From Leadbettera azotonutricia ZAS-9 (lineage in GTDB: Bacteria > Spirochaetota > Spirochaetia > Treponematales > Breznakiellaceae), in NCBI RefSeq assembly GCF_000214355.1, contig NC_015577.1, forward strand, positions 1,754,453 through 1,818,452: a DNA stretch of 64,000 bases. Reading direction: 5' to 3'. Each line of letters starts with the position of its first letter. Position 1 is the first letter of the stretch. The notes below the pieces were generated by a model. It saw only the letters and a program-made list of their open reading frames with translations, was not told where the DNA came from and made no database searches. Of the stretch, positions 1 to 64,000 are shown piece by piece. Made by a program: the position numbers and the translations under genes.

Positions 1-765
1 AAGCTCATCGTGTTCCTTCTCTGGTCCGTGCTGGCCATGGCAGGTTATGACACGAGGATTATGTGCGTTATGACTGTGCTGGCCATCATCATTTTTGCTG
101 TCTCCGGTATTAAAATAAGCGAAATGTCGTTTATTTTGAAATTGCTTCTTTTTTTTATGGTTTTGAATCTTGTTACCATTTATCTTTTTGCCCCGGAACA
201 GGGGGTAAGCATTTATGGTACCCGCCATGTTATTGCCGAAGGCAAGGGCCGTTTTACACTTACCTGGGAACAGCTTTTCTACGAATTGAATGTATTCCTG
301 AAATATACCACAGTGTTGCCCCTTGCAATGCTTCTTATCGCAACAATACAGCCCAGCGAATTTGCAGCCTCCCTTAACCGTATAGGCGTGCCCTACACCA
401 TAGCCTATGCAGTGAGCCTTACCTTCCGTTATATTCCTGATGTGCAGCGGGACTTTGAAAACATCTCCCAGGCCCAGCAAGCCAGGGGTATCGAGCTTTC
501 AAAGAAGCAATCGCTCTTGAAAAGATTCAAAGGCACTGCCGCGATACTGTTGCCCCTCATCTTTTCATCGATAGACCGTATAGATGTGGTAAGCCGCGCC
601 ATGGAACTCCGGAGCTTTGGCAAGCACAAAAAGCGTACCTGGTACAATTACCGGCCCTTTTCCAGGGGCGACATAACAGTGCTCATAATCGCGGTTCTGC
701 TTTTCGCCTTAGGCATATGGATCACCTTTAAGGACGGAAGCAGGTTCTGGAACCCATTTGTCTGA
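1..765 (+). CDS. ecfT: EcfT/CbiQ-family transmembrane subunit of an ECF transporter (5' partial)
   Basis: Transmembrane coupling subunit of an energy-coupling-factor (vitamin or metal) ABC importer, linking the substrate-binding S component to the ATPases. The frame is open to the left window edge and no good start with a ribosome site is visible, so the N-terminus is probably outside. Several hydrophobic segments span the first 140 residues. The cytoplasmic coupling region carries the two family-typical Ala-Arg-Gly-like motifs, QQARGIE and AMELRSFG, which contact the ATPases. A final membrane helix (TVLIIAVLLFALGIW) ends the protein. The ATPase genes expected beside it would lie upstream of the window. 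The substrate cannot be told from this subunit. Confidence 0.85.
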   Translation, partial: KLIVFLLWSVLAMAGYDTRIMCVMTVLAIIIFAVSGIKISEMSFILKLLLFFMVLNLVTIYLFAPEQGVSIYGTRHVIAEGKGRFTLTWEQLFYELNVFLKYTTVLPLAMLLIATIQPSEFAASLNRIGVPYTIAYAVSLTFRYIPDVQRDFENISQAQQARGIELSKKQSLLKRFKGTAAILLPLIFSSIDRIDVVSRAMELRSFGKHKKRTWYNYRPFSRGDITVLIIAVLLFALGIWITFKDGSRFWNPFV

Positions 766-831
766 TGTGCCATTGACAATGTCTTTCGACCAATTTACTA
801 TTGAAAAGTGAATTAGTCGAAGGATGGGTAT

Positions 832-2070
832 ATGTATATTTATCGCCATGCGGCGGAAACACTTGCCGGGTTAAGGAAACATTTTGGCGCAGTCCTGGTA
901 ACCGGACCAAGGCAGGTGGGTAAAACAACTCTGCTGGAAGAATCCGTTATTAGAAAAAGCAAGGGGAAGATAGGCAGGGTAACCCTGGACGATCCTGTAA
1001 GCCTTGAAGCCGCACGAGATGACGGCGGCCGCTTTCTGCTGGATCACAAGCCTCCGGTGATGATAGATGAAATCCAGTACGCTCCCAACCTTTTCTCTTT
1101 CATAAAAATGGCCGTGGACACGGAAAAGAAGAGCGGCCTGTTTTTTATGTCCGGCTCGCAGCAGTTTTCCCTGATGAAGGGAGTAAGCGAATCTCTGGCA
1201 GGCAGAGTTGGAATTATTGATATTTTAGGACTGTCCATGCGGGAAATCTCCGGAGACCCCTGCACAGAACCATTTTGTCCAACTGCCGATTTTCTGAAAA
1301 TCCGGGGAAGGTCTATCCCGGATTTCAATTATGATAAATTGTGGGAGATTATCTGGCGGGGAAGTATGCCGAAATTATACGCTGATCCTTCAACGCCGAT
1401 ACAGGCTTATTATGGAACCTATCTTCGTACCTATATTGAGCGGGATGTGCGTTCCATCGTCAATATCGGGGACGAAAGAAAATTCCTGTCCTTTATCAGG
1501 GCTTGCGCAGCCAGGACAGGGCAGATGCTGAATTTGGTAAAATTGGCGGAAGATGTCGATGTTTCCCGGACTACTGCGGAACGGTGGCTTTCGATACTTA
1601 TCTCCGCCAATCTCATATTTCTCTTAAAACCTTTCCATGTAAATATTGGAAAAAGAGAAATCCAAACGCCCAAGCTCTACTTCCTTGATACCGGCCTTGC
1701 TGCGTATCTTATCGGCTGGGACACTCCTGCGGTATTGCGAAACGGCGCCATGAACGGAGCGTTTTTTGAAACTTTCGTCATAGCCGAAATCATAAAGAGC
1801 TATATTAACAAAGGTATCCAGGCGCCGGTTTATTATTACCGGGACAAGGATCAGCGGGAAATCGACCTGCTTATCTGGCACAATGGGCATTTATACCCTG
1901 TGGAAATAAAGATGACAGCCAATCCTACCAGGGCCCGAATTGAAGCCTTCAAAGTTCTTGATGGTCTGCCATCGCCTTATGAGCGCGGAGAGGGCGCCCT
2001 GGTTTGCTGTTACGACAAGGTTGTATCTTTGGGGAATATGGATAAAGCGCTGCCGGTGGGATGGGTATAG
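832..2070 (+). CDS. AAA_14/DUF4143 family ATPase
   Basis: A 412-residue ATPase of the widespread AAA_14 plus DUF4143 family. The N-terminal half has a Walker A loop (GPRQVGKTT, about residue 25) and a Walker B-like segment (PPVMIDEIQYAP, about residue 75). The C-terminal half, from about 215, matches DUF4143, with a winged-helix-like stretch (DVSRTTAERWLSIL) and a nuclease-like end (DKDQREIDLLIW...YPVEIK) resembling a PD-(D/E)XK core. Length is normal for the family. It stands alone, 66 bases after ecfT. The family's biological role is unknown; such genes are often mobile and multicopy, and toxin-antitoxin or DNA-processing roles have been suggested without proof. Confidence 0.85.
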   Translation: MYIYRHAAETLAGLRKHFGAVLVTGPRQVGKTTLLEESVIRKSKGKIGRVTLDDPVSLEAARDDGGRFLLDHKPPVMIDEIQYAPNLFSFIKMAVDTEKKSGLFFMSGSQQFSLMKGVSESLAGRVGIIDILGLSMREISGDPCTEPFCPTADFLKIRGRSIPDFNYDKLWEIIWRGSMPKLYADPSTPIQAYYGTYLRTYIERDVRSIVNIGDERKFLSFIRACAARTGQMLNLVKLAEDVDVSRTTAERWLSILISANLIFLLKPFHVNIGKREIQTPKLYFLDTGLAAYLIGWDTPAVLRNGAMNGAFFETFVIAEIIKSYINKGIQAPVYYYRDKDQREIDLLIWHNGHLYPVEIKMTANPTRARIEAFKVLDGLPSPYERGEGALVCCYDKVVSLGNMDKALPVGWV

Positions 2071-2097
2071 GTACGCCTAGTATTCCTATGTAAGTTA

Positions 2098-2126
2098 TAG
2101 ACATTATATAAAAAACCTGATATGGT
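2098..2126 (+). promoter_or_regulatory. Possible sigma-70 promoter for the nitroreductase gene
   Basis: TAGACA (2098-2103) and TATGGT (2121-2126) are separated by exactly 17 bases and lie about 40 bases upstream of the nitroreductase start, which has its own AAGGAAGG ribosome site. The -10 hexamer matches only four of six positions, so this is tentative. Confidence 0.3.
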
Positions 2127-2163
2127 GAAGACGATAGCAATGCTATAAAGGAAGGTATTTCAG

Positions 2164-2718
2164 ATGTCGAATTCTACGCTTGAGGCAATTTTCGCCAGAC
2201 GGTCCTGCCGCTCTTTTACGGGCCAAAAGGTGGAAGATGAAACAGTGGCGAACCTTGCAAAGGCAGCCCTGGCCGCCCCCTCGGGCAACAATTTCCAACC
2301 GGTCAACGTGATCGTGGTGCAGGACACGGCATTGCTCCTGGAACTGGAAAAGGCGGTGGTTGACTATTTTGTCAAGGCCGGCAATGAGGCAGTTGCGAAC
2401 CGCAACAAGCAGCGCGGCAACAAGGTTTTTTACGACGCCTCCACGGTTTTTTTCCTCGCCGTGAAAAACAACGCCAATACCGATACAGGCATTGCCGCTG
2501 AAAATATCGCCATCGCCGCTGCTTCCCTCGGACTCGGCAATATCATCCTGGGCCTTCCGCAGCCCGTGTTCAACGCCCCCGAAACCGCCGCCTTCTGGAA
2601 GGCCAGGCTTGGCTTCCCCGAAGGCTACGAGTACGGCCTAGCCGTGGCGGTAGGCTATGCCGCCGATCAGGGCAAACCCCACGAAATTGATTCAGGCAAG
2701 ATTAGCTATATAAGATAG
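2164..2718 (+). CDS. Nitroreductase-family flavoprotein
   Basis: A 184-residue FMN-dependent NAD(P)H oxidoreductase of the nitroreductase superfamily. The family's FMN-binding start (FARRSCRSFTGQKV, about residues 10-23) and the APSGNNFQP segment (about 38-46) are intact. A second cofactor-side segment (AENIAIAAASLGLGNIILGLP) follows in the middle. Length suits the short nitroreductase subgroup, which works as a dimer. The natural substrate is unknown: these proteins reduce nitroaromatics, quinones or enones in vitro. A strong ribosome site (AAGGAAGG) supports the start. The gene is monocistronic, between the DUF4143 ATPase and a convergent Rpn gene. Confidence 0.88.
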   Translation: MSNSTLEAIFARRSCRSFTGQKVEDETVANLAKAALAAPSGNNFQPVNVIVVQDTALLLELEKAVVDYFVKAGNEAVANRNKQRGNKVFYDASTVFFLAVKNNANTDTGIAAENIAIAAASLGLGNIILGLPQPVFNAPETAAFWKARLGFPEGYEYGLAVAVGYAADQGKPHEIDSGKISYIR

Positions 2719-2761
2719 GCGGTTAGCCATTCAAGGTCCAATGTACCGATAGACGCCGCGC

Positions 2762-3721
2762 CTAGAGTTTTTCGACCACTTCAAGGGAGAGGCCTGAGGC
2801 TTTAGCAATCTTATCGATGGGAATGTCCAGGGCTTTTAAGTTCCGAACGAAGTCGAGCTTGTTCTGCCATTCCCGCTCTGCCTTTTCTGCCAGTTCTTTA
2901 GTATGCCTCTCTTCCAGCTCTTCGGCGTAGGTTTTGATTTCTGCCATTTTCTCTTCCAGCTCTTCGGCGTAAGTCTTGATTTCTGTCACCAGCATAGTGT
3001 CCACTCCTTCCAATTCAGTATAGCCTGCATAGAGTTCCCTGAAAAGTCTTTCCATAAGGGATTGTATCGCATTGATATCTTTGTTTTCGAGGATTCCGGC
3101 ATGGCCGCTCTCTTTGGTTAAAAGCGTAAGATCGTCTATCTGGCTTTTTAGTTCAGCAGCCAGCAGCTTGAGCTCTCCCCCTGTTTTTGCCTTCTTTACT
3201 CTGTGCCTCAGCTTGAGAAGGTAAAAGGGGAGAAGCAGTATCATTCTTTGCTGAAACAATTCTTCCGGGGCATGGTCGTGGATCTTGAATGTGCCTACCT
3301 TGTACTCGTGAATGCTGTCGTCAGGGAATTTTAGTTCCAGCGTTACCGTATCGGGGATTTTTCCCCTTGCGTCTAGATAGATGATTTTAGGCATGGGGAA
3401 GGCCAGGCGGATTTTTTCTTTTGTCAAAATCTGCGTATCCCTGGCCTGCATAAAGCCGTATTCAAAAACCCGGACGACCATTTCCCTGCCTTTTTTAGTC
3501 TGGGCCTCAAGGTTATAGGTATGGGAGTTATTGATTTTGATCATGGTATCCGACCGGCGGAGGGCAAGCTCTTTGCTGATGTGCTCGGTGCTAAGATATT
3601 CCACGGGGCTGTCGAGGGGGAAATTGGTATTGAAGAGGGCATTGATAAGATAGATCACGCCCCTGGGAGAAGAGGTAATGAGTTTTTTGAATACAAGGTC
3701 GAAAAGATGTGCTGTCTCCAT
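2762..3721 (-). CDS. Rpn-family recombination-promoting nuclease / PD-(D/E)XK 'transposase'
   Basis: A 319-residue member of the Rpn/YhgA family, often annotated as a PD-(D/E)XK transposase. The N-terminus (METAHLFDLVFKKL) and the putative metal site (RRSDTMI...NLEAQTKK, about residues 55-78) are typical. E. coli relatives are DNA endonucleases that raise RecA-independent recombination. The C-terminal third is a charged coiled coil containing two tandem 14-residue units encoded by a 42-bp DNA repeat, followed by a short helix-turn-helix-like tail (IPIDKIAKASGLSLEVVEKL). No terminal inverted repeats flank it, so it is not a classical IS. AGGAGG precedes the ATG. Copies are commonly multiple in treponemes. 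Confidence 0.8.
   Translation of the reverse strand: METAHLFDLVFKKLITSSPRGVIYLINALFNTNFPLDSPVEYLSTEHISKELALRRSDTMIKINNSHTYNLEAQTKKGREMVVRVFEYGFMQARDTQILTKEKIRLAFPMPKIIYLDARGKIPDTVTLELKFPDDSIHEYKVGTFKIHDHAPEELFQQRMILLLPFYLLKLRHRVKKAKTGGELKLLAAELKSQIDDLTLLTKESGHAGILENKDINAIQSLMERLFRELYAGYTELEGVDTMLVTEIKTYAEELEEKMAEIKTYAEELEERHTKELAEKAEREWQNKLDFVRNLKALDIPIDKIAKASGLSLEVVEKL
2909..2992. repeat. 42-bp tandem repeat, two copies, inside the Rpn-family gene
   Basis: Copies at 2909-2950 and 2951-2992 differ at a handful of bases and encode two 14-residue units beginning EIKTYAEELEE on the minus strand. The period is a multiple of three and of seven codons, so copy number can change without breaking either frame or heptad register of the coiled coil. 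Confidence 0.85.
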
Positions 3722-4038
3722 GGCGCCTCCTGTGGATGTATGTTTCTATACTGTATATGGCATCAGGATGCGTGGCGCTTCGTTTTTTGCTGCGTTTTTT
3801 TGTGAATTTGGAAAAAATCGTAATTCCCGGGGGCAAATTTAGGGCTTGCGGCGGGGTTGGCGATTATAAGAATTCAATAACACAAAGGACACAAAGGAAG
3901 GCCGAATTCATCAGATAAGATGAATTTAATTCGGCAAATTCATCAGATAAGATGAGTATCGAAAATTTGTATTTTTATACCCAATGCTTTCGCGTGGGCT
4001 CCTTTTTTCCTCTAATCGGTCCCGGAAAATATGCCGAT
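3722..4038. other. Intergenic region with short direct repeats, no gene recognised
   Basis: About 315 bases between divergent genes. I see no RNA gene or convincing protein here. It holds a 9-bp doublet ACACAAAGG (3880-3888 and 3889-3897) and, just after, the 19-bp repeat described separately. The downstream reading frame is open from 3952, but the sequence before 4039 does not look like the start of an exported protein. Confidence 0.5.
3905..3955. repeat. 19-bp direct repeat with 32-bp spacing; each copy contains a hairpin or half hairpin
   Basis: AATTCATCAGATAAGATGA occurs at 3905-3923 and again at 3937-3955. The first copy is a perfect 8-bp inverted repeat (AATTCATC, loop AGATAA, GATGAATT; 3905-3926); in the second the right arm is cut short. 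It sits just upstream of the exported-protein gene. There is no T-tract, so it is more likely a regulatory site or a small intergenic repeat than a terminator. Confidence 0.7.
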
Positions 4039-4677
4039 ATGCAAAGGGTGAAGTTAGCCAAATTAAGAGGCCCTTTGTTTTTGACGATAATCCTTTCCCT
4101 CCTCCTGCTTCCGGGCATTCCCCTTAATGCTTATTTTGTCACCTATAAAGAGCAGTACTACAGGCTCTACCATCTTCATTATATACAGTACCCCGATGAT
4201 GCTATGGAAAACATTTACTGGCTGGAGCAGGCGGTAAAGGCCGATTTTTCCAACCCCCTCTATGCCCTGGCCCTCATTGAAAACGAAACCCAGTGGGAAA
4301 AATACCGCTGCCTCTTTATGATGCATATAAACCTGAAACTTGTGGAGCAGCATCTCTTTTTGGGCAATAAGTACAACAAGCGGAACGCCTATTTTTACAA
4401 TGCCCCCTGGAAGGAACAGAACCTGGACAGCCTCGAAACTGCCGAAACCTGTTTCCGTACTGCCCTTTATTATTGGAACGAAGCTTTAAAATGGCAGGAA
4501 AAATCCCAGGACAGGCGCTTCCGTTTTATCAATCTGCAAAAGGTCCAGTTCTGGGAAGACGAGGCAGGCCGCATCGAAACCAGGTCCCTGGACTACGAAA
4601 AGACCATCAACCGCGAGCTGGCCCTGCTCCAGGGGGTGCGCGAAAAATTTCTGGCTATGGACGGGAACACCTATTAG
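4039..4677 (+). CDS. Exported or membrane-anchored hypothetical protein, treponeme-type
   Basis: Function not recognised. The open frame begins at 3952, but I prefer the ATG at 4039 because what follows is a signal-anchor-like start: basic MQRVKLAKLRG, then the hydrophobic FLTIILSLLLLPGIPLNA. The remaining part is rich in Tyr, Trp and Leu, mainly helical, with a stretch (SLETAETCFRTALYYWNEAL) resembling a TPR helix pair. I infer a periplasmic or surface helical-repeat protein. There is no strong ribosome site at either start. It precedes the D-amino-acid operon but a good promoter lies between them, so they need not be co-transcribed. Confidence 0.6.
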   Translation: MQRVKLAKLRGPLFLTIILSLLLLPGIPLNAYFVTYKEQYYRLYHLHYIQYPDDAMENIYWLEQAVKADFSNPLYALALIENETQWEKYRCLFMMHINLKLVEQHLFLGNKYNKRNAYFYNAPWKEQNLDSLETAETCFRTALYYWNEALKWQEKSQDRRFRFINLQKVQFWEDEAGRIETRSLDYEKTINRELALLQGVREKFLAMDGNTY

Positions 4678-4704
4678 CCTCTTTTAAAGGGAAGCTGGAT
4701 ATTC

Positions 4705-4733
4705 TTTACTAATTTGAGCCGCAAGGATATACT
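4705..4733 (+). promoter_or_regulatory. Candidate sigma-70 promoter of the D-glutamate/5-oxoproline operon
   Basis: TTTACT (4705-4710), a 17-base spacer, and TATACT (4728-4733) predict transcription from about 4740, 19 bases before the aminotransferase ATG and just upstream of its AAAGGAGA ribosome site. This placement also argues against the TTG at 4714 being the start codon. Confidence 0.45.
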
Positions 4734-4758
4734 CCTAAAACAAAGGAGACAGTTTCTA

Positions 4759-5607
4759 ATGGATGCATTAGGGTATTACAACGGGAAATGGGGCCCCCTT
4801 GACGAGATGACTGTGCCGATGAATGATCGGGCCTGTTTTTTTGGCGATGGGGTATATGACGCGGCGATTTGCTACAAAAAGATCATCTATCTTTTGGATA
4901 ATCATGTGGATCGGTTTTTTAACAGCGCAGCCTTTTTGGAAATCAAGCCTGATTTTTCAAAAGATGAGCTTAAAAGCATATTAAAGGATCTGGCAGCCAA
5001 GGTTGATCTGGACGAAGTGCTGGTATATTGGCAGCTGACCCGGGGTACCGGAAGGCGCAACCACGCTTTCCCGGAAGGGAAGCCCAATCTTTGGGTGATC
5101 ATAAAGGCGGCCAAGGTTGCCGATTTGGATCATAAAATCAAACTTATCACCATCGAAGACACCCGGTTTTTGCACTGCAATGTTAAGACCCTTAACCTGA
5201 TTCCAAACGTCATAGCCGCCCAGAGGGCCCATGAGGCCGGCGCCCATGAAGCGGTTTTTCACCGTGGAAACATCGTGACCGAATGCGCCCATAGCAATGT
5301 GCACATTATCAAGGATGGCAAATTCATTACCCATCCAACGGACAACCTGATTCTTCGGGGCATTGCCCGTGGCCATCTTGCCCAGGTCTGCGACAGGCTT
5401 GGCATTCCTGTGGAAGAGCGGGAATTTACCCTGGACGAGCTTTTCAATGCCGATGAAATTCTTACCTCGAGCACCAGTACCTTCGGGCTGAGCGCGAATT
5501 CCATTGATGGCAAACCTGCCGGGGGCAAAGCGCCGGAATTGCTCAGAAAAATTCATGACGAAATAAGGGCCGACTTTAGCAAGGCCACCGGCTACCCAAA
5601 GAAGTAA
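4759..5607 (+). CDS. dat: Class IV PLP aminotransferase, likely D-amino-acid transaminase
   Basis: A 282-residue fold-type IV PLP enzyme of the branched-chain/D-amino-acid aminotransferase group. Expected reaction: a D-amino acid plus 2-oxoglutarate gives a 2-oxo acid plus D-glutamate. Visible landmarks are the N-terminal FFGDGVYDAA segment, the PLP-lysine region (HCNVKTLNLIPNVIAAQRA, Lys in VKTLN), the TECAHSNVHII motif and the SSTSTFGLSA phosphate-binding loop near residue 255. The longer TTG start is rejected because AAAGGAGA at 4742-4749 sits at good distance from ATG 4759. It is first in an operon with D-glutamate cyclase halves and 5-oxoprolinase genes, which favours D-glutamate as its product over branched-chain L-amino acid use. 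Confidence 0.82.
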   Translation: MDALGYYNGKWGPLDEMTVPMNDRACFFGDGVYDAAICYKKIIYLLDNHVDRFFNSAAFLEIKPDFSKDELKSILKDLAAKVDLDEVLVYWQLTRGTGRRNHAFPEGKPNLWVIIKAAKVADLDHKIKLITIEDTRFLHCNVKTLNLIPNVIAAQRAHEAGAHEAVFHRGNIVTECAHSNVHIIKDGKFITHPTDNLILRGIARGHLAQVCDRLGIPVEEREFTLDELFNADEILTSSTSTFGLSANSIDGKPAGGKAPELLRKIHDEIRADFSKATGYPKK

Positions 5608-5609
5608 GT

Positions 5610-6716
5610 ATGACCCAAAAAGAGCTTACCGAATTCAACCTGGGGAAAAGCCTTGACAGCTTGATGAACCTTGATCCCCGGGGTTACGGGGTTTGCAATA
5701 TCCTTTATGAGGCTGCGTATAAAAGGTCCGGCGGGCCTCTTACGATGAAGGCTGCGGAGGTTCTGCTTTCTTCTGTCGGCGAAGGGGACACGGTTTTTAT
5801 CATCACTGGCTTTGTATTGAAGAATTACAATAAGGCGGAAACAGATGGCCCTGTCGGGGCGGCAGCCCTTGCGCGATCCCTTATTATCGCAAAAGGGGCA
5901 AAGCCTGTTTTCATTGTTCCGGGGGAAGCGGCGGATGCTGTCAAAAGGCTCTCCGCCATTATGGGTTTTCATCTTTACGGTTCTTTTGAAGAACTGCGGG
6001 CAAGGCCCTTGTCCGCAGGGATCATGGAATTCACAAAATCGGCGGACGGGGCAAAAAAAGCATCCGAATCGTTATGGAACGAGGCAAATGCTGCCAATTG
6101 CGTCCCAAAGTTTTGCATTGCCATAGAAGCCCCGGGGGCAAACAGCAGGGGGGTGTACCACAATGCTGTTGGGCTAGATATAAGCCCTCTTGAAGCCAAA
6201 ACGGATGTTCTTTTTTCATATCTGAAGAAAAAAAATGTGCCTACTCTTGCGATAGGGGATTTGGGAAACGAATGCGGTATGGGGGCCCTTAAAGCCCATC
6301 TCGAAAAGTATATTCCTTATGCGGCGCCGGGCGGATGCTCCTGCGGCTGCGGGGGCGGCATAGCCGCTGTTACTGCCGCCGATACCGTCCTGACCACTAC
6401 CGTTTCCAACTGGGGGGCTTATGGGATCTGTTCAGCTTTGGCTTACCTCTCAAGAAACAAGGAAGTCCTGTACAGCCCCGGTCTTGAAGAACGGGCGCTC
6501 AGGGCGGCAAGCGAAGCGGGCCTTATTGATATGTACGGCTGGCAGATTCCCCAGGTAGACGGCATGAACCTGGCAAAAAACACTGCCCTTATAACCCTGA
6601 TGAACGAGTGCGTGCTATCGGCTTTTGAGCTTGAGGAGACCTGCAGGACCTGGTTTGCCAAAACCCTTGAACTGGGATATTTTGATGGAAAAACAAAAAC
6701 CCCTTCCCCTCATTAA
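5610..6716 (+). CDS. DUF4392 protein, D-glutamate cyclase C-terminal-domain homologue
   Basis: A 368-residue protein of the DUF4392 family, the domain forming the C-terminal half of vertebrate mitochondrial D-glutamate cyclase (DGLUCY), which turns D-glutamate into 5-oxo-D-proline. Characteristic stretches are GEGDTVFIITGFV, ETDGPVGAAALAR, AIEAPGANSRGVYHN and AIGDLGNECGMG, followed by a Cys/Gly-rich loop (CSCGCGGG, about residue 250) that may bind a metal or cluster. It starts two bases after the aminotransferase stop and its end overlaps pxpB by 32 bases. The DUF1445 half is encoded separately in the same operon, so the two proteins probably act in one pathway and perhaps as one complex. Confidence 0.82.
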   Translation: MTQKELTEFNLGKSLDSLMNLDPRGYGVCNILYEAAYKRSGGPLTMKAAEVLLSSVGEGDTVFIITGFVLKNYNKAETDGPVGAAALARSLIIAKGAKPVFIVPGEAADAVKRLSAIMGFHLYGSFEELRARPLSAGIMEFTKSADGAKKASESLWNEANAANCVPKFCIAIEAPGANSRGVYHNAVGLDISPLEAKTDVLFSYLKKKNVPTLAIGDLGNECGMGALKAHLEKYIPYAAPGGCSCGCGGGIAAVTAADTVLTTTVSNWGAYGICSALAYLSRNKEVLYSPGLEERALRAASEAGLIDMYGWQIPQVDGMNLAKNTALITLMNECVLSAFELEETCRTWFAKTLELGYFDGKTKTPSPH

Positions 6717-7410
6717 CCCTGCCGGTGACTGCGCCCTTAAGATTGAATTCGGAAACAGCATAGACCCGGAGTTGAACGACCGGGTTCATTCCCTTGCCGG
6801 AAGCCTGCGGGAAAAGCCTGTCAGGGGCGTATACGATATGGTTCCTTCTTACGCTTCGCTTCTCGTTTGCTTTGATCCGTCCATTGTTTCTTTCTGCAAA
6901 TTGCGGCGGCTTCTCTTTTCAAGGGCAAAGCAGAAAGCGCGGAACCGGGAAAGCGCAGGAAAAATTGTTTCCATACCGGTCTGTTATGAAGGCGAATTTG
7001 CCATGGACATGGAGACGGTCTGCGGCCATACGGGCTTTTCCCGGGAAGAAGTGATCGCCCGGCATACAAAGCCCCTGTACCGAATCTACATGCTTGGTTT
7101 TTTGCCGGGCTTTCCCTATTTGGGTGGACTTGATCCGGCTCTGGAAACTCCGCGTCTTAAAACGCCGAGGACAAAAATTCCCGCAGGGTCAGTGGGCATC
7201 GGGGGAGAGCAGACCGGCATTTATCCGCTTGACTCTCCCGGAGGCTGGCAGATTATCGGCCGCACTCCGCTCAAGCCTTATGATCCCCGCCGGGAAGAAC
7301 CTTTTTTATACCGTGCAGGGGACAGCATTCGATTTTACAGCATCAGCAGGGAAGAATATGATGCCCATGGCGCGGTGCTCCCAGCCGAAGGAAAACGCTC
7401 ATGGGCATGA
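6685..7410 (+). CDS. pxpB: 5-oxoprolinase subunit PxpB (KipI / allophanate hydrolase subunit 1 family)
   Basis: A 241-residue member of the KipI/PxpB family, a subunit of the ATP-dependent bacterial 5-oxoprolinase PxpABC, which opens 5-oxoproline to glutamate. The family signature is clear: YRIYMLGFLPGFPYLGGLD, then TPRTKIPAGSVGIGGEQTGIYPLDSPGGW (about residues 130-185). The upstream in-frame ATG at 6625 would lie deep inside the DUF4392 gene; the ATG at 6685 gives the usual family N-terminus (PLINPAGDCALKIEFG). It overlaps the genes on both sides, indicating translational coupling. In Bacillus the homologue KipI inhibits kinase KinA, but the oxoprolinase role fits this neighbourhood better. 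Confidence 0.92.
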   Translation: MEKQKPLPLINPAGDCALKIEFGNSIDPELNDRVHSLAGSLREKPVRGVYDMVPSYASLLVCFDPSIVSFCKLRRLLFSRAKQKARNRESAGKIVSIPVCYEGEFAMDMETVCGHTGFSREEVIARHTKPLYRIYMLGFLPGFPYLGGLDPALETPRLKTPRTKIPAGSVGIGGEQTGIYPLDSPGGWQIIGRTPLKPYDPRREEPFLYRAGDSIRFYSISREEYDAHGAVLPAEGKRSWA

Positions 7411-8363
7411 CGCTTATAGATCCGGGAATGCTCAGCACCATACAAGACGAAGGGAGGAAGGGCTACATGGAGGCCGGATTTTCCCCTTCCGGAGCAATGG
7501 ACGGCTTTTCTTTCGCCCTTGCCAATGCCCTTGTGAATAATCCCGCTGGCGAGGCCGTGCTGGAAATGACCTTTTCCGGAGCGTCTTTTCTATTCGACGG
7601 GACCGCTGCGCTTTGCGTTACAGGGGCCGATATGAAGCCCCTTCTCAATGGGAATCCTATAGCCATGAACAAAGCCTTTTGCGTACGCAAAGGAGACATT
7701 TTTTGCACAGGGATGGCAATAAAAGGGTTTCGATCCTATATCGCTGTCTCCGGCGGCTTTGCGATTGAACCGGTCATGGGGAGTTTTTCTACCAATCTTA
7801 AAGCCCGCATCGGCGGTTTTAACGGGCGGAAACTCGAATCCAAAGATCATATACCATTCCGCAAAACAATAAATTCCCTGCCTGGTTTAGAGCGGCGGCT
7901 GTTCAATGCAGAAAGCTCGCCCTTTCCCATAGCTGCCTATACTGCGGAGCTTCCCCTGGTTCTTCATGTAGTGGAAGGTTCCCAGCTATCGTATTTTACC
8001 CGGGAAGGAATGGAAAATTTCTATGCTTCGATATACACTGTCACATCCGACAGCGACAGGATGGGAGTGCGGCTTGAAGGGCCGGCGATTTCTTCGATAA
8101 AGGGGACGGATATCGTCTCTGACGGAATCGCCTTGGGTTCAATCCAGGTTCCCGGTTCAGGAAAACCCATCATACTGCTCAACGACAGGCAGACTACTGG
8201 GGGCTATGCAAAAATCGGCGCTGTGATCACAAGGGATATCTGGAGGCTCTCCCAGGCTGTTCCAGGTTCCCAGGTTCGATTCGAAAAGATCTCCCTAAGG
8301 GATGCAGAAAAATGCTACAGGCAAACAGTCAAGGCCATAAAGGGGCTTCAATTTTACCGATAA
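7401..8363 (+). CDS. pxpC: 5-oxoprolinase subunit PxpC (KipA / allophanate hydrolase subunit 2 family)
   Basis: A 320-residue carboxyltransferase-domain protein of the KipA/PxpC family. The N-terminus (TLIDPGMLSTIQDEGRKGY) and following GFSPSGAMDGFSFALANALV segment are diagnostic, as are FRSYIAVSGGF and, near the C-terminus, LLNDRQTTGGYAKIGAVI. It works with PxpB and PxpA to hydrolyse 5-oxoproline using ATP. It overlaps pxpB by 10 bases. Length is normal and no key segment appears damaged. Confidence 0.92.
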   Translation: MGMTLIDPGMLSTIQDEGRKGYMEAGFSPSGAMDGFSFALANALVNNPAGEAVLEMTFSGASFLFDGTAALCVTGADMKPLLNGNPIAMNKAFCVRKGDIFCTGMAIKGFRSYIAVSGGFAIEPVMGSFSTNLKARIGGFNGRKLESKDHIPFRKTINSLPGLERRLFNAESSPFPIAAYTAELPLVLHVVEGSQLSYFTREGMENFYASIYTVTSDSDRMGVRLEGPAISSIKGTDIVSDGIALGSIQVPGSGKPIILLNDRQTTGGYAKIGAVITRDIWRLSQAVPGSQVRFEKISLRDAEKCYRQTVKAIKGLQFYR

Positions 8364-8381
8364 GGACAGAAAGGACGGATT

Positions 8382-9167
8382 ATGGACTATGCAAAAATGC
8401 TGCCCAGGGATGTGCGGAATCTGATACGGGAAGAAAAAATCACCAAGCATACTTCCGGAATGTGCGATGGGTATGCCCAGGCAAACCTTGCGGTGCTCCC
8501 GGCTGAGTATGCCTATGACTTTCTGCTTTTTGCCCAGCGCAATCCCAAAAGCTGCCCCATACTGGAAGTGAGCGACAAGGGGAGCCGCTTCTTAAAGGCC
8601 ATTGCCCCCGGTGCGGATATTGCCAGGGATATCCCCAAATATCGCATTTACCGGAAAGGCGTATTGGACGGCGAATACAACGACGTGTCAAAATTTTGGC
8701 AGGATGATTTTGTAAGTTTTCTTATAGGATGCAGTTTTTCTTTTGAATCCGAACTGCTTGCTGCCGATGTTCCTGTCAGGCAGATAGAAGAAGACAGAAA
8801 CGTGCCTATGTACATCACTAATATTGACTGCGAGCCTGCGGGGGTTTTTTACGGAAAAATGGTAGTAAGCATGAGGCCGATTCCGCCGGAGCTGGTAGTG
8901 CGGGCGGTAAATGTTACCGCTTCCATGCCCCGGGTTCATGGGGCGCCGGTGCATATAGGCGATCCTGAGCGCATCGGCATAAAAGATTTAGGCAAGCCGG
9001 ACTTCGGCGATTCGGTCACAATAAAAAAGGGGGAAGTGCCGGTGTTCTGGGCCTGCGGAGTAACCCCCCAGTCGGTCATCATGAGCGTAAAACCTTCGAT
9101 CGCCATAACCCATGCGCCGGGCCACATGCTCATCACTGATGTAAAAAACATTCTCTTGAAATATTGA
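8382..9167 (+). CDS. DUF1445/YcsI-family protein, D-glutamate cyclase N-terminal-domain homologue
   Basis: A 261-residue protein of the YcsI/DUF1445 family, often labelled putative hydro-lyase. The same domain forms the N-terminal half of vertebrate D-glutamate cyclase, whose C-terminal half matches DUF4392, encoded 1.7 kb upstream in this operon. Family motifs: GMCDGYAQANLAVLP, FLIGCSFSFE, PRVHGAPVHIGDP and PVFWACGVTPQ. An AAGGA ribosome site precedes the ATG. In Bacillus subtilis ycsI also lies with ycsF, kipI and kipA, so coupling to 5-oxoprolinase is a known arrangement. Inference: it helps make the 5-oxoproline the Pxp enzyme consumes. Confidence 0.88.
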   Translation: MDYAKMLPRDVRNLIREEKITKHTSGMCDGYAQANLAVLPAEYAYDFLLFAQRNPKSCPILEVSDKGSRFLKAIAPGADIARDIPKYRIYRKGVLDGEYNDVSKFWQDDFVSFLIGCSFSFESELLAADVPVRQIEEDRNVPMYITNIDCEPAGVFYGKMVVSMRPIPPELVVRAVNVTASMPRVHGAPVHIGDPERIGIKDLGKPDFGDSVTIKKGEVPVFWACGVTPQSVIMSVKPSIAITHAPGHMLITDVKNILLKY

Positions 9168-9177
9168 CGGGGGTATC

Positions 9178-9963
9178 ATGGCAAAGGTGGATTTAAACTG
9201 CGACCTGGGCGAAAGCTTCGGGGCATGGAAGATGGGCATGGACGATAAGATCATCCCCCTTGTTTCTTCGGCCAATATTGCCTGCGGCTTCCATGCAGGT
9301 GATCCTTTGGTAATGGAAAAGACCGTCGCTTTGGCAAAACAGCATGGCGTAGCCGTGGGGGCTCATCCAGGCTTTCCCGACCTTTCAGGATTCGGGCGGC
9401 GCAATCTTGCCATGTCAGCAGCAGAAGCAAGGGCCTGTGTCCAGTACCAGATAGGCGCCCTTGAGGCATTTTGCAAAGCCGCTGGTGTTCCCCTGATCCA
9501 TGTCAAAGCCCATGGCGCCCTCTACAACATGGCGGCCAAAGATATTTCCCTTGCCAGGGCTATAGCGGAAGGGATTAAAGCCGTAAACCCCGGTCTTATT
9601 TTTCTTGCCCTGGCAGGAAGCTGCATGGTTGCGGCGGCAAAAGAAATCGGCCTTCCTGTGGCAGAAGAAGTCTTTGCCGACCGCGCCTATGAGGAAGACT
9701 GTTCCCTGGTGTCCCGTACAAAGCCCGGCGCTATGATCAGCGACGAGGACGAAGCCGTAAGCCGGGTTGTCGGCATGATCAAAACAGGAACGGTAAAAGC
9801 AATAACAGGCAAAGAAATCTCCGTGCAGGCCGACTCAATCTGTGTTCATGGAGACGGGGAAAAAGCCCTGCTTTTTGTGGAAAAACTCAACAGGGCATTC
9901 AAGGCAGAAGGGATAGCAAAGGCATCCTTGCAGGAAATTATGGCATGCAGAAAGGCAAAGTGA
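9178..9963 (+). CDS. pxpA: 5-oxoprolinase subunit PxpA (LamB/YcsF family)
   Basis: A 261-residue member of the LamB/YcsF family with an intact signature: VDLNCDLGESFGAWKMG at the start, then SSANIACGFHAGDP, GVAVGAHPGFPDLSGFGRR, IHVKAHGALYNM and, near the end, ICVHGDGEKAL. The conserved Asp and His residues are likely metal or substrate ligands in its deformed TIM-barrel fold. It is the last gene of the operon and completes the PxpABC set. A divergent-facing EamA transporter gene ends 25 bases downstream. Confidence 0.93.
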   Translation: MAKVDLNCDLGESFGAWKMGMDDKIIPLVSSANIACGFHAGDPLVMEKTVALAKQHGVAVGAHPGFPDLSGFGRRNLAMSAAEARACVQYQIGALEAFCKAAGVPLIHVKAHGALYNMAAKDISLARAIAEGIKAVNPGLIFLALAGSCMVAAAKEIGLPVAEEVFADRAYEEDCSLVSRTKPGAMISDEDEAVSRVVGMIKTGTVKAITGKEISVQADSICVHGDGEKALLFVEKLNRAFKAEGIAKASLQEIMACRKAK

Positions 9964-9987
9964 ATCATTGAGCTTGCCATGACCTGA

Positions 9988-10860
9988 TCAGGTTTCCTGC
10001 AACTCTCTCCGCTTTCCTATCAATGACGACGCGACCACGGCACTCACAATGATAACCCCTCCAAGCAGGGCCGAGGCTGAAGGCTTCTCTCCGGTAACAA
10101 GCAGCACCCAGACAGGGTTGAGCACCGGCTCTATCATGGCGGTCAGCATGGCCTGTATAGCGCTGATCTTCTTGATGCCGTAGGAAAAGAGGAAGGAAGC
10201 AAAGCCAATCTGTATGGTACCCATAAAAATAATGGGAAGCACCGATGGGACAGTAAGGGTCGGGGGATAGAGAATGATAAAAGGTATGGCGATGGTAAAA
10301 TTTATCACATGGGCCAGGAGCATGGAATCCGAGGGGTTCCCGTCCTTTTGCATCCTCAGGATAACCGAATGGGCCCCGAATAATATGCCCGACAGAACCG
10401 CTATGCCGTTCCCCAAAGAATTTCCCGAGACAAGGCCGTCCTTGAAAAAGAGCAGCATACCCCCGATGACGCAGACCAGGGCGGCCCAATGCTCCCAGTG
10501 GGGCTTTTCCCGTATCAAAAGCCAGCCCAGAACCCCTGCCCACACCGGGGCGCTGTACTGGAGCAAGATGGCGTTGGCCGATGCGGTAAGCTTGTTGGCA
10601 ATAACGAAGGTAAGCATGGTAAAGGCGTATAAAAACGCCCCTGCCCAGAGAGGTCCCGGTTTGCTCTTTGGCGCATTTTTTGGGGTAAAGAAGAAGCGAA
10701 TAACAAGCATGAAAATGGCCGCCACAAGGCTGCGGGAACCGGCTATCACCACCGGGTGCCAGCTGACGAGTTTGATGAACAGGCCCGAAGTACTCCAAAG
10801 TATAGCGCAGCAGAAGACCGCCCCCTGGCCTTTCCAGCGGTCTTTATTAAGCTCTGTCAT
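9988..10860 (-). CDS. EamA/DMT-superfamily transporter
   Basis: A 290-residue inner-membrane protein with about ten hydrophobic helices arranged as two EamA repeats. The first repeat is seen in GAVFCCAILWSTSGLFIKLV, the second around GNGIAVLSGILFGAHSVILR, ending with PVLNPVWVLLVTGEKPS as in RhaT/YdcZ-like drug/metabolite transporters. Family members usually export amino acids or small metabolites. It converges on pxpA, suggesting but not showing a link to amino-acid export. No clear ribosome site precedes the ATG, and only 38 bases separate it from the divergent flagellar gene. Confidence 0.85.
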   Translation of the reverse strand: MTELNKDRWKGQGAVFCCAILWSTSGLFIKLVSWHPVVIAGSRSLVAAIFMLVIRFFFTPKNAPKSKPGPLWAGAFLYAFTMLTFVIANKLTASANAILLQYSAPVWAGVLGWLLIREKPHWEHWAALVCVIGGMLLFFKDGLVSGNSLGNGIAVLSGILFGAHSVILRMQKDGNPSDSMLLAHVINFTIAIPFIILYPPTLTVPSVLPIIFMGTIQIGFASFLFSYGIKKISAIQAMLTAMIEPVLNPVWVLLVTGEKPSASALLGGVIIVSAVVASSLIGKRRELQET

Positions 10861-10898
10861 TGATTAAATCTACAGTTTTAAATGCCGATATTCAATAC

Positions 10899-11750
10899 AT
10901 GATACGAGGATGGTATACCGCCGCAAGCGGGATGAGGGCCCAGCAGTGGCGCCTTGATTCAGTGGCCAATAACCTTGCCAATGTGGACACTGATGGCTAC
11001 AAGCGGGATCAGGCAGCATTCAAGGCCTTCCCTGAGCTTCTTTTACGGCGCATGAACGACGACGGGGTCTATAAGCACCCCTTTGGATCGGGCGACGCCG
11101 CCCCCATCATAGGCAGGCTGGGCCTGGGCGTTGAACTTAACGAGCTCTACACCAACTTCACCCAGGGGAGCTTCAAACAGTCTGACAACGATTTTGACCT
11201 TGCCCTGGGGGGCAAAGGCTTTTTCACGGTAGCTACCCCCTGGGGCGAGCGCTATACCCGCAACGGCTCCTTCCAGCTCGGCAAAGAGGGCTTCCTCGAA
11301 ACCAAGGAAGGCTACCCCGTTCTGGGCGAAAACGGCCCCATCAAGGTAAAAGCCAACAACTTCCAGGTCGACAAAGAAGGCCGTGTCTGGATCAACGCGG
11401 AATATGCCGACGATCCCAACCTCATGGTGTCCAAGCAGAATAATACCTGGGAACAGACCGTGCTCCTGGACAGCCTTAAACTGGTGGATTTCGACCTTGA
11501 CCGCTACCTCGAAAAACAGGGTTCCAGCCTCTACCGCGAAACCGACACCTCGGGCCCTGCCATGGTCATCGAAGAAGGCAGCCGCCCCCAGGTCATCCAG
11601 GGCTTTACCGAAGCCGCTAACGTGGAACCGGTGGCCGAAATGGTCCAGATGATAGAAGTGAACCGCGCCTACGAGGCCAACCAGAAAGTGATACAGACCC
11701 ACGATTCCATGCTGGGAACATTGATAAACCAGACAACGAGAGTTAGCTAG
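10899..11750 (+). CDS. flgF: Flagellar hook-basal body rod protein, FlgF/FlhO-like
   Basis: A 283-residue proximal rod protein of the periplasmic flagellum. The start is set at 10899 because the family begins MIRGWYTAASGMRAQQ; the longer frame adds an unrelated N-terminus overlapping the divergent gene. Conserved parts: NNLANVDTDGYKRD (residues about 25-38), the central FFTVATPWGERYTRNGSF motif, and the C-terminal EVNRAYEANQKVIQTHDSMLGT helix that builds the rod lattice. It lies 14 bases before flgG, as in other treponemes, and is exported by the flagellar type III apparatus without a cleaved signal. Confidence 0.9.
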   Translation: MIRGWYTAASGMRAQQWRLDSVANNLANVDTDGYKRDQAAFKAFPELLLRRMNDDGVYKHPFGSGDAAPIIGRLGLGVELNELYTNFTQGSFKQSDNDFDLALGGKGFFTVATPWGERYTRNGSFQLGKEGFLETKEGYPVLGENGPIKVKANNFQVDKEGRVWINAEYADDPNLMVSKQNNTWEQTVLLDSLKLVDFDLDRYLEKQGSSLYRETDTSGPAMVIEEGSRPQVIQGFTEAANVEPVAEMVQMIEVNRAYEANQKVIQTHDSMLGTLINQTTRVS

Positions 11751-11764
11751 CAAAAGGAGCAGAT

Positions 11765-12565
11765 ATGGTACGAAGTTTATGGACCGGCGCGTCCGGCATG
11801 ATAGGCCAGCAGGCCAATATCGACAACATTTCCAACAACCTGGCCAACGTGAACACCGCAGGCTTCAAAAAGGTACGGGCAGATTTTGAAGATCTTCTCT
11901 ACCAAACCGTAAAGACCGCCGGAACTCCGGCGACCGAAGACACCGTAGTCCCCGTAGGCGTACAGATGGGCCACGGCGTCAAGCTCGCGGCCACCCAGCG
12001 CATGTTCACCCAGGGGGCCCTCCAGAACACCGACAATGCCTACGACATGGCTATCCAGGGAGACGGCTTTTTCCGCATCCAGATGTACGACGGTTCCTGG
12101 TCCTACACCCGGGACGGCTCCTTCAAAGTTGACGAGAACGGCCGCCTTGTAACCAGCAACGGTTACTGGGTGCTCCCGGACATCATCATGCCAGAAGGCT
12201 TCCTCCCCGAAACCATCAACGTCACCAAAGACGGCAGAGTGTCGGTAAAAGTGCCCCAGATCGATCTCAACGAACCTGTGGACGTTGGCCAGATTGAACT
12301 CTACCGTTTCCCCAACCCAGTGGGCCTCACCGCAGTGGGCGAAAACCTCTTCAAGATCACCAACGCCTCGGGCGAGCCCATACCCGGTCGCCCCGGCTAC
12401 GAAGGCATGGGCCAGATAGCCCACAAGTTCCTCGAAATGTCCAACGTCTCGGTAGTGCGCGAAATGGTTGACCTCATCGTGGCCCAGCGCGCCTATGAAT
12501 TCAATTCCAAGACCATACAGACCAGCGACAATATGTTGGGAACAGCCACAGCCCTTAAGAGATAG
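11765..12565 (+). CDS. flgG: Flagellar distal rod protein FlgG
   Basis: A 266-residue distal rod protein. It has the FlgG start (MVRSLWTGASGMIGQQ), NNLANVNTAGFKK, the AIQGDGFFRIQ and YTRDGSF motifs in the middle, and the C-terminal EMVDLIVAQRAYEFNSKTIQTSDNML helix shared by rod and hook proteins. AAAAGGAG stands eight bases ahead of the ATG. It is co-transcribed with flgF and the rod-binding protein gene. Length equals that of E. coli FlgG within a few residues. Confidence 0.96.
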   Translation: MVRSLWTGASGMIGQQANIDNISNNLANVNTAGFKKVRADFEDLLYQTVKTAGTPATEDTVVPVGVQMGHGVKLAATQRMFTQGALQNTDNAYDMAIQGDGFFRIQMYDGSWSYTRDGSFKVDENGRLVTSNGYWVLPDIIMPEGFLPETINVTKDGRVSVKVPQIDLNEPVDVGQIELYRFPNPVGLTAVGENLFKITNASGEPIPGRPGYEGMGQIAHKFLEMSNVSVVREMVDLIVAQRAYEFNSKTIQTSDNMLGTATALKR

Positions 12566-12589
12566 TTTGACGGATAACAGGGGGAAGCA

Positions 12590-13030
12590 ATGGATATAAA
12601 CATAAGCAGCCAGAATTTGCAGAGCCCAGGGTATGTGCCTTTTTCATCCGCTTCCCTCGAAACTTCTGTCCAGGAGAGGAATTCTTCTGCAAAAGGCGTA
12701 TTTGAAGATCTTCTGGCCAAAGCAGCGGAACAGCAGACGGCAAAACCATCCTCCAATTCAAGAAAGGCTGTCATAGACAAAACCGACAAACTCTATGAAC
12801 AATGCGAAGCCCTTGAAACCTTCCTCATAAAAAACCTCATTTCCAGCATGCGTAGCACAGTCCAAAAATCCGAACTTCTCGATACCGGCTTTGCCGGTAA
12901 AATGTACGAAGACATGCTCTACGACGAATACGCCAAGGATTTCTCCAAAAACGCAGGCTTGGGTTTCGCCGAACTGGCTTACATGGAGCTGACCCATCAG
13001 CGCGGGAAACTTATAGCGAATCACGCGTAG
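12590..13030 (+). CDS. flgJ: Rod-binding protein (FlgJ N-terminal domain type)
   Basis: A 146-residue protein matching the N-terminal rod-binding domain of FlgJ, the scaffold or cap for rod assembly. The conserved segment runs from KLYEQCEALETFLIKNLISSMRST to DTGFAGKMYEDMLYDEYAKDFSKNAGLGFAELAYMEL. The muramidase domain of enterobacterial FlgJ is absent, as is usual in spirochaetes, so peptidoglycan opening must be done by another enzyme. GGGGGAAG precedes the ATG. It closes the short flagellar block. Confidence 0.9.
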   Translation: MDINISSQNLQSPGYVPFSSASLETSVQERNSSAKGVFEDLLAKAAEQQTAKPSSNSRKAVIDKTDKLYEQCEALETFLIKNLISSMRSTVQKSELLDTGFAGKMYEDMLYDEYAKDFSKNAGLGFAELAYMELTHQRGKLIANHA

Positions 13031-13110
13031 GAATACATCCGTTCAATTTCGACTTCTTCGACATTGTAGTTAAAGCAAACGCCCAGGGCTAAAACATCAT
13101 CTGTTCCCGG

Positions 13111-13150
13111 AAATAAAAAAGGCTGTGAAACGCCTCTGCGCTCCACAGCC
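13111..13150 (-). terminator. Rho-independent terminator of the Cna-B lipoprotein gene
   Basis: On the minus strand a stem with arms GGCTGTG and CACAGCC (13121-13150) is followed directly by a T-run (complement of 13115-13120), about 55 bases past the lipoprotein stop codon. It also stands between that gene and the convergent flagellar operon. Confidence 0.7.
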
Positions 13151-13177
13151 CGTAAACTGGCGCTATGCGCCCTTGCG

Positions 13178-13194
13178 CGCCCCCGGCGGGGGCG
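13178..13194. repeat. GC-rich 7-bp perfect inverted repeat
   Basis: CGCCCCC, loop GGC, GGGGGCG lies 12 bases downstream of the lipoprotein gene, before its terminator. It may be an extra pause or RNA-stabilising hairpin; no T-run follows. Confidence 0.5.
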
Positions 13195-13206
13195 GCTACT
13201 AATGGC

Positions 13207-14727
13207 CTATTTAACCAGCTTGTTCTGGAAGATCACCACGTAATAGAAGGCGTCGTTGTAATACTCGATAACGCCGTTGTACGCGCTGTATTCCACGCCC
13301 TCGCTGTACCGGTCGATCTTCACCTGGCTGTAGTCCCCTTCGGTAACCATGCCGTCCCGGTTCGATTCCCAGGGAAGGTACACTTCGTACCCTGCGGGCA
13401 CCACTTCTTCGACGATGTATTCGATGGGGTTCTCTTTGGTTCCTATGGGGATGTCAAAGAACTCATAAAGATCCCGGCTGCCTTTATTGGAATAGTCCCA
13501 AACAATGTTGTTGTGGGCATCGTAGCCGGAAAGCAGCGGTACTTTGCCAGCCATGTTCGGTGAATCCTTGGTCGCGTAGGGCTTTTCCGATTTCACGCCA
13601 TTGACCACCTGGTAGACATTGATCGTTATTTTCGTTTTCGGGCTGGTGCCCCAGTCTTTCTTGACCCAGAGATTCTTGACCTCGCCGATGGCGACCGGGG
13701 GGACAGGGGGCTCATCGGAATACGCGTTGGTAAGGGTGATGGTGTTCCCCTCGGGGACTATGCTCTTCAGCACATAATTGGCAGGGATGGCTTCGGTCAC
13801 GGAGTAGCTGACAGGCTCGCCGGCTTCGTTCACCGCGGGCAGATCGCTGATGGCAAGGGTCCAGGGGGCGCTCAGGGCGTAGGTGCCATAAACTTCGCCA
13901 TCGGCCTTCAGGGTCACCGAGATGGACTCAGGCCTCAGCTCGGAGAAGTCGTCGTTGTCGTCCCAGACCTTGCTGATCGTCAGGGAGACCTTTTCAGGGG
14001 CCTTGATGTTTTCGAGGCGGACCACATAGTAGAAATCGCTTCCCCCGGAAACCAGGCCCTTGGCAAATTCGACCCTTTCGGTCGATTCGGTAATCGTTAC
14101 CTTGCCCTCGGCGAGGTTGGCCTGGTCGATTTCCGAGTACCGGGCGACATAGCCTTCGGGAACGGCTTCTTTAACGGAATAGACGTATTTCGCGCCCTGG
14201 CTGTCATACACGGGAAGATTGGCGAAGGAATAAAGGCGGCGGCCGGGCACGGAAGCCTTCTCAAAATAGGGCTTGTCCGCATCGTCGTATTTCAGGGCGG
14301 GTATGCTCCCCTGGCCGGTTCCGGTCTCGGTTTTGTAGAGGACATCGTTCTGGTACAGCTGGATGCTTATCGATTGGGGGGTTTCGTTGCCCCAGTCCTT
14401 CTTTACCCAGACATTGATCGTGGGCTTGTCCTTGGCAGGGCGGGCGCAGAACGTGGCGAACTGGGCGTAATAAGACTTGGGAAGGGATGAAATATCGGGA
14501 ACCTGCTTCCAGATAGGGTCGGCCAAGGCCGTCTCGAGCCAGTTGTAGGCAAAGTCCTCAGGCTCCACCAGGGAGAGTCCCGCTTCGGACTGCCTGGGGG
14601 CGGGGGGAACAAACCCCAGACTGGAGGAGCTCTCCTCCGGAAGGGATGCGAGACTATTGGCGCATCCGCCAAACAGCAGGCCGAAGGCCGCCAAAACCGC
14701 AATCAGGAATAAGGTTGTCTTTTTCAT
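13207..14727 (-). CDS. Surface lipoprotein with three Cna-B-type repeats
   Basis: A 506-residue predicted lipoprotein: basic, hydrophobic signal ending in the lipobox LFGGC (Cys22 lipidated), then an acidic linker. Three Cna B-like beta-sandwich repeats follow, each beginning with a Lys-Trp strand (VWVKKDWG, TISKVWDD, LWVKKDWG) and carrying a YSVKE/YSVTE/YIVEE motif. Repeat 2 (about 255-345) shows the Lys, Glu and Asn (TNAY) expected for an intramolecular isopeptide bond. Cna-B domains are stalks of Gram-positive adhesins; here the anchor is a lipid, not a sortase motif. AAAGGAG precedes the ATG. Transcription is probably sigma-54 dependent. The ligand is unknown. Confidence 0.85.
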   Translation of the reverse strand: MKKTTLFLIAVLAAFGLLFGGCANSLASLPEESSSSLGFVPPAPRQSEAGLSLVEPEDFAYNWLETALADPIWKQVPDISSLPKSYYAQFATFCARPAKDKPTINVWVKKDWGNETPQSISIQLYQNDVLYKTETGTGQGSIPALKYDDADKPYFEKASVPGRRLYSFANLPVYDSQGAKYVYSVKEAVPEGYVARYSEIDQANLAEGKVTITESTERVEFAKGLVSGGSDFYYVVRLENIKAPEKVSLTISKVWDDNDDFSELRPESISVTLKADGEVYGTYALSAPWTLAISDLPAVNEAGEPVSYSVTEAIPANYVLKSIVPEGNTITLTNAYSDEPPVPPVAIGEVKNLWVKKDWGTSPKTKITINVYQVVNGVKSEKPYATKDSPNMAGKVPLLSGYDAHNNIVWDYSNKGSRDLYEFFDIPIGTKENPIEYIVEEVVPAGYEVYLPWESNRDGMVTEGDYSQVKIDRYSEGVEYSAYNGVIEYYNDAFYYVVIFQNKLVK

Positions 14728-14771
14728 ATCTAAATCGCTCCTTTAGTGAATGTCTCACTATGGCAATATAT

Positions 14772-14789
14772 AAGCAAACCTCGTGCCAA
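14772..14789 (-). promoter_or_regulatory. Sigma-54 (RpoN) -24/-12 promoter
   Basis: Minus-strand TTGGCACGAGGTTTGCTT matches the sigma-54 consensus TGGCACG-N4-TTGCW completely, with the essential GG and GC separated by 10 bases. Predicted transcription begins near 14762, 35 bases before the lipoprotein ATG and ahead of its AAAGGAG site. Known treponemes carry rpoN; the activator is not in this window. Confidence 0.75.
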
Positions 14790-14883
14790 CCTTTGAGTGG
14801 CTTTGGCCGGATACCGTAATTCGTTGCTGGATAAGGAATTACGAGATGGCCTGGTTTTTGGCGGGACACAGGGGCCTTCAATG

Positions 14884-15016
14884 TGTATTATTTTATATTC
14901 ATTTTCTTGATATGGGTGTATGAAAAACAGCACAAATTTTATATTCTTATTGCAAGGGTATGAAAAATAATACAATTATCGTATTTTTTATTATTGGATG
15001 TATGGAAAATGATACA
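14884..15016. repeat. Phased palindromic sites TGTAT-N8-ATACA, putative activator-binding array
   Basis: Three 17-base sites, GTATGAAAAACAGCACA (14918-14934), GTATGAAAAATAATACA (14958-14974) and GTATGGAAAATGATACA (15000-15016), lie 40 and 42 bases apart, about four helical turns. With the preceding base each approximates TGTAT-N8-ATACA; the third is exact and sits in a longer hairpin (14996-15019). A weaker fourth site is at 14884-14901. Centres are about 160-245 bases upstream of the predicted sigma-54 start, suitable for an enhancer-binding protein. Confidence 0.6.
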
Positions 15017-15201
15017 TCCTTTGGTAACGGATGCCAGTTTGTATTAATAAACATCACATTTTCCAAAAAGTCTCCTACCAATGGTTTCAGACTGTAGCTA
15101 TTATTTGGGTAGTTAAAAAAAATTTAAAAATAGTTGCCTGGGATCTGCCGCCATGCTGCATGCATCCGGCGGTAGGTCCCGCCTTCCTCAAAGCTGAAAG
15201 A

Positions 15202-15852
15202 TCAGAAAAAGCTTCCCATGCAGTAGACAAAGGCGTTGTAGGCCCCGTGGGCCAGGGCAATGCCATGGAGGCTCCTGTAGCGCTCGTAGAGGACAGCCAG
15301 GAGTGTTCCTGCCAAAAGGGCGTTGAGTATGCCCCAGGGGCCTTCGTAGACATGGCAGAGGGCAAAAAAAGCCACCGACACGAAAACCCTGACCCATCTT
15401 AGGGAAACCGCTTCCTCAAGCTTGGCGAGGAGGTAGTACCTGAAATAGCTTTCTTCAAGGTAGCCTGTCCCCAGGCAGGAAAAGGCCATTGCTGTCCAGC
15501 CCAGGGCATTTGCGGGGCCTTCGACCTTGGGGGGAATGGGGAAGGGGGAAAATTTTGCCATCAGGAAGGAGATGCTCAGCCCTATGAGCACCAGGCAGGG
15601 GAAGCCTATAAGGAGGGGGTATATATCCTTCAAACCGGGTTTGATGCGGTCTTCGGCGTAGGGGAGGCTCTTTTTTTCGAGGATAAGGTACCAGAGCAGG
15701 GCAAGTGCCGGGATGGTATAGCCCAGGGTGCGAGAAAGCTCCCTATAGGATGAAAAGGGTATGGCCTGGGCTATGGAAGCAGCCTCGGCAGGGTTTTGTA
15801 TCACGCTGCCTGGGAAAAAGAGTACAAAATAGAGGATTAATGGCTCTAAAAT
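15202..15852 (-). CDS. CPBP-family intramembrane metalloprotease
   Basis: An integral membrane protease of the CPBP/Rce1-like family, with motif 1 EESYFRYYL, motif 2 FALCHVYEG and the final HGAYNAF segment supplying the Glu and His metal ligands. The first conventional start is GTG at 15804 (200 residues). The frame continues upstream through a clear hydrophobic helix (LEPLILYFVLFFPGSV) with no ATG, GTG or TTG, and AAAAGGAG lies a little before it. I therefore extend to a rare ATT codon at 15852, a tentative choice. Family members process prenylated proteins or bacteriocins; the substrate here is unknown. Confidence 0.75.
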   Translation of the reverse strand: MLEPLILYFVLFFPGSVIQNPAEAASIAQAIPFSSYRELSRTLGYTIPALALLWYLILEKKSLPYAEDRIKPGLKDIYPLLIGFPCLVLIGLSISFLMAKFSPFPIPPKVEGPANALGWTAMAFSCLGTGYLEESYFRYYLLAKLEEAVSLRWVRVFVSVAFFALCHVYEGPWGILNALLAGTLLAVLYERYRSLHGIALAHGAYNAFVYCMGSFF

Positions 15853-15873
15853 GGAAAAGACGGGGCGCTCCTT

Positions 15874-15902
15874 TTGACTTTTCGCCGATACTGCGATATA
15901 TT
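15874..15902 (+). promoter_or_regulatory. Sigma-70 promoter of the PilZ-ComEC-RsmA-RluD operon
   Basis: TTGACT (15874-15879), a 17-base spacer and TATATT (15897-15902), each five of six matches to consensus, predict a start near 15909, leaving a 34-base leader with an AAGGGA ribosome site before the gene at 15943. Confidence 0.6.
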
Positions 15903-15942
15903 GTCCATATCACTATTGTAGCCCGAAAAAGGAAATAAGGGA

Positions 15943-17088
15943 ATGCTTCCTGTTTTGATAATTATTATTGTCGTCGGCGGGGTTGTGGCGCTCGTTCTTG
16001 CCCGATCTAAAAAGGGGAAGTCCGCCTCCTGGATACAGTTCTATGCCAAAGGCAAGGATTCGGGGTTTTCCTTCAAGGAAATAGAGCTCCTCCGCAGGCT
16101 GGCTGTCAAGGCGAACCTTGAAGATCCTGCATCCCTGTACTGGTCCCAGAACCAGCTTGATGTATGCATACGCTCCCTGGTTCGCAATATGCACCTTACC
16201 GGCGAGGACAGCGACACAGGCTCCCACGATTTTCTTTCCAAGCTTTACGATTACCGCAAAAAGATCGAGATGGACAAGCCCAGCATCAAGAACGGCATCT
16301 CCAATTCCCGCCAGATTTCCGACGGTCAAAACCTCCGGGTGCTGGTAGCTGGCTCCGGGGTATTCAAATCCCAGATTGTAAAAAATACCAACCAGTACAT
16401 TACCATTTCAAGGCCCACCAGTACCAAGCTGCCGGGGAGTTTTTCCTGGCAGAACATGAAGATTTCCGCCTATTTTTGGCGTGAAGACGACGCAGGCTAT
16501 GTCTTCGATTCGGAAGTCCTGGACGAGGTTTTTTCCAAGGGCATCGCGTCGCTCAAAATTTCCCATTCCGATTCGCTCTTCCGTACCCAGAAACGCAAGT
16601 CCATCCGGGTAAAGCTTCACAAGTCGGCCTTTCTCTACCTTCTTGCAAATGAGGAGGACGCCAACAAGATCGAAGTCAACCCTGGCTTAAAGTGCTTCCT
16701 GGAAGACCTTTCGGATACCGGCTGCGCGGTTACCATAGGCGGAAAGGCTGTTACCGGCCTGCGCGTCAAAGTGCAGTTTGCCCTGAACAACATACCCATC
16801 ATTATGGTGGGCACGGTGCGTTCTGTGGAGTATAAAGAAGACCTGAACCGTTCCCTCCTTCATATTGAATCCGATCCCCTGCCCATCGAGATACGCAACC
16901 AGATCCTGGGCGAAGTGTTCGGCATGCTCCCGGAAGAAGAAGAGGATCTGCCCTTCAGGCTCCTCAACGAAGAAGCCGAAGGCGGTGTTGCCTCCGAAGC
17001 GCCCGGGAACGGGGCTTCCGCCTCCGAAAAGCCCCCTGTTTCCCCCATTCAGGAACAGTCGGCGGAAAATGTGGAGAATGTAATATAG
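15943..17088 (+). CDS. Membrane-anchored PilZ-domain (c-di-GMP-binding) protein
   Basis: A 381-residue protein with one N-terminal membrane helix (VLIIIIVVGGVVALVLA), a helical region, a middle domain resembling a YcgR-like N-terminal domain (about 115-215) and a PilZ domain (about 218-320). The c-di-GMP-binding residues are both present: RxxxR in QKRKSIRV and the D-x-S-x-x-G box in LEDLSDTGC. An acidic, Ser/Pro-rich tail follows. PilZ proteins adjust flagellar motors or surface secretion in response to c-di-GMP. It leads an operon and overlaps the next gene by one base. The partner is not evident, but flagellar rod genes lie 3 kb away. Confidence 0.85.
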   Translation: MLPVLIIIIVVGGVVALVLARSKKGKSASWIQFYAKGKDSGFSFKEIELLRRLAVKANLEDPASLYWSQNQLDVCIRSLVRNMHLTGEDSDTGSHDFLSKLYDYRKKIEMDKPSIKNGISNSRQISDGQNLRVLVAGSGVFKSQIVKNTNQYITISRPTSTKLPGSFSWQNMKISAYFWREDDAGYVFDSEVLDEVFSKGIASLKISHSDSLFRTQKRKSIRVKLHKSAFLYLLANEEDANKIEVNPGLKCFLEDLSDTGCAVTIGGKAVTGLRVKVQFALNNIPIIMVGTVRSVEYKEDLNRSLLHIESDPLPIEIRNQILGEVFGMLPEEEEDLPFRLLNEEAEGGVASEAPGNGASASEKPPVSPIQEQSAENVENVI

Positions 17089-18284
17089 TGGCAAAAGCAG
17101 GGAAGAGCTTTATACTCCTGATAGTTTTGCTGATTCTTGTTTCCGAAGCTGTTTCAGCCCAGGAACCTATACTGCTTTCGTACGAGCGGAACTTTGTACG
17201 CGCGGGCCTTGCAACCAAGGCAGGCATATTGAGGGATGCAGCCACCGACGACCGTTCAGGGGAATTTATGGGTCCCCTCTATGAATTCGCCCTTAAGTTC
17301 GTTTTGGATAACGGCGAACTCCTGCGGGACGATCCGGACATGATAGCCCTGGCAAGCCTGGCAGCCCGTGGCGCGGGCAGCACAAGGCATAAAGCATCCG
17401 CGGACACGCTCTGGAAAATTTTCTCTGTCTACCGGGATTCCCATTCCCGGGTGGAAATGCTTGGCGCCCTTGGCATACTTGGCAAGGGCAATACCCAGGT
17501 GGTAGAAAACCTCAACCAGTTCCTTGCAAACCAGAATAACGGGTCCCGTTCGGGCATGGCCCCTGATTATCCTACTTTGACTGCGTGTATTTCGGCCCTG
17601 GCGGCCCTGGGCGATGGCTCTTCCTTCCCTGTGCTTTTCTCGGCAATGACCGCCGGCTATCCTGAGCCGGTGGTTCAGGCCGCGATTGCTGCCCTGGAAT
17701 CCATTCAGGGGAATTACAAACAGTATCTCACGGACGTGATACGGAAGAACCCGCCGGCAGAAAAATTTGCCGCCTTCAGGATAGGCGCGAACAATCTCAA
17801 ATTTACCGAGGCTGAAAGGGGCGAGCTGGCACAGACAGCCCTTGAAGTTACTCTGGATCTTTTCCCCGGCAACGCCGAAAGCGGCGCGGCTGTTTCTTCC
17901 CTGCGCTATGCCGCAATTCAGTCTTTAACCCAGCTCAAGTGGACCAGGGCAAGCCCTTTTGCGATACGCCACTTTTACCGGGTTCAGACGGATTATGGAA
18001 ACGGCGCCGCCCCCAGGGAAAGGCTCCTCGAGGCCATTGCATGCCTTGGGTCTATGGGCAATTCAGAATCGGCCCAGGTGCTTGCCCTGCAGCTGGGGTA
18101 TTTTAATTCCCAAAAAGAGCGTAACGCTGAAACTGACGAGGCCGTTATCCTTGCCTTGATTCAATCCCTGGGCGAGTTGGGCGACAAAGTCGCATTTGAT
18201 TATCTTCTCTATATCAGTTATTTAAATTATCCCGAGAGTATCCAGGCTGCAGCCAGGGAGGCTCTGAACCGGCTTAAATGGTGA
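17088..18284 (+). CDS. Exported HEAT-repeat protein
   Basis: A 398-residue protein with a cleavable signal (FILLIVLLILVSEAVSAQ, cut likely after SAQ or VSA) followed by an all-helical solenoid. HEAT-like pairs are seen at MIALASLAARGAG, ALGILGKGNTQVV, CISALAALGDGSS, AAIAALESIQGN, EAIACLGSMGNSES and ALIQSLGELGDK. A periplasmic scaffold or binding role is inferred; no enzyme motif is present. The GTG start overlaps the preceding stop codon (TAGTG), so translation is coupled to the PilZ gene. Such proteins next to PilZ genes recur in treponemes. Confidence 0.8.
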   Translation: MAKAGKSFILLIVLLILVSEAVSAQEPILLSYERNFVRAGLATKAGILRDAATDDRSGEFMGPLYEFALKFVLDNGELLRDDPDMIALASLAARGAGSTRHKASADTLWKIFSVYRDSHSRVEMLGALGILGKGNTQVVENLNQFLANQNNGSRSGMAPDYPTLTACISALAALGDGSSFPVLFSAMTAGYPEPVVQAAIAALESIQGNYKQYLTDVIRKNPPAEKFAAFRIGANNLKFTEAERGELAQTALEVTLDLFPGNAESGAAVSSLRYAAIQSLTQLKWTRASPFAIRHFYRVQTDYGNGAAPRERLLEAIACLGSMGNSESAQVLALQLGYFNSQKERNAETDEAVILALIQSLGELGDKVAFDYLLYISYLNYPESIQAAAREALNRLKW

Positions 18285-19762
18285 CACGCATTTACCACCT
18301 GCCCGCCTTGTACGCTGCCCTGGGCGCAGCAGTGGCTTTTTATTCCTATCCTTTTTTTCCGGGCCTTCCCGGATGGCTCTTGTTGTTGCTTTTGCTGCCA
18401 TTTATAATCGCGATATGTTTATTCAGGGTATTGTCGCTGAATAAATTAAGCGTGTTTGTGTCAGCTGCAGCATTGGGCGTGAGCATAGGCCTTGCGGCAG
18501 GGGCTATGGCTCCAAGAGCCGCAAGCCTGGGACTCCCTTCTGAATCCATAAACGCTGTCTCGGGTATGCTGATAGAAGACCCAAGGCAGTTCAACGATGA
18601 CAGGGGGATGGGCATTCTGGCTTTGGAAGCTTCCTCCGCCGGGGACGGCCTGAGGGCTTCCGCTTCTGGTTCCATTACGGTATTTTTCCCTGCGGATGTC
18701 ATCCCAAGGCTGAAAGAATTCGGCAGGGGCTGCGGTATTTATACAGAAGGCAAATTGATTCAGAGCGACCGGGGCCTGTTGTTCAGGGCATCCGCAGTGC
18801 ATATTGTAAAACCTGCTTCCCGGCTGGAGCAATTCCGCACCGGGCTCAGAACCGGGCTTTTGACTAAATTCAGCCCTAAAATCGATTCAGAAAATCCTGC
18901 GTCCGCGCCTGTGTGGAGCAGCCTTGCGATGGCGCTGCTTCTTGGGGTGAGGGATAATCTGGATTCAAGTCTTTCCAAAGGGTTTGCCTATGCAGGCTGT
19001 TCCCATGTGCTGTCCCTTTCGGGCATGCACCTTGCCCTGCTTTCCGGGCTTGTAGCTTTTTTCTTAAGAAGGATCCTTGGCCTTAAGCCCGCAATGATCG
19101 TTGGGGCTGTGTTTATTCTTTTCTATGTGTGGCTCGCAGGCGGGCAGGCATCCCTGGTACGGTCAGCCATTATGTACTTTCTGGGGGCTGCATGCGTTTG
19201 GGGTTTTTTGAAAAGGGATGCCTTAAACCTCCTCTGCCTGGCGTTTATTATACAGCTGCTCTTTCAGAGCGGGGCAGGTTCTTCCGTTTCTTTTATACTC
19301 TCGTACCTTTCTTTGGCCGGCATCCTTACTCTGGGCGAGACCCTTCATGAATGTTTTAAGGGAAGCATCCCCGAAATAATCGGAGCGGGCCTTTCCGCAT
19401 CCATCGGCGCTTTTATTGCAACTTCCGCAGTGGTGTCGCTTTTTTTTGGAGAATTGCGGCCTGTGGGTATTATTGCAGGTTTGATAATTGTCCCGTTGTC
19501 GTCATTGTTTATGATTATGGCTTTAGGTATACTTATCATTGTTAACATAATACCGTTGCTTTTTAGTCCCCTAAACGCCGTGCTTACCCTGGTATACCGG
19601 CTTATTGAATACGCAGTTGCATATGCAGGGAAAGTCCCCGGCCTGGCTGCCCCAAACCCCTGGCCCGTGCTCGCCCTGTCCATCATTATGGCGGGGCTCA
19701 TCTATTTTGTGCAATACAAAGCATCTGCTTACAGGAGCGCAATTGCCCCCTTTAAGAATTAA
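18278..19762 (+). CDS. comEC: ComEC/Rec2-family DNA-uptake membrane protein, lacking the beta-lactamase-like domain
   Basis: A 494-residue polytopic membrane protein. An N-terminal helix cluster and OB-like DUF4131 region (to about 190) precede the Competence domain, with the family motif CSHVLSLSGMHLALLSGL at about 240 and GGQASLVRSAIMY after it. Full ComEC channels that carry single DNA strands across the inner membrane usually have a C-terminal metallo-beta-lactamase domain of about 250 residues; here the protein ends after the membrane region, with no remnant downstream. Such short forms occur elsewhere. It overlaps the HEAT gene by seven bases. Whether this species takes up DNA is unknown. 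Confidence 0.85.
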   Translation: MVTRIYHLPALYAALGAAVAFYSYPFFPGLPGWLLLLLLLPFIIAICLFRVLSLNKLSVFVSAAALGVSIGLAAGAMAPRAASLGLPSESINAVSGMLIEDPRQFNDDRGMGILALEASSAGDGLRASASGSITVFFPADVIPRLKEFGRGCGIYTEGKLIQSDRGLLFRASAVHIVKPASRLEQFRTGLRTGLLTKFSPKIDSENPASAPVWSSLAMALLLGVRDNLDSSLSKGFAYAGCSHVLSLSGMHLALLSGLVAFFLRRILGLKPAMIVGAVFILFYVWLAGGQASLVRSAIMYFLGAACVWGFLKRDALNLLCLAFIIQLLFQSGAGSSVSFILSYLSLAGILTLGETLHECFKGSIPEIIGAGLSASIGAFIATSAVVSLFFGELRPVGIIAGLIIVPLSSLFMIMALGILIIVNIIPLLFSPLNAVLTLVYRLIEYAVAYAGKVPGLAAPNPWPVLALSIIMAGLIYFVQYKASAYRSAIAPFKN

Positions 19763-19814
19763 TTACGATTCCCCCGCCGGGCTCAAGGCTTTTCTCGATT
19801 CCCGGGGGCTGGGG

Positions 19815-20636
19815 ATGCGTAAAAAATTCGGCCAGAATTTTTTGATAAACCCCAATGCCCGCTCCAGGCTGCTGGATGCCCTGGAATTGGAGGCTGGTGA
19901 TACGGTATGGGAAGTCGGCCCCGGCCTTGGGGCTATGACCTCGGGGCTTTTGGAGAGAGGCGCCAAGGTAACGGCATTTGAGATTGATCCCGCATTTTGT
20001 CAGGTTTTACGCGAAGAATTTGGGGATAAAAGCGAATTTTTGCTGGCAGAAGGCGATGTTCTGAAAACCTGGCAGCTTGTCCGGGGAGGGGATTGCCTTC
20101 TTGGAAACCTTCCCTATAATATTGCCGCCGTGCTCCTTGCGGATTTCATCGAAAAGAAGAAGTTCTTTAAGCGTATGGTGGTAACTGTCCAGCGTGAAGT
20201 AGCCCAGCGAATAATGGCAAAACCCGGCTCTTCTGATTATTCCTCCTTCTCTGTCCTCTGTGCATCGGCATACAAATTGAGCCCCCTCATGGTACTCAAA
20301 GGGGCTTCTTTTTACCCTCCGCCAAAAATCGATTCCCAGGGGGTCAGGTTCGATTTATTGGATGAAGCTGAAAGAAATTCGTATCCCAATCTTTTTCAGC
20401 CCCTTACGAGGGCTTTGTTTTCATCAAGGCGCAAGACCATCAGGAATAACCTGATTAATTTTATCAATTCTGTTATGCTAAAGGGTAAGGTAGCTGGGGC
20501 TGCCCCGGGCGGCGAAACTGCCCAGGAAGCTTTGGCAGGCTGCGGCATTTCAGGCGATCGCAGGGCAGAAACCCTGGAAGTGGCTGAATTTGCGGCACTC
20601 GCCCAGGCACTGGAAAAAATTATAGACCATGGATGA
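19815..20636 (+). CDS. rsmA: 16S rRNA (adenine1518/1519-N6) dimethyltransferase
   Basis: KsgA/RsmA dimethylates two adenines in helix 45 of 16S rRNA late in 30S assembly. Motifs: KKFGQNFLINP at the N-terminus, SAM-binding EVGPGLGAMTS, acidic AFEIDP, catalytic NLPYNIA, and the C-terminal SSRRKTIRNNL. The start is uncertain. ATG 19815 gives 273 residues. The frame upstream encodes INYDSPAGLKAFLDSRGLG, which looks like real treponemal RsmA sequence, but there the only possible initiator is an ATT at 19758 overlapping the comEC stop. A start at 19605 would lie far inside comEC and is unlikely. Confidence 0.93.
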   Translation: MRKKFGQNFLINPNARSRLLDALELEAGDTVWEVGPGLGAMTSGLLERGAKVTAFEIDPAFCQVLREEFGDKSEFLLAEGDVLKTWQLVRGGDCLLGNLPYNIAAVLLADFIEKKKFFKRMVVTVQREVAQRIMAKPGSSDYSSFSVLCASAYKLSPLMVLKGASFYPPPKIDSQGVRFDLLDEAERNSYPNLFQPLTRALFSSRRKTIRNNLINFINSVMLKGKVAGAAPGGETAQEALAGCGISGDRRAETLEVAEFAALAQALEKIIDHG

Positions 20637-21336
20637 TACCGCGAAGGGCGTAGCCCAGGGCATTGCCCGGATTGAAGAAAGAATAGCTGCTGCCTGTCTC
20701 AGGAGCGGAAGGAAGAGGGAAGAAGTCCTTCTCATGGGGGTATCCAAATTTCATCCCATAGAAAAGGTGGAAGAAGCCTGGAAAGCAGGACTGCGCCTTT
20801 TTGGCGAAAACCGCGTTCAGGAAGGGATTGAAAAATTTTCAGGTTTTTATGGAAAAGGGGTGGATACAAAAATACATTTAATAGGCTCCCTTCAGACGAA
20901 CAAGGCAAGGACTGCGGCATTCTTTTTTGACTGCATACAATCAGTGGATCGGATCTCCCTTATCGAAAAATTAGGGGAAATATGTGTCGAGCGTGATTCG
21001 CCCCTGGACGTGCTTCTCGAATATCATACAGGCGAAGAAAGCAAGATGGGCTTCTCTGGTTTGGACAATCTCCTCAAAGGGGCGGAAAAATCCCTGTCCT
21101 ATAAGGGGCTTAATCTCCGGGGTCTTATGACTATGGCGCCCTTTACAGATGATGAAAAAATCATTCGGGCGTCATTCACGCGCCTTAGGGAAGCACGGGA
21201 TACACTGGAAAAACAATTCCATAAAAAATTGCCTTGCCTTTCCATGGGCATGTCCGGCGATTTTGAGCTTGCCATAGAAGAAGGTTCCACCCTGGTAAGA
21301 ATAGGGACAGCCATTTTTGGAGAGAGGCCCAAATGA
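20629..21336 (+). CDS. yggS: YggS/PLPBP-family pyridoxal-phosphate-binding protein
   Basis: A 235-residue PLP-homeostasis protein with an alanine-racemase-like TIM barrel. The PLP lysine lies in LLMGVSKFHP (about residue 40). Other family motifs are LFGENRVQEG, IHLIGSLQTNKAR, LRGLMTMAP and the terminal SMGMSGDFELAIEEGSTLVRIGTAIFG. It has no catalytic tyrosine of a racemase; family members buffer PLP and affect amino-acid pools. It overlaps rsmA by eight bases and the next gene by four. Confidence 0.93.
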   Translation: MDDTAKGVAQGIARIEERIAAACLRSGRKREEVLLMGVSKFHPIEKVEEAWKAGLRLFGENRVQEGIEKFSGFYGKGVDTKIHLIGSLQTNKARTAAFFFDCIQSVDRISLIEKLGEICVERDSPLDVLLEYHTGEESKMGFSGLDNLLKGAEKSLSYKGLNLRGLMTMAPFTDDEKIIRASFTRLREARDTLEKQFHKKLPCLSMGMSGDFELAIEEGSTLVRIGTAIFGERPK

Positions 21337-21821
21337 AAAAGAGTCCGCCTTTAAAAATGATATGCCTCCTTTTTGTCATGGCTGTATCAATTTTTATCCA
21401 GGGAAAGGCCGAGGCCCAAACAAACTCTTCTTCAACTAATGCGTCATCCAGTCAATTTGACATGACCGGTTTCCCCCAATGGGCAAAGGATCTGCGCAGG
21501 GGCGAAATAATTGCCTTTGGTTCTTTTCCTTTTGCCTATTTTTTTACCAATTTTACAATTGACACTTTCCGCTTTGCCACCCATGACTGGGACAGGAGGT
21601 ATGCGCCCTGGCCCATTAAATCGGCTGGCTCGATTGAATTGTCCCAGAAAGAGCAATTCAGGAACCTTGGCATAGCCGCAAGCGGGGCTGTATTGATCGC
21701 CGTGGTTGATCATCTCATTGTACGGTATAAAAGGAATAAAGCTGAAGAGAAAATACGGAATCTTCCTGCAGGGACCCCTATAATCATACGCAAACCCCTT
21801 GATGAAACAGGCGGAGACTAA
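21333..21821 (+). CDS. Small exported/membrane hypothetical protein
   Basis: Not recognised by function. A 162-residue protein with a signal-like start (MKKSPPLKMICLLFVMAVSIFIQGKAEA), an Asn/Ser-rich linker, a conserved-looking aromatic patch (FAYFFTNFTIDTFRF, RRYAPWPIKSAG) and one further helix (LGIAASGAVLIAVVDHLIV) before a basic tail. It probably sits in the inner membrane. It is tightly embedded between yggS and the RluD gene, overlapping both, which implies a real, translated gene. Confidence 0.75.
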   Translation: MKKSPPLKMICLLFVMAVSIFIQGKAEAQTNSSSTNASSSQFDMTGFPQWAKDLRRGEIIAFGSFPFAYFFTNFTIDTFRFATHDWDRRYAPWPIKSAGSIELSQKEQFRNLGIAASGAVLIAVVDHLIVRYKRNKAEEKIRNLPAGTPIIIRKPLDETGGD

Positions 21822-22720
21822 TGCCTTCTCATTCCTGCATTGTGGAAGATGGCATTGGAGCTGAACTTAGATTGGATCGCTATATTGCAGAAAATTTGAA
21901 AATTCTATCCCGCTCCCAAATTAAGGCACGGGGACTTGAAGCCCAGGTTAATGGAAAGACAGTAAAACTATCACGAATACTCAAGGCTTTTGACAAACTG
22001 GAACTGCAATGGAAGGATGCCGAAGCTATAGATCTGATCCCCGAAAATATACCCCTGGATGTCATTTATGAAGATCCCAGGGTAATAGTGGTGAACAAAG
22101 CCCAGGGTATGGTGGTTCATCCGGGGGCAGGGAATTGGCATGGGACTTTGGCAAATGCCCTGCTTTACCGCAAGGCATTCAAGGATGCCAAAAATTTGCG
22201 CCCCGGCATAGTCCATCGGCTTGACAAGGATACTTCCGGGCTTATTATAGCTGCCTGGGATGATGAGGCTCTTGCCTTTCTTGCGTCACAGTTCAAGAAC
22301 CGGAGCACAAAAAAGACCTATGCCGCCCTGGTGAAGGGGTGCCCCAAAGAAAAATCAGGCACAATAGAAACCTTTCTTATACGAAACCCCAGGGACAGAA
22401 AAACATTCACTGTTTCCAAAGACAAGGGGAAAGCAAGCATTACCCAATACAGGGTGGTAAAATCCTGGGGCAGTCACTCGCTGCTGCTGCTGAGGCCAAA
22501 GACAGGGCGTACCCATCAGCTCAGGGTGCATCTTAAATACCTGGGGTATCCCATATTGGGAGACCCCCTTTATGGAGTCGAGGACAGGCTTTTCCCCAGG
22601 GCAACCCTTATGCTCCATGCCAAAAGACTTTCGATAGTGCTTCCGGGATCAGGGAAAGGTCAAACCTTCAGGGCCCCTCTTCCCCTTCGTTTCCATGAAA
22701 TTTTCAAGGCTCTTGATTAA
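21821..22720 (+). CDS. rluD: RluD/RluA-family 23S rRNA pseudouridine synthase with S4 domain
   Basis: A 299-residue enzyme turning uridine into pseudouridine, most likely in large-subunit rRNA. An S4 RNA-binding domain is at the N-terminus (RLDRYIAENLKILSRSQIKA). The catalytic domain has PLDVIYEDPRVIVVNKAQGMVVHPG and the aspartate motif HRLDKDTSGLI (about 130-140), then KTGRTHQLRVHLKYLGYPILGDPLYG. The order matches RluD rather than the domain-short RluA. It ends the operon that began with the PilZ gene and its 3' end overlaps the convergent BrkB gene by 17 bases. Confidence 0.92.
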   Translation: MPSHSCIVEDGIGAELRLDRYIAENLKILSRSQIKARGLEAQVNGKTVKLSRILKAFDKLELQWKDAEAIDLIPENIPLDVIYEDPRVIVVNKAQGMVVHPGAGNWHGTLANALLYRKAFKDAKNLRPGIVHRLDKDTSGLIIAAWDDEALAFLASQFKNRSTKKTYAALVKGCPKEKSGTIETFLIRNPRDRKTFTVSKDKGKASITQYRVVKSWGSHSLLLLRPKTGRTHQLRVHLKYLGYPILGDPLYGVEDRLFPRATLMLHAKRLSIVLPGSGKGQTFRAPLPLRFHEIFKALD

Positions 22721-24041
22721 GGGTATTAACCCCCTCGCCTCGAATGACAAGCTGATTTGCATTCTGGAGGCGTTTTGAAAGGAGTTTGATAAGCTTCCTG
22801 TCGGTTTCAGGATCTGTTTTCATGATAAGGCTGAAGAGTCCGGGCGGAAGCGCCAGGGCCGAAAGATCTGTGTCAGCAGTGATAATTGCATTTGGGCCTG
22901 TTTGGCTGTCGTCTTTAAGTATATGTTCCATTTCACCAAAAAACTCGCCGCTTTTAATTACTGCGATTTTATGCTTTAATTCTTTGTCCAGGAATACCCC
23001 TGCTTCTCCCTGCAATACATAATAAACTTCGTTTCCGTTTTTTTCCTTGGAAAGTATTATTTCACCTTCTTTATATTTTTTGAAATATTTTTTTCCCAGC
23101 AGCCCTTTATGGGAGGCAAAAAGTTTTTGCTCAGCCAGTTTAATGCCGTTGGTTTTTGCCGAACTGCTAAATGAATGGAATTTCCTGAACCGTATAAAAA
23201 GAAGAGCGTCAAAGGAATGGATTACATAGGTCAACTGGGCTCCAAGAAAAAAGAATATAAAAAAGAAATACACATTGACCAATAAAAGAAGCAGGCTTCC
23301 CAATGCGCCGTAGATTAAATTGTATCGTGCAGGGTTTATAATAAGCCTAAAGCCCAGGGAAAAGAGCCGAAAGAGGACAACGCAGAAAATCATTCCCTTG
23401 AATGCGTCTTTAAAAGCGGGCGGAACAGGAGGGATCAGCCTGTAAGCTGCAAGGGTCATAAGAGCAAGGCAAAAGAATGGTATAGTCCGGACGGTAAATT
23501 CAGTCAATGCTGACAATGTAAAGCTTATTGGCACAAATTCAAGGGAATTGTAAAAAACAATGGCAATGCGGGAACTTAACACCGTAATAAAAATAAACAA
23601 AATGATGAGGAATTCAAGCCCTGCCGGGGCAGCAAAAAAGCGTATGGGGCTTGTTTTCTTTGAATTTGGGAATATTACCCCCAGGCCCCGCTGGATTGAG
23701 AGGGCGCAGATCCTGGCAGTCCATAAAATGCTTACCGCAGAGATGATCCCCGTTACGCCCGGGTGCGAAGATGCCAAAAATGTTTTTATCAGGCCCGGAA
23801 TGTCAAACTTGCCCTGCAAAAAGCCTGTCTGCTGTATAAGCTCTGCAACAGCCTCAGGGGACGAGGCAATAGCCCTGGAAAGAAAGAATGAAACCATGAG
23901 CAGGGCAGGGGCTGAAGAGAGAAGAAAACCATAAGCCCCCGCAGCCGCATGGTTCGAGAGCCCATTCATGCTGTAGAGATCTGCGGTTATCCATAAGCGC
24001 TGAAGGATCAAAATAAACCAGGCTTTTGCTTTCTTGACCAT
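22704..24041 (-). CDS. YihY/BrkB membrane protein fused to a cyclic-nucleotide-binding-like domain
   Basis: A 445-residue fusion. Residues about 15-285 are a six-helix BrkB/YihY module (HAAAGAYGFLLSSAPALLMV near the start, YGALGSLLLLLVNVYFFFIFFFLGAQLTYV near its end). Residues about 310-430 form a cNMP-binding (CNB) fold with YYVLQGEAGVFL and the cassette IKSGEFFGEM. The arginine that normally binds the cyclic phosphate is missing: TGPNAIITA stands where PRxAT-like sequence is expected. The CNB part may thus be a structural or different-ligand sensor. BrkB function is unsettled. It is convergent with rluD and monocistronic. Confidence 0.85.
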   Translation of the reverse strand: MVKKAKAWFILILQRLWITADLYSMNGLSNHAAAGAYGFLLSSAPALLMVSFFLSRAIASSPEAVAELIQQTGFLQGKFDIPGLIKTFLASSHPGVTGIISAVSILWTARICALSIQRGLGVIFPNSKKTSPIRFFAAPAGLEFLIILFIFITVLSSRIAIVFYNSLEFVPISFTLSALTEFTVRTIPFFCLALMTLAAYRLIPPVPPAFKDAFKGMIFCVVLFRLFSLGFRLIINPARYNLIYGALGSLLLLLVNVYFFFIFFFLGAQLTYVIHSFDALLFIRFRKFHSFSSSAKTNGIKLAEQKLFASHKGLLGKKYFKKYKEGEIILSKEKNGNEVYYVLQGEAGVFLDKELKHKIAVIKSGEFFGEMEHILKDDSQTGPNAIITADTDLSALALPPGLFSLIMKTDPETDRKLIKLLSKRLQNANQLVIRGEGVNTLNQEP

Positions 24042-24070
24042 CGTCTCCAGTATATCACATTATATTTGAA

Positions 24071-24838
24071 GTGGAAACCAAACTACTCGCATTATCAGAA
24101 TTTTCCAAGTCTCAGATTCTCCATGAAGAAAAAGATTTCCTCATAGTATATAAATCGCCGGGAATGCACAGCACTCCCTTAAAGGGGGATGAAGAAAATT
24201 TAGTCAGCTGGTGCGTTTCGTTTTATCCGGAAATAGGCCTCATCAAAGGGAGAAGGGAAAGGGAAGGGGGCTGCCTCCACAGGCTCGACTTTGAGACCCA
24301 TGGGCTTGTCCTTTTTGCGCGGAACCAGGATAGTTTCGATGAGCTCGCAAAAGAACAGGAAGAGGGCCGCATGCTTAAGGAATACGGCTGTCTTGCGGCA
24401 AAAGCAGAAACAAAGCTCCCGGGTTTCCCGGTTTTTTCGGCGAACAACCCAAATTTAATCGGAAGCCCTTTCCGATCCTTTGGGCCGGGGAAAAAATCGG
24501 TACGCCCTGTAGCGGAAGGGCTGCATAAAAGCCGCTTAAAGGATGTTGCCCTGGACAAGGGCAATCCTTACAAAACCGAGATTTTGGAAAAATTTGAGAC
24601 TTTGAATAATTCCAAGGAAAAGGAAACCTGGTATTTCCGCCTGAAAATACAGCGGGGTTTCAGGCACCAGATACGATGCCACATGGCATGGATTGGGTAT
24701 CCTATCCTGAATGACCCTCTGTATGGCAATTTCACACCTGGCGGTATTTTGGCATTAAGGGCCCAGGCCCTGCGCTTTAAGGATCTCTATTTTTGCATAA
24801 GCCCCATTAATGAAGCTGCTCCAGATACCTTCGCCTGA
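24071..24838 (+). CDS. RluA-family pseudouridine synthase without S4 domain
   Basis: A 255-residue RluA-like enzyme. The catalytic core has EEKDFLIVYKSPGMHSTPL, the Asp motif CLHRLDFETHGLVLFAR (about 75-91) and FRHQIRCHMAWIGYPILNDPLYG near the end. No S4 domain is present, so RNA recognition differs from its relative at 21.8 kb. An insertion of roughly 40 residues (FSANNPNLIGSPFRSFGPGK onward) interrupts the core compared with RluA. The start is GTG. The 3' end overlaps convergent folC by 32 bases. The rRNA or tRNA target is not deducible. Confidence 0.85.
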   Translation: METKLLALSEFSKSQILHEEKDFLIVYKSPGMHSTPLKGDEENLVSWCVSFYPEIGLIKGRREREGGCLHRLDFETHGLVLFARNQDSFDELAKEQEEGRMLKEYGCLAAKAETKLPGFPVFSANNPNLIGSPFRSFGPGKKSVRPVAEGLHKSRLKDVALDKGNPYKTEILEKFETLNNSKEKETWYFRLKIQRGFRHQIRCHMAWIGYPILNDPLYGNFTPGGILALRAQALRFKDLYFCISPINEAAPDTFA

Positions 24839-26159
24839 TTTCTGCGGCAAGATAAAAAGATCCAGCCCCCAATATGGGGAGCCCCGAGGCCTTGCCCAAA
24901 TCCAAAGCCCTCGAAATGGCGCCGTCGGTTTCAGGGTAAAAAAGTATATCCGGTTCAATGGAATTTCCCTTTTTCCGGCCCAGAAACACATCGTACACAT
25001 CCTTGGAGTGGCTCTTTTTGAATGTTCCGGGCATGGTGATGATAATATGGGAAAAATGGGGCATAAGAACCTGGGCCATTGCGGCAGCGTCCTTGCCTGC
25101 AACGCAGCCAAAAATGAGTATGCCTCCCTCGCCATAAAGGCTTGCAAAGGTCTTTGCGCATTCATCTATGCTGCGCTGCGTATGGGCGCCGTCAATTATC
25201 GTGACAGGATCATCCCACAGTTTTTCGAAGCGCGCCGGCAGGGTAAAGCCCCTAAGGCCCTCCCTGACAGCCTTTTCGCCTATATTCGGAAAAGCAAGCC
25301 GGGCGGATAATACCGCAAGCCCTGCATTTTTTGCCTGTACTTCGCCGGGGATGGGGATTTGCAAATCAGCCAGGGCAAAAGGGACGGGATTTTTTAATTC
25401 AAGATCGAATTTTGTCCCATTTTTGCTTATTTTGATATTATTCAATTGGCCGCATTCAGGGAAATAATAAAGGGGGCTATCCATTTCGGAAGCCCTGTAC
25501 CTGAAAACTTCGAGGGCTTCGGGTTTCTGTTCCGCCAGCACAAGAGGGCGTCCGGGCTTTATAATGCCTGCTTTTTCCCCCGCAATAGCCGCAATGGTTT
25601 GCCCAAGGTATTCGGTGTGCTCCAATTCAATGACTGTAATGGCCGTAACCAGAGGGCTGATGAGTATATTGGTGGCATCGAGCCTTCCCCCCATGCCGGT
25701 CTCGACAGCCATGGCACGGCAATCCGAATCCCTGGCGCAGAGAAAAAACCAGAGGGTCATAAGCTCAAAAAAGCTTGGCTCTTCTTCGGTTTTTAGAAAA
25801 CTTTCGATAATGGATCTTAATGCATTCCCTGTTTTGGCATAAATTCCCTCTTCAAAAAAGCGTGAATTGTAACAGAGCCTTTCCCTAAAATCGCTGACAT
25901 GTGGGGATGTATAGCGGGCAGTCCTAAGGCCGGCAGCCTCCATGATGGCGGCTGCCATGCCCGTAACGGAGCCTTTACCCTTGGAGCCGGCCACATGTAC
26001 GGCAGGGATGGCTTTTTCAGGATTGCCTGCCAGGGCAGCCAGGGCTTCCATGCGTTCAAGCCTGAAGAATTTGGAACTGGGATCTTTTTCAAAATTGATA
26101 AATCCCTGGAGCCACTCAAAGACCTCAAGGGAGTTATTAAAAGGTGTTGAAGATATCAT
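24807..26159 (-). CDS. folC: Folylpolyglutamate / dihydrofolate synthase
   Basis: A 450-residue Mur-ligase-superfamily enzyme adding glutamate to (dihydro)folates. The ATP loop is HVAGSKGKGSVTGM (about 60-72), followed by YTSPHVSDFRERL, the METGMGGRLDATN motif and, in the C-terminal domain, TIIDGAHTQRSIDE. The start is uncertain between ATG 26159 and ATG 26177; neither has a ribosome site, and the divergent murC starts only 24 bases away, so I take the shorter one. Length is in the normal 420-450 range. Confidence 0.9.
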   Translation of the reverse strand: MISSTPFNNSLEVFEWLQGFINFEKDPSSKFFRLERMEALAALAGNPEKAIPAVHVAGSKGKGSVTGMAAAIMEAAGLRTARYTSPHVSDFRERLCYNSRFFEEGIYAKTGNALRSIIESFLKTEEEPSFFELMTLWFFLCARDSDCRAMAVETGMGGRLDATNILISPLVTAITVIELEHTEYLGQTIAAIAGEKAGIIKPGRPLVLAEQKPEALEVFRYRASEMDSPLYYFPECGQLNNIKISKNGTKFDLELKNPVPFALADLQIPIPGEVQAKNAGLAVLSARLAFPNIGEKAVREGLRGFTLPARFEKLWDDPVTIIDGAHTQRSIDECAKTFASLYGEGGILIFGCVAGKDAAAMAQVLMPHFSHIIITMPGTFKKSHSKDVYDVFLGRKKGNSIEPDILFYPETDGAISRALDLGKASGLPILGAGSFYLAAEIRRRYLEQLH

Positions 26160-26175
26160 ATTTTTCTTATATACC
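26147..26175 (+). promoter_or_regulatory. Possible promoter giving a leaderless murC transcript
   Basis: TTGAAG (26147-26152), 17 bases, TATACC (26170-26175). Transcription would begin at about 26182, next to the murC ATG at 26183, consistent with the missing ribosome site. Matches are only four of six per hexamer. Confidence 0.3.
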
Positions 26176-26182
26176 ATACTAT

Positions 26183-27643
26183 ATGGATTTAAGTAATGGT
26201 TTCGTTCCCGGCGCCAGGGTTTACTTTATCGGGATCAAGGGGACGGGAATGTCCGCCCTGGCGGAGCTTATGCAGGGCAGGGGCATCCATGTTTCAGGGT
26301 CGGACAAACCCGAGCAATTCTACACTGACGCCATACTCAAAGGGCTGAATATACCTTATTTTGAATCTTTTGAAGCTTCCCATATCAGCTCCGCCGAAGC
26401 CGCAGGCCAGGGTTCCCTTCCGGATCTAGTGATATATTCCGCAGCCTATAATTCCGAAACCAATCCCGAAATCGCCCAGGCTCAAAAATTGGGCATAGCT
26501 CTCTGCAAATATTCAGAAGCCCTTGGCGCATATTCAGCCCATTTTGATTCTTCCGGCATTGCGGGAGTTCACGGCAAAACCACCACTACAGCCATTGCAG
26601 GAACCCTGATACGCGGCGCAGGTCTCCCTGCTCAGGTGCTGGCAGGCAGCGCGGTCTCGGGCTTTGGCGACCGTTCAACCCTAAACCTTGGCAATACCTA
26701 TTTTGTGGCCGAAACCTGCGAATACCGCAGGCATTTTCTCTCCTTCCACCCGAGGCGCATAATCCTTACCAGCATAGAAAGCGATCACCAGGACTATTAC
26801 CCCACCTACGAATCCATCAGGGACGCGTTTCTCGAGTACTGCCGGCTTCTCCCTCCAGGGGGCAAGCTTATCTACTGTGCTGATGATCCGGGGGCAAGCG
26901 AAGCCGCAGGATTGCTTCAAAAAGAAGGCCGGGATATTGTGTATACCCCCTATGGTTTTTCGGCTCAAGGCGATTTTGGAATAGAATTTTTTGAAACAAA
27001 CAACGAAAGAATTATAATGAAGCTGAAAGGTTTTCCGGGAGAATTAAAGCTCCGCATACCTGGGCGGCACACTGCCCTGGACGCGGCTGCTGCAATAGCC
27101 CTGGTCTCGGATTTGGCAGAAAAAGAATTTGGGGATGGCTGGAACGATGACAGGCGGGAAGGGGTGAGGACGGCCCTTGAAGGATTCAAGGGTTCGAGGC
27201 GGAGATCGGAAATAATAGGGGAGGCAGGGGGCGTCCTTTTTATGGATGATTACGGGCATCACCCCACAGCAATTAAAACAACATTGGCGGGCTTAAAAGA
27301 GTTTTATCCAAATCGCCGCCTTGTGTTGAGCTTTATGTCCCACACCTATACAAGGACAGCTTCGCTGCTTGACGAATTTGCCGCATCCTTTGAAAAAGCG
27401 GATGTTATAGTGCTTCATAAAATCTATGCCTCTGCCCGTGAAGTGTATAATGGCGGCGTGACAGGCAAAACTTTGTTTGAAAAGGCAAAGGCCCTTTTTG
27501 GCGGCAAGGTATATTATGTCGAGGAGCCTGAAGATGCAGCTGGGCTGCTGCAAACCATTTTGCAGCCGGGGGATCTTTTTATCACCATGGGCGCGGGTGA
27601 CAATTGGAAATTGGGCAAAAAACTTTTGGGGTTGATTAAATGA
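26183..27643 (+). CDS. murC: UDP-N-acetylmuramate--L-alanine ligase
   Basis: A 486-residue cytoplasmic Mur ligase that begins the peptidoglycan stem peptide. It shows the NAD-like N-terminal domain (VYFIGIKGTGMSALAELM), the ATP loop GVHGKTTTTAIA (about 130-140), the central ESDHQDYYPTYESIRDAF motif, and in the third domain IPGRHTALDAAAAIAL and FMDDYGHHPTAIKTTL. The ATG at 26183 fits the family start; the longer frame adds 13 unrelated residues. It overlaps yicC by four bases and heads the murC-yicC-kinase-mutY set. Confidence 0.93.
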   Translation: MDLSNGFVPGARVYFIGIKGTGMSALAELMQGRGIHVSGSDKPEQFYTDAILKGLNIPYFESFEASHISSAEAAGQGSLPDLVIYSAAYNSETNPEIAQAQKLGIALCKYSEALGAYSAHFDSSGIAGVHGKTTTTAIAGTLIRGAGLPAQVLAGSAVSGFGDRSTLNLGNTYFVAETCEYRRHFLSFHPRRIILTSIESDHQDYYPTYESIRDAFLEYCRLLPPGGKLIYCADDPGASEAAGLLQKEGRDIVYTPYGFSAQGDFGIEFFETNNERIIMKLKGFPGELKLRIPGRHTALDAAAAIALVSDLAEKEFGDGWNDDRREGVRTALEGFKGSRRRSEIIGEAGGVLFMDDYGHHPTAIKTTLAGLKEFYPNRRLVLSFMSHTYTRTASLLDEFAASFEKADVIVLHKIYASAREVYNGGVTGKTLFEKAKALFGGKVYYVEEPEDAAGLLQTILQPGDLFITMGAGDNWKLGKKLLGLIK

Positions 27644-28506
27644 AAAGCATGACCGGCTATGCCTATAGCGAAAAAAATCAAAATGATATTACTGTCTCGG
27701 TAGAAATAAAGGGCTACAACAGCCGCTTCCTGGATCTTTCAATATATCTCCCCAACTGGCTGTCTTCCCTGGAAAGCGAAATACGCAGTTATATTTCATC
27801 CAGGTTCAGCAGGGGCAAGATTGAAGCAGCCATAAGGCTCAAGGAACACGATGCAGCCCTTTCAGTGTCGGTCAATAAGGCTGCAGCCCAAAATTATTTT
27901 GAAGCGATTAAGGATTTATCCCGTATCCTCGGCATTAACGAGGAACCAGGTCTCGAGCATATTTTGAAACTTGAGGGAGTGCTCGAAGTTGACAAAAACA
28001 GGGATGATGAAAAATATAAAAATGCCATCATGCCTGTGCTGATAGACGCGGCCGATAAATTCGGGGAAGAGCGCATACGCGAAGGGAAGCACACAGAAGC
28101 CGATATATTTATGCATATCGCTCTATTGGAAAAACATGCGGCCATCATAGCGGTCCGTTCACCGGAACTTGAAAAATCAATAAAAGAAAATTTAAGAACG
28201 AGGTTTGCGGAATTGCTGGGCGATAAAATAGACGAGACCCGCATACTTGCGGAAACAGCAGTGCTATTGATGAAATACACAATTTCCGAAGAACTCTCCC
28301 GCCTTTCTTCCCATTTGCAGGAATTCCGCCTGGAAACAGAAAGGAACCCCAGCCCTGGCAAAAAGCTTGACTTCCTTTGCCAGGAAATAAACAGGGAAGT
28401 AAACACCATAGGTTCAAAAAGCCCGGTTATCGAAGTGAGCCGGGCAGTAGTGGAAATGAAAAATGCTTTGGAAAACATAAGGGAGCAATTGCGAAATGTC
28501 GAATAA
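27640..28506 (+). CDS. yicC: YicC/YloC-family endoribonuclease
   Basis: A 288-residue protein of the YicC family. Diagnostic ends are present: MKSMTGYAYSEK and YNSRFLDLSIYLP at the N-terminus, and in DUF1732 at the C-terminus GKKLDFLCQEINREVNTIGSKS followed by VEMKNALENIREQLRNVE. E. coli YicC is a hexameric RNase that cuts the small RNA RyhB, and B. subtilis YloC is similar. It is translationally coupled to murC and to the next gene. Confidence 0.92.
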   Translation: MKSMTGYAYSEKNQNDITVSVEIKGYNSRFLDLSIYLPNWLSSLESEIRSYISSRFSRGKIEAAIRLKEHDAALSVSVNKAAAQNYFEAIKDLSRILGINEEPGLEHILKLEGVLEVDKNRDDEKYKNAIMPVLIDAADKFGEERIREGKHTEADIFMHIALLEKHAAIIAVRSPELEKSIKENLRTRFAELLGDKIDETRILAETAVLLMKYTISEELSRLSSHLQEFRLETERNPSPGKKLDFLCQEINREVNTIGSKSPVIEVSRAVVEMKNALENIREQLRNVE

Positions 28507-29047
28507 ACCCATCAGCGAAACAAAGATTGCCATCTCGGGAAAATCGGGCTGCGGCAACACCACGGTAAGCCGCCTTGTAGCAGACGCCCTGGAACTGCGG
28601 TTCATCAATTTTACCTTCCGCAGCCTGGCGGCGGAAAAAGGCAAGGATCTTAAAAAGATCCTTGCCTTGGCGGCGACCGACGATTCCTGGGACAGGGAAG
28701 TGGATTCCAGGCAGGTGGAAATGGCAAGGGAAAAAGGAGGCTGCGTGCTGGGCTCCCGCCTGGCCATCTGGATGCTTCCCGAAGCCGACCTGAAAGTGTT
28801 CCTCACCGCCAAGCCCGAAACCCGGGCAAAACGTGTGCAAAACAGGGAAGGCGGGGACCTCAAAAAAATAGCGGCCTTTACCGCCGACCGCGACAAGCAG
28901 GACAGCGAAAGGTATCTCCGCATCTATAATATCGATAACAATGATTATTCATTTGCGGATATTGTCATAGACACCGATGAATTGCAGCCTTCGGCAATTA
29001 TGGATCTTATCATAGAGAAATGGAAAGAAAAAAATTCCGCTCTGTAA
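28496..29047 (+). CDS. Cytidylate-kinase-like P-loop protein with altered Walker A
   Basis: A 183-residue protein resembling the short archaeal-type CMP kinases. The phosphate loop reads AISGKSGCGNTTVS (about 13-25): the lysine normally just before Thr/Thr is asparagine. Later features fit NMP kinases, namely FRSLAAEKG, a CVLGSRLAIWML segment, LKVFLTAKPETRAKRVQNREG (LID-like arginines) and DIVIDTDEL. A true CMP kinase role is doubtful with this loop unless the Lys at position 2 of the loop substitutes. It overlaps yicC by 11 and the MutY-like gene by 28 bases. Confidence 0.75.
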   Translation: MSNKPISETKIAISGKSGCGNTTVSRLVADALELRFINFTFRSLAAEKGKDLKKILALAATDDSWDREVDSRQVEMAREKGGCVLGSRLAIWMLPEADLKVFLTAKPETRAKRVQNREGGDLKKIAAFTADRDKQDSERYLRIYNIDNNDYSFADIVIDTDELQPSAIMDLIIEKWKEKNSAL

Positions 29048-29832
29048 TTTATTCCTATTATGATGAACAGGGAAGATCCTTTCCCTGGCGGCGAAACCTG
29101 GCCCCCTGGGGGATACTTGTTTCTGAATTCATGCTCCAGCAAACCCAAACCGAAAGGGCCGTAAGCTACTGGGAGCGGTGGATGGAAAAATGGCCCACAG
29201 CCGCCTGCCTTGACAAAGCGCCGCTTGAAGAAGTTCTAAAAGAGTGGAGCGGCCTGGGCTATAACCGCCGTGCCATGTATATCAAAGAATGTGCGAACAT
29301 TATTACAACCGAACATAAGGGAATAGTCCCCCAAACCCCCGAATCATTATTGGAACTCCCCGGCATAGGCCCCTACTGCTCCGGCGCCATATCCTGCTTT
29401 GCCTATAATTATCCTTCAGTATTCATCGAGACCAACATAAGGGCAGTAATGCTCCACTTCTTTTTCAAAGATCAGGAAGGCATCAAAGATTCCGAGCTTC
29501 TCCCGCTCCTCGAAAAGCACCTAGACAAAGAAAACCCCCGCAAGTGGTACTGGGCCCTCATGGATTACGGCGCAGCCCTCAAAAAAACAACCCCCAACCC
29601 CAACCGCCGCAGCGCCCACTACACACGCCAGAGCGCCTTCAAAGGCTCCCTCCGCCAGATACGCGGCAGCCTAATCCGCTCCCTGGTAAAATGCAGCCCT
29701 GCGGCGCCTGAGGAATTGAGAAAAAGTCTTGACGTGAAAACCGACGAAGAAGAATTCTACCAGGCTCTGAAGTCGCTGGAAAAAGATTCCCTCGTAGCCG
29801 AGGCAGGGGGAAGATACAGAATCAAACAGTAG
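29020..29832 (+). CDS. mutY: MutY-like HhH-GPD DNA glycosylase without iron-sulfur cluster
   Basis: A 270-residue DNA glycosylase of the MutY class, which removes adenine opposite 8-oxoguanine. It has FPWRR and SEFMLQQTQT with the catalytic Glu, YNRRAMYI, and the helix-hairpin-helix LPGIGPYCSGAI. Two departures are visible. The catalytic Asp region (ILDGN in E. coli) reads FIETN, Asp to Glu. The four cysteines of the [4Fe-4S] loop are missing (KKTTPNPNRRSAHYTR contains none). Clusterless MutY proteins are known in some bacteria. A C-terminal winged-helix-like tail replaces the NUDIX-like 8-oxoG-recognition domain, so strict A:8-oxoG specificity is uncertain. Confidence 0.8.
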   Translation: MERKKFRSVIYSYYDEQGRSFPWRRNLAPWGILVSEFMLQQTQTERAVSYWERWMEKWPTAACLDKAPLEEVLKEWSGLGYNRRAMYIKECANIITTEHKGIVPQTPESLLELPGIGPYCSGAISCFAYNYPSVFIETNIRAVMLHFFFKDQEGIKDSELLPLLEKHLDKENPRKWYWALMDYGAALKKTTPNPNRRSAHYTRQSAFKGSLRQIRGSLIRSLVKCSPAAPEELRKSLDVKTDEEEFYQALKSLEKDSLVAEAGGRYRIKQ

Positions 29833-29835
29833 CTC

Positions 29836-29907
29836 AGCGGATGATCGGAGTCGAACCGACGTCTTCAGCTTGGAAGGCTGAGATAATAGCCGTTATATGA
29901 CATCCGC
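29836..29907 (-). tRNA. tRNA-Gly (anticodon TCC)
   Basis: The minus strand folds as a cloverleaf: acceptor GCGGATG pairing with CATCCGC, anticodon stem CTCAG with loop CTTCCAA (anticodon TCC), T-arm GTCGGTTCGACTCCGAT, discriminator T. CCA is not encoded. It ends four bases from the convergent MutY-like gene. Confidence 0.93.
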
Positions 29908-29917
29908 GTATGACTAA

Positions 29918-29946
29918 AACATACCGAAAAACGCCCAAAATGTCAA
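29918..29946 (-). promoter_or_regulatory. Sigma-70 promoter of tRNA-Gly
   Basis: On the minus strand TTGACA (29946-29941), a 17-base spacer and TATGTT (29923-29918) lead to a predicted start around 29911, a few bases upstream of the mature tRNA 5' end at 29907. Confidence 0.7.
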
Positions 29947-29966
29947 TGCCCGGACACGCCCGGAAT

Positions 29967-30761
29967 TTACTTCTGCTCCCGCACCCCTTCGCTTATCCAG
30001 TCTATGAACACCGCCAGCCGCTTGCTGATTGCGGAAGGTATATCGATGCGGTTTTCGATGAAGTTCGAAACCTCGGTCCCCGCAACCGCGTAGACCAGCA
30101 TGCCCTCGTCAATAGGCTCAAGGTAGAGAAAGGCGGAGAACTTTTCCTCTTTCATCACTGTGAAAAGAAGGTAAGTAAGGGATTTAAAATTGGTAAGGCT
30201 ATAAACCAGGCCGTAGCCATTTTGGGAAATATCGGCGCGGTAATAGGAATTGCCGAAATTTACATCCTTAAGCTTTATGTAGATGGATTCATTGGCAGGG
30301 ATGGCTGACACAGGAGCAGGATCGGGGACAGGGGTATTGGTGCGCTTGGCGCTTTCGAGCCTGGTGGCTTCTTCAAAAAGGGGGATATCCGCGTTGCGGG
30401 TGTGGGAATGGTAAAGCCGGCCCTTAAGGCTCCGGACCTTGCCAAGGGAATTGTAAGCGTCCACCACATTCAGAGCACGCCCGGCATAGGGAACAACCAA
30501 CAGGGATTCGGTAAGATGCTCGTGGGCTTTCTGCATGATCCTGGCCTGGAGATCTATGCCCGAAGAAGGGGCAGGGTTAAGCTCAAAGGACTCGCCTTTT
30601 CCAAGGGAACGGATTATGCCATCTTCGGCAAAGGCTTCGGCCTTTTTGTCCGTGCCAATGTACGGAAAAACATCGTCAAAGGAACGGGCTATGAGGGAAA
30701 ACGGCCATAGCGCAAAAAACGCAGCCATAAGCAGCATAGTTTTATTCATCTTTAAAAACAT
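29967..30761 (-). CDS. Exported DUF6675-like spirochaetal protein
   Basis: A 264-residue protein with a signal peptide (MLLMAAFFALWPFSLIARS) and no recognised enzyme motif. It resembles the DUF6675 group found mainly in spirochaetes; function unknown. The start is fixed at ATG 30761, overlapping the wbaP stop as TGATG, with GGGAG seven bases ahead; the TTG one codon earlier is less likely. Co-transcription with the sugar transferase suggests, without proving, an envelope role. The C-terminal half (YRADISQNGYGLVYSLTNFKSL onward) looks like a compact alpha/beta domain. Confidence 0.7.
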   Translation of the reverse strand: MFLKMNKTMLLMAAFFALWPFSLIARSFDDVFPYIGTDKKAEAFAEDGIIRSLGKGESFELNPAPSSGIDLQARIMQKAHEHLTESLLVVPYAGRALNVVDAYNSLGKVRSLKGRLYHSHTRNADIPLFEEATRLESAKRTNTPVPDPAPVSAIPANESIYIKLKDVNFGNSYYRADISQNGYGLVYSLTNFKSLTYLLFTVMKEEKFSAFLYLEPIDEGMLVYAVAGTEVSNFIENRIDIPSAISKRLAVFIDWISEGVREQK

Positions 30762-32203
30762 CAATAGGCTCCCTTGCCTTTTAAGACTGCCGCCGGCGTC
30801 TTGTAGATAACCCAGATGTCAAGCCAAACCGACCAGCTTTGAAGATAATAGGTATCGTAGGAAACGCGTTCGGCATAGTCTTTGTCGGAACGGCCCGAAA
30901 CCTGCCAAAGGCCCGTGAGGCCGGGCTTAACGGAAAATATGCGGTTGTAATTTTCGCCGTATTTTTCCACCTCCGCCTCTACCACAGGGCGGGGCCCCAC
31001 AAGGCTCATTTCCCCTTTAAGGACATTGATAAGCTGGGGGAATTCGTCAAGGCTTGTGCGGCGGATCAATTTGCCGATCCCGGTAACCCTGGGATCGTTT
31101 TTAAGCTTGCGGGATGCTTCCCATTCATCCCTGAGGGCAGGATCGGAAGCAAGAAATTCTTCAAGCTTTTTGTCCGCGTCCATCGCCATGGAACGGAACT
31201 TATAGGCTTTAAAAGTCTTGCCGTTAAGCCCAAGCCGTTTATGTCCGTACAGAACAGGCCCGGGAGAGCTCAATTTAACCAGAAGGGCAATGAAGAGAAA
31301 GAACGGAAGCAGCGCAAGCCCTCCGATTATCACGATGGTCAAATCCATGAGCCGCTTGATCGCCAGGTTCCAGGGCATCCTGAGGCGATGGCTCGTGGCA
31401 AGCCCCAGTATGCCGTCAAAGTCCCGGACAGACACCCAAATATTGTTAAGGGTGACAAAGTCCGGGATAAGCACATTGTACCTGAAGGCCGAAACCGAAT
31501 AGTTTATCAGCCTTGCCATTTCTTCCGGCTGAAGGCTGGGCATGGCGACTATTGCCATTTTGATGTTGTACCGGGCTACCAGCTCAGGCCCTAGATGTAT
31601 ATCCCTTATAACGGGGATGCCCCGGTACTCATCGCCGCATTCGGGGTTGTCGTCCAGGATAACCACGGGGATATAGCCGGCCTTCTTGCTTTTGAGCAGC
31701 CTGTCCACCATGATTTGGCCGGCAGGCCCGCCGCCAAAGACCACTGCGGGGATGTTGTTGAGCTTAATCTTGCCCAGCAGGGAGTGCATAATATCCCGGC
31801 ATACCATGAGGATAAATGCCGAAAAGATAAAGCTGATGATGAATGCCACAGAAATGGCGTCGAATTCCTGATCCTCGATATATCGTGATACTATAATGCC
31901 CCCATGGGCCATAAGGGACCCTATGGTAAAGCCCCTCAGCTCATCAGCAGGGGCAAGGGAGACGCCGGGGTAGAGGTTCATGATCTGGAATATAAGGATG
32001 AATATGGGGAGATAGGGCCAGTAGGTAACGAATGACCTAAAATTGATATAGCTCATGTCATAGAGGTTAACCAGGAAGAACCCAGCGCCGAATGAGACCA
32101 TGACCCCGAAGAAATCGGCCACTATCAGGGCTGTGGCAGTCAGGGCTGAACTGGTACGGTGGTATCTGGCCCGGTACCAGCCGTCAAACTCGCATAAGGT
32201 CAC
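30761..32203 (-). CDS. wbaP: WbaP-type polyprenyl-phosphate hexose-1-phosphate transferase
   Basis: A 480-residue initiating transferase that loads a sugar-1-phosphate (galactose in WbaP) onto undecaprenyl phosphate at the inner membrane. Four or five N-terminal helices lead to [15 protein letters not shown], a CoA-binding-like middle ([18 protein letters not shown]) and the C-terminal sugar transferase domain with [41 protein letters not shown] and [15 protein letters not shown]. It starts surface-glycan assembly for the loci that follow. The GTG start is odd, because the only AGGAG in front abuts it directly. Confidence 0.92.
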
Positions 32204-32250
32204 TCCTATATTATGTAGGATGATGAAAGATTATTCAAGCTTCTTCATTA

Positions 32251-35200
32251 TTATTCCCTGGCGTTCATGATAAGCATCTGCAAACGGTTCTCGATGTTGG
32301 CAAAGCTTGTGTCAGGATCATAGTCCAGGGGCAGTATCTGAATCCCGGGGAAGTCTTCCTTAAGCCGCTTGACAACCCCCCGTCCTGAAATGTGGTTGGG
32401 CAGGCAGCCAAAAGGCTGGAGTATGATGAAGGATCGCACCCCGGCCCTGGCATGATGGATAATTTCCCCCGGTATGAGGTAGCCCTCTCCTGATGTAAAA
32501 GTGCGGTGCATGACGGGGTCAGCAAGGTCGGCAAGATCCGGCAGCCGCATGGAGGCCTCGTATAAAGGATGCTGGAAAGCGGTTTTTTCCAGGGTCGTCA
32601 CAATAAAATTAAACAGGCCGTCCCCGATATGGGCGAACAGTATCCCCTGAAAGGGACGGCTTACATGGAAATCCTTCACCTCCGATTTCATGCGGACATA
32701 GTCCCGCCAAAACACGTCGGCCAGCCGGGGCATAATCACTTCCATGTTGTATTTTTCAAGATACGATTCGACTTCAAAATTGGAACCCGGATGAAAGCTA
32801 AGCAAAAATTCCCCGGTGATGAGCACCTGGCCCTTGCGGCTGCTGCGGTCATAGGGGATTTCGCAGAACGAGGCGATGCCCTTTTTGTACGCCTTTATGG
32901 CGGCGGCTATCCCTTTGCGGGCCAGGCCGTCCATAATGGCATCCATGGCATTGGAAAACACCTGGTCTGTTTCTCCCTGGTTCTTTTCGTAAGGCCGTAT
33001 CTTGCGGCGGAGATCTTCCAAAATATCCGCCATAATCAGGCCCCAAATTACGCGTATTTCAAAGACAAGCTCCAGCCTGAAACCGGGAAACATATTTTTC
33101 GAATCAAGCTTGTCGGTAGTGATAATAGGCACATGGCCGAAACCGGCCTCGTCAAAAGCTTTGCGGGCAAGGCTTGTGTACTGGGCAAGGCGGCAGTCGC
33201 ACTGGTACTTTCCCATGCCGATAGCCAGCTGGTGCGTATCGTATTTGCCGCTTTCCAGGACCGAAAGGGCTTCGCCAATGTTCATCTGCGCAGGAAAGCA
33301 AATGTCGTTATGCACATATTTTTTCCCAAGCTTTATCGCGTCCCGCCCGCCCATGGGCAGAGGTTCCACATTAAAGCCCTGCCGGGCAATGGCGGCGCTT
33401 ACGATTTGGCAGAACGCCCGGGATACATTGGGTATCAGAATTGTCTTTTTTTTCCAGTCCTGTTTTGTGAATTTTACCGGATAGGGATCTTTAAGGCTGC
33501 GGGGCTTCTGGGTTATTCCCTTTGCCCTGCGGGTTTTGACTGTTTCGATAAACGATTTCACCCTGAGCGTGAGAGGGCCCGAGATGCTGCTCTCGTCGAG
33601 TTTTAAGATAAGCGGCGTCTTGCCGGAAATTTCGTTCAAAACCCGGATCACTTCGTCGGACAGAATCGCATCGTGGCCGCAGCCAAAGCTGACAATCTGC
33701 ACATACTCCAGTGCAGGATGCTGGGCCACGGCAATAGCGCCGGAAAGAATTCTGGAGTGAAAATTGTTTACAATTTCGGTACGGGTCAGTTTTAAATCAA
33801 TCTGGTTGATCCCCGGAAGGGAATCGACGGTGAGAACCGGAATGCCTTGCTGGATAAAGCAGCGGGAAAGGTCGTGGTTCACCAGTTCGTCGTTATGATA
33901 GGGGCGGCCTGCGAGGACTACCGCAAAGGCGCCGGGCTTCTTTTCAAGATCCGCAATAACCTGCGCCCCATGGGAACGCAGATCTTCCCGGAATGTTTTA
34001 AGCGCCGCAGATCCCTGGTCAATGGCCTCCCGGGTGACATGAGGCGCCAGATTGAAGGTGTTTTGCATAAAATCGCAAATCTGCCGGTTCCGGTCTTTTT
34101 CGCTGAACCAATGAAACATGGGGGTATCAAAGATGGTGTTCCATCGCCGTGCGGGATTGTCGGAATATTGAATGACCAGAGGGTAGCCCTTTACCACTGC
34201 ACATAGGTGATCGCTCAGGGGATCGATATTTTCGGAAGGGTTCCGGATGATCATAGGCATAAAAATACGATCCACATGGGAATCCGCCAAATCCCGGATA
34301 TGGCCGTGCACCAGTTTTGCAGGAAAGCAGATAGTGTCGGAGGCCACGAATGGAAGGCCCTGTTCAAAAATATGCCGGCTGCTGGGCCGGGAAATTTGAA
34401 CTTTAAAACCTAACGATTTCCAGAAGGTAGTCCAAAAGGGCATGCTGTCCCAAAATTCAAGGCTCCTGGGCAGACCAATGGTAATGTCCTTCTCCGGATT
34501 GACCAGCGCAAAAGGATAATTTTTGAAAAGAAGGGCGTCCCGTTTCTTCATCAAATCCGGTACCCCGTCAAGCTCTTCGGTTAGCTGTTTTACCTTTTCC
34601 CGGATTTTGGTATCCTTCAGATCCCCGATGATTTCTCCGCGCTGGCACCTGTTGCCGGTAACATAAGTCGTGCCGCTGGAGAAGCGGAGCAGCGTGCGGC
34701 TGCAGTTGTTGCTGCAAAACCTGCATATCGAATTCGATTCCTGGGTATAATTGAAATCTTTCATCGCCCCAAGGCCGATGAAGCGGCTTGAAAAGTCCGG
34801 CGTTTCCTCCACATGCTTCTTGGTAAGGAGCGCAATGCCGATGGCGCCTATTTCGCCAGGATAAGGAGATCTGGTAATGGGCTTCCCGGTGTATTGCTCC
34901 AATGCCCGGAGCACCGCATCGTTTTTGAAGGTTCCGCCCTGGACTACAATTTTATCTCCAAGGCTTGCAAAGTTTGACACCCTGACTACCTTGGTAAAGA
35001 CATTGTCAATGATGGACCGGCAGAGGCCCGCCATAAGATCATCGGCCTGTTTTCCGTTGCGCTGTTCCGTGATAATGCAGCTGTTCATAAAGACCGTGCA
35101 GCGGCTCCCCAGTTCAGCAGGATCTTTTGCGTCAAAGGCCGCTTCCGCTATCTCCGCAACAGGGATATTGAGGGATTTGGCAAAATTTTCCAGAAACGAT

Positions 35201-36624
35201 CCGCATCCTGCGGAACAAGCCTCGTTGAGGGTTATATCGGTGACAATGTCCCTGGCAATGGTAATGGCCTTCATATCCTGGCCGCCGATATCCAGGATGA
35301 AGGTTGCGCCAGGCACATATTTCCGGGCAGCTGCCGCATGGGCTACAGTTTCCACACTGTGATAATCCGCCCGCAATGCCTTGTAAAAAAGCAATTCCCC
35401 ATAGCCGGTGGTTCCGGCAGCAATGATCTCCAGGGTAATGCCAAGGTCCTGGTATTTTTTGTCAAGCTTGATAAGGGCATCCCGTATAAGGTGCAGCGGA
35501 TCGCCTGAATTGTTGGAATAGAACGTGTCGATCACATTTTCGTTTTCATCAAGGAGCACGAATTTGGTGGTAGTTGAGCCTGAATCAATGCCAAGATACA
35601 CCCGCAGTGCCTGTCCCCGCTGCAAGCCTGCCGCCGTAGGGACAGGAACTTCAAAGGGCTTATGCCTCTCATAGAAAGCTTTTTTTTCTTCTTCCGAATC
35701 AAACCACGCTTTTTGGGGCCTTTGGGTTTCGACCGACAGATGATCCCTATACGAGGCAAGAGCCGTCAAGCCCGCTTTTGCGTCGAATTCCTCCTGGCGA
35801 TCCGCGAACAAATCCCCCAGCGAAAGCGCCGCCCCGCAGGCAACCAGGGTCTCAGGCGACTTGGGCCATATAATGTCATCTTCATTTAAATTGAGCCGTT
35901 CCGAGAAAACCCGGATAAGGCTTGGGTTAAAGGTGAGGGGGCCTCCCTCGAAAGTGATGGGCGGCTTGAGTTCAAGGCCCTGGGCAAGGCCGCCTATGGT
36001 CTGCTTGGCAATCGCATGGAAGGTTGAAAGGCAGATGTCCTCTTTCCGGGCACCCTGGTTCAGCAAGGGCTGGATATCGGTCTTGGCAAATACACCGCAG
36101 CGGCCCGAAATATCGTATACAAAAGTGCCTTTTGCGGCATAAGCTTCAAACTGCTCTACAGGAATTTTAAGCAGCGACGCCACTTCGTCGATGAACGCGC
36201 CGGTGCCTCCGGCGCAGCTCCCGTTCATCCGCATGTCAGAAGCGTTAAGCTTGTTTGTCGCCTTGTCGTAATAGAAAAAGACGATTTTTGCGTCCTGGCC
36301 GCCTAGTTCAATGGCAATCCGCGTTTTTGGATACAGCCTTTTTATGGCAATGGAATTGGCAACAACTTCCTGGACATAGGGGACTTGCAGAAGGCCGGCA
36401 ATGCTTTTGCCTCCTGAACCGCATACTGCAGCGCGGAAACGGGTATCAGGAAATTGTATCGATATTTCGGACAGCAGATCATGGACTGTTTCTATCTGCC
36501 GGGCATTATGCCGGGTATAGCGTGAAAAGATGGATGTATTTGTTTGTGGGTCCACGATGACGGCTTTTGCTGTGGTGGAGCCCACATCAATGCCTATCCA
36601 CAGGCAAGAAGAAACTTGACTCAT
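32251..36624 (-). CDS. Giant 2-hydroxyacyl-CoA dehydratase activase-like protein (two BcrAD/BadFG domains + DUF2229)
   Basis: A 1457-residue cytoplasmic protein. Two ASKHA-fold activase domains: residues about 5-300 (GIDVGSTTAKAVIVD, NGSCAGGTGAF, SGRCGVFAKTD) and about 343-640 (GIDSGSTTTKFVLLD, EACSAGCGSF, SRCTVFMNSC). Both keep the cysteine pair that holds a [4Fe-4S] cluster between subunits. A Cys-rich stretch (SICRFCSNNCSRTL...NRCQRGE) follows, then DUF2229 (ITIGLPRSLEFWDSMPFW) and a C-terminal HgdB-like half. Homologues drive ATP-dependent electron transfer to dehydratases or related radical reactions. No dehydratase subunit genes lie nearby, so the substrate is unknown. It suits a strict anaerobe. 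Confidence 0.88.
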   Translation of the reverse strand: MSQVSSCLWIGIDVGSTTAKAVIVDPQTNTSIFSRYTRHNARQIETVHDLLSEISIQFPDTRFRAAVCGSGGKSIAGLLQVPYVQEVVANSIAIKRLYPKTRIAIELGGQDAKIVFFYYDKATNKLNASDMRMNGSCAGGTGAFIDEVASLLKIPVEQFEAYAAKGTFVYDISGRCGVFAKTDIQPLLNQGARKEDICLSTFHAIAKQTIGGLAQGLELKPPITFEGGPLTFNPSLIRVFSERLNLNEDDIIWPKSPETLVACGAALSLGDLFADRQEEFDAKAGLTALASYRDHLSVETQRPQKAWFDSEEEKKAFYERHKPFEVPVPTAAGLQRGQALRVYLGIDSGSTTTKFVLLDENENVIDTFYSNNSGDPLHLIRDALIKLDKKYQDLGITLEIIAAGTTGYGELLFYKALRADYHSVETVAHAAAARKYVPGATFILDIGGQDMKAITIARDIVTDITLNEACSAGCGSFLENFAKSLNIPVAEIAEAAFDAKDPAELGSRCTVFMNSCIITEQRNGKQADDLMAGLCRSIIDNVFTKVVRVSNFASLGDKIVVQGGTFKNDAVLRALEQYTGKPITRSPYPGEIGAIGIALLTKKHVEETPDFSSRFIGLGAMKDFNYTQESNSICRFCSNNCSRTLLRFSSGTTYVTGNRCQRGEIIGDLKDTKIREKVKQLTEELDGVPDLMKKRDALLFKNYPFALVNPEKDITIGLPRSLEFWDSMPFWTTFWKSLGFKVQISRPSSRHIFEQGLPFVASDTICFPAKLVHGHIRDLADSHVDRIFMPMIIRNPSENIDPLSDHLCAVVKGYPLVIQYSDNPARRWNTIFDTPMFHWFSEKDRNRQICDFMQNTFNLAPHVTREAIDQGSAALKTFREDLRSHGAQVIADLEKKPGAFAVVLAGRPYHNDELVNHDLSRCFIQQGIPVLTVDSLPGINQIDLKLTRTEIVNNFHSRILSGAIAVAQHPALEYVQIVSFGCGHDAILSDEVIRVLNEISGKTPLILKLDESSISGPLTLRVKSFIETVKTRRAKGITQKPRSLKDPYPVKFTKQDWKKKTILIPNVSRAFCQIVSAAIARQGFNVEPLPMGGRDAIKLGKKYVHNDICFPAQMNIGEALSVLESGKYDTHQLAIGMGKYQCDCRLAQYTSLARKAFDEAGFGHVPIITTDKLDSKNMFPGFRLELVFEIRVIWGLIMADILEDLRRKIRPYEKNQGETDQVFSNAMDAIMDGLARKGIAAAIKAYKKGIASFCEIPYDRSSRKGQVLITGEFLLSFHPGSNFEVESYLEKYNMEVIMPRLADVFWRDYVRMKSEVKDFHVSRPFQGILFAHIGDGLFNFIVTTLEKTAFQHPLYEASMRLPDLADLADPVMHRTFTSGEGYLIPGEIIHHARAGVRSFIILQPFGCLPNHISGRGVVKRLKEDFPGIQILPLDYDPDTSFANIENRLQMLIMNARE

Positions 36625-36706
36625 TTACTAATAAATTATACAGGATTCATCTATTTTTTTCAAGCATCTGTACCTCTTTCGGGGAATTCGGTATACTCAA
36701 AGGGTT

Positions 36707-38341
36707 ATGAAAGCTGACAAGCGGGTCGTTTTTGCAATCGTGCTTTGGGGCCTCACAGCCGGGGCCGCGAGCCTGTTTTCGCTCCCTTTTACCCTGATTT
36801 CCGCCGGAAACCCCCTGCTGGACGATATACGCTTCCTTGTCAGGGAGTCGGGCAATAGTTTTCGTTCCCTGACGCCTCCCTTGTCCCGGGACGAGGTTCT
36901 GCAAATTTTGGATGAAGTTGACGGGCCCTCCCTGTCGGGCAGTGCGCGGGAAGCCTATGACCGGGTATCCGCTGCCTTGAACCCTTCCCTGCTGTTTTCG
37001 GAGGGCCTCTTTGGCCTGTCTTTCCATGCCTCATTTGCCCCAGAAATCCATGCAAGGACCAATACGGCTATTCCCTATACCCGAAAGGATACAGAAAGCC
37101 CCATGGCCATTTCGTTCCCGGTAACCCTGTTCTTTGCCGACACCCTTCAGCTTAATTTTACCCCCATGCTTTCCGCCGACCCCAGCTATTACGCGGAAGA
37201 CGGCGCCCATTGGGGGACAAACATTCCCTATGAGCCGGCGCGGTTTGACCTGAATATGCCGCTGCGGGCTTTTGTCGCGGCAGGGGGGGCATGGTGGAAT
37301 GTGCAGCTTGGCCGGGACAAGGTGTCCTACGGGGCGGCCCATACAGGGAATCTCGCCCTTTCCGCGTCCCCCGATTACTATGACTTTGCCCGGTTTTCCT
37401 TCTTCGCGCCCAATTTTAAGTATTCTGCATTTATCAGCCAGCTTCCCCTGAATATTAAGGATCTCCTCGCCGATGGTGTGGCGCCTCCTCCCGACAGCCT
37501 TGGAAGCACCACCAAACGGTATATGTACCTCCACCGCGTCGATGCCCGGTTCTTCCACCGCATTTCCCTTGGGGCCAGCGAAGGCATTATGGTGGGGAAT
37601 TCTGCGCCGGAAATTCGCTTCCTCAACCCCTTTGCCATTTTTCATTCGTTTTTTGCCTGGCTGGATTATGACAAATGGGGCGACGGCGACATGGTAGGCT
37701 CCCTTTTTTCCTTGGACCTTGATGTGGCGATTATCCCGTCCTTGGCTTTTTATGGGCAGTTTGTGATGAATGAGTATTCGACCCCCTATGAACGGAAAAA
37801 TTGGCCGGATCAGGCGCCGAATGGCCTCGGATATTTGGCAGGCCTCGAATATACCCATGGGTTCAAAAACTGGAACGGCATTTTTTACGGCGAATTTGTG
37901 TATACGGATCCTTTCCTTTACACACTTTCAAGCCCCTTTGGGAGCTTTATCTCCATGCGCCGCCTCTCGGATGTGGGGGCAAAGAGCCTGCGTTATTCCT
38001 GGATTGGCCACCCCGAAGGCCGGGATACCATGCTTTTTGCGCTGGGCGCGGGTTTTTCAAAAAAAGATTTGGCCCTTTCTGTCGATGTTTCCTTCGTCAA
38101 TAAGGGAGAGCATACCCTGCAATGGGATTGGGATATGTCCCATGAATCCCGGAATGCGAGCACTCCCAGCGGGATTGCGGAACACCGGTTGACCGCCGGC
38201 CTGGCAGCGGAGTGGCAGCCCTTTGCCTTCCTTGCTTTATCAGGGTATATCGGGGGCGCTATGTCCATCAATGCGAACCATGAGTCCGGAACGAATGAAT
38301 ACGGTATGGAGTTCGGTTTTTCCGCCGCTTTTACTTATTAG
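36707..38341 (+). CDS. Wzi-like capsule-assembly outer-membrane protein (copy 1)
   Basis: A 544-residue exported beta-barrel candidate: signal sequence (VVFAIVLWGLTAGAASLFS), a helical region (about 30-105) and then many alternating aromatic strands typical of the capsule-assembly Wzi family (NVQLGRDKVSYGAAHTGNLALS; EIRFLNPFAIFHSFF; ending in FGFSAAFTY, an outer-membrane-like aromatic C-terminus). E. coli Wzi holds capsule at the surface. It is divergent from the activase gene and converges on a CDP-alcohol phosphatidyltransferase gene, overlapping it by 11 bases. Confidence 0.75.
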   Translation: MKADKRVVFAIVLWGLTAGAASLFSLPFTLISAGNPLLDDIRFLVRESGNSFRSLTPPLSRDEVLQILDEVDGPSLSGSAREAYDRVSAALNPSLLFSEGLFGLSFHASFAPEIHARTNTAIPYTRKDTESPMAISFPVTLFFADTLQLNFTPMLSADPSYYAEDGAHWGTNIPYEPARFDLNMPLRAFVAAGGAWWNVQLGRDKVSYGAAHTGNLALSASPDYYDFARFSFFAPNFKYSAFISQLPLNIKDLLADGVAPPPDSLGSTTKRYMYLHRVDARFFHRISLGASEGIMVGNSAPEIRFLNPFAIFHSFFAWLDYDKWGDGDMVGSLFSLDLDVAIIPSLAFYGQFVMNEYSTPYERKNWPDQAPNGLGYLAGLEYTHGFKNWNGIFYGEFVYTDPFLYTLSSPFGSFISMRRLSDVGAKSLRYSWIGHPEGRDTMLFALGAGFSKKDLALSVDVSFVNKGEHTLQWDWDMSHESRNASTPSGIAEHRLTAGLAAEWQPFAFLALSGYIGGAMSINANHESGTNEYGMEFGFSAAFTY

Positions 38342-39023
38342 CGGATTGAATTGAAATTTTTCTTGCCAGCTTGATGATAGTTGCCAGGCAGCCGCCCAGA
38401 TAAAACAGCAAATTGAAGGCAACAATAAAAATCATGCCTCCGGTAAAATGGCAGACAATCAGGGCCGGCATCAAGAACCCGGTAATGCCCACATTTTCCG
38501 CCAGTTTCCGTTCAAACGATACTGAGCCATGGGCTTCCTCGCCTACGATGTTCTTATATATCTGGTAGGCAACACGGGTAAGCAGATTGGCCGAAGCTGT
38601 AACGGCGGCAATAACCAGAACCAGCCAACAGCCCCCCCGCAGATAAACGTAAATGCCGGTGGAAATGAAAACGCAGGTGTAAGCCACAAAGCCCATAACC
38701 GCGTCTGCCCAGCCGCCCCAGGGGCTTGCGGTATGGGTAACCCGGGCAATATTGCCGTCCACGCAATCCAGGACAGAGAAACAATTAAACAGTATCGCCC
38801 CCCAAAGGGGAAGCCAAAATCCGTTCATTGAAAAAAGAACGCCTCCGGCAATGCTGAAAAGGGATGATATATAGGAAACCCCATTGGCCCCAAAATGGAG
38901 CCGCAAGGCTGCCCATGCAACCGGGATGGAAAGAGGCCGCAAAACGAATCTGGTCCATAAACCATCAGCCCGGTTTTTTTCCGGCGGCAGGGAAGCGGAT
39001 ATATCATGCAATGTAAAAGCCAT
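38331..39023 (-). CDS. CDP-alcohol phosphatidyltransferase-family protein lacking the fourth catalytic Asp
   Basis: A 230-residue membrane enzyme of the CDP-AP family, which moves a phospho-alcohol from CDP-alcohol. The motif D-x2-DG-x2-AR-x8-G-x3-D-x3-D is recognisable in FSVLDCVDGNIARVTHTASPW and then GGWADAVMG, but the last Asp, the proposed catalytic base, is Gly. Six hydrophobic helices surround it. AAGGGG lies correctly before ATG 39023, so the longer start at 39044 is rejected; that start would also lie on a promoter. It may use a variant chemistry or be inactive. Next to glycan genes it may make a polyol-phosphate linkage. Confidence 0.82.
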   Translation of the reverse strand: MAFTLHDISASLPPEKNRADGLWTRFVLRPLSIPVAWAALRLHFGANGVSYISSLFSIAGGVLFSMNGFWLPLWGAILFNCFSVLDCVDGNIARVTHTASPWGGWADAVMGFVAYTCVFISTGIYVYLRGGCWLVLVIAAVTASANLLTRVAYQIYKNIVGEEAHGSVSFERKLAENVGITGFLMPALIVCHFTGGMIFIVAFNLLFYLGGCLATIIKLARKISIQSANK

Positions 39024-39037
39024 TAATTTCCCCTTAA

Positions 39038-39067
39038 TTGACATAGAAACGGTTTCTTTTTTATGAT
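39038..39067 (+). promoter_or_regulatory. Sigma-70 promoter of the GT / YidC-sulfatase / GPT operon
   Basis: TTGACA (39038-39043), 18 bases, TATGAT (39062-39067) predict a start near 39074, only about four bases before the glycosyltransferase ATG at 39078. The transcript would be nearly leaderless, in keeping with the absence of a ribosome site. Confidence 0.6.
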
Positions 39068-39077
39068 ATTATTAATT

Positions 39078-40121
39078 ATGACTATTGTCCATGTTCTTGA
39101 ACCATTTGCTACGGGAATTACCACAGCAGTATTAAGCATAACCCGGCAGCTGGCGGGATTGCAGCATATTGTGGTTCATGGTTCCAGAACAGGATCGGAT
39201 ACAGAGGAAAACATAAAAAAGAAATTCCCCCAGGCAGTGCGTTTTATACCCTGGCCCTCGGCCGGGAGGGAAATCAATCCGTTAAAGGATATCCGCGCGT
39301 TAAAGGAGCTTTTAAAAATAATAAAGCCCTATAAAAATTCCGATGCCGTGATCCATCTCCATTCGTCCAAGGCCGGGTTCCTGGGCAGAATAGCATGCCG
39401 GCTCCTGGGCATAAAAAAGGTCATTTATACGCCCCATGGGGCTTCTTTTATACGAACCGATATCAGCGGATTAAAAAAGGCATTGTTCCGTTCCCTTGAA
39501 CGAATCGGGGGCTGGTTTGGTGGTATCGTGGTAGGATGCGGGAAATCAGAAGCCGGGTTGTACAGCAGCGCGTTGTGGGTATCAAACGGCGTTGAAATTA
39601 CCCCTGCGGCGAAGGATGTCGATCCGCATTTGGTAAGCTTTGCCGGCATAGCCAGCGTTCAAAAAGATCCCGCCCTTTTTAACCGCATCGCCGAAATGGC
39701 AAAGGGGGAAACATCCTTTTGCTGGATAGGGGATGGTCCTTTGCGGGGCAGCCTTAAATCGAAAAATATAACAGTTACCGGATGGACCGATAAAAAGACT
39801 GTGGATGGTTATTTGGCAAAGACCCTGGTTTACCTGTCCGCGTCAGCCTGGGAAGGGCTTCCCTTCGGCGTATTGGAAGCAATGAATGCTTCCTGTGCAT
39901 TGTTGCTGCGGAATGTGTACGGGAACCGGGATCTTGTTTTATCCGGCAAGAACGGCTATTTGTTCAATGACGAGGGCGAAGCGGCATTGCTGCTTGCCAA
40001 AATGCTTAAAAACAAAACAGAAACCATTACTATGGGCCTGGAAAGCCGGGCCATGGCACAATCCCTGTATTCGGAAGAAAAAATGGGCCTGGAGTACGGT
40101 AAAATATATGCCGCTATCTGA
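39078..40121 (+). CDS. GT-B glycosyltransferase, family 4-like
   Basis: A 347-residue glycosyltransferase. The N-terminal Rossmann half has MTIVHVLEPFATGITTAV and IHLHSSKAGFLGRI, and YTPHGASFI. The C-terminal donor half carries FCWIGDGPLRGSL, VYLSASAWEGLPFGVLEAMNASCALL and the E-x7-E-like pattern of GT4 enzymes. The ATG at 39063 is inside the promoter -10 region, so 39078 is chosen. Its 3' end overlaps the YidC-sulfatase gene by 14 bases, tying it to that module. The sugar is unknown. Confidence 0.85.
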   Translation: MTIVHVLEPFATGITTAVLSITRQLAGLQHIVVHGSRTGSDTEENIKKKFPQAVRFIPWPSAGREINPLKDIRALKELLKIIKPYKNSDAVIHLHSSKAGFLGRIACRLLGIKKVIYTPHGASFIRTDISGLKKALFRSLERIGGWFGGIVVGCGKSEAGLYSSALWVSNGVEITPAAKDVDPHLVSFAGIASVQKDPALFNRIAEMAKGETSFCWIGDGPLRGSLKSKNITVTGWTDKKTVDGYLAKTLVYLSASAWEGLPFGVLEAMNASCALLLRNVYGNRDLVLSGKNGYLFNDEGEAALLLAKMLKNKTETITMGLESRAMAQSLYSEEKMGLEYGKIYAAI

Positions 40122-42765
40122 TCTGCTTTATACTTTTTTTATCTGGCCCATACGGATAATAATCGAATTCCTTTTTGTCCTTTTTAACCGGACTTTTTAT
40201 GATGCCGGGCTGGCAGTTGTTTTTTTAAGCCTTGCTGTAAACACCATACTGCTTCCGATTTATGCTGTTGCCGACAAGTGGCAGCAGGAAGAACGGAATC
40301 TGCAAAAAGGGATGAAAAAAAAGCTGACCGACATAAAGGCTGTCTTTAAGGGCGATGAACGGCAAATGATCATCAATGCCTACTACCGGCAGATGGGATA
40401 TTCCCCATTGTCCGCATTGAAATCCAGCATAGGATTGCTTCTGCAAATACCGTTTTTTATCGCGGCCTATCAATTGCTATCCCATACCCCGTCCCTGGCA
40501 GGGGAATCTTTTTGGGTTTTGAAAAACCTTGGCAATCCCGACGGCTTTATCCATGCGGGGAATAGGGCGATCAATATCATGCCTTTCATTATGACTGCGG
40601 TGAATATCGCTTCCGCTTTTATATACACCAAAGATTTGGGCAGACGCGAAAAAATACAGCTCTTCGGAATTTCCCTTGTTTTTTTGGTATTATTATATAA
40701 TTCCCCATCAGGATTGGTGCTTTACTGGACCTGCAACAATATATTTTCCCTGGGCAAAAATATAGCCGCCTCAAAATTAAAGCACCCCGGTAGAATGCTC
40801 CAGATAGTAACTTCCGCCTTTGCGATTATCCTAATAATCGGCGCGCTTTCCGGTATTTTTGACATTGACCGCTACAGGTTTTTATTTGCCGGAATTGGTT
40901 TTGCCCTGTTCCTTGCGCCTTTTGCCTGGAAGCTGTTGACGCGGTACGCGGTCACCCTGAAATCCCCGTTTACGGAATGGCGGCTTTTATACTTTTCTTC
41001 CATAGCTTTGCTTTGTTTGATTCTTGGCGCCCTTATCCCCGGGCAGGTCATTGCGGGATCGGTTTCCGATTTCTCCGCGCCCTGGCAATTCTTGCTGCGA
41101 ACCTTTATTCAATCCATTGCATTTACTGTTTTGATCCCTTTACTTGTATGGGCTTTCGCCAATAGGGATGTCAGGAAAATCCTTGCCATTGGTTTTGGGA
41201 TAATTGCCTTTTTGGCCCTTGTATGCCTGTTCGCCTTAAGCTCTTCCTATGGCGTCATGACCAATAGCTTCAAAATAGAAGATACCCAATTGATCGTCAA
41301 GGCGTTTCCATTCTGGGTTAACCTTGCTGCGGCCGCTGTATCGATTATAATTCCCGCTGTTTTCGTGTTGATTAAAAAACAGAAAATCCTTGCTTCCCTG
41401 TATAATGCAACCGCTCTGGCAATTCTCGTTATGGCAATTATTAATATGGCAGGCATCAATAGGGAAATCAGGGAGCTTGAAAAAATCAGGAATTCCGCCC
41501 CGGTAGCAAACGAATCTGTCTCTGTGTTTCCTTTTACAAGCAAAGGGACAAATACTTTTGTAATGTTTCTTGACAGGGCTCTTGGCATAGCCATGCATAC
41601 CGCCCTGGAGCAGATGCCCGAATTAAATGCAAAATTGGACGGCTTTACCTGGTATCCAAACACCCTTTCTTTTGGGCATTGCACTATTACCGGCCTTCCG
41701 GCATTGATGGGGGGATACGATTATACCCCGGAAAAAATCGATCTGCGAAAAGATGAATTGCTAAAAGATAAGATAAACGAGTCTCTCACTGTATTGCCAA
41801 AATTATTCGGGGAAGCAGGGTACAGGGTTTCGGTTTCCGACCCTACCATGACTAATATGCAGCTTATTTCTGATATTTCAGTTTTTAAAGGCATGAAAAA
41901 TGTCACAGCCCAAAACCTTGACGGGCGTTTTAGCAAGCGCTTCATGGAAGAATTCCCCCATGAGGCTGAGCAGCTTATCGATAGTTTTGATTTTGATATA
42001 TTATTCCGCTATGGGCTTTTCAGGGTTGCATTGCCGGCACTTCGTTACGGCATCCATTATAAAGGAATCTGGTGGCGCGACGGTGCGTCCAATGCGTATG
42101 GCCGGGGGGTAACTGAATACGCAAGCCTTTATTATTTATCCGATTTTTGTGCCGTCGATGAAGGGCCTGATACGCTGAATATTTTTACCAATGAGACAAC
42201 CCATGAACCAGGGGCGTATGATTCAAGCCTTTTGCCTGTGCCCGGCTTAATCCATTATGACGAAGTAGAAATCGCTGCATTTGGTTCCGAGGACAATGCA
42301 AGCTATATGTATACATTTATGTCGGCTATGAAAGCCGTAACCCGCTGGATTGATAGCCTTAAAGAAATGGCGGTATACGATAATTCACGGATTATCATTG
42401 TTTCCGATCACGGCAACGGCTTTGACACTGACCTCTTTGAAGGAAGCGGTATGGAAGCCTATAATCCGCTGCTATTGGTAAAGCAGCCTGGCGCAAGGGG
42501 AAGCCTGTCCATATCGCACGAATTTATGACAAACGCCGATGTCCCATCCCTGGCGACAGCGGATTTTAAAGGTGCAATCAACCCTTACCTGGGTACACCC
42601 ATAAATATGGCTTCAAAAAGCGGAACTTTGACTGTGGCGCAGGCAGTATCTTCCCAGCCCCGCCGTCATGGCCCGTACCAGTTCAGCCTTGCAAGAACAC
42701 GGAAGCTTCTGGAAAAGGATATTTTCAGCGCCCTGTCATGGGCCGATTGGCAGGGGAACAAATAA
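40108..42765 (+). CDS. YidC/Oxa1-like membrane domain fused to LTA-synthase/sulfatase-like domain (copy 1)
   Basis: An 885-residue fusion. Residues 1-240 resemble the YidC insertase core: FLSLAVNTILLPIY, GDERQMIINAYYRQMGYSPLSALKSS, LLLQIPFFIAAYQLL and PSGLVLYWTCNNIFSL. The groove Arg usual in insertases is Asn45. A further bundle of about eight helices (240-470) leads to an alkaline-phosphatase/sulfatase-fold domain expected outside the membrane: Asp489 (FLDRA), a likely nucleophile Thr526 (GHCTITG), and Asp767-His768 in VSDHGNG. This resembles LtaS-like phosphoglycerol transferases. It overlaps the TagB/F-like gene by one base (TAATG). Inference: it transfers or polymerises a phospho-alcohol on a surface glycan. 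Confidence 0.85.
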   Translation: MPLSDLLYTFFIWPIRIIIEFLFVLFNRTFYDAGLAVVFLSLAVNTILLPIYAVADKWQQEERNLQKGMKKKLTDIKAVFKGDERQMIINAYYRQMGYSPLSALKSSIGLLLQIPFFIAAYQLLSHTPSLAGESFWVLKNLGNPDGFIHAGNRAINIMPFIMTAVNIASAFIYTKDLGRREKIQLFGISLVFLVLLYNSPSGLVLYWTCNNIFSLGKNIAASKLKHPGRMLQIVTSAFAIILIIGALSGIFDIDRYRFLFAGIGFALFLAPFAWKLLTRYAVTLKSPFTEWRLLYFSSIALLCLILGALIPGQVIAGSVSDFSAPWQFLLRTFIQSIAFTVLIPLLVWAFANRDVRKILAIGFGIIAFLALVCLFALSSSYGVMTNSFKIEDTQLIVKAFPFWVNLAAAAVSIIIPAVFVLIKKQKILASLYNATALAILVMAIINMAGINREIRELEKIRNSAPVANESVSVFPFTSKGTNTFVMFLDRALGIAMHTALEQMPELNAKLDGFTWYPNTLSFGHCTITGLPALMGGYDYTPEKIDLRKDELLKDKINESLTVLPKLFGEAGYRVSVSDPTMTNMQLISDISVFKGMKNVTAQNLDGRFSKRFMEEFPHEAEQLIDSFDFDILFRYGLFRVALPALRYGIHYKGIWWRDGASNAYGRGVTEYASLYYLSDFCAVDEGPDTLNIFTNETTHEPGAYDSSLLPVPGLIHYDEVEIAAFGSEDNASYMYTFMSAMKAVTRWIDSLKEMAVYDNSRIIIVSDHGNGFDTDLFEGSGMEAYNPLLLVKQPGARGSLSISHEFMTNADVPSLATADFKGAINPYLGTPINMASKSGTLTVAQAVSSQPRRHGPYQFSLARTRKLLEKDIFSALSWADWQGNK

Positions 42766-44051
42766 TGAAATTGATTTATATTGCGTTTTTTCTGATATTC
42801 TTTGCATCCCCTGTTTTTGCCTATATCGATCCTGGTACCGGAAGCATGCTTTTTTCATTATTAACCGGTGTGGCAGTCACGGCCTTTTTCTTTTTCAAGA
42901 ATGTGCTTATCAAAATAAAAGACGGCACATTATTTGAAAGGTTCCTGGGCAAAGGAAAGACCATCGGCTCCGATAAACACCATTCCCTGGTTATCTATTC
43001 GGAGGGGAAGCAATATTGGAATGTATTTAGGCCGATACTCGAAGAATTGGTAAAACGCAAAATCCCCTGCGCTTATTGCACCAGCGGCGAAGACGATCCG
43101 GGCCTTTTGTTTTCCGGGCCGGCGGATATGCCGGGCCTGATTAAAAAGGAATTTATCGGTAAGGGGAATACCGCATACCGCTTTCTGAATTTTCTGGAAG
43201 CGGATATCTGCCTTATGACAACACCGGGCCTTGATGTATTGCAGATTAAGAGATCGCCTGGGGTAAAGAAGTATATTCACGTCCTCCATATGGTAACAGA
43301 TCCGACAACCTATCGCCTTTTTGGCCTGGATTATTACGATCAGATTTTGTTGACCGGCGAGTATCAAAAGAAGGATATACGGGAACTGGAAGAAAAAAGA
43401 GGAACAAAACAAAAAGAATTGACAGTTGTAGGCTGCACTTACCTTGATGTCATGTCGGAACGCCTTGCTGATTTGCCCCCAAAAGACGCTGCAAAAACAG
43501 TGCTGGTAGCGCCATCCTGGGGCGAAAACGGAATTTTGAAACGCTATGGCTTAAAGCTCCTTGAGCCTCTGGCGCTTTCTTCATATAAAATAATCATTCG
43601 CCCCCATCCGCAGAGCGTTATTTCAGAAAAGGAAACCCTTGAAAAAATCCAAAAGGATCTTGCCCGCTTTGAAAACATTGAATGGAATTTTGATGCCGAA
43701 AACATTAAGGCCCTGTCCAGGGCGGATATCCTTATTTCTGATTTTTCCGGTGTTATTTTTGACTATGCTTTTTTGTTCAACCGGCCTGTAGTGTACCCCA
43801 GGTTTGAATTTGACAAAAGGCCGTACGATTTGTCGGACATTGACGACGAAGCCTGGACTTTTCGGGCCATACGGGAAATCGGCTTGCCGGTGGATGAGAC
43901 GCAATTTAAGGACATTGAGGGGATTTTGGATAGGGTTATGGGGGAGAAAAAGAGGGGGGAATCAACCAAAAGGTTAAAAGATGAGGCCTGGATGTATCCA
44001 GGGGAAGCAGGAATGCGCATCGTGGATGCGCTGGGTATCCACGATGTTTAA
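42765..44051 (+). CDS. Membrane-anchored CDP-glycerol glycerophosphotransferase-like protein (copy 1)
   Basis: A 428-residue protein with a signal-anchor (LIYIAFFLIFFASPVFA), the motif YIDPGTGSMLFS and a second helix (LLTGVAVTAFFFFKNVLI), then a GT-B domain of the TagB/TagF type: LVIYSEGKQYWNVFRPIL, LMTTPGLDVLQIKRSPGVKKYIH, VVGCTYLDV, APSWGENG, IIIRPHPQS and ISDFSGVIFDYAFLFNRPVVY. The last two hold the catalytic-site residues conserved in teichoic-acid polymerases. It should add a phosphoglycerol (or similar polyol phosphate) from a CDP donor. ATG 42765 overlaps the previous stop by one base. Confidence 0.85.
   Translation: MKLIYIAFFLIFFASPVFAYIDPGTGSMLFSLLTGVAVTAFFFFKNVLIKIKDGTLFERFLGKGKTIGSDKHHSLVIYSEGKQYWNVFRPILEELVKRKIPCAYCTSGEDDPGLLFSGPADMPGLIKKEFIGKGNTAYRFLNFLEADICLMTTPGLDVLQIKRSPGVKKYIHVLHMVTDPTTYRLFGLDYYDQILLTGEYQKKDIRELEEKRGTKQKELTVVGCTYLDVMSERLADLPPKDAAKTVLVAPSWGENGILKRYGLKLLEPLALSSYKIIIRPHPQSVISEKETLEKIQKDLARFENIEWNFDAENIKALSRADILISDFSGVIFDYAFLFNRPVVYPRFEFDKRPYDLSDIDDEAWTFRAIREIGLPVDETQFKDIEGILDRVMGEKKRGESTKRLKDEAWMYPGEAGMRIVDALGIHDV
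44018..44046 (+). terminator. Possible terminator hairpin at the end of the GPT copy 1 gene
   Basis: A perfect 10-bp inverted repeat CATCGTGGAT (44018-44027), nine-base loop, ATCCACGATG (44037-44046) spans the last codons. Only a short T-run follows, so termination strength is doubtful. Confidence 0.3.
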
Positions 44052-44069
44052 GAGACTTATAAGATTAGA

Positions 44070-45722
44070 TTACCACCGCCAGGCGCCGCCCATGCTCCAG
44101 TAGTGGCTGATACCGTTATTGTTCTTTACCGGTCCATATTCGCCGCCGCGGTTCCATCCGTATTCAAAAACATAATCAATATTAAAAGACAATACCCCGA
44201 CTTTAATGGCAACAGATGGCAATGTCCATTTAATGCCCAAGCCGCCTGCAAGGCGGGTATCGATAGTGTCCTGGGTTAAGAAATGGACTTTGCTGTAGTT
44301 GTTGCCTTCTATTGTGTCGCCATCATCAAAGATATCGCCGTTATGGTATTCATCTCTATCATCCGGGCTAATGCTATTAGGGTCTCCATCATAATAAGAT
44401 CCGGGGGGCAGCGGTTCTGACGCATTTCCGTGCCTGGTAAAATATGCGGACATGTTGATATCAAAATCAGGATGGGTCCGCCATACTGCCTTTAGTGCGA
44501 GTCTGTCTGAATTCGGCAGCAAATCAGTCCCAAGGTTCCTTCCCATGTGGGAATAATTGAGGTAATTTGGTTTGTCTGAATAACGATATTCATCCGGATG
44601 GTTCCAATGGGTGTACATATAAGGAAAGACCATGGTGTAGTTCCCTGTTAGGGATGCAAGAGGGCCCTCTTCAGGCGCCCAGGTAAGTCCGAATTCCCCT
44701 GCAAATTTAAGTTTAGTGTTGAACTTAAAGCGCATTAAATCATTCAGGTGCATATCGTCAATATAGACTTGGGTCAGGAATTGCAAGTTATGGGGGGCGT
44801 ACCAGCGGACATGGAAACCCATAAAAGAATTATCCTCAAAATCGCCGGTCAAGGACTGTGCGCCGAACAAATTGGTAAAGGGGACAATATACAGGAATTC
44901 AAAGCGGCCGCCCCATACCACAGATTCAAGATACCCGAATTCCAAATTCGGCAAGGGGTTGAAATTAAAAGAATGGAAGATCAGGAATTTTTGGGGGAAC
45001 AATTTTTCATTTAAATCATCAGAAGCGGTAATTGCCAGCATGAGCATTTCGAAGGAAAATTTGGGATGCCGGTAATTAAGGCTAAAGTGCCCGGCCCGTG
45101 CTGCCTGAGGGCCTACCACAGTCCCGTTGTCATAAAAAGGCCCTACGCTGGTGCGGTTAAGCCCTGCCTGAAAAAAGAAATTATGCGTTCCAATGCCGAG
45201 GGTTGACGTCCAATCCTGAAACAGATTAAAAGGTCCGATATTCGCAGTATCGGAAACAAGGTCAGGAAAGGGCGAATAAGTACCCGGGACAGTATATTCA
45301 GTGCCTGGCTTTTTTGTAGCGCCATAAATAAACATGGAATAGCTTGCCCCTATCCAATCCCGCAAGCGTATACTGCCATCAGCAAAGAAAGCGCCTTCTG
45401 CTGTGAGGTCATCATTCAAGCTTACAATATTGCCTTTGACTCCGGCGTGGATCATGCGGTTGCCTGGGGCTATATTGTTTTTGTAGATAGCAGCTTTATC
45501 GCGGGCCTCCTGGTTGCCGTTTTCAATCACCTGGCTAAGAAGATCGTCCAGAACCTGGGCAGGGTAGGGCCGTATAAGGGGCAATGCAGATATTATATAC
45601 CGGCGAACCGCCCATCGATCTATATCTTTATAAATTGGATCGTTTGGATCATGGATAAACTGGGCGCCAAGAGCGCTTAAAAAAAGAAAAGCCAGCAGTG
45701 CTGCAATAATAAGTCTCTTCAT
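44070..45722 (-). CDS. Wzi-like capsule-assembly outer-membrane protein (copy 2)
   Basis: A 550-residue exported protein with signal LIIAALLAFLFLSALGAQ, then IYKDIDRWAVRRYIISALPLIRPYPAQVLDDLL, a helical stretch found at the start of Wzi-family proteins, and a long beta-barrel region (RAGHFSLNYRHPKFSFEML, ESVVWGGRFEFLYIVPFTN). It ends SHYWSMGGAWRW, an aromatic outer-membrane signature. AGGAG stands well in front of the ATG. It is the last gene of the long minus-strand glycan operon and is convergent with the plus-strand GPT gene. A role in fixing the surface polymer is inferred. Confidence 0.78.
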   Translation of the reverse strand: MKRLIIAALLAFLFLSALGAQFIHDPNDPIYKDIDRWAVRRYIISALPLIRPYPAQVLDDLLSQVIENGNQEARDKAAIYKNNIAPGNRMIHAGVKGNIVSLNDDLTAEGAFFADGSIRLRDWIGASYSMFIYGATKKPGTEYTVPGTYSPFPDLVSDTANIGPFNLFQDWTSTLGIGTHNFFFQAGLNRTSVGPFYDNGTVVGPQAARAGHFSLNYRHPKFSFEMLMLAITASDDLNEKLFPQKFLIFHSFNFNPLPNLEFGYLESVVWGGRFEFLYIVPFTNLFGAQSLTGDFEDNSFMGFHVRWYAPHNLQFLTQVYIDDMHLNDLMRFKFNTKLKFAGEFGLTWAPEEGPLASLTGNYTMVFPYMYTHWNHPDEYRYSDKPNYLNYSHMGRNLGTDLLPNSDRLALKAVWRTHPDFDINMSAYFTRHGNASEPLPPGSYYDGDPNSISPDDRDEYHNGDIFDDGDTIEGNNYSKVHFLTQDTIDTRLAGGLGIKWTLPSVAIKVGVLSFNIDYVFEYGWNRGGEYGPVKNNNGISHYWSMGGAWRW

Positions 45723-45734
45723 ATAAAACTCCTG

Positions 45735-46811
45735 CTATAATATATCGTGAAAAATGGAAATGAATCTATCGTCCAGGCCCGCAAGCTGTGAACGATACTG
45801 TTCCCAGGCATTTTCGGCAATACGCTTCCTTTCCTGATCATTTGACAAATAGGCTTCTGCCTTTTCTATTAAATCGGTTCCATCCCAATTCGTTGGGATA
45901 TAGGTTTCGTAGGGGATATAGACATCGGGCCAGGTTTTCAAATGGGACATATCCGGCTTTAACAGCAAGCTGCCTGAGATAATGGCTTCAAAATCACGGA
46001 AGCAGACTTCACCCCAGCCAAAAGGGGACAAGGTCATTTTGGATTTTTTTAATTCCTGATAATACTGGTTTTGCGGCACAATCCCGGTTAAAAAAAGCTT
46101 GTTCGTTGCGCTTTTTTCAATATACAACCGCCGTTGATAGGCAATGGATTCGCATGATACAGGATCAATTCTGGCATGGACCGCAATAGGCCTGGCCGGA
46201 TCAGAGAAATCCGAAGGCCGTTTTTTCAATTTAGTTTTAAAAAACTGCCTTAAGCCAGGGAAGCCCGACCGCGCCAGAACCACGCCCGCGCGCTGGGGCC
46301 AGTTTTTGCGGGGATAATTTCCCACGCCGATATTCCAGGAGAGTTCTATGCGTTTTATGTCCCCTATGCTTACGACAGGTTTGTACCGGTATTCAGTATC
46401 TTTGTCGCTTATATTGAATTTCTTGTGATAATAGTCCGCAAAAAGGTTTTTCGCATAAAGATCCTTTGTGTAATTGCCAGGATCAGAAAAAACCGATTTA
46501 TAAAAGAGCCTGTCTACATAAGGCAATAAATCCAAACGGTTTGTGCCGGCCTCGGGCTGGCCATTTAAAAACACAATGGTCTTATATTTGTCGCGCAATT
46601 TTTTAATGAGGCTTAATTCGTCGGAAGCCAAATCCCTGGGTTCTCTATGCTGAAAGCAGCGTTCCATAAAGAGGACAGAATTTTTGTCTTTAGTCAGGCA
46701 ATACTCCGGTGATTGGGTAAAATGGAATAGCTTTCGGAATTTTTTGCTAAAGAAAGGCTCCATTGTATGGAAAAGGGAAATTCGTTCGTAAGAAACCAGG
46801 ACGGTGATCAT
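45735..46811 (-). CDS. CgeB-like glycosyltransferase family 1 protein
   Basis: A 358-residue protein. The C-terminal third contains a pattern typical of CgeB/Glyco_trans_1_2 proteins: LSPFGWGEVCFRDFEAIISG, LKTWPDVYIPYETYIP, then DLIEKAEAYLSNDQERKRIAENAWEQY. The N-terminal half (ITVLVSYERISLFHTMEPFF) has the other Rossmann-like lobe but little I recognise. I infer a GT-B enzyme with unknown sugar. It overlaps the neighbouring GT gene by four bases. Its composition is intermediate, just before the AT-rich part begins. Confidence 0.7.
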   Translation of the reverse strand: MITVLVSYERISLFHTMEPFFSKKFRKLFHFTQSPEYCLTKDKNSVLFMERCFQHREPRDLASDELSLIKKLRDKYKTIVFLNGQPEAGTNRLDLLPYVDRLFYKSVFSDPGNYTKDLYAKNLFADYYHKKFNISDKDTEYRYKPVVSIGDIKRIELSWNIGVGNYPRKNWPQRAGVVLARSGFPGLRQFFKTKLKKRPSDFSDPARPIAVHARIDPVSCESIAYQRRLYIEKSATNKLFLTGIVPQNQYYQELKKSKMTLSPFGWGEVCFRDFEAIISGSLLLKPDMSHLKTWPDVYIPYETYIPTNWDGTDLIEKAEAYLSNDQERKRIAENAWEQYRSQLAGLDDRFISIFHDIL

Positions 46812-47641
46812 TTTTTTAGGAGTTTCCTTGCTATAGTAAGGATATTTGTCAAAAGTCCGGAAAGGGGAGGGTTAAAGTAGAAATTTAACCTGATTTTTTC
46901 AAAAAAATATATAAAATTTCCGAATTTTCCGCAAAAATGCACAATTAAGGGGAATACCTGACACTCATTTTTAATAAAGAATGCAAATCCTTTTATTACA
47001 TTTATATGTATTTTTTTTGCTCCGATTAGGCTTCTTGAAAAACGACCATGATCATCAATTGGCTTTATATCCTGTTTTGCCAGTGCAATAGCCAAGAAAG
47101 GCTCATCGGGGAGCATTTGTTTTCTAAAAAAATCAATGTTTAAATTTTTTTCTTTTTGATTTATCAAATATTCATATGCTACATCAAAAATTGTTTCCAC
47201 TTCTTCACTTTTTTTAAAGAGAAACATACCACTGTTGAATTTAGGAATCCATGAAAGTGACATTTGCATCATTGCTTTTTCTATATCGAAATACCATACC
47301 CCATTCTTTATAAGTTCCCCAGTATATGCATAACAAGAATTTTCCAGGGCTTCCCAGTAGGTATCAATTTCGTTTATTACTAAAGAATCAGCATCAAGAT
47401 ATAACGTTTTGTCAAAGGGGGTATAAATATGTAATCGGGTTTTTACAATAAACGGATTACTATATTCCTGGTTATACGGAATTATAAAATCAAAATAGCC
47501 GGAAAGAAGATCAGGGGTGTCAGTAATTACCGCTCGGATAGTGTGAGGTGTATGCAGCATACATGAATAGGCTAGATATTTTGCTTGATTTATGAATTTT
47601 TTTCCAATAGCAATTGTAATTATACCTTTAGTTTTAGACAT
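46808..47641 (-). CDS. GT-A-fold glycosyltransferase (DXD type)
   Basis: A 277-residue protein with a Rossmann-like start (GIITIAIGKKFINQAKYLAYS), the metal-binding DXD region DKTLYLDADSLVI (about 80-92) and, further on, FNSGMFLFKKSEE, which together resemble GT8/GT-A transferases. A hydrophobic, basic C-terminus suggests membrane association. It is AT-rich, unlike the gene after it, placing the island edge at its 3' end (about 46.85 kb). Donor and acceptor are not known. Confidence 0.7.
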   Translation of the reverse strand: MSKTKGIITIAIGKKFINQAKYLAYSCMLHTPHTIRAVITDTPDLLSGYFDFIIPYNQEYSNPFIVKTRLHIYTPFDKTLYLDADSLVINEIDTYWEALENSCYAYTGELIKNGVWYFDIEKAMMQMSLSWIPKFNSGMFLFKKSEEVETIFDVAYEYLINQKEKNLNIDFFRKQMLPDEPFLAIALAKQDIKPIDDHGRFSRSLIGAKKIHINVIKGFAFFIKNECQVFPLIVHFCGKFGNFIYFFEKIRLNFYFNPPLSGLLTNILTIARKLLKK

Positions 47642-47649
47642 GGCCTTAC

Positions 47650-47931
47650 CTATTTTGATGATAATTTCGTTATCGGTTTTCCACTTGATACGTTTTTGAT
47701 ATTGAAAGGTGAACCGGGATTTACCGGGGTACCGTCCTTTGCAGCGGTTAGATAGTCCTTGATGTCTCTCATTCCAACCAATGCAATAGATACTGTGAAT
47801 TTGCCAATATCCCGCTCGGCAAAACCGCTTCGTAATCTCCCGTGCCCAACTTTGAAGGAAGGTAGTTTTTCCTGTTTATCGGAGAGCATAAAGCACCCAA
47901 TAAAGCCTGTCCTTGATATGCCTGGCCTTAT
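47650..47931 (-). pseudogene. Unrecognised gene remnant
   Basis: A short open frame (79 codons from the first ATG at 47889, open further upstream) encodes KVGHGRLRSGFAERDIG and KFTVSIALVGMRDIKDYL, which look like part of a folded protein rather than random sequence. It has no proper start context and is more GC-rich than the genes around it. I cannot name the family. It is probably the 3' end of a gene truncated by rearrangement, left between two glycosyltransferase genes. Confidence 0.35.
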
Positions 47932-49121
47932 TGTTTTGAAGCTTTATTTCCCTTCTGTTTAAGATATTCTTTCATGGTATTTTCAAATTTTCCAGCCCAG
48001 TCAAAATGATAAACAGACTTACGTTCAGCACAAAGTTTTCTAATATGCAAATAGAAAGAATTATTTGTGATACATCTCTCTATAATGGTTGTTATTTCCG
48101 GTATATTGCCAGATTCAAAAAGTAATTCAGGGTATTGAAGCATATCGGAAAGACCCCCAACAGATGATGCAATCACCGGGCAATCAGTATGAAGAGCCTC
48201 AAGTACCGTGTCAGGAAAAGCATCATAAAGGGTAGGGTAGACCATTAGATCGCATTCCGCGAGATAGGGGAAGGGATCTTTAAAGCCTTCTATGCAAACC
48301 ATATCTTCGACATTAAGTTGTTTTATAAGTTGCAGAGTTTGAGCAACGTTTTCTTTTCTTCCTAGTGCAAAACAGCGCAAAAAGCCAAACCCTTTTTTCT
48401 TTAAATCTGCAAGAGTTTTTAGCAAATCCCAAAAGCCCTTACCGGCAGAAATAGAACCAATATAAACTATTTTTTCCATTTTTGAAGAAATGTTTTTATG
48501 TTCCCATTCAGGAGTACATCTGGGCAGTCCTATATTCCCTGGAATAATAATTGTTCTAGATTTATCGCATTTAGTTCTTGCAAGAAAGCAATCACGATCT
48601 TTACTGTTTTGAAAAGTGACTAAATCAGCGTAATGTCCGATCTGCCCTTCACGAAATTTGTTAATTGGTATATTTAATAACGAAAAAATATATTCCTTCG
48701 GAGTTAACTTTCCGTATAAGCGTAATATTTTAGCTCTATCAATGTCATTACAGCGCGAAGCATAGAATAAAGGGCATTTTAATTTTTTTTTTAGTAATAA
48801 TGACGATTTTATATTTATGTCGCCATGTATGTGAATAATATCCATTGAGGAAAATCCTTTGTTTATTATTTCTGTTTTAATTTTATTTAAATTATTGTTA
48901 ATATGTTTTTTAAAAAGCCAAGAGGCGGGAGGTAAATGATGGCGAACATATTTAACAGATATCTCAATTTTATTAAAAAAATGCGGCGTATAATCTAGAA
49001 AGGCATTCATTATAACAAAAACATTGTTTTTCCGCTCAGCCAGTAATTCCATGAGTTCAAGGTAACGCCGATCCCCGCCAGTACGGATTTGATTAAGAAG
49101 AAATATGCCAAGTATAGTCAT
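47928..49121 (-). CDS. GT4-family glycosyltransferase
   Basis: A 397-residue GT-B enzyme. N-terminal lobe: LLNQIRTGGDRRYLELMELLAERK and MDIIHIHGDINIKS. C-terminal lobe: KIVYIGSISAGKGFWDLLKTL, DPFPYLAECDLMVYPTLYDAFPDTVLEALHTDCPVIASSVGG, the standard GT4 donor-binding region. AT-rich codon use. It overlaps the upstream gene by four bases, and the YidC-sulfatase copy 2 gene is two genes upstream in the same transcript. Confidence 0.87.
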   Translation of the reverse strand: MTILGIFLLNQIRTGGDRRYLELMELLAERKNNVFVIMNAFLDYTPHFFNKIEISVKYVRHHLPPASWLFKKHINNNLNKIKTEIINKGFSSMDIIHIHGDINIKSSLLLKKKLKCPLFYASRCNDIDRAKILRLYGKLTPKEYIFSLLNIPINKFREGQIGHYADLVTFQNSKDRDCFLARTKCDKSRTIIIPGNIGLPRCTPEWEHKNISSKMEKIVYIGSISAGKGFWDLLKTLADLKKKGFGFLRCFALGRKENVAQTLQLIKQLNVEDMVCIEGFKDPFPYLAECDLMVYPTLYDAFPDTVLEALHTDCPVIASSVGGLSDMLQYPELLFESGNIPEITTIIERCITNNSFYLHIRKLCAERKSVYHFDWAGKFENTMKEYLKQKGNKASKQ

Positions 49122-49996
49122 TTTTTTAAATTCCCTCGAAATGTTCTTGTTTTTATATCTCGTAACATATATTTATCTGTATAATTTATGGTATGGGTAC
49201 AAACCGCATGAAGATTTCGCTCAGGAAGATATGTATTAATTAGTTTTTCTTTATAAGAAAATGGTGTCAATTCCATAATTTCATTAATATTTGTTTCTTT
49301 TCCATAATCTTTAAGGCAATTTTGAGCAGGCCGATAGGGGGACCTATTTTGTGTATTATAAAAAACCGTCCCGGCCATACGGCTATTTTCAAGATTGGAA
49401 ACTAAGGGATTTTGTAAATGAGGAGTCCAAGTATCAGAAGGGAAGGAATTGGAATAAAAAGCAGATAAATTTTTGTTTATAGGATCAGGTTTTGTTTCAA
49501 TATTTGTAAAAAGCCACCATTTTTGATTATAATAAAAAACTGTTGAATCAACCGCAATAACATTATGCATTAAGGTCATTGTGTAATCCCATTTATAAGG
49601 GAAATCGGAGGCTTGATACAGATCGATGGTATTATTTTCATGAGTTTCCGGAATCATATACCAAATATCGTTATTGCCTTCTCTTATACAAAAAACATTG
49701 GGAAACGAAAGATGATAATTTTTTTCTAAAATAGGCGTAAGAACCGAAATAGTTAAATCAGGGTAGAGTTCAATTACCCCTAAAGTTCCATTTGCACTTC
49801 CCAACTGCTGCTCTATAAAGATATAAGTTTTGCCATTATATTCAACTGGAAAGGGATCAGCCCATTGGCAATTTATAGGAGGGATTATGGTTTTAAGTAT
49901 ATTGCCATCAGGATCGCAAACCAAAAGCGACCATTGTTCATAAAAAAAAGTACGAAGTAATTTCTTTTTAATCCTAAATAAAGTTATAGGTTTCAT
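49118..49996 (-). CDS. Beta-propeller-like protein of polysaccharide loci (GIPC glucosamine-transferase N-terminal-like)
   Basis: A 292-residue protein with repeated beta-strand patterns rather than a signal or helices: EQWSLLVCDPDGN, CQWADPFPVEYNGKTYIFIEQ, DIWYMIPETHENNTIDLYQ, WWLFTNIET and SRMAGTVFYNTQNRSPYRPAQNC. This resembles the five-bladed propeller found at the N-terminus of glucosamine inositolphosphorylceramide transferases and in similar bacterial glycan-locus proteins; I am only moderately sure. It may modify or bind a glycan. It overlaps the YidC-sulfatase gene by four bases. A damaged copy lies at 54.0-54.5 kb. Confidence 0.6.
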   Translation of the reverse strand: MKPITLFRIKKKLLRTFFYEQWSLLVCDPDGNILKTIIPPINCQWADPFPVEYNGKTYIFIEQQLGSANGTLGVIELYPDLTISVLTPILEKNYHLSFPNVFCIREGNNDIWYMIPETHENNTIDLYQASDFPYKWDYTMTLMHNVIAVDSTVFYYNQKWWLFTNIETKPDPINKNLSAFYSNSFPSDTWTPHLQNPLVSNLENSRMAGTVFYNTQNRSPYRPAQNCLKDYGKETNINEIMELTPFSYKEKLINTYLPERNLHAVCTHTINYTDKYMLRDIKTRTFRGNLKK

Positions 49997-52770
49997 TTAT
50001 TGTTTTTAAAGTCCCCATATTTTAATTCTTGCCAGTTTTTTGGTTCAAAAATATTGTCCCTAACATGATAAAACTTTGAATCATCTTCTAAACAGGTTGT
50101 GCCATTATAATAAGACGTATTGGTAAAACCCTCAGTAAATATATAAATACCCTCTTTCTTATCCGCAGTAAGTTTATTCTTGGTAAAAGGATTTGTAGGA
50201 TTTACAATATTGCCTTCAAGAGCAAGAAGGGGAATATCTGCATTGGTCATAAATTCATTATTTATTTTTAATTTGCTATTGTCAGAAAAATTCTTGACCA
50301 AAAGAATTGGATTATATGAAAGAATATGATTGTTTTGAAATGAAGTGAAATCAGGGTTGGTTATACCACTTTCACCATGATCAGACACGATAATAATAAG
50401 GGTATTATCCCAGACACCTTCAGAACGGAGATAATCAAACCACTTACTCAATAAGATATAGGATGATGAATTTACATGATAATATTTATAAGAATTATTG
50501 CCAAAAAAATTATCTCCATGTTCTATAATTTCAGCAGGTATAGTAAAATCAGGGTATTGTAAATAAGAAGGTTCATGAGTCAAATCATTAATCATAATAG
50601 TAAAAGTATTATTTTGTTCCTTGTTATTATCGTTAATTTTTGTAAGTTCAGGGAGATAATAAAGGGTGGAATAGCTATTTAATGCCGAGGTAGATACGTG
50701 GCTGCTTAAAGTATAGTCTACTGAGGACCAATACTTACCATTCTGATAAATAATATCCCTAAATGAACAAAGAGTTGTTTCGAGAATACTGAAAAGCAGA
50801 AAATTCCTTTTTAGTAAAAGATCAATTCGGGAAGTATCTTTGTATTTTTCAAGCTCTAATACTTCATGGATATATTTAGTATTATATAATCCTTGAATAT
50901 TTTGCCCCTTTATATCATATTTCCCGTAAAAATCTGAAATCTTGCTTTCCCCATAGTCTATATAGGGCATATCAGTAATTGTAATATCATAATTTTCTTT
51001 TTTAAATAGCAGAGGCAAAAGAAGTATTGCTTCATTTTGTTTGTCTTTCATTAGTATATTGGAACGCTTATTCATATTGTATGTTGAATATTCATAGCCG
51101 CCAAAAAGTGGGGGAGCGCCAAATAAAGTCCGTCGGTAAAAAGAAAGAATATTGGGATAATAAGTAAAACCATTATATGCTTTTGCAACATCCGGCCTTT
51201 TTTCAGTTAATATCTTAAAATAAGAATTTACTGCCGTATCTAACATGATAATAAAAATATTTTTACCTGTTTTACTTAAAGTGAAAATTGGTTTTATAGT
51301 CATATTATCAGAATTCGTTTCAGTTTTTGCTATTTGTTCTCGTATTTCAAAATCATGTTCAACGATTTTTTTAATGGAAAAGAGTTTACTACCTGAAAGA
51401 AAAGTGATACTTAAAACGCAAAGTATTAAAAAAATAGTAATTGCGCCTGATTTTTTTAAATAAATTACTAAAAGAAAAATAGCAAATATTCCGATACAGG
51501 CAAGAATATTCAAAATTTGAACGTTAGGGGTACCTGCAAGATACTGTCCCGATCGGAGCTGAAAATTCAGAGTCTGTGAAATAATACCGTAATTGCTACT
51601 AAATATAAATAAGTTTATAAATGCCGTAATGGCGGTGACTGAAGCAATCATGGCAAAAATACTTTTAAGTTTTTTGGGAGAAAGGAAAAAGATATAGAGG
51701 GGCCAAAATAGAAAAAAGCCCACCGCCTGCACTGCTGGATAAATAAGGATCGTAAAAAGGTTTTTGATGTTTTCAATAGTGGCAAACTGGATAGGGTCTG
51801 AGGAAACAATATTAAAAGGAATATAACATCCTACAAGAATTAAAAGGCAAAAACAAGAGAAAGTCATAATAACAAGACTGTTTTGTAAATTATTGAAAAG
51901 AAAGAAAAATTTGGGTTTTATAAACCGATTTAATAGAAAGATAAAAAATGGAATACAGGCAAAAAAGATAAAAATCGCAACGGCAAATAATTTATTTCTG
52001 GCCGCCCTCATGGGTTCGTTATAGCGAATAAAAACTACATAAATCATGAAGAAGGCGAATAATAAACATCCTAAAAAATAAATAATTTTAAAAGGATTTT
52101 TTATCTTAAATAAAATATTTTTTACTAAAGAGAAAATATTGTTAAATGTCCAGTAAAGTACCAAAACTGATGGGGAATTGTAAAGAAGGACGAGAAAGAC
52201 CAAAGACATAAGGTAGAGCTGGACCTTGTCTTTTAAGGGGAATCCTCGGCTGTAAATAAGCCCTGCCCCAATGTTGATAATGGTCATTAATACAGGGAGT
52301 GCATTGATTTTGAAACTGCTTATAGTGAACAAAGCATCAGGAGCACTCAAATCTCTTAAAATAAAAAGAGACCTTCCATTTAATATGTCGAGGTGAGAAA
52401 GGAAGGTATAGGCCGCAATAAAAAAAGGTATCTGTATTAAAAGACTTAAAGAACTCCTTAAGGCCATTATGGGATGATAATGATTTTCCCGATAATGCAT
52501 GGACAGGATCATATACCGTTCATCGCCTTTAAAGTATTTTTTAATATCGGCGGCACGAGGTGCCAACCTTTTCTGAATATCCCGTTCAGCCTCTTGGAGT
52601 TTTTCCGCCTTGGTATAAAGAGGAAGGCAAAGCAAATTGACGGTTATACTCAGGCCCGCAAGGGAAACCCCAATATTGTCTTTGAAAACAGAAACCGATA
52701 GTATCATGTAAACACATTCAAGGAGAAGTTTAATGGGATAAATGATTATATTAAAAAGAATATCAAGCAT
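49993..52770 (-). CDS. YidC/Oxa1-like membrane domain fused to LTA-synthase/sulfatase-like domain (copy 2)
   Basis: A 925-residue paralogue of the protein encoded at 40.1 kb with the same layout. The YidC-like part (1-230) has LSITVNLLCLPLY (again Asn45 for the insertase Arg), GDERYMILSMHYRENHYHPIMALRSS, LIQIPFFIAAYTFL and PSVLVLYWTFNNIFSL. A polytopic middle follows. The sulfatase-like domain has Asp511 (IIMLDTAV), Thr548 (SFYRRTLFG) aligned with Thr526 of copy 1, and Asp797-His798 in VSDHGESG. AT-rich codons, unlike copy 1. It overlaps the TagB/F-like gene by eight bases and the propeller gene by four. Confidence 0.85.
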   Translation of the reverse strand: MLDILFNIIIYPIKLLLECVYMILSVSVFKDNIGVSLAGLSITVNLLCLPLYTKAEKLQEAERDIQKRLAPRAADIKKYFKGDERYMILSMHYRENHYHPIMALRSSLSLLIQIPFFIAAYTFLSHLDILNGRSLFILRDLSAPDALFTISSFKINALPVLMTIINIGAGLIYSRGFPLKDKVQLYLMSLVFLVLLYNSPSVLVLYWTFNNIFSLVKNILFKIKNPFKIIYFLGCLLFAFFMIYVVFIRYNEPMRAARNKLFAVAIFIFFACIPFFIFLLNRFIKPKFFFLFNNLQNSLVIMTFSCFCLLILVGCYIPFNIVSSDPIQFATIENIKNLFTILIYPAVQAVGFFLFWPLYIFFLSPKKLKSIFAMIASVTAITAFINLFIFSSNYGIISQTLNFQLRSGQYLAGTPNVQILNILACIGIFAIFLLVIYLKKSGAITIFLILCVLSITFLSGSKLFSIKKIVEHDFEIREQIAKTETNSDNMTIKPIFTLSKTGKNIFIIMLDTAVNSYFKILTEKRPDVAKAYNGFTYYPNILSFYRRTLFGAPPLFGGYEYSTYNMNKRSNILMKDKQNEAILLLPLLFKKENYDITITDMPYIDYGESKISDFYGKYDIKGQNIQGLYNTKYIHEVLELEKYKDTSRIDLLLKRNFLLFSILETTLCSFRDIIYQNGKYWSSVDYTLSSHVSTSALNSYSTLYYLPELTKINDNNKEQNNTFTIMINDLTHEPSYLQYPDFTIPAEIIEHGDNFFGNNSYKYYHVNSSSYILLSKWFDYLRSEGVWDNTLIIIVSDHGESGITNPDFTSFQNNHILSYNPILLVKNFSDNSKLKINNEFMTNADIPLLALEGNIVNPTNPFTKNKLTADKKEGIYIFTEGFTNTSYYNGTTCLEDDSKFYHVRDNIFEPKNWQELKYGDFKNNK

Positions 52771-53992
52771 CTTTTAAGATCCGTTCTCTTGTTGAAACCA
52801 AGAAATCCACTGTCCGTACCGCACTTTCGCCTATATACTGCCATGCCGTTTCTTTTGCCATTTTACGGGCGGCCTGCAATTCTTCGATGGCAGAAGCTTT
52901 TTTTATAATTTCTTCTATATTACATAATTCAGCCTCTTTTAATTCAATACCAAAAGTTTTCAAGGCTTCAAATTTCCATGGAGGGGTGTCTAGATCACTG
53001 TCATCATACATTTTGATATTATAATGAGCGGTAGTATAAATTACTGGTTTATTAAAAAGAAAAATATAATTGAGAACAATAGAAGAAAAATCTGAAATCA
53101 TTATATCTGAATGGGAAAGAGAAATTAATTCGTTAAGAGAATTATCCCATTCAATATTTTTATTATCCTTGTACCGTGTTTCAAGGCGGGAAAGCATCTC
53201 GGTTTCCTGTTTTTTACTCTGGGGATGAGGGCGGATAATAATGCGCCAGCTGGTTTTTACCAGAGGGTCAAGAAGATTTTCGCCAAAGGCTTTTAATAAA
53301 GTTCCTTCTCCCCAGGAGGGAGAAATCAGGACGGTAAAGATATGATTCTCTTCAGCAGGAATGGACTTGATTTTATCGTTATATACATCAAGGTAGGTAC
53401 ATCCGACTACCGGAAGTTCCTTTTTTGGCGTACCTCTTTTGGCTTCAAGAAGCCTGAGTTCTGCCACTTGATATTCCCCGGTAAGGAGTACTGAATCAAA
53501 CCAATCTGTACCAAAAAGACGATAGCTTGTAGGATCATCGGGACTATGGAGTATATGGGCATAATGAGACACGCCTTTAGATCTTTTAAGCTGATAAACT
53601 TCAAGGCCGGGTGTGGTCATAAGACATATATCAGCTTCGAGCAGATTTAAATGCGCAAAGGCCTTGTTGCCTTCACCGATATATATACCTTTAATATACT
53701 GATAGCTTTCGTTGAAGAAATGATCTTTTTCTGCTGAAGTTAAATAGGTAACATTTATATTCTTTTTTTCAAATTCATCAAGAATGGGTTTGAATATATT
53801 CCAATATTGAGACCCTTCACAATAAATAACAAATGATTCATGATTTGCTGCTTCTTTGTTATTTGATCCTGAAAAAAAGAATTTTATTTTGATGATCAAT
53901 GCTCGTGAAAAAAAATAAAGAGCCGCCGCTAATCCCATAATTATGGAGAAAAGCATACTTCCAGTTCCGGGGTCAATGTAGAGTAAAAACAT
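52763..53992 (-). CDS. Membrane-anchored CDP-glycerol glycerophosphotransferase-like protein (copy 2)
   Basis: A 409-residue paralogue of the 42.8-kb protein. It begins with a hairpin membrane anchor bearing YIDPGTGSMLFS and lacks the longer signal of copy 1. The TagB/TagF-type domain follows: FVIYCEGSQYWNIFKPIL, LMTTPGLEVYQLKRSKGVSHYAH, VVGCTYLDV, ISPSWGEG, IIIRPHPQS and ISDFSSIVLNYIFLFNKPVIY. Gene order relative to the YidC-sulfatase is reversed compared with copy 1 (here it comes first in the transcript), yet the two stay adjacent and overlapping. Confidence 0.85.
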   Translation of the reverse strand: MFLLYIDPGTGSMLFSIIMGLAAALYFFSRALIIKIKFFFSGSNNKEAANHESFVIYCEGSQYWNIFKPILDEFEKKNINVTYLTSAEKDHFFNESYQYIKGIYIGEGNKAFAHLNLLEADICLMTTPGLEVYQLKRSKGVSHYAHILHSPDDPTSYRLFGTDWFDSVLLTGEYQVAELRLLEAKRGTPKKELPVVGCTYLDVYNDKIKSIPAEENHIFTVLISPSWGEGTLLKAFGENLLDPLVKTSWRIIIRPHPQSKKQETEMLSRLETRYKDNKNIEWDNSLNELISLSHSDIMISDFSSIVLNYIFLFNKPVIYTTAHYNIKMYDDSDLDTPPWKFEALKTFGIELKEAELCNIEEIIKKASAIEELQAARKMAKETAWQYIGESAVRTVDFLVSTRERILKDA

Positions 53993-54007
53993 AAATTGAA
54001 GTTCCTG

Positions 54008-54485
54008 TTATTTTTTGAATGATTTAGTATTAAAAGAAACAGTTAAATCAACCACAGTAACATTATGCATTAAGGTCATTGTGTAATCCCATTTATAAGG
54101 GAAATCGGAAGCCCTATATAGATCTATAATTCTATTTTTATGAGTTTCTGGAATTATATACCAAATATCGTTATTGCCTTCTATTATATAAAAAATATTG
54201 AGGAACGAAAGTCAATAATTTTTTTAAAATAGGCGTAAGAGCAGAATAGGTTAAATTAGGAAATAATTCAATAACACCAAGAATACTGTTTCCGGTTCCG
54301 ATCTGTTGTTCAATAAATATGTATGCTTTCCCATTAAATTTTATGGGAAATGGAACAGCCCATATATAATTGGTTAGTGGCACAATATGGGTCAAAATAG
54401 AACCCTTGCGGTCACACACCAGAAGAGACCATTGTTCACAAAAAAATGTTCTGATGAATTTGCGCTTAATACGATACAAAATCAA
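54008..54485 (-). pseudogene. Truncated, frameshifted copy of the beta-propeller-like gene
   Basis: The minus strand encodes EQWSLLVCDRKGS, FNGKAYIFIEQQIG and LGVIELFPNLT, close to the intact gene at 49.1-50.0 kb. The frame breaks near 54215, where the sequence resumes in another frame as IPETHKNRIIDLYRASDFPYKW and MTLMHNV, nearly identical at DNA level to the intact copy, then diverges at about 54045 and stops. About 150 C-terminal residues are absent. Its TTG start overlaps the glycosyltransferase stop (TTGA), as the intact copy overlaps its own upstream gene. Confidence 0.8.
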
Positions 54486-55603
54486 TTAGGATTTGCATTT
54501 TTATTTATAGCATTTTCAAATACTTGTAAATATTCATGGCATATTTTTTCTTTGTCAAATCGCTCAACCGCTTCTTTAAGCAATACATAGGGAGTTGGAC
54601 TAATAATTTGTTTCAGAATTGCTTTTTTTAATGAGTCAAGATCGCCAGGTATGACCAAAATACCGTATTTTCCGTCGGCCAATATTTCACGCATAGCTCC
54701 TTTTGAATCATAAGCAACAACGGGGGTACCACAGGCCATTGCCTCAGGCAGTACATATCCAAATCCTTCATACAGAGAAGTCTGTACAAAAACATCCGCT
54801 TTAGAATAATAATCATAAGGGTTTAAAACTGAACCGGGCATATGGATTGCATTTTCAAGATTTAATGATTTTATTAGGGCTTCAAGATTTGTCCGCTCCT
54901 CGCCTTCCCCTATAATCGTTAATTCGGCCTCTGGATATTCGTTATATATCAATGAAAAAACTTGTATGAGGTCGGCAAAGTTTTTCTTTGCAACCAGTCT
55001 ACCGCAACCTATAATACGAATATTTTTATTTTTTGCACGTTCAATATTCTGAGGCAAAAGCATAGGATTATATATTCTTATTATAGAATTTTTATCTAGC
55101 TTAATTTTTTTAATTAAATCATCTTTTGTACATTCAGAATTCGCTATGACAAAAGGAGCTTTTTTATACCATCGTTTCATCTCATTTATTTCTTTTCCTT
55201 CATCTTCTACAATTACATCAGCTTCGCGTAAAATTAATGGAAAGTGCTGAGGAAATAGGTTATAAATTTTAGAAGCAATAATATTATCCCTTCGCATAGT
55301 GACCATAAATACATCAGGCGAATCATGGCAAAAATATAATAGAAGACTTAAATAAACGCTAATCTTTCTTTTTAAACGATTAATTATGGTTAAAGAATGG
55401 CTACCGTTATAAAGAACTATTTTTTTTGCGTTTTTAGATAATTGATCTTTATATAAACCGATATCCCGAATAACAATAAAATCTACTTGATATCCCCAGT
55501 TTAGATACGTGTTTGCCAAGGTAACCATTACCCGCTCAGCTCCGCCTTCACTAAAAGAGTCAACCAATAAACTTATGCGTTTTAATTTTTCTGTAGAATT
55601 CAT
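54482..55603 (-). CDS. GT4-family glycosyltransferase
   Basis: A 373-residue GT-B enzyme. LLVDSFSEGGAERVMVTLANTY is the classic acceptor-side glycine-rich start; READVIVEDEGKE and FVIANSECTKDDLIKK follow. The donor half has IRIIGCGRLVAKKNFADLIQVF, ELTIIGEGEERTNLEAL and VFVQTSLYEGFGYVLPEAMACGTPVVAYD with the E-x7-E pattern. AT-rich. It follows the SDR gene and ends overlapping the propeller pseudogene. Confidence 0.9.
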   Translation of the reverse strand: MNSTEKLKRISLLVDSFSEGGAERVMVTLANTYLNWGYQVDFIVIRDIGLYKDQLSKNAKKIVLYNGSHSLTIINRLKRKISVYLSLLLYFCHDSPDVFMVTMRRDNIIASKIYNLFPQHFPLILREADVIVEDEGKEINEMKRWYKKAPFVIANSECTKDDLIKKIKLDKNSIIRIYNPMLLPQNIERAKNKNIRIIGCGRLVAKKNFADLIQVFSLIYNEYPEAELTIIGEGEERTNLEALIKSLNLENAIHMPGSVLNPYDYYSKADVFVQTSLYEGFGYVLPEAMACGTPVVAYDSKGAMREILADGKYGILVIPGDLDSLKKAILKQIISPTPYVLLKEAVERFDKEKICHEYLQVFENAINKNANPN

Positions 55604-55606
55604 ATA

Positions 55607-56581
55607 TTAATTAAGAATGGCGTCTAAGGTAGCTTGAACAGCCTGATTTGAATTATATTTAGCAATCCATCCTCTTTGGTGGATCTTTGTTAAATCATAT
55701 TTAAAAGTAGGGACATCACCTTTCCATCCCCTGTCGCTACCTGTATAAGTATATTTTACTTCTTTTAACCCCATTTTAATACATATCATATCTGCAATAT
55801 CCTTGACTGAAGTAGAACCTTCTACACCAACATTATAAATATTTATACCTTTTTCACTACTAAAGGCAAGCATCAAAATTACTTCTATGAGATCATCTAT
55901 ATATATATAAGGCTTGCTTTGCGTACCATTGCCTAATATTTCTAATTTCGAACTATTTAATTTTAATTTTTTAATAAAATCAAATATAACACCATGAGTT
56001 AAATTTGGGCCTATGACATTGGGGAATCGAAAAATAGTTACATCCAAATCATTCATATATCCGAATGATGAAATGAAAGCTTCAGATGCAAGTTTTGCAC
56101 CCCCATAATATGAAATAGGCATTAATGATCCTGCATTCTCAGAAAGAAAAACATTAGTCTGTTCTCCATACACTGCGGAAGTGGACGAGAAAAATAATTT
56201 TTTTAATTTTTTTTGACGCATAAATTCTAAAATTGAATAAGTCGTTTGAAAAGTATTTTTAAAATCAATTGTTGGATCATTTGCTCCTGCCCGAATATCA
56301 GAATTGGCAGCTAAGTGAAAAATATAATCAATATTTTCTTTTGACGTAAAATTCAGTAACGATTTAATATTTGAAATATCTTCCTCAAAGAGTATAAAAT
56401 TCTGATTCGTCAAAAAAGAAGCAATGTTTTCTTTATTGCCTAAAATCATATTATCAATACAAATTACTTTATTATTATTGTTTAGAAGATTTTTAATTAG
56501 GTTGCTTCCAATAAAACCTGCTCCACCTGTTACTAAAAATGTTTTCAAATTTTTATCCTTTGTGTATAAATTAAGATCCAA
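55607..56581 (-). CDS. NAD-dependent epimerase/dehydratase (extended SDR)
   Basis: A 324-residue nucleotide-sugar epimerase or dehydratase. The NAD loop is FLVTGGAGFIGSNL (about 15-28); the active site has SSTSAVYGE and YYGGAK (the YxxxK pair). FRFPNVIGPNLTHGVIFDF and SKPYIYIDDLIEVI are typical of UDP-glucose-4-epimerase-like proteins. It overlaps the heptose kinase gene by 11 bases, so its substrate may be a GDP-heptose, although UDP-hexose is equally possible from sequence alone. Confidence 0.85.
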   Translation of the reverse strand: MDLNLYTKDKNLKTFLVTGGAGFIGSNLIKNLLNNNNKVICIDNMILGNKENIASFLTNQNFILFEEDISNIKSLLNFTSKENIDYIFHLAANSDIRAGANDPTIDFKNTFQTTYSILEFMRQKKLKKLFFSSTSAVYGEQTNVFLSENAGSLMPISYYGGAKLASEAFISSFGYMNDLDVTIFRFPNVIGPNLTHGVIFDFIKKLKLNSSKLEILGNGTQSKPYIYIDDLIEVILMLAFSSEKGINIYNVGVEGSTSVKDIADMICIKMGLKEVKYTYTGSDRGWKGDVPTFKYDLTKIHQRGWIAKYNSNQAVQATLDAILN

Positions 56582-57545
56582 TATAAATTATAGTTGATCC
56601 TTGTCGTTCAAAGTCGAATTTTTGTTCTGGGATATTTATTGCACTTCGTACTTTATCTTGTTTTGACTCAGGAACATAGAGCAGCAAAAATCCACCGCTA
56701 CCTGCTCCGAGAAGCTTCCCACCTATTGCACCATTGTCCAAGGCTATTTGATAATACTTGTCAATTTCCATATTAGTAATGCCCTCTGCAAGAGAACGCT
56801 TAAGCATCCAGCTTTCATGAAGTATTTTTCCTAATGTATCAATTTCATTATTTTGAAGTGAAATTCTTAGATCTTGAGCTAATTGACATATTTTTATTAA
56901 CTTTTTTTCATATTCTCCTTTTTTAATATTTTCTCTTTGTTCTTCTAGAATTGCAGATGCGCTCCTTGTACCAGAAATATAAAACATCATTAATCGACGT
57001 TGCATATTTATCAGGGATGATTGTTCCATTAATATAGGCTCAACGAAAACGCTGCCATCCGGACGAAAAGTGTAAAAGTTCAAACCACCATATGCTGCGG
57101 CGTATTGGTCTTGTTTCCCAATGGGTTGTTTAAGAACTTCAATTTCTATTTTACATGCTTCTTCAGCAAGACATTCCTTTGATACAAATTTATTTTTATA
57201 ACTATATAAATTATGCAGCAAACCGACTGTAAAGGAACTAGAAGAACCTAAACCGGTTCCAGCAGGTATATCTGCAGTGCTGGTAATTTCAATGCCTGAA
57301 ACGTCCATCTTTTGAAGTATGGCTTTAAAGTAAATATGTTCGATTTCATTTAGATTATCAACAATTTCAGTTTTTGAATATTTAAGAACTGTTTTATCTT
57401 TTTGAAAAGATGGATGAGTTATAATATACATATATTTATTTATACTGGCGCTTAATACAAAACCGCTATTTTTTTTATAAAATGTTGAGATATCACTGCC
57501 ACCACCGCATAAACTGATACGGAATGGAGTACGTGTAATAATCAT
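56571..57545 (-). CDS. hddA: GHMP kinase, likely D-glycero-D-manno-heptose 7-phosphate kinase HddA
   Basis: A 324-residue GHMP kinase. The start TRTPFRISLCGGGSDISTFY and the ATP loop DIPAGTGLGSSSSFTVGLLH are characteristic of the HddA/heptose-kinase group, with KQDQYAAAYGGLN and IGGKLLGAGSGGFLLLYV further on. It phosphorylates the anomeric carbon of heptose 7-phosphate to give the 1,7-bisphosphate. The next enzymes, phosphatase and guanylyltransferase, are fused in the adjacent gene, which it overlaps by four bases, so the assignment is strong. Confidence 0.87.
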   Translation of the reverse strand: MIITRTPFRISLCGGGSDISTFYKKNSGFVLSASINKYMYIITHPSFQKDKTVLKYSKTEIVDNLNEIEHIYFKAILQKMDVSGIEITSTADIPAGTGLGSSSSFTVGLLHNLYSYKNKFVSKECLAEEACKIEIEVLKQPIGKQDQYAAAYGGLNFYTFRPDGSVFVEPILMEQSSLINMQRRLMMFYISGTRSASAILEEQRENIKKGEYEKKLIKICQLAQDLRISLQNNEIDTLGKILHESWMLKRSLAEGITNMEIDKYYQIALDNGAIGGKLLGAGSGGFLLLYVPESKQDKVRSAINIPEQKFDFERQGSTIIYIGS

Positions 57546-58852
57546 GATGTTTCACCTTGCAAAATAGTATTTACAGCATCTAAAATATTTTTGCATACTC
57601 TATCCGGGCTAGCAGTAAATTTTCCATCCAAACCGGCTTGACCAGTTTTTACCAGAACTGTCTTTAGCCCAGCATTTTTGCCTGTCTGAATATCAACTGT
57701 TGTATCTCCAATTATCCATGATTGAGATAAATCAATATTCCATGCTTGTGCACTGCGTGTTATCATTTCGATACTTGGCTTTCGGCATTGGCAAGGAATT
57801 TTATATTCCAAATTTTCACCAGGATAACCCCTATCGGGATGATGAGGACAAAATTGAATATCATCAATAAAAGCACCATCCTGACCAAGAAGGGTACAAA
57901 GTTTTCGATGAATTTCTTGAATATCTTCAATATCGCACAAGCCCCGCGCAACGGATGGCTGATTTGTAATGACAATTGCTAGGTAAGATGAATGATTAAT
58001 CTTTTTTATTGCATCAACAGCAGTATGTTCCAAGATAAGATCATCTGGCTTGTAAATCAGCCCTTTATCCAGATTTATTGTACCATCCCGATCCAAAAAA
58101 ATACATTTTTGTTTCTTTAATAAATTTTTTGCTGAAACTACACCACTGAAAATATCAAGTTCTATTTGAGAAATTCTTTCGATAGTACCTGCATCTTTAA
58201 TATATTCAGTCGATAAATATCCATAAATTTCATCATTTTTTTCAATTTTTTTTGAAATAATATCTTTTTCAAGATCAATTTTACCAGATTTTGGAACATC
58301 TTCAATAACTTTTGATGAAATCAAATATAGGCCAGCATTAACGATATTATTATACCAATATTTCCGTATATTATTCTTAGAGTCAATTTTTATTACTTTT
58401 TTATTGTCATCAAGAATAACAATATCTGAATCAACGGGGTGAGAATTAGGGTGTACGAATAGGGTTATAGAAGAATTTTTCTTTTTGTGATACGAAAGCA
58501 TACGCTCAATATCGATGTCAAATATAGTATCCCCAAAGACAAGCAAGAAATTTTCATTTTTTATAAAAGACGCAATATGTGCTATAGCTCCTGCGGTTCC
58601 TAAAGGAATATTTTCATGAAAATATTGAATGGATACACCAAAGAAATCTCCAGTTCCAAAATATTCTTGAATTGTTTCGCCCAAATGCCCTGTAATTATG
58701 CATATTTCTGTAATAGAGTTAGCTTTTAAACACTCTATCTGCCATTGCAGAATCGGTTTACCGCATACAGGGGCCATTGGTTTGGGGATTTGGTTTCTGG
58801 TAAAGGTAAGAAGACGCGTCCCCTTGCCCCCTGCCATAATTACTGCACGCAT
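57542..58852 (-). CDS. Fusion of heptose-1-phosphate guanylyltransferase (HddC-like) and heptose-bisphosphate phosphatase (GmhB-like)
   Basis: A 436-residue bifunctional protein. Residues 1-235 form a nucleotidyltransferase with AVIMAGGKGTRLLTFTRNQIPKPMAPVCGKP and LVFGDTIFDID. Residues about 245-430 form a HAD-IIIA phosphatase with FLDRDGTIN, VITNQPSVARG, a Cys/His zinc-like loop (FCPHHPDRG, PCQCRKPS) and IIGDTTVDIQTGKNAG, as in GmhB. Together with HddA it can convert heptose 7-phosphate to GDP-heptose. The isomerase GmhA is not in the window. Uridylyl or other nucleotide preference cannot be excluded. Confidence 0.85.
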   Translation of the reverse strand: MRAVIMAGGKGTRLLTFTRNQIPKPMAPVCGKPILQWQIECLKANSITEICIITGHLGETIQEYFGTGDFFGVSIQYFHENIPLGTAGAIAHIASFIKNENFLLVFGDTIFDIDIERMLSYHKKKNSSITLFVHPNSHPVDSDIVILDDNKKVIKIDSKNNIRKYWYNNIVNAGLYLISSKVIEDVPKSGKIDLEKDIISKKIEKNDEIYGYLSTEYIKDAGTIERISQIELDIFSGVVSAKNLLKKQKCIFLDRDGTINLDKGLIYKPDDLILEHTAVDAIKKINHSSYLAIVITNQPSVARGLCDIEDIQEIHRKLCTLLGQDGAFIDDIQFCPHHPDRGYPGENLEYKIPCQCRKPSIEMITRSAQAWNIDLSQSWIIGDTTVDIQTGKNAGLKTVLVKTGQAGLDGKFTASPDRVCKNILDAVNTILQGETS

Positions 58853-58858
58853 ATACGC

Positions 58859-59923
58859 CTAATGTTTAATTTTTTTCCATTTTGATTCAAAAATAGAATT
58901 CTTTCCTATAAGAAAACTAATTTTTAAAAATTTATAGATATTATAAATAAAACAAGCAATGCTGGTATTCTTATTGATAATCCATAAAAATATATCGAAT
59001 CTTTCCCATTTTTTTGTTTGATAGTATCTATTTTTTGATATATCAGGAATGTATTTAAGAAATTCCTCTTTGATTTTTTTTATATAATCCCTTCGTATAA
59101 CAGGAAAATCAGTAAAACAGGTTGATAGCATCCTGCAATAATAACGAGTGTAAAACCAATAATCACATTCATCTTTATAAAGATCGTATAATCCAAGTCT
59201 TTTCATATTATTAAGATACATAATACTTGTAATCATGAGATCAAATCGGTTCTCTGTCGCAGTATTTGAAATTGATTTTTGATTATCGCGATAATGATAA
59301 AGGGGTAAATCAACAATTACAACTTTTTGGGCAATGCAGTATAAAGCATGGGCAATAGGAACATCTTCATGCTGAAGCTTTTCGGCAAAAAAAAGTTCAT
59401 TATCAAAAAATAATTTCTTTTTGATAATATTCATCCATAACGGAGCAGATGCGTTTTTACAAACAAATTTATTGAATTCATTTTTTGATTTTCTTAATGA
59501 TTCAAGAGGGATATGCCGTTCAATATATTGATTCTCTGCTCTATTTCTATAAATTTTAGTAGTAGTTACTATATCTGCTCCACCGATAGATAAAGAAGTA
59601 TTCAAAAGTTTTTCATACATATCCAACTCTATCCAATCATCGCTATCAACAAAGCCAATATATTCGCCCTTTGCAATATTTATTCCTGCATTTCTGGCAG
59701 CTCCCAGTCGTCTGTTTTCTTGAAGGTTAATAATGATAATTCTTTTATCCTTTTCTGCATATTCATTAAGTATTTCAAGGGAATTATCTTTTGATATATC
59801 GTATACACATATAATTTCAATATCTTTTAAAGTCTGACTAATAATAGAATCAAGACATTGCCGAAAATAAAGGGAGCTGTTAAAGACAGGAACGATAATG
59901 CTAACTTTGGTATTTTTGCTCAT
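58859..59923 (-). CDS. GT2-family glycosyltransferase
   Basis: A 354-residue GT-A enzyme. VSIIVPVFNSSLYFRQCLDSI at the start, RRLGAARNAGINIAKGEYIGFVDSDDWIE with the metal-binding DSDD (about 85-105), and FAEKLQHEDVPIAHALY with an acidic catalytic-type ED motif. A basic helical C-terminus. It lies six bases before the HddC-GmhB gene in the same AT-rich transcript. Sugar unknown. Confidence 0.9.
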   Translation of the reverse strand: MSKNTKVSIIVPVFNSSLYFRQCLDSIISQTLKDIEIICVYDISKDNSLEILNEYAEKDKRIIIINLQENRRLGAARNAGINIAKGEYIGFVDSDDWIELDMYEKLLNTSLSIGGADIVTTTKIYRNRAENQYIERHIPLESLRKSKNEFNKFVCKNASAPLWMNIIKKKLFFDNELFFAEKLQHEDVPIAHALYCIAQKVVIVDLPLYHYRDNQKSISNTATENRFDLMITSIMYLNNMKRLGLYDLYKDECDYWFYTRYYCRMLSTCFTDFPVIRRDYIKKIKEEFLKYIPDISKNRYYQTKKWERFDIFLWIINKNTSIACFIYNIYKFLKISFLIGKNSIFESKWKKIKH

Positions 59924-59925
59924 AA

Positions 59926-60696
59926 TTATTTTATGTGATATTTCTTATAATAGTATTTTATTGATGTAGATAGGCCATTTATTCTTATTCTATTAATAAT
60001 ATTTTTAAACTTAAAAACGGAATGATAAATTGTTCTTGAAAAAATATTGTCGCCAAATATTCTTGTAATTTTCCACATGATTTTGATATTGTTTTTATCT
60101 GACTTTGATTTCCAATTAGCTGCAAAATGATGTATAGCAAAAGTATTATTAGTTATTTTGATTATTCCTGTTCTTGTATCTTTTGCTGTAAAATAATCAT
60201 GGGAATAAACATGAATGTTTTCATTAAGAAATGATTCTTGTAATATGGATTTCATTATTTCAGGCATAATTAATATTGGTTCGGAAAATTCTCGTTTGTT
60301 ATAATAATCTAAACATTTTTTTATGAAAGCATTTCCTTTTTCAGCTCCAAAAAATCCAGCTTCTATATTTTTACTATATTGATTTTCATATGAAAGGATA
60401 ATATTATTATTTAGCAATATATCAAATGGTTTAACTATTTCTATATCCATGTCAATATATATCCCACCAAAATTAAATACAGCATATAATCTAATAAAAT
60501 CAGCGGCAAAAGCATATTTTTTTTTGTAGAATGCTTGTTTTACCCAAATAGAATCTTCTATATTAAATCGTTCTAAATTCCATAAAATAAATTCATAATC
60601 TGGAAGATTTTGTCTCCAAGATTTCATACAATTTAGGTATTGTTCTGGAATTGGATCATTTGAAAGCCAACAATAATGTATTATTTTAGGAATCAT
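59926..60696 (-). CDS. Capsular-type glycosyltransferase with DXD sugar-binding motif (OCH1-like)
   Basis: A 256-residue enzyme. MIPKIIHYCWLSNDPIPEQ and CMKSWRQNLPDYEFILWN are the hallmark start of the Gly_transf_sug family. YAFAADFIRLYAVFNFGGIYIDMDIEI holds the D-x-D site (about 65-95). A basic, Tyr- and Lys-rich tail (SIKYYYKKYHIK) closes it. It is two bases upstream of the GT2 gene. The IS30 element lies directly behind its 5' end and may have separated it from its original promoter. Confidence 0.88.
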   Translation of the reverse strand: MIPKIIHYCWLSNDPIPEQYLNCMKSWRQNLPDYEFILWNLERFNIEDSIWVKQAFYKKKYAFAADFIRLYAVFNFGGIYIDMDIEIVKPFDILLNNNIILSYENQYSKNIEAGFFGAEKGNAFIKKCLDYYNKREFSEPILIMPEIMKSILQESFLNENIHVYSHDYFTAKDTRTGIIKITNNTFAIHHFAANWKSKSDKNNIKIMWKITRIFGDNIFSRTIYHSVFKFKNIINRIRINGLSTSIKYYYKKYHIK

Positions 60697-60706
60697 TTAG
60701 TCTTAT

Positions 60707-60735
60707 ATTCCCGGATTTAAGAGCGAAGTGCAACA
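60707..60735. repeat. Left terminal inverted repeat of the IS30 element
   Basis: Begins ATTCCCGGATTTAAGAGCG and overlaps the last codons of the transposase. It pairs with 61801-61829 with about seven mismatches in 29. Confidence 0.65.
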
Positions 60736-61745
60736 AAGGCCTCGTAAGGTGTTCTAAAGCCTAATCGCTTCATAGGCCTGGAATTTATTTCTTTTACTAC
60801 CTTATCAATTTGTGCCTGCGTGATCAAGATCCAATTCGTCTTTTTGGGAAAATATCTCCTGAGAATCCCAATCCTGTTTTCAATGCTCCCTTTTTCCCAG
60901 CTGTGGTAGGGATTGCAGAAATACGATTTTGTATTCAAGCAATTATTGGTTGCCAGGTGAAAAGCGTTTTCAGTCCCATTGTCATAGGTGATTGACATGC
61001 GGTTTCGCAATGAATATTCCCCAAGGCATTTGACCAGGGCTTCATGCATGCAGGGGGCCGATTTGCTCTTTATTTTCCTGACCAATAAAAACCGGGTTTT
61101 CCGTTCAACGGTAGCCATTATGGCCGCCTTGCTTTGCCTGGATATGGCCGTGTCGGCCTCCCAATGGCCAAATTCCTTGCGGTTGTCGATATACCGGGGC
61201 CTTTCGCCAATCATGGTCCTATAAAGCACTTTTGGCAGCCTTTTGCCCTTTGCGGAGCCTCGATCCCTGCGTTTCTTATGGTGCCGGACAAGATAGCAGA
61301 ATAGATCCGGCCTGTCTTCGTAAATCCATTGATAAATGGTTTCATAATTGGTCTTCAAACTGCGATTGTCCTTGGCTAATCTGCCCGCTATGAGTTCGGG
61401 AGACCACCCCTGCCGCAGTTTGTCAACAATGTAAGCCTTTATCTCCTTGTTTGGTATCCTTTCCCTGAAATGGCCGGCCTTTTTCCTTTCATCGCTCCGC
61501 ATCTGGGCCTTGTGGGCCCGGTATTGGACGTTGTTCTTGCACGGCCTGCCTCTCTTTAATTCCCGGTAAATAGTGCTGGGGGATCTCCCCAGCTTCGCGG
61601 CCGTTTCACACACGGGAGTATTGGAATTCCGGCCCAAAGAAATCTCCTCCCTCTCCGCAAGGGTTAGTTGGGTATACTTTTCAGGCGATTTGGGGGTAAA
61701 CTTTTTGATGACGACGCTCCTGTGAGTGAATGTTCTGGTAAACAA
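60717..61745 (-). CDS. IS30-family transposase
   Basis: A 342-residue DDE transposase. The N-terminus has the IS30 helix-turn-helix (YTQLTLAEREEISLGRN, ETAAKLGRSPSTIYRELKRG). The catalytic region shows FGHWEADTAI (first Asp), ITYDNGTENAFH (second Asp) and PYHSWEKGSIENRIG (Glu), with the family ending INSRPMKRLGFRTPYEAF. It appears intact and so may be active. The start at ATG 61745 gives an extra basic N-terminus; a start nearer YTQLT is possible. Confidence 0.95.
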   Translation of the reverse strand: MFTRTFTHRSVVIKKFTPKSPEKYTQLTLAEREEISLGRNSNTPVCETAAKLGRSPSTIYRELKRGRPCKNNVQYRAHKAQMRSDERKKAGHFRERIPNKEIKAYIVDKLRQGWSPELIAGRLAKDNRSLKTNYETIYQWIYEDRPDLFCYLVRHHKKRRDRGSAKGKRLPKVLYRTMIGERPRYIDNRKEFGHWEADTAISRQSKAAIMATVERKTRFLLVRKIKSKSAPCMHEALVKCLGEYSLRNRMSITYDNGTENAFHLATNNCLNTKSYFCNPYHSWEKGSIENRIGILRRYFPKKTNWILITQAQIDKVVKEINSRPMKRLGFRTPYEAFVALRS

Positions 61746-61770
61746 ACCTTACAGGGTTTTGCCGTTTTCG

Positions 61771-61792
61771 GGGAGGGGCTAGCCCCTCCCCT
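61771..61792. repeat. Perfect 22-bp GC-rich palindrome inside the IS30 element
   Basis: Two 11-base arms (GGGGAGGGGCT and its complement) abut with no loop, between the transposase start and the right inverted repeat. It may block readthrough or bind the transposase. Confidence 0.7.
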
Positions 61793-61800
61793 TAACTATC

Positions 61801-61829
61801 TGTCGCACTCCGGTCTTGAACCGGGGATT
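61801..61829. repeat. Right terminal inverted repeat of the IS30 element
   Basis: Begins TGTCGCACTCCGGTCTTGAA; counterpart of 60707-60735. It ends six bases before the stop codon of the next glycosyltransferase gene. Confidence 0.65.
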
Positions 61830-61834
61830 AATAA

Positions 61835-62812
61835 TTATCGGAATTTTTTTATGATTTTTTTTAAAAATAAATATAATGACCAAGTAATTAAAACAATTAT
61901 AAAAATAAACTGAATCCGTGGAATATGGATAAGCAAATTATCTCTAAGACGTATATTATTATAATTATTTTTTTTTTCACTTAATAGTAGAAACATTTTA
62001 TTCTCTTTTCTGAGATTAAAAGGAAACATAATATAAAATTCAAATATTATATTAAGTGTTTTTAAGAATAATAATTCTTGATCGACAAATGTACAATGTT
62101 TTAACTCTTCATAACGTTCGTAATAGGCATTTACTTTTCGTATCTCAGCTTGTAATGTTTTAATGCGTACACCAGAGTCATTTCTTTGAAAATAATAATA
62201 TTTGTAATTAGAAACGACAGATATCATATTTATTTGTAAAAATAATTTATACATTATAGTAGTGTCTTCAAAAAAAAATTCACCAGCAGGGAATAAGCAA
62301 TTTGAAAATAATTTTTTATTATATATTTTATCCCATACATGATTTTTTATTTTACTATCGTATAATAAAAGATCCAAGGCCATCTCTCTGTTTAGTAAAA
62401 TATCTATATTAAAAAACTCATCATTATTATTTTTAAAAAACACTGTATCGTATGCATAATAACAGCCACACATTACAATGTCTGCACCAGTTCTGTTATA
62501 ATTATCAATTAAAACTTCATACATATCAGTATCTATCCAATCATCAGCATCAACAAAGCCTATTATTTCGCCTTTGGCTATTGCCAAGCCTGCATTGCGG
62601 GCATCTGCTACTCCGCTTCGGTTTTTATGGATAATAGTTATACGATTATCTTTTTTTTCATATTCATCGCAAATTTCAGCGCTGCCATCAGTACTATCAT
62701 CCACAATAATGATATCTAAATTCTTATAGGTTTGATTTATAATACTTTCGAGACATCGTATTAAATATGGTTTAACATTATATACTGGTATAATAATACT
62801 TAATAATTTCAT
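61835..62812 (-). CDS. GT2-family glycosyltransferase with C-terminal membrane helix
   Basis: A 325-residue GT-A enzyme. LSIIIPVYNVKPYLIRCLESI, then GVADARNAGLAIAKGEIIGFVDADDWID with the DADD metal site (about 75-95) and AGEFFFEDTTIMYKLF with the ED pair. The last 30 residues form a hydrophobic helix and basic tail (FIFIIVLITWSLYLFLKKIIKK), suggesting membrane anchorage. The IS30 element sits just after its stop codon, so the protein is probably whole but its downstream operon is interrupted. Confidence 0.9.
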   Translation of the reverse strand: MKLLSIIIPVYNVKPYLIRCLESIINQTYKNLDIIIVDDSTDGSAEICDEYEKKDNRITIIHKNRSGVADARNAGLAIAKGEIIGFVDADDWIDTDMYEVLIDNYNRTGADIVMCGCYYAYDTVFFKNNNDEFFNIDILLNREMALDLLLYDSKIKNHVWDKIYNKKLFSNCLFPAGEFFFEDTTIMYKLFLQINMISVVSNYKYYYFQRNDSGVRIKTLQAEIRKVNAYYERYEELKHCTFVDQELLFLKTLNIIFEFYIMFPFNLRKENKMFLLLSEKKNNYNNIRLRDNLLIHIPRIQFIFIIVLITWSLYLFLKKIIKKFR

Positions 62813-62885
62813 CTAAGTCTACTTTTATTAGTGGCAAGAGGTTTAATACTCAAAAACATACTTACGCGCGGGAGCCTTGAATTGG

Positions 62886-64000
62886 TTAAAAATTCCATTT
62901 TGCAATTAATTGTAAAGAAAAATTATGCATGAATTTATCTTCAAATTCACTTGTTTTATTAAAATAATAATATGGATTGATTATTAAATTATATAAGAAA
63001 CCACCACCTATGCTTATTTGTTTTGTAACAAAATATCTTGTATTAATTCCTATTATAAAATTTGATTTCCAGCTTGTATAATATTGTCTTTCCAAATTAT
63101 CTTGACTTGCCGAAGCCTCTATTGCTTTGCTGTATAAAAAATTATTATCAGGGTTAGTTCTTTGGATTAATAAAGATGATGTTCCTTTTGGATAATAAAG
63201 CTTAAATTCAAGATATTGGCTATTGCCACCCCATCCGCTTCCCGCCCCTAACCATTGTCCTTGATTTGTGTATCCCTGTTTTATTGTGCCATGGGAATAT
63301 GGTGAATATGCCCATTGGAACTGAAAATCTTGAGACATCTCCATACTATTCCATTCAAAGATTATTTCGCCATATAATTTTTGTTTTGGTACAATATTTA
63401 TTATTTTTTTTAGACCAATAGTATATGTCATAGTATGAAATGGATATCTAAGATAGCCTTCAAATCCTCCTACAGTAAAATCATCAATTCCCAATTCGCT
63501 ATACACTTCAATACTAGCTTGTGGCAATAAATAATATGCACCAAATGACATTTTTTGATCTTCAGTAGTATTATTTTTTTTAGGAACAATAAATTTCAAA
63601 TTTTCCCATTCCCAGGGGACAATACAAACCCGATTTATAAAAAGGGTTAGCCCAGGTAAAAAAGAGGGGGCATAGGCAAAAGATAAACCATGAAACATAT
63701 TATGATCATTTGAATCATCGTTATCAAAATATTTAGATTCGGATAGATAGCCTACCCATATTCTGAATTCTATATCTCCTATATACCAATTGATCCATGG
63801 AATAGTCATCGGTTGTTTTCGTATGCCGATATCAAATTTTGGATACGTTGGAGCATTATTTGAATGTAGTATCGAATTTAGGTAAGATGGGCCAAGCCAT
63901 ATAGCCTGTGTACCAAAACCAATGGTTATTGTTTTCCATGTATAGCGAATTTCGCTATCGCCCCAATCAAAAGTGAAAAATGGATTATCTCCAAAGCGTT
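62886..64000 (-). CDS. Wzi-like capsule-assembly outer-membrane protein (copy 3, 5' partial)
   Basis: The frame is open to the right window edge, so the N-terminus and signal lie outside. The visible 371 residues contain Wzi-family strands: ITIGFGTQAIWLGPSYLNSIL, MTIPWINWYIGDIEFRIWVGYLSES, LSFAYAPSFLPGLTLFINRV, then barrel strands ending FSLQLIAKWNF with a C-terminal Phe as in outer-membrane barrels. It is AT-rich like the island. It should help present the locus's polysaccharide at the surface, as inferred for the other two copies. Confidence 0.78.
   Translation of the reverse strand, partial: RFGDNPFFTFDWGDSEIRYTWKTITIGFGTQAIWLGPSYLNSILHSNNAPTYPKFDIGIRKQPMTIPWINWYIGDIEFRIWVGYLSESKYFDNDDSNDHNMFHGLSFAYAPSFLPGLTLFINRVCIVPWEWENLKFIVPKKNNTTEDQKMSFGAYYLLPQASIEVYSELGIDDFTVGGFEGYLRYPFHTMTYTIGLKKIINIVPKQKLYGEIIFEWNSMEMSQDFQFQWAYSPYSHGTIKQGYTNQGQWLGAGSGWGGNSQYLEFKLYYPKGTSSLLIQRTNPDNNFLYSKAIEASASQDNLERQYYTSWKSNFIIGINTRYFVTKQISIGGGFLYNLIINPYYYFNKTSEFEDKFMHNFSLQLIAKWNF

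Follow-up and report, generated by a model that had tools for sequence, protein, structure and literature searches.

The window analysed here is a 64,000-nucleotide stretch of the single-contig, 3,855,671-bp genome of Leadbettera azotonutricia ZAS-9 (contig NC_015577.1, positions 1,754,453 to 1,818,452). Its plus strand carries a run of three overlapping genes, opened by a GT4 glycosyltransferase (39078-40121; Pfam Glyco_trans_1_4, 2e-13). This gene overlaps by 14 nt an 885-residue fusion of a YidC/Oxa1 domain with a sulfatase-type domain (FUS1, 40108-42765, ATG at 40108), which was assigned from Pfam, NCBIfam, AlphaFold and family alignments. FUS1 in turn overlaps by 1 nt (TAATG) the 428-residue, YIDPGTGS-anchored TagF-like protein GLY1 (42765-44051, ATG at 42765; PF04464, 2.8e-9). 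An earlier note on this DNA had described the fusion and its TagF-like partner with correct coordinates and overlaps, and Pfam/NCBIfam and AlphaFold agree with that description. A second pair lies on the minus strand (49993-53992) and had been overlooked. It consists of FUS2 (49993-52770, 925 residues, 33% identical to FUS1) and GLY2 (52763-53992, 409 residues; PF04464, 2.6e-7), which overlap by 8 nt. The two GLY genes are the only Glyphos_transf genes in the genome, and a conventional YidC is encoded separately from FUS at C1:225503.

The flanking genes named in the earlier note are present. A Wzi-like outer-membrane protein (36707-38341, plus strand; PF14052, 2e-6, slightly under the cut-off) is a recurrent flank in Treponema loci, with homologues in 10 compared loci, and a weakly Wzi-like protein (44070-45722, minus strand; PF14052, E=0.028) has homologues in 5. 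The divergent CDP-alcohol phosphatidyltransferase (38331-39044, minus strand; PF01066, 9e-8) is closest to NCBIfam models of inositol-phosphate transferases, under their cut-off. Among the loci compared its homologue was found only in one close relative (L033), so that it was ruled out as a core partner and is regarded as context. Heptose-type sugar genes adjoin the second pair (56571-58852, minus strand), namely an HddA-like GHMP kinase, whose homologues adjoin FUS in 6 loci, and a nucleotidyltransferase-HAD fusion, for which this holds in 11.

Domain structure of the fusion and its partner

The YidC/Oxa1 domain of FUS1 comprises residues 1 to about 225 (40108-40782, plus strand) and six helices. 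Pfam 60KD_IMP matches residues 34-220 (E=2e-23, 83.3 bits against a cut-off of 35), and NCBIfam yidC_oxa1_cterm gives 90.5 bits for FUS1 (cut-off 84.3) and 80.2, slightly under, for FUS2. The match list of a structure search with the whole of FUS was filled by the ectodomain, and the YidC assignment is accordingly one from sequence, including a phmmer alignment to YidC2 (3wo6, E=8e-6) that places N45 (codon 40240-40242) under the groove Arg. Lys or Arg occurred at this position in none of 64 FUS sequences, which carry N, S, T, Q or C instead. The cytoplasmic C1 loop with FKGDE and the C-terminal YidC motif PSGLVLYW are retained. The positive groove residue has been called 'strictly conserved' in YidC (PMC8920935), and its loss from FUS makes the earlier suggestion of a membrane platform rather than an insertase plausible on sequence grounds. 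The loss is suggestive rather than probative, since E. coli YidC tolerates changes of R366 provided that the groove dome remains polar (PMC8920935).

Seven further transmembrane helices are predicted at residues of about 226-463 (40783-41496, plus strand; AlphaFold/DSSP, loop charges). With this number of helices the conserved, positively charged C1 loop is predicted to lie inside the cell and the ectodomain outside. The ectodomain, an alkaline-phosphatase-superfamily domain, comprises residues of about 474-885 (41527-42762, plus strand). Pfam Sulfatase matches FUS1 weakly (21 bits, under the 25-bit cut-off). The AlphaFold model of FUS (pLDDT 89, from alignments built in this analysis) has a sulfatase/alkaline-phosphatase fold at residues 479-885. 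In VIA-align this part matches choline sulfatase, phosphonate monoester hydrolase, LtaS (2w5r, 19.7) and EptC (19.6) with Z values of about 20. The proposed LtaS/sulfatase fold was thus borne out by structure prediction and superposition; the top Foldseek match was PbgA. Residues D489, T526, H699, D767 and H768 are invariant in 64 FUS sequences. The Thr motif was aligned by HHalign to E. coli EptA (SFGHCTITGLP in FUS, SCGTATAVSVP in EptA; E=0.0018, 25% identity over 87 residues) at a probability of only 15%, and no match to the Pfam EptA-type N-terminal membrane domain was found in FUS at E<=0.1. In LtaS and EptA the first metal ligand is Glu. In FUS it is Asp, so that a phosphodiesterase role is possible.

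GLY1 matches Pfam Glyphos_transf (PF04464) with 36.8 bits (cut-off 22.1). The AlphaFold model of GLY (pLDDT 91) has TagF as its best Foldseek match (E=1e-11, Z 19.5), and UDP-GlcNAc 2-epimerases, which have a GT-B-like fold in common with it, match at similar Z. Profile matches were obtained to Cps3D (2e-9) and TarL (4e-4), whereas scores to the TarF and TarL equivalog models were far under their cut-offs (16.3 against 550 and 14.3 against 1000 bits). The motif YIDPGTG at residues 20-26 of GLY1 (42822-42842, plus strand) marks the start of the membrane anchor. Across 50 GLY sequences no variation was seen in this motif, in RxHP or in the Asp-x-Ser of SDFS. Genome-wide, the YIDPGTG-type pattern was found at two sites, one in each GLY.

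Distribution, pairing and supply genes

The sulfatase half alone was used as query against about 85,000 species genomes and yielded 80 loci in Spirochaetota, Lachnospiraceae and other Clostridia, and Coriobacteriales. A YidC half was present in 105 of 106 sulfatase-half ORFs, or the ORF ran off the end of a contig; the sole exception is a gene split into two frames. An assembly or annotation artefact was ruled out by these numbers. The same fusion and partner recur across hundreds of genomes, far beyond chance. The FUS family is widespread, occurring in the three phyla represented by Spirochaetota, Firmicutes and Coriobacteriales, and the label 'spirochaetal' applied in the earlier note is too narrow for the pair.

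A raw count of 128 FUS-positive Spirochaetota genomes was reduced to 105 by removal of 23 whose best match (E 1e-20 to 1e-24) was probably an ordinary YidC. Among 393 Spirochaetota genomes, FUS and GLY were both found in 102 (including G341, where the GLY match is doubtful, with an identity of only 27%), FUS alone in 3, all of them incomplete MAGs, GLY alone in 1, and neither in 287. A Lachnospiraceae-type family was sampled independently: of the 140 genomes taken, 7 carry FUS and the identical 7 carry GLY, one of them being the chosen centre of the sample. These counts are not independent, owing to relatedness among the genomes, and the pattern recurs across phyla. A neighbourhood survey located the expected TagF-like neighbours in other genomes: of 89 non-truncated FUS genes, 57 have a GLY at a distance of no more than 300 nt, and for a further 12 it is one gene away. 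The spacing of adjacent pairs, in either order, was -55 to +32 nt in all 41 cases, and where a FUS locus had no GLY nearby the genome encoded one elsewhere (9/9). FUS and GLY form an almost obligate pair, a real and conserved two-gene unit. In 20 genomes 41 distinct FUS genes were counted against 23 GLY genes, with ratios of 4:1 in G212 and 5:1 in G078, an excess suggesting that several FUS are served by a single GLY.

After FUS and GLY themselves, the gene family found most often in the neighbourhood (25 of 80 loci) is built on a nucleotidyltransferase. Its members are PEP mutases with cytidylyltransferase domains (motif EDKxxxxxNS in nine), LicC-like nucleotidyltransferases fused to aminotransferases, and one nucleotidyltransferase fused to a choline/ethanolamine kinase. 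These supply genes are followed by phosphonopyruvate decarboxylase and, in some loci, iron alcohol dehydrogenase; a reading of the latter neighbour cluster (c34) as a transaminase was rejected. The operon at L139 has the order GT4, FUS, GLY, PEP mutase, decarboxylase, nucleotidyltransferase/transaminase, with variants at L127, L129, L130, L131 and L141. At L048, L063 and L089 the nucleotidyltransferase-transaminase sits between FUS and GLY. At L143 the run consists of GLY, a nucleotidyltransferase-ethanolamine/choline kinase, the ethanolamine permease EutH (E=2e-135) and FUS. A TagD-like cytidylyltransferase was found near FUS-GLY only in a divergent sister clade (L150, L151), beside the pair in L151. 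Supply genes for CMP-2-aminoethylphosphonate (CMP-AEP) or CDP-ethanolamine/choline are far commoner in the operons surveyed than those for CDP-glycerol, and what the supply genes have in common is that a phospho- or phosphono-alcohol is activated with CTP. The idea of a phospho-alcohol system therefore holds with respect to the neighbours of FUS-GLY, which handle such head groups, but not with respect to the CDP-alcohol phosphatidyltransferase, which is no conserved partner. Support was not obtained for the further suggestion that the product is by default glycerol phosphate or a teichoic-acid-like polymer, and on the neighbourhood survey glycerol phosphate was demoted as default donor.

Within Spirochaetota, the PEP-mutase fusion is present in 46 of 105 FUS genomes, compared with 10 of 288 others. 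Where a genome has both this fusion and the module (47 cases), the two are no more than 10 kb apart in 27. The 59 FUS genomes without the PEP-mutase fusion count against the head-group model. AEP is the phosphonate isostere of phosphoethanolamine, and its pathway is complete in the ZAS-9 genome at C1:125.7-129.9 kb, about 1.67 Mb from the window. The genes encode a PEP mutase with a cytidylyltransferase domain (EDKIGLKKNS; TIGR02320, 403 bits, cut-off 320), a phosphonopyruvate decarboxylase (TIGR03297, 481, cut-off 313) and an AEP transaminase (TIGR03301, 372, cut-off 361). A LicC-like nucleotidyltransferase is located 25 kb to the right of the window. T. denticola PntC produces CMP-AEP (PMC6697681). 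Because the AEP genes are distant from the window, the cargo in ZAS-9 is argued by analogy; AEP, though without local linkage, is the likeliest candidate.

Proposed function and comparison with known systems

The proposal is that FUS and GLY attach a small head group, a phospho- or phosphono-alcohol that is typically phosphoethanolamine or AEP, to a glycan or glycolipid of the cell surface; a probability of about one half is given to this reading. GLY, anchored by YIDPGTGS and with its catalytic domain inside, would use CDP-ethanolamine or CMP-AEP as donor and transfer the head group to a membrane carrier lipid; this step is suggested by the TagF fold, the invariant His motifs and the neighbouring cytidylyltransferases. 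GLY could also act directly on a lipid-linked glycan. The YidC fold of FUS might, more speculatively, move or present the lipid-linked intermediate across the membrane. The ectodomain would take the head group on Thr526 and hand it on to an acceptor outside, as the intact Thr and metal site of LtaS/EptA type indicate. FUS paralogues would differ in the acceptor that they serve and have one GLY in common, and the acceptor may be a heptose-type glycan beside pair 2 and a Wzi-flanked polysaccharide beside pair 1. Lipid scrambling by purified YidC and other Oxa1 proteins has been reported in vitro and in silico (PMC10491306). A wider proposal is put forward tentatively: that a YidC/Oxa1 fold, once a protein insertase, now transports or presents lipid-linked phospho(no)alcohols, is fused to the extracytoplasmic transferase that uses them, and forms with the cytoplasmic TagF-like loader a relay that takes CDP/CMP-activated head groups across the membrane to surface glycans and would supply the missing transfer steps of phosphonate tailoring.

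The two proteins might instead be independent transferases, GLY acting inside directly on a lipid-linked oligosaccharide in the manner of LicD or TagB, and FUS adding a further group outside, with an ordinary phospholipid as donor, in the manner of EptA, with the YidC part as an anchor only. LicD is the known transferase of Lic-1 (PMC10434233), FUS has an EptA-like Thr motif, and several FUS may accompany one GLY. This arrangement by itself leaves unexplained both the near-perfect co-occurrence across phyla and the universal retention of the YidC half, and it is considered somewhat unlikely. A polymer of glycerol phosphate or another phospho-alcohol, of teichoic- or lipoteichoic-acid type, with GLY working inside and FUS outside, would fit the closeness of GLY to TagF, Cps3D and TarL, the LtaS-like ectodomain and the TagD-like cytidylyltransferase adjoining the divergent clade. 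It is judged unlikely, given that the commonest supply genes lead to amino-alcohol head groups, which offer no free hydroxyl for chain extension, and that GLY scores far under the TarF and TarL equivalog cut-offs.

A role for the YidC domain as a functional insertase or chaperone whose task is to insert the ectodomain or GLY appears very unlikely. The fold, the C1 loop and the C-terminal motif are kept, and E. coli YidC is able to function without the groove Arg (PMC8920935), but the positive groove residue is missing in 64 of 64 sequences, the genome has its separate conventional YidC, and in each of three phyla the domain is covalently attached to the same enzyme family. Most improbable of all is a FUS that is a hydrolase or a non-catalytic regulator, be it a phosphodiesterase, a sulfatase or a PbgA/YejM-like sensor. 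The top structural scores to sulfatases and phosphonate monoester hydrolases, and PbgA as top match in Foldseek, would suit such a role; the Thr in the nucleophile position, the invariant metal site and the steady pairing with donor-making enzymes speak against it.

No description of the FUS-GLY module (YidC-sulfatase fusions, YIDPGTGS, AEP in Treponema) was found in the open-access literature; as a two-enzyme module it is real and conserved, and apparently undescribed so far. In one study, bacterial phosphonate biosynthesis is described as mostly devoted to cell-surface decoration and the later tailoring steps, after CMP activation, are called enigmatic (PMC6697681). FUS-GLY is a concrete candidate for these steps, and it occurs in cultured Treponema and gut Firmicutes. 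If the head-group reading is true, a YidC/Oxa1 fold is at work in lipid-linked glycan chemistry, consistent with lipid scrambling by insertases (PMC10491306), and the outer-membrane glycolipids of Treponema, which are poorly understood, become accessible to genetics.

Several known systems resemble parts of the module. The Lic-1 system (LicA, LicC, LicD) and PntC tailoring likewise bring a CTP-activated phospho- or phosphono-amino alcohol to a surface glycan (PMC6697681, PMC10434233), and PntC-type genes are present in FUS-GLY operons; the proposed transferase here is GLY plus FUS instead of LicD. TagF, TagB, TarL and Cps3D (PF04464) share with GLY the GT-B fold and the RxHP and SDFS motifs, but GLY differs in its YIDPGTGS membrane anchor and in neighbours that supply AEP or ethanolamine donors. 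Like FUS, LtaS and LtaP carry a sulfatase-fold ectodomain with Thr and an Asp-His metal site on a multi-helix membrane domain, and they transfer lipid head groups outside the cell, as is proposed for FUS. LtaS has five helices and no YidC domain, whereas in FUS seven helices accompany the YidC domain, the first metal ligand is Asp, and a TagF-like protein is the constant partner. The phosphoethanolamine/phosphocholine transferases EptA, EptC, MCR and PptA belong to the same superfamily, and the Thr-nucleophile motif can be aligned for EptA; unlike FUS, enzymes of EptA type use ordinary phospholipids as donors and have no CDP/CMP-dependent partner. With the YidC/Oxa1 insertases FUS shares the 60KD_IMP domain, the C1 loop and the PSGLVLYW motif, and it differs from them in the loss of the positive groove residue throughout and in the enzyme fused on. 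In MprF a head-group enzyme and a lipid flippase are likewise combined in one polypeptide, as is proposed for FUS, although the folds and the aminoacyl-transfer chemistry are unrelated.

Second FUS-GLY pair and its surroundings

The window contains a second, paralogous pair (49993-53992, minus strand) of the YidC/Oxa1-sulfatase fusion (FUS) and its TagF-like partner (GLY), with heptose-type sugar genes alongside. This pair was absent from the earlier note. Its FUS gene adjoins a gene (49118-49996, minus strand) whose product strongly matches the GINT1 N-terminal domain (E=2e-29); GINT1 is glucosamine inositolphosphorylceramide transferase 1. An IS30-like transposase (60717-61745, minus strand; HTH_38 plus rve) is located within the polysaccharide region close to the pair. 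The Wzi-like gene is divergent to a gene (32251-36624, minus strand) for a 1457-aa protein which, judged by eye, resembles a 2-hydroxyacyl-CoA dehydratase activase fusion.

Broken and diverged relatives

A tandem array of divergent YidC-sulfatase genes (L148, G173:C1:2072500-2090000) comprises one unbroken 952-aa copy and several copies broken into YidC and sulfatase frames (367+578 and 340+257+260 aa), for which frameshifts, phase variation or decay may be responsible. In another locus, GLY and PEP mutase genes adjoin a YidC fusion (L149:1788-4337, minus strand) with a strongly diverged ectodomain. No Thr nucleophile motif can be recognised in this ectodomain, and activity may therefore be changed or lost in some family members.

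Supply genes beside other modules

In a second spirochaete family, two genes lie between GLY and FUS (L143:9807-12408, plus strand): one for EutH, an ethanolamine permease, and one for a nucleotidyltransferase fused to an ethanolamine/choline kinase. A sister clade (L150 and L151), with the motif YLDPGTGS, has a TagD-like protein related to glycerol-3-phosphate cytidylyltransferase, its gene lying directly upstream of FUS-GLY in L151.
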